A stretch of DNA of 34,900 bases from Acidobacteria bacterium RIFCSPLOWO2_12_FULL_65_11 (GTDB lineage Bacteria; Acidobacteriota; Vicinamibacteria; Vicinamibacterales; CAVVIG01), in NCBI GenBank assembly GCA_001767495.1, contig MELA01000015.1, positions 1 to 34,900 of the forward strand. The letters are read 5' to 3'. How positions within the stretch are numbered: position 1 is the stretch's first letter; every line of letters starts with the position of its first letter. A model generated the notes under the pieces. That model was not told where the DNA came from. It ran no database searches and saw only the letters and a program-made list of their open reading frames with translations. This document shows, piece after piece, positions 1 to 34,900 of this stretch. The translations under genes were made by a program, and so were the position numbers.

Positions 1-1
1 C

Positions 2-115
2 GACCACGTGATCATCACGGGCAACCCGGGGCGCAACCCTGAAGACCACCGGATGCGCATGCGCACCATTGCCAGACCGAAAGACGGCTGGAAGTGGGGC
101 GGCACCTTCGACTAA
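2..115 (+). CDS. C-terminal end of a DUF6152-like secreted protein (partial)
   Basis: The frame is open from base 2 to a TAA at 113-115 and gives 37 residues ending DGWKWGGTFD. The stretch DHVIITGNPGRNPEDHRMRM resembles the last strands of DUF6152 proteins, where a 'G-D-x-V-x-V-x-G-x-x-A/G-R' segment precedes the C-terminus. The DUF6152 protein at 16188-16586 has the comparable segment GAEVIIGGWAARDGS. The start lies outside the window. The function of the family is not known to me; members are small exported proteins. A strong hairpin terminator follows directly. The assignment rests on a short segment, so it is tentative. Confidence 0.5.
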   Translation, partial: DHVIITGNPGRNPEDHRMRMRTIARPKDGWKWGGTFD

Positions 116-146
116 ACCGATAGTCGACGGCGAGTTTCAGAGGAAG

Positions 147-182
147 GCGGCGCGGGACGGCAACATCCCGCGCCGCTTTTTT
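147..182 (+). terminator. Rho-independent terminator
   Basis: A perfect 11-bp GC-rich stem (147-157 pairing with 166-176) closes an 8-base loop and is followed by six T at 177-182. It sits 31 bases after the stop of the DUF6152-like gene. There is no T-run in the opposite orientation, so it should not terminate the minus-strand operon that ends at 232. Confidence 0.9.
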
Positions 183-231
183 CGTTTCAGGCCGCTTCTT
201 CCCCCGCCCGGTTGCGCTGCTCCAGAAAACG

Positions 232-861
232 TCACTGCGCCAGCATCTTCGTCTTGGGTTGAGCGTCCTTACGGAACTCGTGCGAGATGCTGTAGAAGCC
301 CGCGGCCGAAAGCGTGACCGTCACCTCTTGATTCCCGGGATTCTCCCAGTACCAGCCGTGGATGCCTGAGAAGGGCGCCGTCAGCGTGCCCGACGCGGCC
401 TCAATGGCGTTCCCCTTCTCGTAGCTCTCCGCAAACCCCCGGGGCGCCCCGTCCGGTTCCGCGTGGAAGTCGTAGTTGACGCGACCCGTCGCCTTCCACG
501 AGTACAGCAGGGCCTCACTCTTCTCGAGGCGGTACTTGTACTCGACCCAGTCGCGCGGACCGATCGTGAGCTCCACGGTTTCCTGCTGGTAGGAGCGATC
601 CTGAGGCGCGATGGTCGTCGCACCGGCAGCTGAGCCGGAGCGCGTCGCCTCAAAGGCTTCAAGGCTCTTCTGAACGTCGCTCATCGCGATGAGACCGAGC
701 CTCGCGCCAATGCCGAATGGATCCACGCCGTATTCGGCGGGTAGCACAGCGACGACGAGCACCAGGCCGGCAGAGAGCAGCGCCGTGCCGGCGACAAGCG
801 CGATGCGCTCTCTCGCGGGAACGGCCGGTTTGCCCGCGTCGATCTCGGTCTCGGTGGCCAC
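232..861 (-). CDS. One-helix membrane-anchored envelope protein ('transmembrane anchor protein' type)
   Basis: 209 residues with a GTG start at 861; the HupE-like stop TGA (865-867) lies just upstream. One hydrophobic helix (about residues 19-42) is followed by AEYGVDPFGIGARLGL, which I recognise from proteins annotated as transmembrane anchor protein in Proteobacteria, often beside HupE-like and metal-export genes. The rest is predicted extracytoplasmic: aromatic-rich beta segments such as WVEYKYRLEKSEALLYSW and GIHGWYWENPGNQEVTVTL. No cysteine or haem motif is present. It is the last gene of the minus-strand metal operon. Its biochemical role is unknown; fold and location are inferred from the sequence. 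Confidence 0.7.
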   Translation of the reverse strand: MATETEIDAGKPAVPARERIALVAGTALLSAGLVLVVAVLPAEYGVDPFGIGARLGLIAMSDVQKSLEAFEATRSGSAAGATTIAPQDRSYQQETVELTIGPRDWVEYKYRLEKSEALLYSWKATGRVNYDFHAEPDGAPRGFAESYEKGNAIEAASGTLTAPFSGIHGWYWENPGNQEVTVTLSAAGFYSISHEFRKDAQPKTKMLAQ

Positions 862-864
862 CCT

Positions 865-1557
865 TCAGGCTCCCAGGAAATATCCTGACAGTTGATAGCC
901 CAGGAGAAGAAGGCCAGACGCCATGAGCACGCCGTTGGTCACCAGGGCGTGTTGCAGGAATCCAGGGCGGGTCCTCCAGTAGGTCAGCACCGTCAGCACG
1001 AAGGTTAAAGCGATCACCTGACCGATCTCGACACCCACATTGAAGCTCACAATGTTGGCCACCAGGCCGTCTGGTGAGAGCGAGAAATCCTGAAGCTTCG
1101 TCGCCAAACCGAAGCCATGAAACAGCCCGAACACCAGAACCGCTGCGCGTGTGTCGGGTTGAACGCCGAAGAAGCGCTTAAAGCCCTCGATATTGTCGAA
1201 TGCCTTGTACACCACGGAGAAGCCGATGATGGCGTCGATGAGGTAGGGGTTCGCCCGAACCCCTCCGAGCACGCCGACGAGGAGCGTCACGCTGTGGCCA
1301 ATCGTGAAGAGACTCACGTACTGAACGACATCCTTCATTCGATACAGAAAGAAGATGACGCCCACCAGGAAGGCCAGGTGGTCGTAGCCGGTGACCATGT
1401 GTTTGGCGCCGAGATACATCAGCGGACCGATGGCCGCTCCGCGAACCGACTGCAGAAACAGGGCGTCTTTGCCCGACACGCCGTGGGCGTTGGCAGCAGC
1501 CACGAAGGTGACCACGAGCAGCGCGACCGCGAGGGGCCCTGTACGTTTAGGAACCAC
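865..1557 (-). CDS. HupE/UreJ-like integral membrane protein
   Basis: 230 residues from a GTG start at 1557, overlapping the cytochrome stop by 11 bases. There is a signal-like first helix (residues 9-25, ending ANAHG), then about six further helices. The family hallmark is GYDHLAFLVGVIFF, followed by FTIGHSVTLLVGVLGG and the segment FGLFHGFGLATKL with conserved histidines. HupE/UreJ proteins are proposed nickel or cobalt permeases linked to hydrogenase or urease, but this gene has no hydrogenase or urease neighbours. It sits with an RND metal pump and a one-helix anchor protein, so a metal-handling role in the envelope is plausible but unproven. Confidence 0.85.
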   Translation of the reverse strand: MVPKRTGPLAVALLVVTFVAAANAHGVSGKDALFLQSVRGAAIGPLMYLGAKHMVTGYDHLAFLVGVIFFLYRMKDVVQYVSLFTIGHSVTLLVGVLGGVRANPYLIDAIIGFSVVYKAFDNIEGFKRFFGVQPDTRAAVLVFGLFHGFGLATKLQDFSLSPDGLVANIVSFNVGVEIGQVIALTFVLTVLTYWRTRPGFLQHALVTNGVLMASGLLLLGYQLSGYFLGA

Positions 1558-2041
1558 GTTGATACTTTCGGTGACAGCTCTCGCACGAGTTGTTGACGGC
1601 CTCGCCTGCCGCCAAGAGCTGCTCGGCGTTCTTTGCCTGTGTCGCGCGCAACGCGCCGTTGCCGGCGTCGATGAGCGCCTGTGACATCTTGATCCAGTCG
1701 TCCCTATCGATCGCCCGACTGCCCATGAGCATCAGGTTCCCCGATTCGACGAGCGCGGCGGCGCTTGCGCCGACCGCTTCCCACTCTTCGTCGGTCCGCG
1801 GAGCCGTTTCTTCAATGCCTGCGAACGAGACCCTGGTCATGACCGACTCGAAGATGGCTGTCGCCGCGGGTTCCACAATCCCCTGCATGATCTGCTTCAC
1901 ACTCGCGACCGGTGTCACCGCGGGCATCGCGGACGCTGCTGCCGGCACACGCCGAGCAGCGCGTGCACCGGCAATAATGAACCCTATGCCGCTCACGAAG
2001 AGTGCCACGCCGACCACGAACAACCAATGAACGGTTCGCAC
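1547..2041 (-). CDS. Cytochrome c'-like monohaem protein, membrane-anchored
   Basis: 164 residues from a GTG start at 2041, immediately after the TAG of the upstream gene (2043-2045). An uncleaved-looking N-terminal helix (residues 5-28) is followed by a four-helix-type domain with the motifs IMQGIVEPAATAIFESV and DEEWEAVGASAAALVESGNL. A single C-terminal haem site reads CESCHRKY, where the CXXCH lies at the end of the last helix as in cytochrome c'. The same layout recurs at 13453-14079 and 16593-17060. It probably carries electrons or binds small ligands in the periplasm. Its place inside a metal-export operon is unusual. Confidence 0.85.
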   Translation of the reverse strand: MRTVHWLFVVGVALFVSGIGFIIAGARAARRVPAAASAMPAVTPVASVKQIMQGIVEPAATAIFESVMTRVSFAGIEETAPRTDEEWEAVGASAAALVESGNLMLMGSRAIDRDDWIKMSQALIDAGNGALRATQAKNAEQLLAAGEAVNNSCESCHRKYQRGS

Positions 2042-2042
2042 G

Positions 2043-2465
2043 CTACTGCACGCTTGTGGAGAAGCTCACCGAGCCCCGTCCGGCCGGTCCGTCCCACTCG
2101 ATGGCGAGCCGCCACGTCCCGGCCATGCTGAAATCGCTGGCGGCGGCGTAGCGGCCTTTGCCGCTCGCTGGCTGCACGTCGATGCTTCCGAACATCGGCA
2201 TCCCCGGCATCGGCATGTTGGCGCTGGCCTTGACGCCCCCCACGTCCATGAGGCTCCCGTCCGACGTCGAACGGAACTCGATGGTGAAGGTGTCCCTGCC
2301 CTGGTGCAGCGCCTCGCGCGGCGACAGAAGGACGACATCGACCGTCCCGGACCTCAGGCGCTGCAGCTCCTTCATGCCGGCCACGTCGTCCGCGCCGCGG
2401 CACCCCGCACACACGGCGAGCGTCATGACCAGCGCCAGACCAGACGCCACGCGTCGCGGACTCAT
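2043..2465 (-). CDS. FixH/YtkA-like periplasmic protein with Met-rich motif
   Basis: 140 residues. I chose the ATG at 2465 because it forms an ATGA overlap with the stop of the RND pump; an upstream ATG at 2486 would lengthen the overlap. A signal peptide ends near a cysteine (LAVCAGC), so it may be a lipoprotein, although the lipobox is imperfect. The body is a small Ig-like beta domain of the FixH/YtkA type. It carries the loop NMPMPGMPMFG, and SMAGTWRL comes later. In this family the MPMPGM loop is the conserved feature, and methionine-rich loops commonly bind Cu(I). It probably delivers or buffers metal for the adjoining pump; the metal itself is inferred. Confidence 0.75.
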   Translation of the reverse strand: MSPRRVASGLALVMTLAVCAGCRGADDVAGMKELQRLRSGTVDVVLLSPREALHQGRDTFTIEFRSTSDGSLMDVGGVKASANMPMPGMPMFGSIDVQPASGKGRYAAASDFSMAGTWRLAIEWDGPAGRGSVSFSTSVQ

Positions 2466-5400
2466 GCGCGGCTCCTGCGCTCCCACCAGCAGCGCACGTC
2501 ATCTCCGATCACGAACAGACACGGCGTCATGAACAGCACGTGCAGCGTCGAGCTGACCATCCCTCCGATACTCGGCGCCGCGATAGGCTGCAGGATCTCC
2601 ATGCCGGTTCCGCTCGTGAACATCACCGGGAGCAAGGCCAGCATCGTCGCCGCAACGGTCATCAGTTTCGGCCGCAGCCGCATGGCGGATCCGTCGAGCA
2701 CGGCGTCGACGTACGACTGCCCTTCCTTCCGACTGTCCAGGGCGGCGCGAATAAAAATCACCATGATGATACCGGTCTGTACCGCCACGGCAAAAAGAGA
2801 GATGTAGCCCACGATCACGGCCGTCGTCATCGGGTAGCCGAGCGTCCATTGCAGAAACACTCCTCCCACCATCGCAAACGGCACCGACAGCAGGATGAGC
2901 ACGCTTTCGGCGACTGACTTGAACGCGACCACCAGCAAGCCGAAGATGATGACGAGGGTCAGCGGGACAATCACCCTCAGCCTGGCGCGTGCGGCGGCCG
3001 CATACTCATAGAGTCCCGTCCACTCGATGGAGTAACCCGTCGGCAGCGTGAGACTCTGCGCGAGCATCAGTTGCGCACCCGCCACGTAGTCGGGACCTGT
3101 CACGTTCTGCAGGTCGACGTAGATATACCCGGCCAGGCTGCCGTTGTCGTTCCGGATCATCTCGGGCATCTTCCGAACCGACACGTCCGCCACCTCGCCG
3201 AGCGGCACCGACCGTCCGTCAGCGGTGACGACCGGTGTGCTCTTGATTTTATCGAGTGTGTCGATGTACTCGGGCGAGTACTGCACGCCCAATGGAACGA
3301 TCGTGTTGTCGGCCTGCCTGACACTAACGATGTTGTCGCCGCCGATGGCGTGACGTACGGTCGACATGGCTTCGTCGACCGTCACATTACGCTCGGCCAT
3401 ACGCTCCAGATCGTTTCGCACGTCCACGTAATACCCTTCCGAAATACGCTCCGCGATGACCGATTTGGTGCCCGGCAGGGCGCGCAACAGCCCTTCGACC
3501 TGCTGCGAGATGTCTTCGATGATCGACAGATCCGACCCCTTCACTTTCAGCCCCACTGGTGTCTGGATGCCCGTGCTCTGCATCATGACGCGGGCGCGAA
3601 TCGGCTGAACCCACGCATTCACGTAGCCGACCGTCTGCACCGCCTTGTCCATTTCAGCGATCAGCTTCTCTCTCGTCATGTCTTGCCGCCACTTCGACCT
3701 TGGCTGAAGGAGCACGGTCGTCTCGATCATCGTGAGCGGCGCGGGATCGGTCGACGTGTCCGCTCTGCCGATCTTGCCAAACACCCGCTCGACCTCTGGC
3801 AGGGCTTTAAGCTTCTTGTCCATCTGCTGCAGGATCCATCCAGCCTCCCTGTTCGGCAACCCTGGCAGAGTCGTCGGCATATACAGGATCGCGCCTTCGT
3901 CGACTTCCGGCAGAAAGTCCCGCGGAAACTGTGTCAACAGGACGGCCGCCGGAATCAGAAAGAGCATACCCGCGCCAGTGAACGCATACCGGTACCGAAT
4001 CACGGCCGCAAGCGCGGTGCGGTACGCCCTGGCGGCCACGGTCTCTTGAAACCTCCTCGGTGCGTGTCCCTCATGCTTGAAGATCCACAGGACGATCAGC
4101 GGCAGCAGAAACATCGTCAGGAGCGTCGAGAACGCCATCGCGAATGTCTTGCTGTACGCCAGCGGATCGAATAACCGGGCTTCCCGCTCTTCGAGGAAGA
4201 ATACCGGCAGAAACGACGCCAGAATGATTAGCAGCGAGAACAACAGCGGCTTGGCGACCGAGGCAATCGACCGCACGACGATCTCCTGCCTCTCGGCGCG
4301 CGTCGCCGGGCCGTGCGCCGCCAGTTCCGCCGTGCAGTTCTCCACGATCACGATCGTCGCATCGGCAATCTCGCCGATGGCAATCACCAGCCCTGCCAGC
4401 GAAAACAGGTTGACGGTCTGCCGGAAGCCCACAAGGGGCAGAACCGGAAACAGCGTGCTGAGCAGGAGGATCGTAATCGGTCCGACAGCAGTGCGTAGGT
4501 TGCGGAGAAACAGCAGCGTCACCACAATGAGCACGCCAAGCTCGACCGCCAGCGTCTCGACGAACTGCCGGAGCGTCGACCAGATCCAAGCGGAACGATC
4601 GTACGTCGTGACGATCTCGATGCCCTGCGGCAGCGCGGCTCGCAGCTGCTGCAGTTTCTGCTCGAGCGACCGCGTGATCGCCAGCACATTGCCATCCTGA
4701 TCCATGATGGCAATGCCCCCAACAACCTCGCCTGTCCCGTCGAGATCGACCGTGCTGCGACGCTGGTCGTAGCCCACCTGAACGTAGCCAATGTCCTTGA
4801 GGCGGATCGGCGCGCCCTCCTTCGTGCGGCCCACGACCAGCAATTCCAGCTTGTCGAGATCCTGGCTGTTGATGATTCCGCGCAGCTGATAGTCGCGGTT
4901 GGTCACCTCGATCATCCGTCCACCTGCCTCCTGGAACACGCTTTGGACGGCGGCAATCAGCTGCTTGAGCGGTATCCCCGCTTTGGCGAGCAGCGGAGGA
5001 TAGACCTTGATCTGGTACTGCTTCTCCAGTCCTCCAACAGAGGCGACCTCCGCAATGCCCGGGACGGTCTGCAACGCCGGCTTGATCTGGCTTTCGTTCA
5101 ACAGGCGGAGTTCACGCAAGTCGTGAGTTCCCTGCCCATCGACCAGCGCGTACTGGTAGATCCATCCCATGCTGCTGGCGTTGGGCCCCAGCGTGACGAT
5201 AGCATCGGGCGGCAGCTGCGGTCGGATGGCGTTCAGCCGATCGACGACCAGTTGCTGGACGCGGTCGCGGCGAGCCGTGTCGTTCAAGATGACATAGATG
5301 AACGCGTAGCCCATATGAGACGCGCCTCGTATCCCCCGGATATCCGGCGAGCCCACCAAGGCACTCACGAGCGGCGCGGTTACTTCCGTCTCCAGGAGCT

Positions 5401-5572
5401 GCGCACTTCGAGGCCACTTCGCGTACACGACGATTTGGGGATCCGAGATGTCAGGGATGGCGTCGAGCGACGCCGTGCCGATGGCATACGCGCTCGCGAC
5501 GACGAGGGCCGCCACCAGGAGCCAGACCACGGCCCGCCAACGGACGACGGCCCGGATAATGCTGACGATCAT
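2462..5572 (-). CDS. cusA: CusA/CzcA-type heavy-metal RND efflux pump
   Basis: 1036 residues, full length for the HME-RND family (about 1040). Helix 1 spans residues 12-32, followed by a large porter domain, helices 2-6 near 335-490, a second porter domain and helices 8-12 at the C-terminus. The proton-relay helix reads IGEIADATIVIVEN (about residues 398-411), with the Asp and Glu that mark metal pumps. The segment MMQSTGIQTPVG resembles the CusA region bearing one of its metal-binding Met residues. At the position of the third CusA Met, this protein appears to have NVTVDEA. Inner membrane, proton-driven periplasmic metal export. ATGA overlaps link it to the adaptor upstream and the FixH-like gene downstream. 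Copper/silver is a likely substrate, not shown. Confidence 0.9.
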   Translation of the reverse strand: MIVSIIRAVVRWRAVVWLLVAALVVASAYAIGTASLDAIPDISDPQIVVYAKWPRSAQLLETEVTAPLVSALVGSPDIRGIRGASHMGYAFIYVILNDTARRDRVQQLVVDRLNAIRPQLPPDAIVTLGPNASSMGWIYQYALVDGQGTHDLRELRLLNESQIKPALQTVPGIAEVASVGGLEKQYQIKVYPPLLAKAGIPLKQLIAAVQSVFQEAGGRMIEVTNRDYQLRGIINSQDLDKLELLVVGRTKEGAPIRLKDIGYVQVGYDQRRSTVDLDGTGEVVGGIAIMDQDGNVLAITRSLEQKLQQLRAALPQGIEIVTTYDRSAWIWSTLRQFVETLAVELGVLIVVTLLFLRNLRTAVGPITILLLSTLFPVLPLVGFRQTVNLFSLAGLVIAIGEIADATIVIVENCTAELAAHGPATRAERQEIVVRSIASVAKPLLFSLLIILASFLPVFFLEEREARLFDPLAYSKTFAMAFSTLLTMFLLPLIVLWIFKHEGHAPRRFQETVAARAYRTALAAVIRYRYAFTGAGMLFLIPAAVLLTQFPRDFLPEVDEGAILYMPTTLPGLPNREAGWILQQMDKKLKALPEVERVFGKIGRADTSTDPAPLTMIETTVLLQPRSKWRQDMTREKLIAEMDKAVQTVGYVNAWVQPIRARVMMQSTGIQTPVGLKVKGSDLSIIEDISQQVEGLLRALPGTKSVIAERISEGYYVDVRNDLERMAERNVTVDEAMSTVRHAIGGDNIVSVRQADNTIVPLGVQYSPEYIDTLDKIKSTPVVTADGRSVPLGEVADVSVRKMPEMIRNDNGSLAGYIYVDLQNVTGPDYVAGAQLMLAQSLTLPTGYSIEWTGLYEYAAAARARLRVIVPLTLVIIFGLLVVAFKSVAESVLILLSVPFAMVGGVFLQWTLGYPMTTAVIVGYISLFAVAVQTGIIMVIFIRAALDSRKEGQSYVDAVLDGSAMRLRPKLMTVAATMLALLPVMFTSGTGMEILQPIAAPSIGGMVSSTLHVLFMTPCLFVIGDDVRCWWERRSRA

Positions 5573-6258
5573 GGTCCGGCGCCCGAGGAAGGACCCTGCG
5601 CCGTCCCTTTCAATTTCTGCTCGGCGTCGATGAAGAAGCTGCCGAAGGTGACCACCTCTGCGCCCTCAGCGAGGCCGGCGGTGACCTGCGTGAGGAGCTC
5701 TCCCTGGACGCCGGTCTGAATCTCCTGCGGCACGTAGCGTCCGGGTTGCTGCTGCACGTATACGATGTGCCTGTCACCCTCCTCGATGATTGCCTCGTTC
5801 GGAATGGCAAGAAACGGCCCCCGCTCGACGACAATCTCCATCACGTAGTACGCGGTGTCCTGCCGCCCCACGGCGCCCAGCAACGCCTCGACCCGGGCGC
5901 CGCCGGCCTGCGGCACGACGCGTGCGATGCGGGCCTGGTACATCGACGACTTTGAGCTTGGCGGGAACGCCCGTACGCGCTGACCGACGCGGACAAGGTC
6001 CGCGTCAGCGCCAGAGACGTCAGCCACGAGCGTCCTCCCAGACTTGTCGATCGATCCAGCCGTACGCACCCAGGTCTGCACCATGCGGAGCGACGCCGAG
6101 CTCAGCGTCAGCGTGAGGTCGCTCGCTTGAGATTCCGTCACCGTCGTCCCTCGGGGCGCGCTGCGCGTACGTTCGCGCACACCTTGAGCGACAGCCGAAT
6201 CAGAACCGAGCAGGAGGATAAGCAGAAGGCGGCCTGTGCGCTTCGCCATCACGGACAT
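5569..6258 (-). CDS. Short CusB-like periplasmic adaptor (membrane-proximal half only)
   Basis: 229 residues from ATG 6258; ATG 6249 is an equally possible start, and neither has a clear Shine-Dalgarno. A signal peptide is visible (KRTGRLLLILLLGSDSAVAQ). The body matches the beta-barrel and membrane-proximal part of CusB-type adaptors: WVRTAGSIDKSGRTLVADV, LVRVGQRVRAFPPSSKSSMY, FLAIPNEAIIEEGDRHIVYV, and the C-terminal VVTFGSFFIDAEQKLKG. Usual CusB proteins have about 400 residues. The N-terminal metal-binding part, the lipoyl halves and the alpha-hairpin that reach the outer-membrane channel appear to be missing. The ATGA junction with the pump shows they are co-translated. The shortening looks like a real variant because the signal peptide is intact. 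Confidence 0.8.
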   Translation of the reverse strand: MSVMAKRTGRLLLILLLGSDSAVAQGVRERTRSAPRGTTVTESQASDLTLTLSSASLRMVQTWVRTAGSIDKSGRTLVADVSGADADLVRVGQRVRAFPPSSKSSMYQARIARVVPQAGGARVEALLGAVGRQDTAYYVMEIVVERGPFLAIPNEAIIEEGDRHIVYVQQQPGRYVPQEIQTGVQGELLTQVTAGLAEGAEVVTFGSFFIDAEQKLKGTAQGPSSGAGP

Positions 6259-6322
6259 CGCGGGCACCGGTCGCCGGTACCAGCGCTCGCCGGGCGAGCG
6301 TCGGCGCCAGCCTGAGGGTCGA

Positions 6323-7516
6323 TCAGTGGCAGTAGTTGTCCTTGCTGTCCATGATGTGCGTGCCCCACGGAAACAGTCCGACATTGGAGACACGCTCAAT
6401 GGCTTCCGTTCTTGCATCGATGATCACCACCGAGTGCGTCGTCGATTCGGCCAGATACAACTTCTCGTCGGCGACATCAGTCGTTGCGGTTTCGAGCTGC
6501 ACGTTGGTGCCAATCTTGATCCGACCCGCCGGCCTCAACGTCTGCATATTGTAGACATAGACGAAGCCAGTGGTCGAACTGATCGCGAAGGCCTTGCCGC
6601 CGGCGAAGTTGATGCCGGTCATGTCCGGGCCCGCTTCCAGAGTCGCGGCGACCTTGTTCGTACTGAGGTCGATGATGGAAATAGTCTCGTCACCGTTGTT
6701 CGGTGTGATGGCGTACTTGCCGTCGTGACTCATATACACACGCCAGGGATCCGCACCCACCCTGATGACCTTCACGACCTTGTCCTCGCGCGTGTCGATG
6801 ACGCCGACCACACCGAAATCCCCGTCTGCGGCGTACAGATACCGTCCGTCGTTGGTCGGCGCCGCAATGTTGATGCCCTTGATTTCACTGAGATACCGTC
6901 CCGGGTCGAGCTTCGTGATACCCGGGGCTTCGGCTATCTGAATCTTCTTGAGCAGCTCATGACGCCTGACATCGATGACGCCCACCCAGTGCGCGCCGTA
7001 GTTGCCGACATACGCCTTCGACCCGTCCGGCAGGAACGTCACGTTGAGCGGCTCAGCGAGACCGGGAATCGTCTTGATCTTCGTCAGCGACACCATGTCG
7101 ATGACCGACACCGAGTCCCCGTCGGGATTGCCTTGATAGTACCAGCGGCTATCGGGCGAGAACGCCAGATGTTCCGGGGCAATATCCACGGGAATCACCT
7201 TGACGAGCTCGAGCGTGCGCGCATCGATGATAAACGCCTTGTTGGCGCGCGTTCCACCCGTCACGACGTACCGGCCGTCTGGAGACATCATCACCATGTG
7301 CGGATTGACGTTGTTGCCAAGAAACGTCCGCCCTACGATCTTGCGGGTCTTGATGTCCATGAACGCGATATCGTTCGAGTCCCGATTGACGATCATGACT
7401 ACCGAGGTGGGGTCGGTGACTTTGACGTCCTGAGCCACGAGCCCGACACTCGCCACGGCGCCGCAGAAAGCGAACAGAAGTCCGCCGATGGTCGAAGTAC
7501 ATCGCACGTTACGCAT
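6323..7516 (-). CDS. Secreted YVTN/NirN-like beta-propeller protein
   Basis: 397 residues from ATG 7516, which has an AGGAG seven bases upstream; the open frame extends further back only into the preceding gene. A signal peptide (about residues 8-29, ending GLVAQ) is followed by seven or eight propeller blades of the YVTN type: VMMSPDGRYVVTGG, LAFSPDSRWYYQGN, VTFLPDGSKAYVGN, VYMSHDGKYAITPN. The C-terminus ends DSKDNYCH, a Cys-x-His-like tail that could bind metal. There is no CXXCH. It lies 64 bases upstream of the adaptor gene in the metal operon. Propellers of this kind act in protein interaction or metal or haem handling; the precise role is unknown. Confidence 0.85.
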   Translation of the reverse strand: MRNVRCTSTIGGLLFAFCGAVASVGLVAQDVKVTDPTSVVMIVNRDSNDIAFMDIKTRKIVGRTFLGNNVNPHMVMMSPDGRYVVTGGTRANKAFIIDARTLELVKVIPVDIAPEHLAFSPDSRWYYQGNPDGDSVSVIDMVSLTKIKTIPGLAEPLNVTFLPDGSKAYVGNYGAHWVGVIDVRRHELLKKIQIAEAPGITKLDPGRYLSEIKGINIAAPTNDGRYLYAADGDFGVVGVIDTREDKVVKVIRVGADPWRVYMSHDGKYAITPNNGDETISIIDLSTNKVAATLEAGPDMTGINFAGGKAFAISSTTGFVYVYNMQTLRPAGRIKIGTNVQLETATTDVADEKLYLAESTTHSVVIIDARTEAIERVSNVGLFPWGTHIMDSKDNYCH

Positions 7517-7548
7517 GTTTCTTCTCCTGAGCTTGACACTGCTCGACA

Positions 7549-9228
7549 CTAAAACGCCGCCTGCAGCCGAACGCCTGGCACGAGATAACCGAAGGTCGGC
7601 GTATCCGGTCGCGACTCGAAGATGTGCTGAAGGTGGAACGAGAGCCTCAACCTCTCTGTGAGGCGGAAGTTGTAATACCCTTCGGTCAGCTTTTCCTGGG
7701 ACCCGGCCCCCTCGGCAAGTTCCGTCTGCGCGTAGCCGATGCCCCACCCATCCTGGGGATTGAAAACCCACCCGTTCTGGAATTGCACGCCAGCGCTGTA
7801 GAAATGGTGGCCCAGGCTGAAGGACGTCTGGCCTCCATCACTCGCAGGCAGGCGCCCCTCTCCATAGCGGCCAAACAGCGTGACAATCGGGGACATCTTC
7901 TGATCGATGCTCAGGCCGAACGCCGTGCTGACGGTGCCCAGGGTATTGGTCGCCCGGTACCAGATCCGGTAGTTCCCTTCACGCAACCCGAACGGCGTCG
8001 CGAGATAGCCGATCTCTGCCAACGAATAGATCGAATCCGACAGGTTGGTCGCCTCCGGGTTGCTCTGCTGCACCCCGACCCTGAACGTGAGCCCGATCTT
8101 CGGATCGAAGATTGCGGCTAACCCAGTGCCGTTGGTTGCCAGCCCCAACGCGGGATTATTCACGAGGCCGTCCCCCAGGAACTGCGTTGTTTCGTCGTTG
8201 GCGGCGGCGTTGTGGTCGAAATAGTTCGTCAGATCGAGCCGTCCCGCAATGAGCCCCAGGTGCTGCCCGAACAGCTCGGTCCTTAGCCACGCCTCGCGCA
8301 GGTTCAATTCGTTCTGATTGACGAGACGCGCGGTGTAGCCGTTGAGTAGCGTTACGCCGGGGATCTCCCGGTCTGGTGGTGAGCCGCTCAAAGCCACGAC
8401 ATCAGCGAAGAACACGGTGTTCTGCGCGAGCTTGGCGGTGAAGAATAGGTCGGCCGACGCAAGCGCGTAGGCATTGCCATTGGCCGGCGCCGTCTCACCA
8501 CCCCGCGTGCGGCTCGACATCTGGGTGACCACCGCGGAGTCAATGCCAAGACTGACACTTCTCTCGTCTGCGCCCGCGAGCGCTTCTTCGATCTTCTCGT
8601 TGATCGTTTGCCGTCGATACACCCGTTCCCGCTGGTAGGTCAAACTTCTCCTGGCACCCTCGACCGGGCGATCGTATTCGATGCCGTTTGCGTCGACCCA
8701 CACCTCGACGCGTTTGACGCGTGTTTCGGGTTCGGACAGGACGGCACTCGATTCGAGGTCGCTCAGTCGATCCTCGAGCATCTTGATGCGATCGAGGAGG
8801 GCTTGCGTGTCACCTCCGGTCTGACTGGTCGAAGGTCCGGGTGTTCGGGCAGCGCCGACAACCTGAAGCGGCTCGAGGCGGATGCTGACCTGCTGGTTGG
8901 TGGATGCCGCGAGTTCCTGCGATGACCGCGTGAAGCCGGGTGCATCCACCTGGAGGACGTATCGTCCGGCCGGCACCTGGTCGAGCGCAAACGTGCCGTC
9001 GCGGCCAGAGCGCGTCGTTCGCGGTTGCGACGCAGGCATCCGCATGCCCGGCATCCCTGGCATCGATGGCGGCGCCGAGGGCAGGTCGCGAAGCGACACC
9101 TCGGCATCGGCGATGGCATTTCCCTGGAGGTCAGCGACTCGGCCCCCCAGCGACGATGATTGCGCCGACGCGACTGCGCCGGGCAGCGATAGCGCGACGA
9201 GGACGACCCCAAGACGGAATCTGCCCAT
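7549..9228 (-). CDS. Outer-membrane beta-barrel with N-terminal carboxypeptidase-regulatory-like domain
   Basis: 559 residues from ATG 9228, preceded by GAGGTGA at good spacing. A signal peptide ends at ASAQ (about residue 23). Next comes a CarboxypepD_reg-type beta sandwich (about 27-125) with GGRVADLQGNAIADAEVSL and the Met-rich loop PSMPGMPGMRMP. A short coiled coil follows (ALLDRIKMLEDRLSDLES, about 145-165), as in trimeric porins. The remaining roughly 370 residues alternate polar and aromatic strands and end with GYLVPGVRLQAAF, a typical barrel C-terminus with terminal Phe. No TonB plug motif was recognised. As the first gene of the metal operon it may be the outer-membrane exit, but it is not a TolC-type channel. 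Confidence 0.75.
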   Translation of the reverse strand: MGRFRLGVVLVALSLPGAVASAQSSSLGGRVADLQGNAIADAEVSLRDLPSAPPSMPGMPGMRMPASQPRTTRSGRDGTFALDQVPAGRYVLQVDAPGFTRSSQELAASTNQQVSIRLEPLQVVGAARTPGPSTSQTGGDTQALLDRIKMLEDRLSDLESSAVLSEPETRVKRVEVWVDANGIEYDRPVEGARRSLTYQRERVYRRQTINEKIEEALAGADERSVSLGIDSAVVTQMSSRTRGGETAPANGNAYALASADLFFTAKLAQNTVFFADVVALSGSPPDREIPGVTLLNGYTARLVNQNELNLREAWLRTELFGQHLGLIAGRLDLTNYFDHNAAANDETTQFLGDGLVNNPALGLATNGTGLAAIFDPKIGLTFRVGVQQSNPEATNLSDSIYSLAEIGYLATPFGLREGNYRIWYRATNTLGTVSTAFGLSIDQKMSPIVTLFGRYGEGRLPASDGGQTSFSLGHHFYSAGVQFQNGWVFNPQDGWGIGYAQTELAEGAGSQEKLTEGYYNFRLTERLRLSFHLQHIFESRPDTPTFGYLVPGVRLQAAF

Positions 9229-9493
9229 ATAAATCACCTCAAGCCGAGCACGTTCCGGACATGCTGGATTCTCGGCACGGTTCAAGTCCGCCGCGAATCG
9301 TATCAAAGACGGGTGGGCTGGATTACTGAAGAGTTTCTGAACTATTCGTCAGAGTTAAATCAGAATGGAGCGTTGGCTGGCGTGATGGATGGGTGTTAAA
9401 GCGAATTTCGTGCCATGGCGAGAGACCTTTGAGGTATAAACATCTGCTTTCTTCATTACTAACTCTTGGGTGTGTTGAGGTATGGAGGCAACT
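9229..9493. other. Divergent intergenic region
   Basis: 265 bases between the start of the minus-strand metal operon and the plus-strand PEP-type gene. The stretch 9330-9480 is clearly more AT-rich than its surroundings. It contains a symmetric pair TTCTGA (9335-9340) and TCAGAA (9360-9365), with a further TCAGA between, which could be an operator. I found no sigma-70 hexamer pair good enough to call. Short frames on the minus strand through here have no coding character. Confidence 0.5.
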
Positions 9494-11203
9494 ATGACGG
9501 ACCGAAGCATATCCGCCCTGCGGACGCTGCGGCCAGAGTTCGATCGGAAACTGTTCTGGTTCCGCGACGACCTGCACCAGCCGTATCCCATCTCACCGAT
9601 GGGGATGACCACGATCCAGAAGCACCATGCCTGGGGCTACCACGTCGCGGCCAATCAGACGCAGCTGCCGCCCAGTAAGGGCGCCTTCGTGAAGATCTAC
9701 AAGGGTCGGGTGTACTTGGGCTTCACCCTGATCGACGACCCCAAAGAGATCGGGCGCCGGGCCAAGACGTTCGGCAAGCTGATCGAATACTGCAAGGACC
9801 ACTGGGACACCTACTACCACAAGTACATCAACGAGATCGTCCGAAACATTCGGGCCCTGCAAATCGACAAGGCCGACCGCCTGTCGACGCCCGCGCTGCT
9901 CGCCCACCTCAGGAAAAGCGAGCAGATGAATCAGCGGGCCTGGGAGATTCACTTCATCCTGATGTACCCGGCCGACGGGCTCTACTTGGAGTTTGAAGGC
10001 TACTGCAAGAGTCTGGGTCTTGAGGAAAAGGACTTCGTCACCCTGCTCAAGGGCTTCGAAGGCATGCCGGCGAAAACCGACGAGGAGTTGTGGAACCTCG
10101 CCCTGATGGCGAAGGCGAGCGGCCTCAAAGAAATCTTCGTCAAGACGCCGGCCGGATCGCTGCTCAAGACACTGTCGGGCAAGCCCAAGGCCAAGGCCTG
10201 GCTCACGCGGTTCACCAAGTTCCTCGACGTCTACGGGCACCGGATCAGCGCTGCCCACCTCGACGTGCTCTTCCCCACCTGGAAGGAAGACCCGACCCCG
10301 GTCCTCGACACCATCAAGAGCTACTTCCAGCGCATGGACGATGGCTGGAGCCTCGAGGAGGCGCGCGCCGAGGTCGCCCGTCGGCGGCAGGCGGCCATCC
10401 AGGCGTTTGAAGCGAAGCTGACGCACGAGAAGAAGTTCGACAAGAAGGCGCTGGCAGAGTTCCGCCGGTTCCTCAAGGCGGCCCAGAAGATCTATGCCTA
10501 CCAGGAGGACCACGGCTTCTACATCGACCAGGGCTGCACGGCTGCGCTCCACGATTCGGTGATGGCCTGCGGTCGACGTCTGCAGAAGTTCGGCCTGCTC
10601 GAGAAAGTCGAGGATGTCTTCTATCTGACCTACAGTGAGCTGATCGAGATTCTCAGCGACCTGTCGCGCGACGAGCAGATCGGCGCCCACCACTACCAGG
10701 AACTGGTGCCGGTCCTGGTGCAGGAGCGCCGTAACGACCGGGAGCGGGCGATCGAAGCGTCCGACGCGCCGCTGACCGTCGGGGCCGTGCCCGAGACGAT
10801 GACCGACCCGATCGCCATCAAGGTGTTCGGCATCATCGATGAGGTGCTCCACCCGAAGGGCGAAAAGGAAGTGGTCGAGCGGCTCGAAGGGTTCCCCGGC
10901 GCGCCGGGCCTGGTCGAGGGCCCGGCCCGCGTGATCATGAACTTCGAGGATTTCCCCACCCTGCAGGCGGGCGAGATCCTGGTCTGCCCCTACACGGGCA
11001 CCGCGTGGACGCCGCTGTTTCTCAAGATTTCGGGCGTGGTCACCGACACCGGCGGCATGCTGACGCACGCGGCGATCGCGGCGCGCGAATATGGGATTGC
11101 CGCCGTCGTCGGCACCTGGAAAGCCACCAACTCGATCAGAAACGGTGACATCATCCGCGTGGACGGGGATAACGGCATCGTGGAAGTAGTGAAAAGAGCC
11201 TGA
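9494..11203 (+). CDS. PEP-synthase-type swivelling-histidine protein lacking the ATP-grasp domain
   Basis: 569 residues. ATG 9494 is chosen because GGAGG lies five bases upstream; ATG 9482 is in frame but has no such site. The C-terminal 95 residues are a PEP-utilising 'mobile' domain: FPGAPGLVEGPARVI, ILVCPYTGTAWTPLF, then GGMLTHAAIAARE with the phospho-accepting His at residue 525. The helical N-terminal two thirds resemble the middle region of PEP synthase and rifampicin phosphotransferase relatives. No ATP-grasp fold is seen here or in a neighbour. Phenylphosphate synthase is known to split the ATP-binding and His parts between subunits, so a partner encoded elsewhere is possible. The substrate is unknown. 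A repeat-built membrane protein follows 80 bases downstream. Confidence 0.75.
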   Translation: MTDRSISALRTLRPEFDRKLFWFRDDLHQPYPISPMGMTTIQKHHAWGYHVAANQTQLPPSKGAFVKIYKGRVYLGFTLIDDPKEIGRRAKTFGKLIEYCKDHWDTYYHKYINEIVRNIRALQIDKADRLSTPALLAHLRKSEQMNQRAWEIHFILMYPADGLYLEFEGYCKSLGLEEKDFVTLLKGFEGMPAKTDEELWNLALMAKASGLKEIFVKTPAGSLLKTLSGKPKAKAWLTRFTKFLDVYGHRISAAHLDVLFPTWKEDPTPVLDTIKSYFQRMDDGWSLEEARAEVARRRQAAIQAFEAKLTHEKKFDKKALAEFRRFLKAAQKIYAYQEDHGFYIDQGCTAALHDSVMACGRRLQKFGLLEKVEDVFYLTYSELIEILSDLSRDEQIGAHHYQELVPVLVQERRNDRERAIEASDAPLTVGAVPETMTDPIAIKVFGIIDEVLHPKGEKEVVERLEGFPGAPGLVEGPARVIMNFEDFPTLQAGEILVCPYTGTAWTPLFLKISGVVTDTGGMLTHAAIAAREYGIAAVVGTWKATNSIRNGDIIRVDGDNGIVEVVKRA

Positions 11204-11212
11204 GGATCTGTC

Positions 11213-11264
11213 GGCTTAGGGCTTAAGACTCAGGGCCTCGTTCCTGAGCCATGAGCCTTAAGCC
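11213..11264. repeat. Word-repeat hairpin between two plus-strand genes
   Basis: Two 22-base arms (11213-11234 and 11243-11264) pair at 18 of 22 positions around an 8-base loop. The arms are built of recurring short words (ggcttaag, ctcagg). It begins nine bases after the PEP-type stop and ends nine bases before the Shine-Dalgarno of the next gene, so it could terminate or attenuate transcription. There is no T-run. Confidence 0.7.
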
Positions 11265-11283
11265 GCTATTAAAGGAGGCAGCA

Positions 11284-12330
11284 GTGGCACAACCTGTTCT
11301 CGGTGTGGTCGCCTCGGCGATCGTCATGGTGATCGCGCTCGTCTTCATTGCGTTGTTTGAATTGCCCACGTTTCTCGGATGGGTCTCCTTCTACAACCTG
11401 TGCCTGATCCCGTTCCAGGTGATGGCCGTCGTCCTCTGGGGAGGAGCGAACCCTTCATTTGTGGCAAAACTGTCCCAGCCCGTGAAGGGCCTCGTGATGC
11501 TGCTGGTCACGCTCGTTGTCGCAGCCGTCGCTGCGCCGCTGGCGTTCGGCTCTGTTGGTGAAGGCGTCAGCCCCCCTGACATGATTCCTACCCACTTCGT
11601 GATCCTGGCAGTCCCCACCACGTTCTACCTGTCGATCGTTTGGGGAGGGTGGCCGTTCACGAACCTGTTCAAGAACTCGATCGTGGCCGGCCTCGCGCTG
11701 CTCGTCGCCTCCTACGCGATTACCTACGTGATCTTTCAGCTGTTCTTCGACTACAGCTTCCTGCAGGGCGCGCCTATCTATCTGCAGTCGGCGCCGCAGG
11801 GCATGTTCAACGGCGTGACGGCACTCGTCTTCTACGTCACGGCGCTTGCGGTGATGTTCATCGTGCTCTGTTTTGATTTGTGGCCTCTCACGACCGTACC
11901 GGGAGTGATGAAGCAACCGGTGCTGGGACTTGTCTGGACCGTAGTGATCCTCGTCGGGGCGGCCATCGCACTCCAGATCGGTGTGGTGTCGATGGGCATC
12001 GATCCGATGATCTTCTTTACGCGTGCGACGGTCCCGTTCATCTTCGGCAGCATCGTGGTGTTGAACATGCTGCAAAATTCGCTCTTCGCGAAGATGACGC
12101 AGCCACTCAAGGGCGTTGTGAATGTGATTGCGGTTGTGGTCATTGGCGTTGCGCTCTCGAACTTGTACGGCGCTCTCGCGCCCATCGTCACCGGCCCACT
12201 CGCATCCGGACCGCCGGGATACGTGTACGAGGTCTGGCTGGCCAACTCGCTCCTCAGCGTCACGTTCCCGTTCCTCATCTTCTACGCGGTGTACCTGAAC
12301 TACTGGCCGCTCATCAAGCCGAACCACTAG
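11284..12330 (+). CDS. Unrecognised polytopic membrane protein built of internal repeats
   Basis: 348 residues. The GTG at 11284 is preferred because AAAGGAGG ends five bases before it; an ATG at 11251 lies inside the hairpin arm. I do not recognise a named family. About ten helices are visible. A unit of helix, 'W-x-x-W-P' loop, Q-P-V/L-x-G, helix recurs: QPVLGVVASAIVM (about residue 3), SQPVKGLVMLLVTLVV (64), WPFTNLFKNSIVAGLAL (123), KQPVLGLVWTVVILVG (211), TQPLKGVVNVIAVVV (274), and a final half unit NYWPLIKPNH. Spacing is about 61-79 residues. No charged catalytic or haem motif stands out. It lies between the PEP-type gene and two DUF6644-like genes, and a transport or sensing role can only be guessed. 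Confidence 0.8.
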   Translation: MAQPVLGVVASAIVMVIALVFIALFELPTFLGWVSFYNLCLIPFQVMAVVLWGGANPSFVAKLSQPVKGLVMLLVTLVVAAVAAPLAFGSVGEGVSPPDMIPTHFVILAVPTTFYLSIVWGGWPFTNLFKNSIVAGLALLVASYAITYVIFQLFFDYSFLQGAPIYLQSAPQGMFNGVTALVFYVTALAVMFIVLCFDLWPLTTVPGVMKQPVLGLVWTVVILVGAAIALQIGVVSMGIDPMIFFTRATVPFIFGSIVVLNMLQNSLFAKMTQPLKGVVNVIAVVVIGVALSNLYGALAPIVTGPLASGPPGYVYEVWLANSLLSVTFPFLIFYAVYLNYWPLIKPNH

Positions 12331-12354
12331 GACGCGCCCGCGACATCGCCGTGC

Positions 12355-12837
12355 ATGGAACTGCTGGCCGCCCTCGAGAACAGCGCCTTTGGCGCCTGGG
12401 TACGTGAATCGCCATCGCCGTGGGCGTACCCAGGCGTTCTGTTCCTGCATACTGTTGGCCTGTCCTTCCTGGTTGGTCTGAGCGTGGCCATCGACCTGCG
12501 GCTCCTTGGCGCCGCCCGGCGCCTGCCGGTCCCGCCGCTCGCGCGCTTCTACCCGGTGATGTGGATGGGCTTTGGGCTCAACGCGCTCTCCGGCGTGGCA
12601 TTGTTCGCCGCCAACGCGACCACACGCGCCACCAATCCGGCCTTCTACTTCAAGATGGGATTTGTCACTCTCGCGATGATCGCTCTCCTGATGATTCGGC
12701 GATCGGTCGTCCGCCAATCCACACTGGGGGCTGGTCTGGGAACCCTCTCTGACAGGGTCCTCGCCGTCGCCTCGCTTGTCTGCTGGACGGGGGTGATTAC
12801 CTCAGGCCGGCTGATGGCCTATTTCGGTCAGGGCTAG
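12355..12837 (+). CDS. DUF6644-like four-helix membrane protein (paralogue 1)
   Basis: 160 residues with four predicted helices. The first carries a histidine (His32) in FLHTVGLSFLVGL, followed by AIDLRLLGA, the 'D-L-R-L-L-G' signature shared by all four paralogues in this window. The third has NPAFYFKMGF, and the last ends CWTGVITSGRLMAYFG. It starts 24 bases after the repeat-built membrane protein and ends two bases before paralogue 2, so it belongs to the same transcription unit. Function is unknown. The membrane-embedded His could ligate haem or bind a quinone, but that is only suggested by position and by the neighbouring cytochromes. Confidence 0.8.
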   Translation: MELLAALENSAFGAWVRESPSPWAYPGVLFLHTVGLSFLVGLSVAIDLRLLGAARRLPVPPLARFYPVMWMGFGLNALSGVALFAANATTRATNPAFYFKMGFVTLAMIALLMIRRSVVRQSTLGAGLGTLSDRVLAVASLVCWTGVITSGRLMAYFGQG

Positions 12838-12839
12838 CA

Positions 12840-13337
12840 GTGCTCACCGCGTTTGCCTACTGGATTCGCGCGACCCCGCTCGGATGGGCGGCCGCCGGCG
12901 GCGTGGTGTGGCTCGGGCCCGCCTGCCTGACGCTGCATTTCATCGGCCTCGTCTTGCTGGTCGGCTGTGTGTTTGCCTTCGATCTACGGCTGTTGGGCGT
13001 GGCGAAGGGATTGCCGGTTGCGCCGCTCGGAAGCCTGATGCCCTGGGCGGTGCTCGGCTTCCTCATCAATCTGACCACCGGGCTCACGCTCCTGGCGGGT
13101 AATCCCTTTCAGTACATCGACAACCCCGCCTTCTGGCTGAAGATGCTCTTCGTCGTGCTCGCCGGCGTCAACGTCATCATCTATTACAGTACCGGCCTTG
13201 CCCGCCGCGCCGCGGCCGTCGCCTCCGGCCAGGATGCGCCGTTCTCCGCCAAGACATTCGCCGCAATGTCGCTCTTCCTTTGGATCGGCGTCATCTACTG
13301 GGGTCGGATGCTGCTCTTTATAGGAAACTTCTTCTAA
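12840..13337 (+). CDS. DUF6644-like four-helix membrane protein (paralogue 2)
   Basis: 165 residues from a GTG start at 12840, two bases after the TAG of paralogue 1. The architecture is the same: His33 in LHFIGLVLLVG, AFDLRLLGVAK, NPAFWLKMLFVVLAGVN, and the terminal helix LFLWIGVIYWGRMLLFIG. It is clearly homologous to its upstream neighbour, so a tandem duplication is likely. The two may form a heterodimer. A promoter candidate and a cytochrome gene follow, so this is probably the last gene of its transcription unit. Confidence 0.8.
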   Translation: MLTAFAYWIRATPLGWAAAGGVVWLGPACLTLHFIGLVLLVGCVFAFDLRLLGVAKGLPVAPLGSLMPWAVLGFLINLTTGLTLLAGNPFQYIDNPAFWLKMLFVVLAGVNVIIYYSTGLARRAAAVASGQDAPFSAKTFAAMSLFLWIGVIYWGRMLLFIGNFF

Positions 13338-13361
13338 TCCTAATTCGATCTTTGCCATGAC

Positions 13362-13390
13362 TTGAACCTGGGTTTGAGCCGTGGTATACA
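13362..13390 (+). promoter_or_regulatory. Sigma-70-like promoter candidate for the cytochrome gene
   Basis: TTGAAC (13362-13367) and TATACA (13385-13390) are separated by exactly 17 bases, five and five matches of six to consensus. Transcription would begin near 13397, about 55 bases before the cytochrome start. It lies downstream of paralogue 2, which supports a separate transcription unit. Confidence 0.55.
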
Positions 13391-13452
13391 ACTACGCGCT
13401 CAAGCGACCTTCTTCGCGAAGGTCTCCAGACACTCCATACAGAGGAGCATTC

Positions 13453-14079
13453 ATGCGAGTCCGTAACGTCATCTTGCCGTCGCTTGTCTTTGCCGTACTC
13501 ACCGCCCTTGTCCTTGTTCAAGTCACGACGGCGCAGGCACCCGCCCGGGGCGCTGCGGCCCAGGCTCCTGCTCGCGGTGCGGCCCAGGCACCCGCGCGCG
13601 GCGCCGCCGCCGCGGCGGCGTGTGTGAGAGGGGTGTGCGGCACGCTTGCCCAGATCATGCGCGGCATCACGTTCCCCAACTCGAACATTGCCTTTGACGT
13701 GCAGGACAACAATCCCGGCACCAAGAAGCCGGACCCGAGCGGACCGTATATCGGTCAGTATCAAGGCTGGGAAGGCGTCGAGAATGCCGGCATCGCCCTG
13801 GCCGAGAGCGCAAACCTCATCCTGCTTCCCGGCCGCAAGTGCTCGAACGGCCAAGACGTCCCGCTGGCGCAGGCTGACTTTGTGCAGTTCACCCAGGCGC
13901 TCCGAACGACGGGGATGGCTATTTACAATGCCGCGAGAGCTAAGAATCAAAACGCCATCATCGATCTGAGTGACAGGCTCACCGAGACGTGCGCGAACTG
14001 CCACGACAAGTATCGCCCTGACAGCCGCCTCTCTGGCCCGAAGGTGGGACCCGAGAAGCGCTGCATGCCTGGGGTTTGA
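13453..14079 (+). CDS. Secreted monohaem cytochrome c'-like protein with Ala/Pro repeat linker
   Basis: 208 residues from ATG 13453, with GAGGAG six bases upstream. A signal peptide (about 1-27) is followed by a low-complexity linker of three QAPARGAA units, then CVRGVCG, a closely spaced cysteine pair outside any CXXCH. The helical domain shows LAQIMRGITFPNSNIAFDV, GVENAGIALAESANLILL and a terminal haem site CANCHDKY. The layout matches the two other cytochrome c'-like proteins in the window. It probably shuttles electrons in the periplasm close to the membrane partners encoded on either side. The Cys pair may form a disulphide. A palindromic repeat follows the stop. Confidence 0.85.
   Translation: MRVRNVILPSLVFAVLTALVLVQVTTAQAPARGAAAQAPARGAAQAPARGAAAAAACVRGVCGTLAQIMRGITFPNSNIAFDVQDNNPGTKKPDPSGPYIGQYQGWEGVENAGIALAESANLILLPGRKCSNGQDVPLAQADFVQFTQALRTTGMAIYNAARAKNQNAIIDLSDRLTETCANCHDKYRPDSRLSGPKVGPEKRCMPGV
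13534..13608 (+). repeat. In-frame tandem repeat encoding QAPARGAA units
   Basis: Three imperfect 24-27-base units (13534, 13561, 13585) encode QAPARGAA(A). Synonymous differences between units, such as gcacccgcc versus gctcctgct, suggest the peptide rather than the DNA has been conserved. Confidence 0.8.
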
Positions 14080-14106
14080 GAAGCGCAGCCCGCTGTACTT
14101 GTATGT

Positions 14107-14132
14107 TGTAGTGTCCGGCTTGAGCCGGACCT
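14107..14132 (+). repeat. Dispersed palindromic repeat, copy A
   Basis: TAGTGTCCGGCTTGAGCCGG begins at 14109 and continues to ACC. The stem GTCCGGC/GCCGGAC has a 4-base loop. It lies 28 bases after the cytochrome stop and 20 before the next start. Related copies are at 17731, 21586 and 24669-24723. Confidence 0.85.
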
Positions 14133-14151
14133 GTGAATCGAGGGCTTTCAT

Positions 14152-14676
14152 TTGATTCCGTGGCCGCTGCCGTTTCGGGGTGTGTTCGAGTGGATGGCCA
14201 CACTGCCCTTTAGCAAAGATCTCGAAGCGTCAGCCTACGGCTTCCCCCTCCTGCTGACGGCACATGTCCTCAGCATGTGTCTGTTCCTCGGCCTCATCTT
14301 CATGATGGATCTGCGTCTCATCGGGATCGCGCACCGTCAGACGCCGGTCTCGGTGATTCAGCAGCGTCTATTCCCCTGGCAAATGCTCGGCGTGACCGTG
14401 ATGAACATCTCGGGGTTCGTGCTGTTCTATTCCCAGCCCGTGTACTATTGGGGCAAGCTGTTCTTCTGGGTCAAGATGCTGATCATGGTGATGGCCGGCG
14501 CCAACGCGCTTATCTTCCACCTCACCACGTACCGCACAGTTGCCTCGTGGGACAGCGACCCCAATCCACCGCTCGGCGCCAAGTTGGCCGGCGTCCTCTC
14601 GATCGTTCTATGGATCGGCGTGCTGTCATTCGGGCGGCTGATCGCCTACGATTGGTGGACCTTCCAGACGTTTTGA
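14152..14676 (+). CDS. DUF6644-like four-helix membrane protein (paralogue 3)
   Basis: 174 residues from a TTG start at 14152, with GAGGG seven bases upstream; an internal ATG at about residue 15 is a weaker alternative. It has the same signatures as paralogues 1 and 2: His39 in LLLTAHVLSMCLFLGL, MMDLRLIGIAH, YYWGKLFFWVKMLIMVMAGAN, and the terminal helix LWIGVLSFGRLIAYDWW. The N-terminal segment before helix 1 is longer and reads PFRGVFEWMATLPFSKDLEA. It follows the monohaem cytochrome and precedes paralogue 4 by 16 bases. Confidence 0.8.
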   Translation: MIPWPLPFRGVFEWMATLPFSKDLEASAYGFPLLLTAHVLSMCLFLGLIFMMDLRLIGIAHRQTPVSVIQQRLFPWQMLGVTVMNISGFVLFYSQPVYYWGKLFFWVKMLIMVMAGANALIFHLTTYRTVASWDSDPNPPLGAKLAGVLSIVLWIGVLSFGRLIAYDWWTFQTF

Positions 14677-14692
14677 TATTGAGGAGCGCCCC

Positions 14693-15148
14693 ATGCTCGC
14701 ACCGTTCTTCATGTGGATGGAGGGACTCGCAGTCTACCAGTCCTCCATCTATCTCGGTCCTGGAGTCAATCTGGCGCATCTCGTCGCGATGGTGACCTTC
14801 ATGGGCGCCCTCTTACTTGTGGATTTGCGGTGTCTGGGCTTCGGTCTGACCGAACAGTCAGTCACGCAATTGGCACGTAGCGCCCATCGGTGGTTGATCG
14901 GCGGTCTCGCGGGGCTGGTCGTCACAGGGATTCCGGCCGTCATGGCTGTGGCTACACAGGAGTACGAGAACAACACCTTCTGGTGGAAGATGTATATCCT
15001 CGCAACGGCGATCCTCTGGACGTTTACCGTTCGGCGCAAGGTTGTGCAGTCACACGACCCCGGGTTGGGCGGCAAGGCCGTTGCGATTGTGTCGATCCTC
15101 CTTTGGATGGCCGTCGCAGCCGGTGGCCGGCTGATCATGTACCTCTAG
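14693..15148 (+). CDS. DUF6644-like four-helix membrane protein (paralogue 4)
   Basis: 151 residues from ATG 14693, with GAGGAG six bases upstream. His29 in NLAHLVAMVTFMGALLLV is followed by DLRCLGFGL. NTFWWKMYILATAILWTF corresponds to helix 3, and LLWMAVAAGGRLIMYL is the C-terminal helix. It is the most divergent of the four: the 'N-P-A-F' before helix 3 has become N-N-T-F. Paralogues 3 and 4 form a second tandem pair like 1 and 2, with the cytochrome gene between the pairs. Confidence 0.78.
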   Translation: MLAPFFMWMEGLAVYQSSIYLGPGVNLAHLVAMVTFMGALLLVDLRCLGFGLTEQSVTQLARSAHRWLIGGLAGLVVTGIPAVMAVATQEYENNTFWWKMYILATAILWTFTVRRKVVQSHDPGLGGKAVAIVSILLWMAVAAGGRLIMYL

Positions 15149-15183
15149 CGGCGCTCGTCGGCGTTCTCCCTCAGGCGAATCAA

Positions 15184-15999
15184 ATGCTCCGTTGCCCTCT
15201 GCTGCTCTTGGCTCTGTCATTGATGGGGACCGGCGTCTACGCACAGACGCGAACGGCCCCACCACCCCAGCCCAAGATAGGACAAGCTGGTAAGGATGTC
15301 GTCTGGGTCCCGACTCCAGACGTCCTCGTAGAGAAGATGCTGGACCTCGCGATGGTGACGGCCCAGGATTACTTGATCGATCTCGGTTCGGGCGACGGCC
15401 GTACCGTGATCGCCGCGGCTAAGCGGGGCACCAGGGCGCACGGCATCGAATACAACCGCGACATGGTCGCGCTGTCACGACAAGCAGCCGCCACCCAGCG
15501 CCTCAGCGACAGGGCAACGTTCGCGGAAGCCGACTTATTCCGAAGTGATTTCTCAGACGCCACAGTGCTGACGCTGTTTCTGCTGCCGGAGATCAACATG
15601 CAGCTTCGGCCGAAAATTCTCGCCCTCAAGCCCGGTACGCGCGTGGTATCGAATACCTTCACGATGCAGGACTGGGAGCCTGACGAGTCGGTGACGGTCG
15701 CCGATTGCCAAGTGTACTGCACGGCTCACTTCTGGATTGTGCCCGCCCAGGTCGAGGGCACGTGGCGGTTTGCCGGGGGCGAGTTCTCGCTGACGCAGCA
15801 GTTTCAGCGTATAAGAGGCGCGCTGCTGTCTGGCGCCAACAGCGCGCCAATCACCAACGCGAGGCTGCGAGGCGACCAGATTGCTTTCACCGCCGCGGGC
15901 GTCCGATACAGCGGCCGTGTGGATGGCGACACCATGCAGGGCACCCTCAGCTCACAGGAAAGCCTCGGCAGCTGGCGTGCGACCCGCACCAGCCGTTAG
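15184..15999 (+). CDS. SAM-methyltransferase-like protein with a signal peptide
   Basis: 271 residues from ATG 15184; the frame is open further upstream but that part only shadows paralogue 4. The N-terminus MLRCPLLLLALSLMGTGVYA is a good signal peptide. A class I methyltransferase core follows: VWVPTPDVLVEKMLDLA, LIDLGSGDGRTVIAAAKR (motif I, glycine-rich), HGIEYNRDMVALS (acidic residue after strand 2), and FAEADLF. A C-terminal beta-rich part of about 100 residues has no counterpart in ordinary methyltransferases. SAM is cytoplasmic, so export would be paradoxical; the helix may instead be a membrane anchor, or the domain may bind another nucleotide-like ligand. The substrate is unknown. Confidence 0.75.
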   Translation: MLRCPLLLLALSLMGTGVYAQTRTAPPPQPKIGQAGKDVVWVPTPDVLVEKMLDLAMVTAQDYLIDLGSGDGRTVIAAAKRGTRAHGIEYNRDMVALSRQAAATQRLSDRATFAEADLFRSDFSDATVLTLFLLPEINMQLRPKILALKPGTRVVSNTFTMQDWEPDESVTVADCQVYCTAHFWIVPAQVEGTWRFAGGEFSLTQQFQRIRGALLSGANSAPITNARLRGDQIAFTAAGVRYSGRVDGDTMQGTLSSQESLGSWRATRTSR

Positions 16000-16187
16000 A
16001 CCCGCCCACTTGGCCTCTGGGATTTTTCAGTAGGTGCGTGGGATATTCCCCGACAGACTGAGCCCCTCCTGAGAACCACCATGCGTCCCTCACGTCGTCC
16101 TGCGCAGAGATTGGTCAGCCCGACACGGGTCGCCTCTATTGGCCCATCTCCTGCAGGGTGAGATACTAGGTTGTCTGGGAGGACTTG

Positions 16188-16586
16188 ATGAGAATGAGAA
16201 CGACCCTACCCGCTGTGATGGCTGCCCTGTTTCTCACAACAGGGACGGCTTGGGCTCATCATTCCCTGATTTCGCAGTACGCCAAAGAGAAGACAGTCTC
16301 GCTCAGAGGAACCGTCACGAGGGTGGTGTGGAAAAATCCACACGGATGGATTTACATCGACGTGCCAGGCGAGAGCGGTCAACGCGAGCAATGGATGATC
16401 GAAACCGGCGCTCCGCTCCGCATGCAAAGGCGTGGCCTCAAAGCGACTGATTTCAAGGTTGGCGCCGAAGTCATCATCGGCGGCTGGGCCGCCAGGGATG
16501 GCTCGAAGACGGTGGCGGGCTGGATTGTGACCTTTGTCGATCGGGAAACCAAGGGCCAAGAGGCGTCCTTTGCGCTCGGCCGGTGA
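16188..16586 (+). CDS. DUF6152 family secreted protein
   Basis: 132 residues. ATG 16188 is chosen over the TTG at 16185 because GGGAGG is five bases upstream. A signal peptide ends TAWAHH. The mature part starts HHSLISQYAKEKTVSLRG, followed by TRVVWKNPHGWIYIDVPG and VGAEVIIGGWAARDGS, the core DUF6152 pattern of a small beta barrel with 'W-x-N-P-H'. The His-His pair at the mature N-terminus could bind metal. The biological role of the family is not established. It is followed within seven bases by a cytochrome gene. The 188 bases upstream hold no other gene that I can see. Confidence 0.85.
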   Translation: MRMRTTLPAVMAALFLTTGTAWAHHSLISQYAKEKTVSLRGTVTRVVWKNPHGWIYIDVPGESGQREQWMIETGAPLRMQRRGLKATDFKVGAEVIIGGWAARDGSKTVAGWIVTFVDRETKGQEASFALGR

Positions 16587-16592
16587 GGCTCG

Positions 16593-17060
16593 ATGAAGAC
16601 CTGGATCTGCTTGATTGGCCTCGCGGCATCGCTCGGTGCCGCCGTCGCGACCAGCGGCTGGACCGCCGTCGCGCAAACCCGTGACCCACGGACGGTGAAG
16701 GAATTGATGAAGGAGGACATTGCCCCCGCCGCCGATGTCATCTTCAACTACGTGGCGATCGACGTCACGCTGGCTGGAGTTGTAGAAAATGCGCCGAAGA
16801 CCGATGCCGAGTGGGCCGAGGTTCGCAAGAGCGCGGTCGCCCTGGCTGACTCGGGCGCGCAGCTCAAGGCCCAGGGCCGCGGGCGTGAGTACGACAAGCT
16901 GGCGCAGGAAATGACCGACGCGGCGCTCCTGGCACGGCGCGCTGCCGACACGAGAAACGTGAGCAGGCTCCGCGCGGCCGAGCAGGCGATGAACGCCGCG
17001 TGCGAAAATTGCCATCAGAAGTACTGGCCCCGAAGCGACCAGCAGCCGAACGGGCGCTGA
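16593..17060 (+). CDS. Secreted cytochrome c'-like monohaem protein
   Basis: 155 residues from ATG 16593, seven bases after the DUF6152 stop. A signal peptide covers about residues 1-28 (ending AVAQT). The domain shows VKELMKEDIAPAADVIFNYV, DAEWAEVRKSAVALADSGAQ and a C-terminal CENCHQKYWPRS with one haem site. It is the third cytochrome of this type in the window and the closest to actA (55 bases). An electron-carrier role for the ACIII complex is plausible but not demonstrated; ACIII normally reduces a cytochrome c domain of an oxidase or ActE. Confidence 0.85.
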   Translation: MKTWICLIGLAASLGAAVATSGWTAVAQTRDPRTVKELMKEDIAPAADVIFNYVAIDVTLAGVVENAPKTDAEWAEVRKSAVALADSGAQLKAQGRGREYDKLAQEMTDAALLARRAADTRNVSRLRAAEQAMNAACENCHQKYWPRSDQQPNGR

Positions 17061-17114
17061 CGCACCGCCGACCCCGCTTCCCGCCGCCGCCGCGTATGGT
17101 ATCCTACCGCGCTG

Positions 17115-17726
17115 TTGCGAAGACCCCCCGCTACTGTCGTGCTTGCGACAGCGCTCGCCGTCAGCCTGGTGACCTTGGCCGCCGCGTGGCGCCTCCCCGG
17201 TAGCAACCAGGGTTACGAGCCGGTTCAACCAATCGCCTTCTCACACAAGCTCCACGCGGGCGAGATGCAGCTCTCGTGTTTGTACTGTCACGCGGGAGCA
17301 GAAACGAGCCGCTACGCCGGCATTCCTGCGCTCAACGTGTGTATGAACTGCCACGCCAAGGTGACGACATCGTTTGCCGCGCAGCAGCAGGCGCAACCCA
17401 TGGAATCGCCTGAGCTGCGCAAACTGTACGACGCGTTGGCTCTCGACGCCGCCTTGATGCCAGTCGCCGGCCGGTCGCCGAAACCGATCGCCTGGCAGAA
17501 GGTCCATCGGGTGCCTGACTTCGTGTACTTCGACCATCGCGCGCACATCACGGCGGCGGTTCAATGCCGGCAATGCCACGGTTCGATCGAGACGATGGAC
17601 CGCGTTCGGCAGGTTCAGTCGTTGGCGATGGGCTGGTGCATCAACTGCCACCGCGACGTCAATCGGACCGGCGTGGCGGGCAAGCCCGTGCACGCGTCGC
17701 TCGATTGTGTGACATGTCACTACTAA
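17115..17726 (+). CDS. actA: ActA, pentahaem cytochrome subunit of Alternative Complex III
   Basis: 203 residues from a TTG start at 17115. One N-terminal hydrophobic helix (about 5-24) anchors or exports it. Five CXXCH haem sites are visible: CLYCH, CMNCH, CRQCH, CINCH and CVTCH, the last two residues before the stop being His-Tyr. FSHKLHAGEMQLSCLYCHAG is the usual opening of ActA and related cytochrome c7-like proteins. It passes electrons from the FeS clusters of ActB towards the periplasmic acceptor. It is the first gene of the act operon. A palindromic repeat follows its stop by four bases. Confidence 0.93.
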   Translation: MRRPPATVVLATALAVSLVTLAAAWRLPGSNQGYEPVQPIAFSHKLHAGEMQLSCLYCHAGAETSRYAGIPALNVCMNCHAKVTTSFAAQQQAQPMESPELRKLYDALALDAALMPVAGRSPKPIAWQKVHRVPDFVYFDHRAHITAAVQCRQCHGSIETMDRVRQVQSLAMGWCINCHRDVNRTGVAGKPVHASLDCVTCHY

Positions 17727-17730
17727 ATCA

Positions 17731-17756
17731 AGGTCCGCCTGAAGGCGGACACTACA
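17731..17756 (-). repeat. Dispersed palindromic repeat, copy B
   Basis: AGGTCCGCCTGAAGGCGGAC followed by ACTACA. Read on the minus strand it has the same TAGTGTCCG...CGGACC form as copies A and C. The stem is GTCCGCC/GGCGGAC, two compensating changes from the GTCCGGC/GCCGGAC stem of copy A. It separates actA from actB. Confidence 0.85.
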
Positions 17757-17782
17757 TCGGCCTGCGATGTCGGTGATTGTGA

Positions 17783-20700
17783 ATGTCAGAGAACCCCAAG
17801 CGCTACTGGATGAGCCCGGTAAGTGATGTCGAGCGTGACTCGCGCGATGGCGCTACTGTGCCGATCGCCAACGGGGATCCGGACTTCGTCACGACGCGCC
17901 GCAGCTTCTTGAAAGCGGCAGGCTTTACCTTTGCGGGCGCGGTGGCTGCAAGCTGCAGCCGCGCGCCGGCGACGAGCGCCATCCCGTACGCGCAGCAGCC
18001 GGAGGGAGTCGTTCCAGGCAGGCCCCTCCTCTACGCATCAACGTGTGGCGCGTGCGAGGCACGGTGCGGCCTGCTCGTGACGACCCGCGATGGGCGGCCG
18101 ATCAAGATCGAGGGCAATCCGGACCATCCCCTCTCTGGCGGGGCGACCTGCGCGGTGGGACAGGCGTCGCTTCTTGGGTTGTACGACAGTCTGCGACTCA
18201 AGGGCCCGCTGCGACGCGGGCAGCAGAGCACCTGGCCCGATGTCGACATGGAGATCGCCGCGACGCTCGAGCGGCTGCGCCAGGAAGGCGGCGCCGTACG
18301 GTTGCTGTCACCCACCATCACCAGCCCCACAACGGCCGCCTTGATCGCCGATTTTCTCGGCGGCTTCAAGAACGCGCAGCACATCACTTACGACCCGATC
18401 TCGGCCTCAGCCGTGCTCGAGGCGCATGCGCTGACGCATGGGAGACGCCTGCTGCCCCAGTTCCGCTTCGACCAGGCAGACGTGATCGTCAGTTTCGACG
18501 CTGATTTTCTGGGCACGTGGATCTCCCCGGTCCAGTTCACCCGCGGCTACACGAGTCGGCGGCGGATCGACGGGGGCGCCCGACAGGCTCAGGGCGCGCC
18601 CACGATGTCCTACCACGTGCAGATCGAGTCGCGACTGTCGCTGACTGGATCGAATGCCGATCGGCGGCTGCGTGTGGCGCCAGGCGAACTCGGGCATCTC
18701 GCCACACACCTGGCGGTGCGTGTCGCCGAACGCGCAGGAATACCCTTCGCGGCTGACGGACTCGCTGCCTCTTCCATGGAGCCGGCCATTGAGGCGATCG
18801 CCGACCGGCTCTGGACCGCGCGAGCCCGCGGTCTCGTGATCTCATCGAGCCAGGATGTCAGTGTCCAGCTGCTCTGCAACTTCATGAACCGTACGATCGG
18901 CGCGTACGGCACCACACTCGACGTGGAGCGTCCGTCCTATCAGCGCCTGGGCGACGACAGAGATCTCGCTGGCCTGCGGGCCGAGCTTTCGCGTGGTGAG
19001 GTTGCAGCGCTCTTTGTGGCGGGCGTCAACCCCGTCTACGACCTACCGGACGCAACCGCGCTCGCTGGCGACCTCCGACGCGTGCCGCTCCTCGTCAGCA
19101 CCGCTGAACGGCCCGACGAAACGGCCAGCCTCGCGACCTTCGTATGCCCGGCGCATCATTACCTGGAGAGCTGGGACGATACCGAAGCCGTGTCGGGCGT
19201 CGTGAGCCTGACCCAGCCTGTCATCGCGCCATTGGGCGACACCCGCGCGCTCATCGAGAGCCTGTCTGCCTGGACGACGGGGACCGCACAGCCGGCGCTT
19301 GATCTCATTCGGGGCCATTGGGAGCGCGCCATTCATCCTCGGTCAGCCGGGACGTCAGACCCGGCCGGCGTGGCCGAGCCGTTCCAGACATTCTGGGACC
19401 GAACGCTCGAGCGAGGCGTGGCCGACATTGCGCCCCGGGACGAGCGTCCGGCCTCGGCGCCTTCATCAAGGGCGCCGGCCGTGCGGCCGTTTGACCAGAG
19501 TGCGGTGCTGGCAATCCTTCGTCCTGACGCACCGCCTTCCGGCAGCTTCGCCCTGGTGCTGTATCCGAACATCGGCATGCTCGACGGACGGCATGGCCAC
19601 AACGCGTGGCTTCACGAGCTGCCCGACCCGGTCACCAAGGTCACGTGGGACAACTATGCGAGTTTCTCGCCCACGGCCGCCCGACAGCTGGGCGTAGAGG
19701 ACGGAGATGTCGTGCGGATTGGCGCAGACGGCGCTCAGCCGATCGAGCTGCCCGCATTCGTGCAGCCCGGACAGCACGATGCCACGGTGGCGATTGCGCT
19801 GGGATACGGGCGTGCGGGAACCGACCGCTTCGCCAGCGTCGGCCCGCCATGGTTCGAGGCGCGCCGGCAGACCGGCCTGGTCGGCGTCAACGCTGCGGCG
19901 CTTGTCACCACGACCGAGGCCGGCCGCCGGTATTCTGGCCGGACAGTGACCGTGGCCACAGTCGGACGCACGCGCCAGCTCGCCTCGACGCAGATCCACC
20001 ATTCGCTCGCCGTTCAAACCACATTCGCCCCCTCGATCAGCCAAGAGCCGAGGCCCATCGTGCAGGAAGTCACGCTGGGAGAGCTGAGCGGGACGTCGGC
20101 CACGGGCGGCGCTGCCGCCACCAGCGCGGCACCTCCTGAAAGCGGTCTGCGCGAAGAGAGTCTATGGCCCGCCGATCATCCCTATCCCGAGCACCGGTGG
20201 GGCATGGCGGTTGACCTCAACGCCTGCACCGGCTGTTCGGCCTGCGTGATCGCGTGTCAGGCCGAGAACAACATCCCGGTCGTCGGTCAGGACGAAGTGC
20301 GCCGCAAGCGCGAGATGCACTGGATCCGGATCGATCGGTACTACTCGGGTACCGACGCGGAGCCGGAGGTCGTGCATCAGCCGATGTTGTGTCAGCACTG
20401 CGGGCATGCCCCCTGCGAAACGGTGTGTCCGGTCCTCGCCACCACGCACAGTGACGAGGGGCTGAATCAGCAGGTGTACAACCGGTGCGTCGGAACCAGA
20501 TACTGCGCGAATAACTGTCCGTACAAGGTGCGGCGCTTCAACTGGTTCGACTATCCGCACGAGGATCGCCTTCAGAACCTCGTCTTCAACCCGAATGTGA
20601 CCGTCCGCTCGCGCGGTGTGATGGAGAAATGCACATTCTGCGTGCAACGAATCGAAGAGGTGAAGATTGAGGCGCGACGACTCGGACAGCCTGTAGCAGA

Positions 20701-20911
20701 CGGCGCCGTCAAGACCGCGTGCCAGCAGGTCTGCCCCGCCGAGGCCATTGTGTTTGGCGACCTTCGCGATCCGAACAGTCGAGTGGCCACCCTCGCCCGG
20801 AGCCGTCGCGCGTTCCGTGTGCTGGAGGATCTGGGTACGGATCCTGGCGTGCATTACCTGAAGATCGTTCGGCATGATCCCGCCGCCGCCGATGAGAGAC
20901 GCCGTGGCTGA
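17783..20911 (+). CDS. actB: ActB, molybdopterin-like plus FeS fusion subunit of Alternative Complex III
   Basis: 1042 residues. A Tat signal with RRSFLK at residues 39-44 is followed by AASCSRAP. Residues about 80-730 are the B1 domain, related to molybdopterin enzymes. About 800-1000 is the B2 domain with four clusters: [11 protein letters not shown] (from residue 815), [26 protein letters not shown] and CTFCVQR...CQQVCP. In characterised ACIII the B1 domain holds no cofactor. Here B1 has CGACEARC and then, 27 residues on, the Cys of [10 protein letters not shown]: a complete CX2CX3CX27C like the extra [4Fe-4S] site of true molybdo-enzymes. The role is electron transfer from quinol to ActA. 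The end overlaps actC by 38 bases if ATG 20874 is used. Confidence 0.93.
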
Positions 20912-22370
20912 CGCGGCCATCGCCGGTGGCCTGCCGGTCGCTTCTCTTATTGCTGGCAACAAGTCGCCGGCCGACGTCACGCGCGACGTGTGCCGCGCGC
21001 TCGATGCGAAACCGTCTGGCCTGTGGTGGCTGGGGCTCGGGCTGTCAGGTTCCGCCCTCCTTCTGGGCGTGGTCGCCGTCAGCTATCAGATGGCCACGGG
21101 CATCGGCACCTGGGGCCTGAACAGCACGGTCGGATGGGCGTTCGACATCACGAACTTCGTGTTCTGGATCGGGATCGGCCACGCCGGGACCCTGATCTCA
21201 GCGATTCTGTTTCTGCTCCGGCAGCGCTGGCGGACCTCGGTCAACCGGGCCGCTGAGGCGATGACGCTGTTTGCCGTGATGTGCGCCGGGCTCTTTCCCC
21301 TCATCCACATGGGCCGGCCCTGGCTCGCCTTCTGGATGCTGCCCTACCCCAATACGCGCGGATCGCTCTGGATCAATTTCCGTTCGCCCCTGATCTGGGA
21401 CTTCTTTGCCATCAGCACCTACTTCACCATCTCCGCCGTCTTCTGGTACATCGGCTTGCTGCCCGATCTCGCCACCATCCGCGATCGTATGCGCGCCTCA
21501 CACGAGACAGACAGAAACGCGCGCGGTACCGACGCGCACGACAACACCACGTACGACAACACCGCGTACGACAACACCGCGTACGTAGTGTCCGGCTTCA
21601 GCCGGACCCGTATGCGGATCTTCGACTGGTTAAGTCTCGGCTGGAACGGCTCGTACCGTACCTGGCACCGCTACGAGGTCGTCTATCTGTTGCTCGCCGC
21701 CCTGGCCACGCCACTCGTCCTGTCGGTGCACAGCATCGTGAGCATGGACTTCGCGACGGCGCTGGTTCCGGGCTGGCACACGACGATTTTTCCTCCGTAC
21801 TTCGTCGCTGGCGCGATCTTCTCGGGAATGGCCATGGTGCTCACGCTGATGCTCGTCGCCCGCAAGACGATGAGGATCGAGGACTACATCACGGCCCGGC
21901 ACGTTGACGCGATGTGCCGCCTGGTCATTCTCACGAGCGGGATCGTCGGATTGGCGTACGCGACCGAGCTGTTCACGGCGTTCTATTCGGGCAATCAGTA
22001 CGAACAGTCCGCGTTCGTCAACCGGGTGGTCGGTCCGTTGGCCTGGGGCTACTGGGTGATGGTGGGCTGCAACGTCCTCGTGCCCCAGTTGTTCTGGTTC
22101 GCCGGGGTGCGCCGCTCGTTTCTGATGGTGTTCATCATCTCGCTGTTCATCAACGTCGGTATGTGGTTCGAGCGCTTCATCATCATCGTCAGCTCGCTCG
22201 AGCGCGGTTTTCTTCCGTCGAGTTGGGCGTCGTACAGCCCGACGTCGATTGAAATTGCCACCCTCATCGGCTCCTTCGGTCTGTTCTTCACCTGTTTTCT
22301 GCTGTTCTGCCGGTTCGTTCCTGTGATTGCGATGGCGGAAATTAAGGCCGTGCTGGGGAAGGCCCGATGA
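20874..22370 (+). CDS. actC: ActC, NrfD-like quinol-binding membrane subunit of Alternative Complex III
   Basis: 498 residues from ATG 20874; ATG 20892 is also possible, both within the actB end. Ten or so helices are present. Family landmarks are [96 protein letters not shown] and a C-terminal [16 protein letters not shown]. ActC binds quinol and contributes the proposed proton path. Odd feature: after [12 protein letters not shown] the loop carries an insertion (about residues 222-246) made of three DNTxY repeats and VVSGFSRTR, encoded by a 15-base tandem repeat plus copy C of the palindromic repeat. The reading frame stays open and the conserved sequence resumes afterwards. Confidence 0.93.
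21540..21584 (+). repeat. 15-base tandem repeat inside actC
   Basis: Three consecutive units of gacaacaccgcgtac (21540, 21555, 21570; the first has one change) encode [10 protein letters not shown] and DNTAY. The unit length is a multiple of three, so copy-number change keeps the frame. It abuts palindromic repeat copy C. Confidence 0.9.
21586..21610 (+). repeat. Dispersed palindromic repeat, copy C, within actC coding sequence
   Basis: TAGTGTCCGGCTTCAGCCGG followed by ACCCG. The stem is GTCCGGC/GCCGGAC with loop TTCA. Read in the actC frame it contributes VVSGFSRT. Same orientation as copy A. Confidence 0.9.
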
Positions 22371-22906
22371 GCCGCCGGGTCATCATCGGCGTGTTCGAGC
22401 GAGAAGAGGACCTTCTCCACGCGACAGCCGCCGCGCGAGACGAAGGACTGGACATTGTCGATGTCTTCAGCCCGTACGTCGTCCACGGTCTGGATCGTGC
22501 CATGGGTCTGCGGCCATCTCGATTGCCGTGGGTGTGCTTCCTGCTTGGACTGCTGGGGGCAACGGGGATCCTGCTATTTCAGTTCTGGACGACCTCTGTC
22601 GGTTGGCCGATTAACGTGGGTGGCAAGCCCTGGAATTCGCTCCCCGCGTTTATTCCGGCCACCTTCGAGATGATGGTGCTCCTAGGCGGCGTCGGCACGG
22701 TGGTCGCGTTCATCTGGTCGGCGGGACTCAGGCCCTGGCATAACCGAAGCCGGCCCGCACTGGCTGACCTGGGCGTCACCGACGATCGCTTCGCCCTCGC
22801 GATCGGCGAAACGGGCGTCGCGTTTGACCACGCCCGCGTCAGAGCGCTGCTCTCGCGATTCCGCCCCGCCTCGATCGAGGACCGGGCGGAAGAGGAGGTG
22901 GCCTGA
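22367..22906 (+). CDS. actD: ActD, DUF3341 membrane subunit of Alternative Complex III
   Basis: 179 residues; ATG 22367 overlaps the actC stop as ATGA. The N-terminal soluble part ([20 protein letters not shown], then [20 protein letters not shown]) is the DUF3341 ferredoxin-like fold. Two helices follow (about 46-69 and 100-122), with [20 protein letters not shown] between them, a well-conserved ActD segment. It is a structural subunit that packs against ActC/ActF and has no cofactor. The family usually runs 170-200 residues, so it is full length. Confidence 0.92.
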
Positions 22907-23469
22907 TGGCACGCCGGACGCTCAACATCGGCTTGGGAGTGGCGCTGGTCGTGTCGATCGCCCTCAACGTCGCGGCCTGGTTGCCGAGAACGCGTCCGAC
23001 TTTCGAGTACGTGCCCAATATGGTGCGGACGGCGAGATACAACACGTTCGAGGCCAATCCGAACTTCCCGGATGGGATGACGCTCAGAGCGCCCGTGCCT
23101 GGCACGATTTTCAGGGGATTCTCTCCGCCTCCGACTGGAAACGAGACCAATCCGTTCTCGGCCGACGATCGCGCCGCTGTCGAACGCGGCGCCACTGTCT
23201 TTACAAATTTTTGCCAACCGTGTCACGGGGCGACCGGGCAGGGCGACGGGCTGGTCGTGATGCGAGGATTTCCGCCGCCACCGCCCATCTACCGAGGCCA
23301 GACTCAGCGGATGCGTGACGCGCAGATGTTCGGCCAACTGACCAACGGGCAAAACGCCATGCCCCCCTATGCGCTGCAGCTTTCGCGCGAGGATCGGTGG
23401 AAGGCAATCCTGTATGTTCGCACGCTGCGGCTGCCGGCGCCGCCGCCAGAAGCGGGAAGCGCCCAATGA
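22906..23469 (+). CDS. actE: ActE, monohaem cytochrome c subunit of Alternative Complex III
   Basis: 187 residues from ATG 22906, whose first base overlaps the actD stop (TGATG); GAGGAGG lies upstream. The N-terminal helix (residues 7-25) acts as signal or anchor. FEYVPNMVRTARYNTFEANP is the usual ActE opening. The haem site CQPCHG begins at residue 103, followed by TGQGDGLV; NAMPPYALQLSREDRW supplies the probable Met ligand. ActE is the periplasmic electron exit of the complex. Confidence 0.93.
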   Translation: MARRTLNIGLGVALVVSIALNVAAWLPRTRPTFEYVPNMVRTARYNTFEANPNFPDGMTLRAPVPGTIFRGFSPPPTGNETNPFSADDRAAVERGATVFTNFCQPCHGATGQGDGLVVMRGFPPPPPIYRGQTQRMRDAQMFGQLTNGQNAMPPYALQLSREDRWKAILYVRTLRLPAPPPEAGSAQ

Positions 23470-24644
23470 GCCTTCAGGTCCCGCGCGTCGAGCTCGGAGC
23501 GTTCGAGCGCCAGACGCTCCGCCGCCTCGCCGCGACGGGCGCCATCGTCGCAGCGATGGGGGCCGTCGTTGCGCCTGATCGCATGTGGGCGAGTGGGCTG
23601 CTGGTTGCCTACGTTGCACTCGGGTTGGGACTCTCGGGTCTGTGCTTCGTCGCCATCCATTACACGACCGGCGCGAGCTGGAGCGTCGCCGTTCGACGTG
23701 TCCCCGAAGCGCTGGCTGGAACGCTTCCCCTCTCCGTCGTCCTCCTCGCCGCCGTCTTTCTCGCCCGGCCGCAGCTCTACGAGTGGACGAGCGGCAGCCT
23801 GGCCTCGACAGTGACGAGCGCGTTGGCCTTCAAGCGCTTCTGGTTGTCCTGGCCATTTTTCCTCGCGCGGGCCGCCGCGTACTGCGTCATCTGGATCGGG
23901 TTCGCATCCGCGATCCGTTGGCTCTCGCGACGACAAGATGGCGATGGCGATCCCCGCTGGACCAGATTGAACAGCCGCCTTTCGGCGGCGTTCCTCGTCG
24001 TCTTCGCCGTGACGTTCACGCTGGCCTGCTTTGACTGGGTCATGTCGCTCGAGCCCGCGTGGTACAGCACGATTTTCGCCGTCTACAACTTCGCGGGCAT
24101 GTTCCAGAGCGGACTCGCCGCCCTTATCGTCGTGGCTCTGTGGTTGGAACGAACTGGGCCGCTACGGAACGTGTTGAACGAGGAGCACCTGCACGATCTC
24201 GGGAAGCTGCTGTTCGCGTTCAGCATCTTCTGGATGTACATCTGGTTCAGCCAGTACATGCTGATCTGGTACACGAACATTCCAGAAGAAACCTCCTATT
24301 TCATCCGGCGGATACAGGGTCTGTGGTTCGTGTTGTTTCTCGCCAACGTCATCCTCAACTGGCTCGTCCCCTTCGCCGTCTTGCTGCGACGTGATGCGAA
24401 GCGCGATCGCAAGACACTCGCGCGCGTCGCCGCGATTGTCCTGCTCGGCCGCTGGCTCGACGTGTACCTCATGATCTTTCCGGCCATCGTGGGAGACACA
24501 CCGCGGATCGGCCTGTGGGAAATCGGTGTGACGTCGGCTGCGATCGGCGGCTTCGGCCTCGTGCTCGCGTGGATTCTGAGGGCGACGCCGGTCGTGCCGC
24601 TCGCCGATCCCCAGCTCGCCGACAGCCTGCAGTACGAGCACTAA
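23466..24644 (+). CDS. actF: ActF, second NrfD-like membrane subunit of Alternative Complex III
   Basis: 392 residues. ATG 23466 is chosen because it gives an ATGA overlap with actE; the frame extends upstream without support. About ten helices are visible. Landmarks are LSGLCFVAIHYTTGASWSVA, FDWVMSLEPAWYSTIFAVYN, FSIFWMYIWFSQYMLIWYTN and IPEETSYFIRRIQG. ActF is a shortened ActC/NrfD relative without the quinol site, thought to carry a proton path. The composite inverted repeat immediately downstream marks the end of the operon. Confidence 0.92.
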   Translation: MSLQVPRVELGAFERQTLRRLAATGAIVAAMGAVVAPDRMWASGLLVAYVALGLGLSGLCFVAIHYTTGASWSVAVRRVPEALAGTLPLSVVLLAAVFLARPQLYEWTSGSLASTVTSALAFKRFWLSWPFFLARAAAYCVIWIGFASAIRWLSRRQDGDGDPRWTRLNSRLSAAFLVVFAVTFTLACFDWVMSLEPAWYSTIFAVYNFAGMFQSGLAALIVVALWLERTGPLRNVLNEEHLHDLGKLLFAFSIFWMYIWFSQYMLIWYTNIPEETSYFIRRIQGLWFVLFLANVILNWLVPFAVLLRRDAKRDRKTLARVAAIVLLGRWLDVYLMIFPAIVGDTPRIGLWEIGVTSAAIGGFGLVLAWILRATPVVPLADPQLADSLQYEH

Positions 24645-24648
24645 TGCT

Positions 24649-24745
24649 GGCGCTTTTCACCATGCCGTAGTGTCCGCCTTCAGGCGCACCGCCCACGGGT
24701 CCGGCTCAAGCCGGACACTACGTACTACGGCATGGTGAAAGCGCC
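24649..24745. repeat. Composite inverted repeat with two opposed palindromic repeat units (copies D1/D2)
   Basis: The outer arms 24649-24670 and 24725-24745 are complementary over 21 bases apart from one extra T. Between them lie two palindromic units facing each other: TAGTGTCCGCCTTCAGGCGC (from 24668) and, inverted, GGTCCGGCTCAAGCCGGACA (to about 24718). It starts four bases after the actF stop and ends 23 bases before the acyl-CoA dehydrogenase start. The whole could fold as one long hairpin and act as a terminator, or be a miniature mobile element. Confidence 0.88.
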
Positions 24746-24768
24746 CCCGCTGTGTCACGATCTGCTCG

Positions 24769-25956
24769 ATGGCCGATTCATCGCCTGAACGCCCAGTGCT
24801 TCGCGGCGCGGTCCCTTCTCCGCTCACAATCCTTTCCGGCGAGGAGCAGCTCGTTCTCGACAGCGTGTACGCGTTTGCCGATCGCGAGATCCGGCCGCTC
24901 GTCCGCGAGATGGACGAGCACGCGAAGATCCCGCGATCGCTCATCGATCAGCTGTTCGCGCTCGGCGTGATGGGCATCGAGATTCCCGAGAGTCTCGGCG
25001 GCGGCGGCGCGAGCTTCTTCCACGCCGTTCTCGCCGTCGAAGCCCTCTCACGCGTCGACCCGTCGATTGCCGTGCTGGTCGACGTGCAGAACACGTTGGT
25101 CGTTAACGCCCTGCTCCGCTGGGGGAGCGACGACGTCAAGAGCCGCTATCTGCCGAAGCTCGCGTCGACCTCTGTCGGTGCCTACGCACTTTCCGAGGCC
25201 GGATCCGGCAGCGACGCCTTCGCGCTGGCCTCACGCGCGTCCGATCGCGGCGACCATTGGGCGATCGCCGGCCGCAAGCTCTGGATCACGAACGCCGTCG
25301 AGGCCGACCTCTTCATCGTCTTTGCCAACGTCAATCCCGAGACTGGCTACCGGGGCATTACGGCGTTTCTCGTGGAGCGCGAGTTCCCCGGGTTTGCCGT
25401 CGGCAAGAAGGAAGACAAGCTGGGCATCCGGGCGAGCAGCACGTGCGAACTCTTGTTCGACGAGTGTCGCGTGCCGAGCGCGAACGTGCTCGGCGAAGTC
25501 GGCAAGGGCTACAAGGTGGCGATTGAGACGCTTAACGAAGGCCGCATCGGCATCGGGGCGCAAATGGTCGGGCTCGCCCAGGGCGCGCTCGACCACACAT
25601 TGGCGTACGTCAAGGAACGGAAGCAGTTCGGGAAGCCCATCGCGGAGTTCCAGGCCGTCCAGCATCAGCTGGCGCGGGCGGCAACCGAACTTCACGCCGC
25701 GCGCCTGATGGTTTATAACGCCGCACGCCTCCGCGACCAGGGCCGGCCCTTTCTCGCGGAGGCCGCGATGTGCAAACTGTTCTCCTCAGAGGTCGCCGAA
25801 CGCGTGACCTCGCTCGCCGTCAACCTCTTTGGCGGCTATGGATTCGTCAAGGACTACCCGGTTGAAAAGCTCTATCGCGATGCGAAGATCGGTCAGATCT
25901 ACGAAGGCACGTCCAACCTGCAATTGCAGACCATTGCCAAACAACTCCTCGGCTGA
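24769..25956 (+). CDS. Acyl-CoA dehydrogenase, short/branched-chain type
   Basis: 395 residues. The FAD-containing enzyme introduces the alpha-beta double bond in acyl-CoA and passes electrons to ETF. Visible motifs are AYALSEAGSGSDAFALAS (signature 1), WAIAGRKLWITNAVEAD, YVKERKQFGKPIAEFQAVQH (signature 2 region), and near the C-terminus KIGQIYEGTSNLQLQTIAKQ, whose Glu is the catalytic base position of short- and medium-chain enzymes. GTSN-x-Q-L resembles the short/branched-chain group. About 25 extra N-terminal residues have no clear role. It follows the act operon after the composite inverted repeat and precedes the DUF5916 gene by a few bases. Confidence 0.9.
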   Translation: MADSSPERPVLRGAVPSPLTILSGEEQLVLDSVYAFADREIRPLVREMDEHAKIPRSLIDQLFALGVMGIEIPESLGGGGASFFHAVLAVEALSRVDPSIAVLVDVQNTLVVNALLRWGSDDVKSRYLPKLASTSVGAYALSEAGSGSDAFALASRASDRGDHWAIAGRKLWITNAVEADLFIVFANVNPETGYRGITAFLVEREFPGFAVGKKEDKLGIRASSTCELLFDECRVPSANVLGEVGKGYKVAIETLNEGRIGIGAQMVGLAQGALDHTLAYVKERKQFGKPIAEFQAVQHQLARAATELHAARLMVYNAARLRDQGRPFLAEAAMCKLFSSEVAERVTSLAVNLFGGYGFVKDYPVEKLYRDAKIGQIYEGTSNLQLQTIAKQLLG

Positions 25957-25970
25957 TAGTTTTGCCAACG

Positions 25971-28226
25971 ATGACGAATCGGGCCCTTGTTCTCACTACG
26001 ATTGTGATTCTGCTCAGTCCGTCGACGCCCCAGGCCGCACAGCAAGCCGCGCCCCAGCCCGCACAGGCACCTCCGGCTCGCCCGACCGTCACGGCCGTCC
26101 GACTCGGCGATGGAGAATCGATCCTCATCGACGGACGCCTCGACGAACCCGTCTGGTCGCGCGCCGTGCCGGCGGCCAGTTTCATCCAGGTCGACCCGGA
26201 CAACGGCCAGGCGGCGACCGAGCGCACGGAAGTGCGCATCGCCTACAACCAGAAGATGCTGTACATGGGCGTCATCTGTTACGACAGCGAGCCGGATCGC
26301 CTGCTTCGGTTCCAGCGGCGGCGGGATGAGTTTCTCTCCTCTGACGATCGCTTCCAGTGGGTGTTCGATCCCTTCCTCACGGGTCAGAACGGTTACTTTT
26401 TTGAGACTAACCCGTCCGGGCTGATGGGCGACTCGCTTCTCAGTCCCACGGGGAACAACCGGCAGTGGGACGGCATCTGGACCCTGCGCGTCGAGCGGAC
26501 CGATGTCGGCTGGACGGTCGAGGTCGAAATCCCTTTCAGCACCTTGAGCTTCGACCCGAAGGGCACGGCCTGGGGCATCAACTTCCAGCGCACCGTGCGG
26601 CGCAAGAACGAGGACAGCCTCTGGACCGGCTGGGCCAGGAATCAGGGCCTCCAGCGTCTGTCAAACACCGGACGGCTGCAGGGTCTCTCTGGCCCGAGCC
26701 AGGGGCTGGGGATCGACGTCCGGCCCTACGGATTGGCGACAGCGGAGGCCGCGCCCGGAAGCGGACAGCCGGATGCCCGGACCGAGGGGAAGGTGGGACT
26801 CGACATGATCTACAGTCCGACGCCAGGGTTGCGCGCTAACCTGACCCTCAACACCGATTTTGCGCAGACCGACGTCGACAAGCGGCTCGTCAACCTGACG
26901 CAATTCGCGCTGTTTTTCCCGGAGAAGCGATCCTTCTTCCTCGAAGGCGCGAACCTGTTCGACTTCGGCAGCGTACAGCCGGTTGGCGGCGGCGGGGGTG
27001 GCGGCGGCTTCAATAAGCCGTCTGACAACTCGCTCATTCCGTTCTTCAGCCGTCGCATCGGCCTGGACACGGCGGGCAACCCGCAGGCCGTAGACTATGG
27101 CGTCAAGCTGTTCGGGCAGCTGGGCCGCCAGGACGTCGGCGTGCTGCATCTGCGCACGGCGACCGACGGTGGTGTCCTCGGTGAAGATTTCTCCGTCATC
27201 CGCGTCAAACGTCGGCTGATGCGGCAGTCGTACGCCGGCGTCCTGTACACACGGCGCGATTCGACTACCAGTGGCGCGACGACGCTCGACACGACTGGCG
27301 CGGATTTCCGGCTGGCGACCTCTGGCTTCAGAGGCTCGCAGAATCTCTCGCTCGGCGGATTCTGGCTGCAGAGCACGAACCCGCTCGGCACCGGCAGGAG
27401 CGCGGCATACGGCCTTCGCATGGACTATCCGAACGACCGCTGGAACGGCGGCATGATCTATCGGGCGGTGCAGGAGCACTTCAGCCCCGCCGTCGGATTT
27501 CTCCAGCGCAACAACTACGAGGAGTACAACCCGTACTTCAACTTCTCTCCGCGGCCGCGCAACAACAAGTACATCCGCCGGATGGGCTTTACCGCCGACG
27601 TCGATCTCAAGTCTGGCCTGACGAACAGTTACGTCTCGCGGCTCTGGAACCTGACGGTGCTCAACATCGACTTCCATACGCAAGACTCCATCAGCGTGCT
27701 TGTCATCGCCGACCAGGAACGTCTTGATCGTCCCTTCAGGCCCAGTGCTGGCGTCACGCTGCCCGTCGGTAGCGACTATTCGTTCCTCCGTTACCGCGTC
27801 ACGGGCGGGACCGCCAACCGCCGCACGGTCGCCGTCTCGCCAACCATCGAGTGGGGCAGCTTCTACTCAGGTACCCGGACGCAGATGGGTGCCGACGTCA
27901 CCCTCCGGGCGCGTCCTGGCGTGATCGTGTATCTCTCTTCAGAATGGAATCGCGTGAACCTTCCCGAGGGCTACTTCGAGACGCGCCTGTATCGCGCGAC
28001 GCCGGAGCTGCAGTTCAGCCAGTGGATCTCGGTCGTCAACACGATTCAGTACGATTCGGTCAGCCGCGTGCTCGGCTGGCAGGGCCGGTTTCGGTGGATC
28101 CTCAAGCCCGGCAACGACATCTACTTCGTCTACACGCACAATTGGCAGGAGGACACCAACCTCGACAGGTTCTCGACCGTCAACAGACGGGCGGCATCGA
28201 AGATTATCTATACTCAGCGCTTCTGA
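25971..28226 (+). CDS. DUF5916 outer-membrane protein with N-terminal CBM9-like domain
   Basis: 751 residues from ATG 25971; a TTG nine bases earlier is possible. A signal peptide ends PQAAQ. Residues about 35-225 form a carbohydrate-binding-family-9-like sandwich: GRLDEPVWSRAVPAASFIQV, RIAYNQKMLYMGVICYDSEP, VEIPFSTLSFDPKGTAWGIN, NFQRTVRRKNEDSLWTGW. The remainder is a beta barrel that starts near DFAQTDVDKRLVNLTQFALF and FPEKRSFFLEGANLFDFG, has a run of eight glycines, and ends YTQRF with terminal Phe. Substrate is unknown; family members occur next to peptidase and TonB genes in Acidobacteria and Bacteroidetes. It probably sits in the outer membrane. Confidence 0.87.
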   Translation: MTNRALVLTTIVILLSPSTPQAAQQAAPQPAQAPPARPTVTAVRLGDGESILIDGRLDEPVWSRAVPAASFIQVDPDNGQAATERTEVRIAYNQKMLYMGVICYDSEPDRLLRFQRRRDEFLSSDDRFQWVFDPFLTGQNGYFFETNPSGLMGDSLLSPTGNNRQWDGIWTLRVERTDVGWTVEVEIPFSTLSFDPKGTAWGINFQRTVRRKNEDSLWTGWARNQGLQRLSNTGRLQGLSGPSQGLGIDVRPYGLATAEAAPGSGQPDARTEGKVGLDMIYSPTPGLRANLTLNTDFAQTDVDKRLVNLTQFALFFPEKRSFFLEGANLFDFGSVQPVGGGGGGGGFNKPSDNSLIPFFSRRIGLDTAGNPQAVDYGVKLFGQLGRQDVGVLHLRTATDGGVLGEDFSVIRVKRRLMRQSYAGVLYTRRDSTTSGATTLDTTGADFRLATSGFRGSQNLSLGGFWLQSTNPLGTGRSAAYGLRMDYPNDRWNGGMIYRAVQEHFSPAVGFLQRNNYEEYNPYFNFSPRPRNNKYIRRMGFTADVDLKSGLTNSYVSRLWNLTVLNIDFHTQDSISVLVIADQERLDRPFRPSAGVTLPVGSDYSFLRYRVTGGTANRRTVAVSPTIEWGSFYSGTRTQMGADVTLRARPGVIVYLSSEWNRVNLPEGYFETRLYRATPELQFSQWISVVNTIQYDSVSRVLGWQGRFRWILKPGNDIYFVYTHNWQEDTNLDRFSTVNRRAASKIIYTQRF

Positions 28227-28227
28227 C

Positions 28228-28734
28228 ATGACTCCAGACTTCCGCCGCACCTACCTTCGCGACATCCTCAAGACCTACCGCACGTACAAATCGATGGGCG
28301 ACCGCGCGTTGGCTCAAGTCGCGGACACCGATCTCCGCCGGCTCATCGATCCGGACGCCAACAGCATCGCGATCATCGTCAAGCACCAGGCCGGCAACCT
28401 GCGGTCGCGGTTCACCGACTTTCTGACAACCGACGGCGAAAAGCCGGACAGGAATCGGGACGCCGAGTTCGAGATGCCGGATCAGATCTCACGAGACGAG
28501 CTGCTGCAACAGTGGGAATCGAGCTGGGGGATTGCGCTCGCCTCGATCGAGGCGCTCACGCCGGACGACCTCGAACGGACCATCACGATCCGCGGCGAGC
28601 CATTGCTCGTCGTCGAGGTCCTCGATCGCCTCGCAGCTCACGCCGCATATCACGTCGGACAGATCGCGTTGCTGGCGAAGCACTTCGCCGGACGCAGCTG
28701 GAAGACGCTCAGCATCCCGAAGAGGAGGATCTGA
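28228..28734 (+). CDS. DinB-superfamily (DUF1572-like) protein
   Basis: 168 residues; ATG 28228 lies one base after the DUF5916 stop. A four-helix bundle of the DinB/DUF1572 type is expected: LKTYRTYKSMGDRALAQV, IAIIVKHQAGNLRSRFTDFL (first metal His), LLQQWESSWGIALASIEAL, and AAHAAYHVGQIALLAKHFAG with two further His at the i/i+4 spacing that completes a three-His metal site. Some superfamily members are bacillithiol or mycothiol S-transferases, but the true substrate cannot be read from sequence. The stop codon coincides with the break point of the decayed propeller gene on the other strand. Confidence 0.85.
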   Translation: MTPDFRRTYLRDILKTYRTYKSMGDRALAQVADTDLRRLIDPDANSIAIIVKHQAGNLRSRFTDFLTTDGEKPDRNRDAEFEMPDQISRDELLQQWESSWGIALASIEALTPDDLERTITIRGEPLLVVEVLDRLAAHAAYHVGQIALLAKHFAGRSWKTLSIPKRRI

Positions 28735-29107
28735 GGTCGCTCAGCCCCAAACCACCCGGACGATCCGATCCGAAAAACAGTGTTTCGCGATCAGAAGAAA
28801 CTGCCGCAGCGATCTCGACAAACGGGCTGTTGACGGTGAAGCCCAAGTTCACCGGCGGCGACCATGCTTCGAGAGTTGTTGTTCGCGTGGATACCCACAG
28901 GTCAAGGCCGCCGAGCGTGCCGGCGCGGTTCGATGAAATGAAGATCTCTTTCCCGTCATGGGTGATGGCTGGACGCTGATCGACTTGAGGGCTGTTGAGT
29001 TCGGGGACGAGCACCACCGGCCCGAAAGAGCCGTCAGCGCCAAGCCTGCTCCGCCGCATCCACCTCGCGCCGTGATGGGTCTCCGCTGTGAGGTATCCCC
29101 CGCCGTT
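28733..29107 (-). pseudogene. Remnant of a PD40/TolB-like beta-propeller protein
   Basis: An open minus-strand stretch reads PAITHDGKEIFISSNRAGTL, GGLDLWVST, VNLGFTVNSPFVEIAAAVSS and RETLFFGSDRPGGLGLSDL. These are two consecutive PD40 blades with the D-L-W-V-S-T ending. The second blade stops at LSDL exactly where the DinB stop codon lies, and what follows is antisense of DinB. The upstream end hits a TGA at 29108. Only about two blades of a much larger protein remain and no signal peptide is present, so I call it a fragment. Confidence 0.7.
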
Positions 29108-29115
29108 TCAACCGG

Positions 29116-29200
29116 TCAGCCCCGCGCGGTCCAGTAGGTCAACGCGGTCTTGAACTGGTTCGAAGAGCTGAAGCAGCGCGTCCCGATCAGATAGATCCCA
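29116..29200 (-). pseudogene. Possible C-terminal fragment of an unidentified protein
   Basis: Reading the minus strand to a TGA at 29116-29118 gives GIYLIGTRCFSSSNQFKTAL followed by TYWTARG. Third codon positions here are almost all G or C, as in the real genes, and the other frames are not. Its upstream end runs into the word-repeat hairpin at 29204-29256. I cannot assign a family. It may be the tail of a deleted gene. Confidence 0.3.
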
Positions 29201-29203
29201 CAA

Positions 29204-29256
29204 GTCTCAAGTTTCAAGTCTGAAGTCTGCCAGGCTTGAGACTTCAGGCTTGAGAC
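29204..29256. repeat. Word-repeat hairpin in decayed region
   Basis: The left arm 29204-29229 is made of gtctcaag/gtctgaag words; the right arm 29231-29256 is the imperfect complement with gacttcaggcttgag words. About 20 of 26 positions can pair. The flanks hold no gene: together with 29257-29306 it fills the space between the remnants and the Uma2 gene, and nothing else was recognised there. Confidence 0.65.
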
Positions 29257-29306
29257 GTACACCTGAACTGATCTCACAGCGTTCATCTCCTAGATCCCGA
29301 GTTCTG

Positions 29307-29861
29307 TCAGGAAGCAAACACGTCCGCGACCGAGAGACGAAAGCCAGGCACGATATCCTCTCCGTCGAGCGTGTCCTGTTCCGAAAGCGTCCTGGGGGCG
29401 CCTGTGGCACGATGAACCGTCACGGTGCGGCGTTGCGGGTTCACGACCCACACGGCAGTTGCTCCGGCTGTGAGCCACGCCGCAACTTTCTGATCCACCT
29501 CGAAGACCGTGTCGCCGGGAGACAGCACCTCGACCGCGACGTCCGGCGCACCGGGCCAGAAGCCAACGGGCCGGCCTGACGCTGGAATCCGATCTCGCCG
29601 CACGAACGCGATGTCTGGCGCTCTCACGGTGTCGGGGTCGCTGGCCAGCCGGAAACCCGTTTCGGCGCCACAGACGACGCCGAGGTTATTGGATCGGACA
29701 TGCGCCGAGAGCGGAGCGCCAAGATTCATGATGATCGCCCCATGATCAAACCCCGCCGGCGTCATCTTCCGCAGCTCTCCCTTCACCAGCTCGTATCGAT
29801 AGCCATCGTCCGGCAATCGGAAGAGCTCGTCGGCCGTCACAACCCGATTCTTGACAGTCAT
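29307..29861 (-). CDS. Uma2 family (DUF820) PD-(D/E)XK nuclease-like protein
   Basis: 184 residues from ATG 29861; an ATG 27 bases upstream is possible and neither has a clear ribosome site. Uma2 landmarks are TADELFRLPDDGYRYELVKG, ELRKMTPAGFDHGAIIMNL, VRAPDIAFVRRDRIP (acidic residue of the core), PDVAVEVLSPGDTVFEVDQK (E-V-L and Lys), and TAVWVVNPQRRTVTVHR. The restriction-like core is intact. The family is widespread and multicopy in cyanobacteria, Acidobacteria and others; its biological role is unsettled. It is a single gene on the minus strand, 55 bases upstream of the acyl-CoA dehydrogenase stop. Confidence 0.87.
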   Translation of the reverse strand: MTVKNRVVTADELFRLPDDGYRYELVKGELRKMTPAGFDHGAIIMNLGAPLSAHVRSNNLGVVCGAETGFRLASDPDTVRAPDIAFVRRDRIPASGRPVGFWPGAPDVAVEVLSPGDTVFEVDQKVAAWLTAGATAVWVVNPQRRTVTVHRATGAPRTLSEQDTLDGEDIVPGFRLSVADVFAS

Positions 29862-29916
29862 CACGAATGCACGACTCCGGATTCGCAAGCGATTCTAACC
29901 CGAATCGACGTCATTC

Positions 29917-31056
29917 TCAGATCCCCAGTTCCCTCTCCGCGATGATCATGCGCTGGGCCTCCGACGTGCCCTGGTAGATTTCCGTGGCGCGGACGTCACG
30001 AAAGAGCCGCTCGACGACCGAGCCGCGCCGGTAACCCGCCGACGCGAGGATTTGCATCGCCTTGTCGGCCGCCTTGTGGGCCGCTTCCGAGGCCGCCAGC
30101 TTGGCCATCGACGCCCCGACCATGCGCGACTCTTGACCGTCCTTGGCCACCGCCGCCTTCCACGTCAGCATCCGCGCGGCGGCCAGCTCGGTCGCCACGT
30201 CGGCCAGCATCCACTGAATCGCCTGATAGTTCGCAATCGGCTCGCCGAACTGCTTCCGAGCCTTGGCGTGCCGAATGGCTTCGTCAATTGCCGCCTCGCC
30301 GATGCCAAGCGCCTGCGCGGCAATGGCGACCCGCCCGCCCTGCAGCGCCCACATCGCCAGGCGGAATCCCTGATCCACCGGCCCGAGCACCTGTGACTCG
30401 CCGACCTCAACCTCGAAATCGAGGTCCATGCACCCCAACCCCCGCACGCCCAGCGAATCGTCGCGCGCCCGGCGTGTGATGCCCGGCGCATCCATCGGCA
30501 CCAGAAACGCGGTGATCCCGTGCGTGCCGGCGCCCGGACGTGTGACGGCGAACACGACGGCCACGGCGGCCGCGTCCGCGTTCGCGACCCAGACCTTTTG
30601 GCCGGTAATGCGATAACCGGCACCGGCCTTGACCGCCCTGGTCTGCTGATTCGCCGCATCCGTGCCAGCTTCAGGCTCGGACAACGCGAACGCGCCGATC
30701 GTCTTCCCCGACGCAAGAGCCCGCAACCACTGCTCTTTCTGGAACTGGTCTCCCGCGTACGCGACAAGCTCGGCCACAAGCGAGTTAGTGACGACGAGAG
30801 AGGCGGCGAGCGTCGCGCTCGCCCTCGCCACGGCTTCAATGGCCAACGCGTAGCTCAGGTAGTCGAGGCCCAGACCGCCCCAGGCCTTCGAGACCGCGAC
30901 GCCGAGCAGACCGCGACCCGCGGCGGCTCGAATCACGTCAAGTGGAAACTCGCCCGACTCGTCGATGGCCGCTGCGCGCGGTGCGACAACCCCGCGCGCA
31001 AACTGCTCGATGGATTCCTTGAAGGCCCGTTGTTCGGGCGTGAGATCAAGAAGCAT
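29917..31056 (-). CDS. Acyl-CoA dehydrogenase with Gln at the usual catalytic Glu position
   Basis: 379 residues from ATG 31056, which overlaps the HIT stop by 11 bases. The frame continues upstream only as a shadow of the HIT gene. The family core is clear: LTPEQRAFKESIEQFARGVV, GAFALSEPEAGTDAANQ, YRITGQKVWVANADAA, HAKARKQFGEPIANYQAIQW and VERLFRDVRATEIYQGTSE. In short- and medium-chain enzymes the last motif is I-Y-E-G-T with Glu as base; here it is I-Y-Q-G-T. The alternative base position used by long-chain and isovaleryl enzymes lies in ALQGGRVAIAAQALG, also without Glu. The FAD/ETF fold should be intact, but activity or substrate may differ. The partner gene at 24769-25956 keeps the Glu. 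Confidence 0.87.
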   Translation of the reverse strand: MLLDLTPEQRAFKESIEQFARGVVAPRAAAIDESGEFPLDVIRAAAGRGLLGVAVSKAWGGLGLDYLSYALAIEAVARASATLAASLVVTNSLVAELVAYAGDQFQKEQWLRALASGKTIGAFALSEPEAGTDAANQQTRAVKAGAGYRITGQKVWVANADAAAVAVVFAVTRPGAGTHGITAFLVPMDAPGITRRARDDSLGVRGLGCMDLDFEVEVGESQVLGPVDQGFRLAMWALQGGRVAIAAQALGIGEAAIDEAIRHAKARKQFGEPIANYQAIQWMLADVATELAAARMLTWKAAVAKDGQESRMVGASMAKLAASEAAHKAADKAMQILASAGYRRGSVVERLFRDVRATEIYQGTSEAQRMIIAERELGI

Positions 31057-31549
31057 CTCGAGCCAGGCGTTCGAAGATCGGTCTGAGTCGCTCGGCCGTC
31101 TGCGCCAGATCCTCGGGCAGCACGCGCGTGTTGCCGACCACCGAAATAAAGCTCGTGTCGCCATTCCAGCGCGGCACCAGATGAATGTGCAGATGGTCCA
31201 CGATGCCAGCGCCCGCAGGTCGGCCGAGGTTGATGCCGACGTTGATGCCCTGCGGCTGGTAGGCCTCGGTCAACGCCATCTCAGCATGCCGGGTGAACCG
31301 CATCAGCTCGGCTCGCTCGTCCTCGGTGGATGCGGCCAGCGTTGCGACATGACGGTTCGGCGCCACCATCAGATGGCCGCTGTTGTACGGATAGAGATTC
31401 AGGATGACGTAGCACAGGCGACCCTGAACAACGATCAGGTCGTTACGTGCCGGCGTGTCGCGCTCGCAGAAGATGCAGCCCTTTGTCGGTTCGGTGCTAG
31501 CCGCGCCGGTCACGTAGGCCAGTCTCCAGGGGGACCAGAGGTGTTCCAC
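31046..31549 (-). CDS. HIT-family nucleotide hydrolase/transferase
   Basis: 167 residues from a GTG at 31549, which gives the usual family N-terminus VEHLWSPWRLAYVTG; the longer frame upstream runs through the repeat hairpin. CIFCERD supplies the Cys pair of the zinc site. IVVQGRLCYVILNLYPYNSG and HLMVAPNRHV belong to the core sheet. The histidine triad is DHLHIHLVPRWNGDTS. Proteins of this group act on Ap4A-like dinucleotides or adenosine phosphoramidates; the substrate is not determined by sequence. It is co-oriented with the acyl-CoA dehydrogenase and overlaps its start. Confidence 0.9.
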   Translation of the reverse strand: MEHLWSPWRLAYVTGAASTEPTKGCIFCERDTPARNDLIVVQGRLCYVILNLYPYNSGHLMVAPNRHVATLAASTEDERAELMRFTRHAEMALTEAYQPQGINVGINLGRPAGAGIVDHLHIHLVPRWNGDTSFISVVGNTRVLPEDLAQTAERLRPIFERLARDAS

Positions 31550-31560
31550 GGTGGTGACAC

Positions 31561-31625
31561 CAGTGGCTGGTGGCTGGTGCTGCTGGAGGAGACCCTTCCA
31601 GCCCCAGCAACCAGTCACAAGCCAC
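31561..31625. repeat. Word-repeat hairpin between ihfB and the HIT gene
   Basis: Arms 31561-31586 (gtggctggtggctggtgctg words) and 31598-31625 (complement, imperfect) flank an 11-base loop. It fills nearly the whole gap between the ihfB stop and the HIT start. It may act as a terminator for ihfB; no T-run is present. Confidence 0.7.
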
Positions 31626-31627
31626 GT

Positions 31628-31975
31628 TCAGGCCTGCGCTGCGGTGTCTGGCGCAGTGAAGTTCGGTGCCGTCGCGGGCGCAGGCTCCCGGTTGATGAGA
31701 TCCTTCAGTTCCTTGCCCGGCTTGAAGTAGGGCACCTTCTTCGGCGGCACGTCGACCTTGTCTCCGGTCTTTGGATTGCGGCCCTTGCGGGGCTCGCGCT
31801 TGCGCAGCCGGAAGCTGCCGAACCCCCGCAACTCGATCTTCTCGCCGCGATGCAGCGCCTCGATGATGCTGCGGAAGACCGTGTCGACGATGACCTCGGA
31901 GTGCTTCTTCGTCAGATCCGAAACCCGCGACACTTCCTCGACGAGCTCCGCCTTGGTCATGCTGCCGTTGGTCAT
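31628..31975 (-). CDS. ihfB: HU/IHF family DNA-bending protein, IHF-beta-like
   Basis: 115 residues. ATG 31975 has AGGAGT seven bases upstream; ATG 31960 (MTKAEL) is the classic family start and would remove five residues. Core: LVEEVSRVSDLTKKHSEVIV, EKIELRGFGSFRLRKREPRK, GRNPKTGDKVDVPPKKVPYF and KPGKELKDLIN. The DNA-intercalating arm with R-N-P is present, and V-P-Y-F-K-P-G-K-E-L fits IHF-beta. The order cmk-rpsA-this gene equals cmk-rpsA-ihfB of Proteobacteria, which supports the name. The C-terminal tail of about 20 residues (PAPATAPNFTAPDTAAQA) is an unstructured extension. It bends DNA in nucleoid organisation and transcription. Confidence 0.85.
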   Translation of the reverse strand: MTNGSMTKAELVEEVSRVSDLTKKHSEVIVDTVFRSIIEALHRGEKIELRGFGSFRLRKREPRKGRNPKTGDKVDVPPKKVPYFKPGKELKDLINREPAPATAPNFTAPDTAAQA

Positions 31976-31990
31976 GCTCTGACTCCTGTC

Positions 31991-32063
31991 GGGATTTGGG
32001 ATTCGGGGTTTGGGATTCGGCACAATGCGAATCCCCAATCCCAAATCCCAAATCCCGAATCCC
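31991..32063. repeat. Word-repeat hairpin between rpsA and ihfB
   Basis: The left arm 31991-32019 and right arm 32028-32063 are strings of gggatttg/gggattcg words and their complements around an 8-base loop. The innermost 8 bases pair perfectly. It begins exactly at the rpsA stop codon and ends two bases beyond the AGGAG of ihfB, so it could influence rpsA termination or ihfB expression. Confidence 0.8.
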
Positions 32064-33452
32064 TTACCGGTTCTTGAAGTGATCCCCCAGCGTCGCGCTG
32101 CCGTCGCCGGCGTTCTCCTGATAGGCCTCCCACTCGGTCCGGAACTCGTCGGACTTGAGCGCGCGGATCGACAAGCCAATCTTGCGCTCCGCGGGCGCCA
32201 GCTTGACGATCTTCACCGGATAGGATTCACCGACCTTTAGATCGAGCTTCTCGTCCTTGCCCGCGTGACGGGAGTCGTCGAACTCCGACACGTGAATCAA
32301 GCCCTCGACCCCCTCGTCGAGCTCGACAAACGCCCCGAACGTCGTCAGCCGCACGACCTTCCCTTCGACGGTGTCGCCGACGTGACGACGCGAGAAGAAG
32401 TCGTCCCAGATGTCGGTGGCGAGCTGCTTGAGACCGAGCGACAGCCGCTGGTTCTCGGCGTCGACGTTGAGCACCATCGCCTCGACCACGTCGCCCTTCT
32501 TGAGCACCTCTGAGGGGTGCTTGACGCGCTTGCTCCACGACATGTCGGAGATGTGGATCAGGCCGTCGATCTCTTCCTCGACCTCGACGAAGGCGCCGAA
32601 TTCAGTGAGATTACGGACCTTGCCCGTCAGTTTCGAGCCGACCGGATACTTGGCGGCGAGATCGTTCCAGGGGTTGCTCTCGACCTGTTTCAGCCCGAGC
32701 GAGATGCGGCGCGCGCTGGGGTCGACGCCCAGTACCATCGCGCCCACCGTGTCCCCCACGTTCAGGATCTTGGAGGGGTGCTTGACGCGCTTGCTCCACG
32801 ACATCTCGCTCACGTGGATAAGACCTTCCACGCCGGCTTCGAGCTCGACGAAGGCCCCGTAATCGGTGAGGCTCACGACCTTGCCCGATATGCGCGCGCC
32901 GATCGGATACCGATCGGTCACATTCGCCCACGGATCGGTGATGAGCTGCTTGTGGCCGAGCGACACGCGCTCGGTCGCCTGGTCGTACTTGAGCACGATG
33001 ACATCGACCTCGTCGTTGACCTTGAAGAGCTCCGAGGGATGCCCCACACGGCCCCACGACATGTCGGTAATATGCAGCAGCCCGTCGATGCCGCCGAGGT
33101 CGATGAACGCTCCGTAATCGGTGATGTTCTTGACGACGCCCTTGAGCACCTTGCCTTCAGCGAGGGCACCGAGCGTATGCTTCTTCTTCTCGGCGTTCTC
33201 CTCCTCGAGGAGCGCCTTGCGCGACAGCACGATATTGCCGCGCTTCTTGTTGACCTTGATGACGCGCATCCGGAGCTCCTGCCCGCGCAGCGCGTCGAGA
33301 TTTCTCACGGGACGCACGTCGATCTGCGAACCGGGAAGAAACGCGCGGACCCCGATGTCCACCGCCAGGCCTCCCTTGATCCGCTCGATGACACGGCCGA
33401 TGACGACCTTGTGTTCGGCATAGGCCTTCTCGACTTCATCCCAAATCTTCAT
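32064..33452 (-). CDS. rpsA: Ribosomal protein S1, C-terminal part (S1 domains 2-6), after an in-frame TAG
   Basis: 462 residues from ATG 33452. It is in the same frame as the upstream part at 33456-33848 and separated from it by TAG AAG. Five OB-fold S1 domains are visible: VIGRVIERIKGGLAVDIGV (about 17-35), VLKGVVKNITDYGAFIDLGG (98), ISGKVVSLTDYGAFVELEAG (185), LTGKVRNLTEFGAFVEVEEE (272) and VEGKVVRLTTFGAFVELDEG (359), each with DMSWSKRVKHPS-type or similar loops. S1 binds mRNA on the 30S subunit. It has no Shine-Dalgarno of its own; if translated alone it would rely on re-initiation beside the TAG. The sequence is otherwise perfectly preserved. Confidence 0.9.
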   Translation of the reverse strand: MKIWDEVEKAYAEHKVVIGRVIERIKGGLAVDIGVRAFLPGSQIDVRPVRNLDALRGQELRMRVIKVNKKRGNIVLSRKALLEEENAEKKKHTLGALAEGKVLKGVVKNITDYGAFIDLGGIDGLLHITDMSWGRVGHPSELFKVNDEVDVIVLKYDQATERVSLGHKQLITDPWANVTDRYPIGARISGKVVSLTDYGAFVELEAGVEGLIHVSEMSWSKRVKHPSKILNVGDTVGAMVLGVDPSARRISLGLKQVESNPWNDLAAKYPVGSKLTGKVRNLTEFGAFVEVEEEIDGLIHISDMSWSKRVKHPSEVLKKGDVVEAMVLNVDAENQRLSLGLKQLATDIWDDFFSRRHVGDTVEGKVVRLTTFGAFVELDEGVEGLIHVSEFDDSRHAGKDEKLDLKVGESYPVKIVKLAPAERKIGLSIRALKSDEFRTEWEAYQENAGDGSATLGDHFKNR

Positions 33453-33455
33453 CTT

Positions 33456-33848
33456 CTAGGCTTTTTCGCGCGAGAGGACGACGTACCCTTCGCGGTCTTC
33501 CGTGCGCTCGAGCAGCACGTCGACGATGTCGCCCGGCTGGACGGTCACCTCGCCGGCCTCGTCGAGAAACTCGCTGACACCGATGATGCCCTCCGACTTG
33601 TAGCCGACATCGATGATGACTTCCGACGCCGTGACCTTGAGCACCGTCCCCTTGACGACTTCGCCTTCCGCGATGTTCCGGAAGCTGTTGTCGTAGAGGT
33701 CGAGCAGTTTGGCAAACTCGGCCGGATCGATCTGGTCGGCGCCATTGCGCGGACGAATCTTGAGCCGCGGATCGGCCCCGGCGCGTGCGCTCGTCGCGAC
33801 GCCACCTCGTTCTGAAGCGGGAGTGTTCTGTTCTTCTACGTTCGCCAT
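33456..33848 (-). CDS. rpsA: Ribosomal protein S1, N-terminal part (S1 domain 1), ending in a premature TAG
   Basis: 130 residues from ATG 33848, with AGGAGG 11 bases upstream. A variable N-terminus (to about residue 40) precedes DPAEFAKLLDLYDNSFRNIA, the S1 lead-in. S1 domain 1 begins with EGEVVKGTVLKVTASEVIID and continues VGYKSEGIIGVSEFLDEAG. It ends GYVVLSREKA and then TAG (33456-33458). In other S1 proteins this point continues into domain 2, where a charged residue such as Glu would be expected; GAG to TAG is a single base change. Domain 1 is the ribosome-docking part in E. coli S1. Both the start and the remainder look healthy, so the stop is the only lesion. Confidence 0.9.
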   Translation of the reverse strand: MANVEEQNTPASERGGVATSARAGADPRLKIRPRNGADQIDPAEFAKLLDLYDNSFRNIAEGEVVKGTVLKVTASEVIIDVGYKSEGIIGVSEFLDEAGEVTVQPGDIVDVLLERTEDREGYVVLSREKA

Positions 33849-33867
33849 GCGGTGCGCGTCCTCCTAA

Positions 33868-33963
33868 GTCGGGTCGACTTGCCGGTTGTGATGCAGAAGC
33901 CGGCGCCCTGCGGGTCGATCAGCCGGCGTTCCTGCGCGACGTCCGGCCGAGGCCTGACCCGAC
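33868..33963 (-). promoter_or_regulatory. Structured 5' leader of rpsA
   Basis: GTCGGGTC (33868-33875) and GACCCGAC (33956-33963) close a leader of about 80 bases. Inside it, further GCCGG/CCGGC segments can pair (around 33881-33885, 33899-33903 and 33922-33927). The closing stem ends three bases from the AGGAGG of rpsA. In E. coli, S1 autoregulates through its structured leader; a similar role here is inferred. Confidence 0.45.
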
Positions 33964-33999
33964 AGGGAGAGCGCTCGCTGAAATTCCGATAAGCAACAG

Positions 34000-34029
34000 A
34001 GGATACGTCACTTATCTCGATCGTGTCAA
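34000..34029 (-). promoter_or_regulatory. Sigma-70-like promoter candidate for rpsA
   Basis: On the minus strand, TTGACA (34029-34024) and TATCCT (34005-34000) are separated by 18 bases. The -35 box is a perfect consensus. Transcription would start near 33992, leaving a leader of about 145 bases. The promoter abuts the cmk terminator-like hairpin. Confidence 0.6.
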
Positions 34030-34096
34030 ACTGAAAAGTTAAAATGCAAAACTCAAAAGGAGTCCTTTTGAGTTTTCACTTTTCACTTTTCAGTTT
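34028..34096 (-). terminator. Large hairpin at the end of cmk, word-repeat type
   Basis: A perfect 13-bp stem (34048-34060 with 34064-34076) has a 3-base loop. A second nested pair (34028-34040 with 34084-34096) matches at 11 of 13 positions. The right arm includes the last cmk codons and its TGA (34076-34078). Words such as aaaagt and aaaactcaaaagg recur. Read on the minus strand the stem is followed by T-rich sequence, so it is a plausible cmk terminator directly before the rpsA promoter. Confidence 0.7.
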
Positions 34097-34744
34097 GCCC
34101 CGTATCACGCCCATGACCTCGGCGACCACGTCAGCGACGGACTTCCCCGTCGTGTCGATGAGGGTCGCGTTGTCGGCCGCATAGAGCGGCGAGGCCGTCC
34201 TCGTACGGTCGACCTCGTCGCGCGCGGTCAGGGCGCTCTTGACCTCGGCGACCGCCGTCGGGCCCCCGACATGCGCCGGGTCGCGGGCGCGGCGCCTGGC
34301 GCGCTCCTCAGGGGCCGCGTCCAGGTAGACCTTCACGTCGGCGCCTGGAAAGACCACCGTCCCGATGTCCCGCCCTTCCATCACGATGGCGCCATCCTGG
34401 CCCATCCGCCGCTGGCGATCGACGAGCACCGCCCGCACCTGCGGCCATCGGGCAACGATCGCTGCCGCACGATCGATCTCGGGCGTTCGAATCCGGCGCG
34501 TGACATCAGTCCCGTCGATGGTCACCTCGCTCGCCGACACCTCGATCCGTGAGCCGGTCGCCAGCCGCGCCACCGCCCCTTCGTCATCGAGCGAGACGCC
34601 GTCGTGGAGCGCCTTCCAGCCCACCGCCCGATACATCGCGCCGCTGTCGACGTGACGGTAGCCCAGTTGGTCGGCAATCGCACGCGCAACGGTTCCCTTG
34701 CCCGCGCCGGACGGACCATCGATGGCAATAATGAGCTTATGCAT
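34076..34744 (-). CDS. cmk: Cytidylate kinase
   Basis: 222 residues from ATG 34744 (MHKLIIAIDGPSGAGKGTVA); upstream codons in the same frame are antisense of the divergent gene. The P-loop GPSGAGKG lies at residues 10-17. YRHVDSGAMYRAVGWKAL, RIRTPEIDRAAAIVARWPQV, MEGRDIGTVVFPGADVKVYL and ERARRRARD are the usual CMP-binding and lid segments. It phosphorylates CMP and dCMP with ATP in the cytoplasm. The length is normal for the family. The last residues KLKSEK are encoded by a hairpin arm. cmk, rpsA and ihfB are in the order found in many bacteria. Confidence 0.94.
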   Translation of the reverse strand: MHKLIIAIDGPSGAGKGTVARAIADQLGYRHVDSGAMYRAVGWKALHDGVSLDDEGAVARLATGSRIEVSASEVTIDGTDVTRRIRTPEIDRAAAIVARWPQVRAVLVDRQRRMGQDGAIVMEGRDIGTVVFPGADVKVYLDAAPEERARRRARDPAHVGGPTAVAEVKSALTARDEVDRTRTASPLYAADNATLIDTTGKSVADVVAEVMGVIRGKLKSEK

Positions 34745-34758
34745 GAGATTGCAGAATT

Positions 34759-34778
34759 GCAGAATCCTGCCATTCTGC
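34759..34778. repeat. Short word-repeat hairpin in the cmk/pseudouridine synthase divergent gap
   Basis: gcagaat (34759-34765) pairs with attctgc (34772-34778) over a 6-base loop; a second gcagaat precedes it at 34751. The entire divergent gap is only 46 bases, so this element must overlap the control signals of one or both genes. Confidence 0.5.
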
Positions 34779-34790
34779 CATGCTAGTGGC

Positions 34791-34900
34791 GTGGAGCGGC
34801 TACAGAAGATTCTGTCTCGAGCGGGCGTCTCGTCCCGGCGCTCGGGCGAAAGGCTGATGCTTGAAGGCCGGGTGACAGTCAACGGCGCCACCATCCGCGA
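34791..34900 (+). CDS. RsuA/RluB-type rRNA pseudouridine synthase, N-terminal S4 domain (partial)
   Basis: A GTG at 34791 opens a frame that runs off the window: VERLQKILSRAGVSSRRSGE, then RLMLEGRVTVNGATIR. This is the S4 RNA-binding domain that begins RsuA, RluB and RluE enzymes, which isomerise single uridines in 16S or 23S rRNA. 36 codons are visible, and the catalytic domain lies outside. It is divergent from cmk. The choice between RluB and RsuA cannot be made from this part, though R-V-T-V-N-G with a short N-terminus is common in RluB. Confidence 0.85.
   Translation, partial: MERLQKILSRAGVSSRRSGERLMLEGRVTVNGATIR

Follow-up and report, generated by a model that had tools for sequence, protein, structure and literature searches.

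Paired DUF6644 membrane proteins and their exported partner DUF6152: a candidate metal- or electron-handling module resembling CopC/CopD

Several described systems resemble the proteins studied here. In YcnJ of B. subtilis, a conserved histidine of CopD and the histidine brace of CopC are both required for function (PMC13344008). HemJ is described as a b-type haem protein in a title cited by PMC11662147, and NrfD-like subunits consist of two four-helix bundles with a quinol site on the P side (PMC8076601). Among exported proteins, signal-strapped metalloproteins (DUF4198, DUF6702, and Ang-1/2) acquire a His at residue 1 when their signal peptide is cleaved, and some of them are linked to membrane permeases; DUF6152 is not named in the main text of that study (PMC12537917). 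The literature that we searched contained no paper naming DUF6644 or DUF6152.

We analyzed a 34,900-nucleotide stretch of DNA from Acidobacteria bacterium RIFCSPLOWO2_12_FULL_65_11 (hereafter the window). As claimed in a preliminary description of this DNA, it encodes four paralogous four-helix proteins (A to D) in two tandem pairs, with a monohaem cytochrome c between the pairs and another before actA (Table 1). All four proteins have a single His in TM1, a DLRxLG or DLRxIG motif, Lys-Met before helix 3, and a GR-hydrophobic motif, a degree of sharing that at the level of sequence motifs is far above chance. Searches with Pfam DUF6644 (PF20349) gave E values of 5e-20 for D and 1e-8 for C, both of which score above the gathering cut-off of 27 bits; A and B fall slightly below it, yet belong to the same tree grouping and possess all the motifs. 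The membrane His, previously claimed to be conserved, is indeed kept throughout the family (123/125 members), as are the Lys before TM3 (124/125) and the GR arginine at the end of TM4 (123/125). This His and this Lys are invariant or near-invariant in both upstream and downstream halves, at positions predicted to be close to the periplasmic side. C also carries a second conserved His (H123) where TM3 ends, as do 104/111 type II upstream subunits, which corrects the count of one membrane His in the preliminary description.

Table 1. Features of the DUF6644 gene run and its surroundings in the window
Feature	Coordinates	Strand	Basis
A: DUF6644-like 4-TM protein, 160 aa, type I upstream subunit	12355..12837	+	ORF; PF20349 26.9 bits; motifs; tree
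B: DUF6644/DUF2214-like 4-TM protein, 165 aa, type I downstream subunit	12840..13337	+	DUF2214 9e-6; DUF6644 23.7 bits; tree
Secreted monohaem cytochrome c, class II-like, with CANCH at the C terminus; a partner typically found with type II pairs	13453..14079	+	ORF, weak Pfam match
C: DUF6644 4-TM protein, 174 aa, type II upstream subunit, extra TM3 His123	14152..14676	+	PF20349 35.7 bits; tree
D: DUF6644 4-TM protein, 151 aa, type II downstream subunit	14693..15148	+	PF20349 72.6 bits; tree
Secreted methyltransferase-like protein, co-directional, outside the conserved cassette	15184..15999	+	Pfam/sequence
DUF6152: exported OB-fold protein, predicted mature N terminus His-His plus Asn-Pro-His, proposed metal-binding partner	16188..16586	+	Pfam 97 bits; pattern; model
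Second monohaem cytochrome c, class II-like, with CENCH; separated from DUF6152 by 6 nt, before actA	16593..17060	+	ORF, weak Pfam match
Alternative complex III (ACIII) genes actA-actF, context, linkage not conserved	17115..24644	+	Pfam matches

Tandem pairing is the rule in DUF6644. The 145 units that we identified comprise 135 adjacent pairs, three fused genes, and seven apparent singles, and in 134 of the 135 pairs the upstream (X) and downstream (Y) members come from matching clades, with a mirror-tree r of 0.89 for X versus Y in type II. Natural fusions of both halves also exist (eight genes, 343 aa). Clade matching and fusions back the earlier suggestion of paired heteromeric subunits. 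Alignment rows were in-frame read-through pairs; a plain MAFFT alignment of separate subunits with the fused protein misplaced the upstream subunits onto the wrong half. The window carries two distinct pair types, A/B (spaced by only 2 nt) being type I and C/D type II. A+B and C+D are probably two different obligately paired 8-TM units, each presumably forming a physical heterodimer. The possibility that A to D are four equivalent paralogues arising from local duplication was ruled out, as the tree shows A/B and C/D to be distinct pair types of long standing.

The same gene run includes two genes that the preliminary description lacked, encoding the methyltransferase-like protein and DUF6152. 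In DUF6152, the HH pair and the NPH histidine are found in 111/111 sequences each, and an Ala precedes HH in 105/109. As in CopC, the mature protein is therefore predicted from its sequence pattern to have an N-terminal His after signal cleavage. Its structural model is an OB-fold (pLDDT 88.7), which rules out a CopC-fold protein; there was no CopC match to DUF6152 in Pfam and no CopC chain among the top fold matches. DUF6644 and DUF6152 co-occur, with 46 genomes having both, 46 having neither, and four and three having only one of the two (Fisher p 9e-20, for genomes that are related and not independent). DUF6152 lies near every DUF6644 unit of the genome to which the window belongs and adjoins DUF6644 in the 8/8 proteobacterial plasmid loci examined, several of which show overlapping or abutting genes in the order DUF6152-DUF6644. 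The number of DUF6152 copies per genome reaches 44, far above that of DUF6644 pairs.

The two cytochromes in the window score 22.0 and 24.5 with Cytochrom_C_2 (PF01322), which are weak matches below the Pfam cut-off of 26.5; CxxCH is C-terminal, and a Met located early in the domain is conserved in 91/94. The cytochrome association proposed previously holds for type II, where a cytochrome is found within four genes of the pair in 24/37 and 55/70 loci and is the immediate upstream neighbor of 65 pairs, but not for type I (2/14 loci, one of which is this window). The idea that A to D all have the cytochrome as their partner was thereby ruled out, and DUF6152, found even where the cytochrome is absent, is the more universal partner. 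Because the membrane His is conserved and the cytochrome association is recurrent for type II, the preliminary description stands on the two points that could have overturned it. The synteny that it proposed to test recurs for cytochromes of type II loci but not for act genes, which are missing from most DUF6644 loci, and the position upstream of ACIII, presented as part of the arrangement, is among the matches listed peculiar to this genome. A block of CusA, YtkA, and class II cytochrome genes accompanies the pair in the window and in genome G016; YtkA linkage as a general rule was ruled out, since it is confined to these two genomes. A sigma-70-type promoter scan found no promoter, and terminator-like sites were no more numerous than in shuffles.

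The explanation that we tentatively favor is that DUF6152 and the DUF6644 pair form the core of a conserved metal- and/or electron-handling module, CopC/CopD-like, in which the metal would probably be copper. It builds on the computed pairing, clade matching, fusions, conservation, neighborhoods, signal-peptide pattern, and predicted folds, from which we infer the identity of the metal, the docking of DUF6152, and the direction of transfer. Profile alignment of DUF6644 with CopD by hhalign gave E values of 3e-4 (X) and 8e-3 (Y), against mostly 0.1-0.8 for controls, and brought the His residues of the two families into register, and likewise the Lys residues; in YebZ (CopD), the corresponding His154 and Lys230 are invariant in 24 sequences. 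The need for both histidine sites in YcnJ, and the CusA/YtkA/cytochrome block beside the pair in the window and in G016, also speak for this explanation. No DUF6644 passed the CopD (PF05425) cut-off of 32.1 bits, the best being C with 15.7 bits. In the mechanism that we propose, DUF6152 would be exported and cleaved by signal peptidase to yield a His-His N terminus, and its N-terminal His, together with the invariant Asn-Pro-His histidine, would hold a metal ion, most likely copper. Loaded DUF6152 would then dock on the DUF6644 pair from the periplasmic side, on which the invariant His, Lys, and Gly-Arg of each bundle are displayed, and pass the metal to the pair, or swap an electron with it, as CopC would with CopD. 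The class II cytochrome c of type II units might serve as a soluble electron carrier, and we therefore propose that the cycle includes reduction of the metal or an exchange of electrons with the respiratory chain. Several observations count against this explanation: the similarity to the CopD profile is modest, the partner has an OB-fold instead of the CopC fold, its copy number would be surprising if it were solely a copper chaperone, and the CusA/YtkA block is linked in no more than two genomes. In addition, class II cytochromes are frequent and a PQQ-type dehydrogenase occurs in the cassette, for which a redox role is at least an equal fit.

A close rival, which we regard as a serious if somewhat doubtful possibility, refines the preliminary description: the DUF6644 pair would be a small membrane cytochrome or quinone subunit. 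Each bundle might hold, on its periplasmic side, either a quinone or a haem b that is ligated by His as it is in HemJ, and electrons might flow among the quinone pool, the class II cytochrome c, and DUF6152 acting as a redox metalloprotein. The bis-His site between subunits envisaged earlier is not required, because every half is equipped with a complete His/Lys/Arg set, like the single four-helix bundle that bears it in HemJ and CopD. Besides the frequency of cytochromes at type II pairs, this reading is favored by the HemJ profile alignment (E 2e-3), in which His and Lys are superposed, and by a fused-pair model (pLDDT 88.3, pTM 0.85) that aligns with CydA of cytochrome bd and ActC of ACIII with Z scores of 17-22, and with PsrC with a Z score of 14.5, the next chain being at 9.4. 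However, high Z scores are easily reached by helical bundles and the best Foldseek E value was 1.5e-3, there is no NrfD or cytochrome b family sequence match in Pfam, and the type I and single-gene proteobacterial forms usually lack a cytochrome while DUF6152 is still present.

We consider it rather unlikely that DUF6152-DUF6644 is an undescribed two-component redox-metal module of several bacterial phyla, in which a split heterodimeric two-bundle relative of CopD/HemJ links the membrane electron pool with a His-brace OB-fold metalloprotein and a class II cytochrome c; if true, CopD too would be suggested to work by a mechanism involving haem or quinone. It is improbable that DUF6152, with a His-brace copper site, and the secreted S1/S4 proteins are periplasmic enzymes for organic substrates, to which the DUF6644 pair and cytochrome c return or supply electrons. 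In Acidobacteriota and Gemmatimonadota, most type II loci do place S1/S4 next to DUF6152 and the pair, frequently together with TonB-type receptors or with a PQQ dehydrogenase bearing a cytochrome domain, and the many DUF6152 copies would fit. However, searches of Pfam and NCBIfam gave no match to S1/S4, and no S1/S4 genes were detected next to the pairs of the window or at several loci of rhizobia and Azospirillum. Finally, that DUF6644 pairs are accessory subunits of ACIII is highly improbable and was ruled out as a general rule, since the pairs and actA are closely spaced on the same strand in this window but, among the matches listed (88 relatives with ActD), no other genome has DUF6644 within 20 kb of ActD, the nearest being ∼23 kb away in genome G014.

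The module places CopD, HemJ, DUF2214, and DUF6644 under one His/Lys four-helix signature, which bears on how CopD works, and DUF6152 is a candidate for a new class of metalloproteins that have an N-terminal His and are regularly accompanied by a membrane partner. The module is found in Acidobacteriota, Gemmatimonadota, and Proteobacteria and, because it occurs in cultured bacteria (Sinorhizobium, Azospirillum, and Novosphingobium), it is genetically testable.

Compared with known systems, the module is most like CopD (PF05425) and CopC, as in E. coli YobA-YebZ and B. subtilis YcnJ, with which it shares the superposed membrane His and Lys, eight TM arranged as 4+4, and an exported partner, encoded by an adjacent gene, whose mature form is predicted to begin with His. 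It differs in being encoded by two genes, each of which bears the His/Lys signature, whereas in the CopD alignment the signature was seen in the C-terminal half only, in its OB-fold partner and score below the CopD cut-off, and in its cytochrome c and S1/S4 neighbors. HemJ/UPF0093 (PF03653) likewise has four TM with superposable TM1 His and TM3 Lys, but the similarity is weak (no PF03653 match to A-D at E 0.1), DUF6644 is a paired heteromer, and no linked haem synthesis genes were seen. Replacement of HemJ in haem synthesis is not favored: HemJ, for which a family search of the same genome found none, is absent in nearly all relatives with or without DUF6644, and no haem gene was noticed near the pairs. 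NrfD/PsrC/ActC and CydA share the predicted two four-helix bundles with eight TM (Z 14.5-21.6 for the fused-pair model), but DUF6644 has no detectable sequence match to them (Pfam NrfD matched none of A-D, and hhalign against ActC gave 0.2), its halves are separate genes, and it has no iron-sulfur/molybdopterin partner. A PDB sequence search with the profiles yielded nothing beyond a chance match. Lastly, DUF6152 shares with the signal-strapped metalloproteins a His predicted at residue 1, and is set apart from them by its predicted OB-fold.

The preliminary description placed four related four-helix membrane protein genes (A to D) in the window, and all four DUF6644-like genes were confirmed at their positions (see the table). 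In a Pfam profile search, C and D score above the DUF6644 cut-off and A and B slightly below it, and B additionally matches DUF2214. The motifs described as shared were borne out, with 21 columns invariant across A-D, including the His, DLR and the next Gly, Lys-Met, and Gly-Arg. Every gene between 9482 and 28226 lies on the plus strand, with mostly short gaps (2 nt between A and B, 16 nt between C and D, and 6 nt between the DUF6152 and cytochrome genes). This stretch also encodes an odd combination, a methyltransferase fold after a signal peptide, in a product that matches an archaeal protein-lysine methyltransferase model at 7e-29, below cut-off.

Features of the window
Feature	Position	Strand	Remark
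CusA/CzcA-containing block	865-9306	-	includes HupE-like, CusB-like adaptor, beta-propeller, OprB-type porin
Class II cytochrome c	1547-2041	-	in this block
YtkA-like	2043-2486	-	
CusA/CzcA heavy-metal RND	2462-5572	-	above its cut-off
573-aa protein, then 359-aa many-TM protein	9482-12330	+	573 aa: PEP-utiliser mobile domain, remainder without assignment; 359 aa: no Pfam/NCBIfam match
A	12355-12837	+	type I, X
B	12840-13337	+	type I, Y
Class II-like monohaem cytochrome	13453-14079	+	profile match below cut-off
C	14152-14676	+	type II, X
D	14693-15148	+	type II, Y
Secreted protein	15184-15999	+	SAM-methyltransferase domain, extra C-terminal domain
DUF6152	16188-16586	+	
Second class II-like monohaem cytochrome	16593-17060	+	profile match below cut-off

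DUF6644 genes, present in 51/100 relatives, typically form tandem pairs of an upstream (X) and a downstream (Y) subunit. Using a simple codon-bias gene caller on 60 neighbourhoods of relatives and 80 of the genome collection, with few loci common to both sets, we counted 135 cases of two adjacent DUF6644 genes on one strand, along with 3 fusions. Another 7 genes seemed to stand alone, at least some of them through artefacts of gene calling or of contigs. The DUF6644 tree has separate upstream and downstream clades for each of three pair types; matching clades are joined in 134 of the 135 pairs and types are mixed in none. In the window, A/B is therefore a pair of type I and C/D one of type II, and a reading of A-D as four equivalent paralogues is ruled out. 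Distance matrices of type II X and Y subunits correlate at 0.89, to which their common species history contributes. Both halves are fused in one 343-aa protein in eight genes of one family; in a counterpart of the fused type III gene (L087, G063:C1:36451-42641), the halves are ∼5 kb of other DNA apart. Type III pairs also have DUF1552 (HXXSHH) nearby, along with a large dihaem protein, at L076:2364-6145 and L080:9349-13205; in L076 the dihaem protein matches planctomycete-type PSD/PSCyt families. The genome of the window has six DUF6644 matches, four in the window and one each on contigs C57 and C116, and reading the neighbourhoods revealed the missing partners: C116 carries a further A/B pair; the pair on C57 is C/D-like, with an upstream gene that lacks its middle. 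That X subunit (L008:9257-9526) has just 89 aa, with TM1 fused in frame to TM4, and is without TM2-TM3 and the invariant Lys, in an otherwise complete DUF6152-S1-X-Y cassette.

The more general partner of DUF6644 is DUF6152, also present in the window, rather than a cytochrome. Among 99 relatives, 46 have both families, 46 neither, and 4 and 3 just one of the two; some genomes hold up to 44 DUF6152 copies. On plasmids of Azospirillum, Sinorhizobium, Rhizobium, Microvirga, Cupriavidus, and Novosphingobium (the other genomes are nearly all metagenome assemblies), single or paired DUF6644 adjoins DUF6152 in 8/8 loci, often overlapping in the order DUF6152-DUF6644. Within four genes of type II pairs, DUF6152 occurs at 30/37 loci in relatives and 59/70 in the genome collection, and a class II cytochrome at 24/37 and 55/70. 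The proposed cytochrome association thus holds for type II but not for type I, where, at the same distance, a cytochrome is found at 2/14 loci and DUF6152 at 5/14; the collection scan, seeded with type II sequences, is uninformative on type I. Two secreted families, S1 and S4, which match neither Pfam nor NCBIfam models, lie within four genes of about 55-80% of type II pairs. The usual cassette in Acidobacteriota and Gemmatimonadota is cytochrome-X-Y-DUF6152-S4-S1, after which some loci have a 620-aa haem-binding protein, the size of the PQQ dehydrogenase identified in L046. S1 proteins have about 300 aa and S4 proteins about 370 aa; the two families are mutually homologous and recur beside DUF6152 at loci L039-L180. 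A link to alternative complex III did not survive: ActD is present in 88/100 relatives, but among the matches listed DUF6644 lies within 20 kb of it only in the genome of the window. A CusA-type efflux pump lies near a pair, together with a YtkA-like protein and one more class II cytochrome, in just two genomes, this one and G016; in G016 the same block, cytochrome through porin, directly adjoins a type II pair (L056, contig C44).

In the paired alignment, whose rows are fusions or in-frame read-through pairs, the invariant positions include His36 and Lys106 in the first half and His213 and Lys283 in the second, along with G86/G263 and G159-R160, among others. In 104/111 type II X subunits an extra His follows TM3, and an Asn is kept in 111/111. 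In both halves, Lys/Arg are two to three times more abundant in loops 1-2 and 3-4 than in the N terminus, loop 2-3, and C terminus, which by the positive-inside rule puts both termini outside and places the His (TM1 start), Lys (TM3 start), and Gly-Arg (TM4 end) near the predicted periplasmic face. An AlphaFold2 model of the fused protein has eight long helices (pLDDT 88.3, pTM 0.85); its best Foldseek E is 1.5e-3, and it aligns structurally with cytochrome bd CydA (Z about 19-22), ACIII ActC (about 17-18), and PsrC (14.5), the next chain being far lower (9.4). Since NrfD-like subunits are built of a pair of four-helix bundles and have their quinol site on the P side (PMC8076601), a two-bundle arrangement is likely common to the modelled pair and these proteins, which is no proof of function. 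HemJ, to which the family shows profile similarity (below), is a b-type haem protein according to the title of Skotnicova et al. 2018 (as cited in PMC11662147) and may use plastoquinone (PMC6878006). The earlier proposal that the pair holds haem b or quinone is nearly as probable as the metal-based reading favored below, and could be compatible with it if the DUF6152 metal were a redox centre.

Tentatively, and at somewhat below an even chance, we favor a CopC/CopD-like module of DUF6152 and the DUF6644 pair. DUF6152 would bind a metal, probably copper, and dock with it on the outer face of the heterodimer; in type II, cytochrome c would be the redox partner. In profile comparisons, X and Y match the CopD C-terminal half (E 3e-4 and 8e-3), the two halves of the pair align to one and the same region of CopD (7e-4 and 6e-3), and HemJ is matched at 2e-3, against mostly 0.1-0.8 (lowest 0.05) for unrelated control proteins. 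In each of the alignments displayed, the His and Lys of CopD or HemJ align with the invariant DUF6644 His and Lys. These E-values are moderate, and support, but do not prove, a single superfamily. When copper is limiting, Bacillus subtilis YcnJ requires both a conserved CopD His and the histidine brace of CopC (PMC13344008). His-His is invariant in 111 DUF6152 sequences, as is the His of Asn-Pro-His; Ala precedes His-His in 105/109, closing a signal-peptide-like stretch, so signal peptidase would make His residue 1 of the mature protein. This is the arrangement of histidine-brace copper proteins, e.g. CopC and LPMOs (PMC10952591); DUF6152 is absent from the main text of a survey of N-terminal-His metalloproteins (PMC12537917). 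The fold predicted for DUF6152 is not that of CopC but an OB barrel, modelled at pLDDT 88.7 and with structural matches of Z up to 10. OB-fold periplasmic carriers of metal or haem exist, such as CusF and CcmE.
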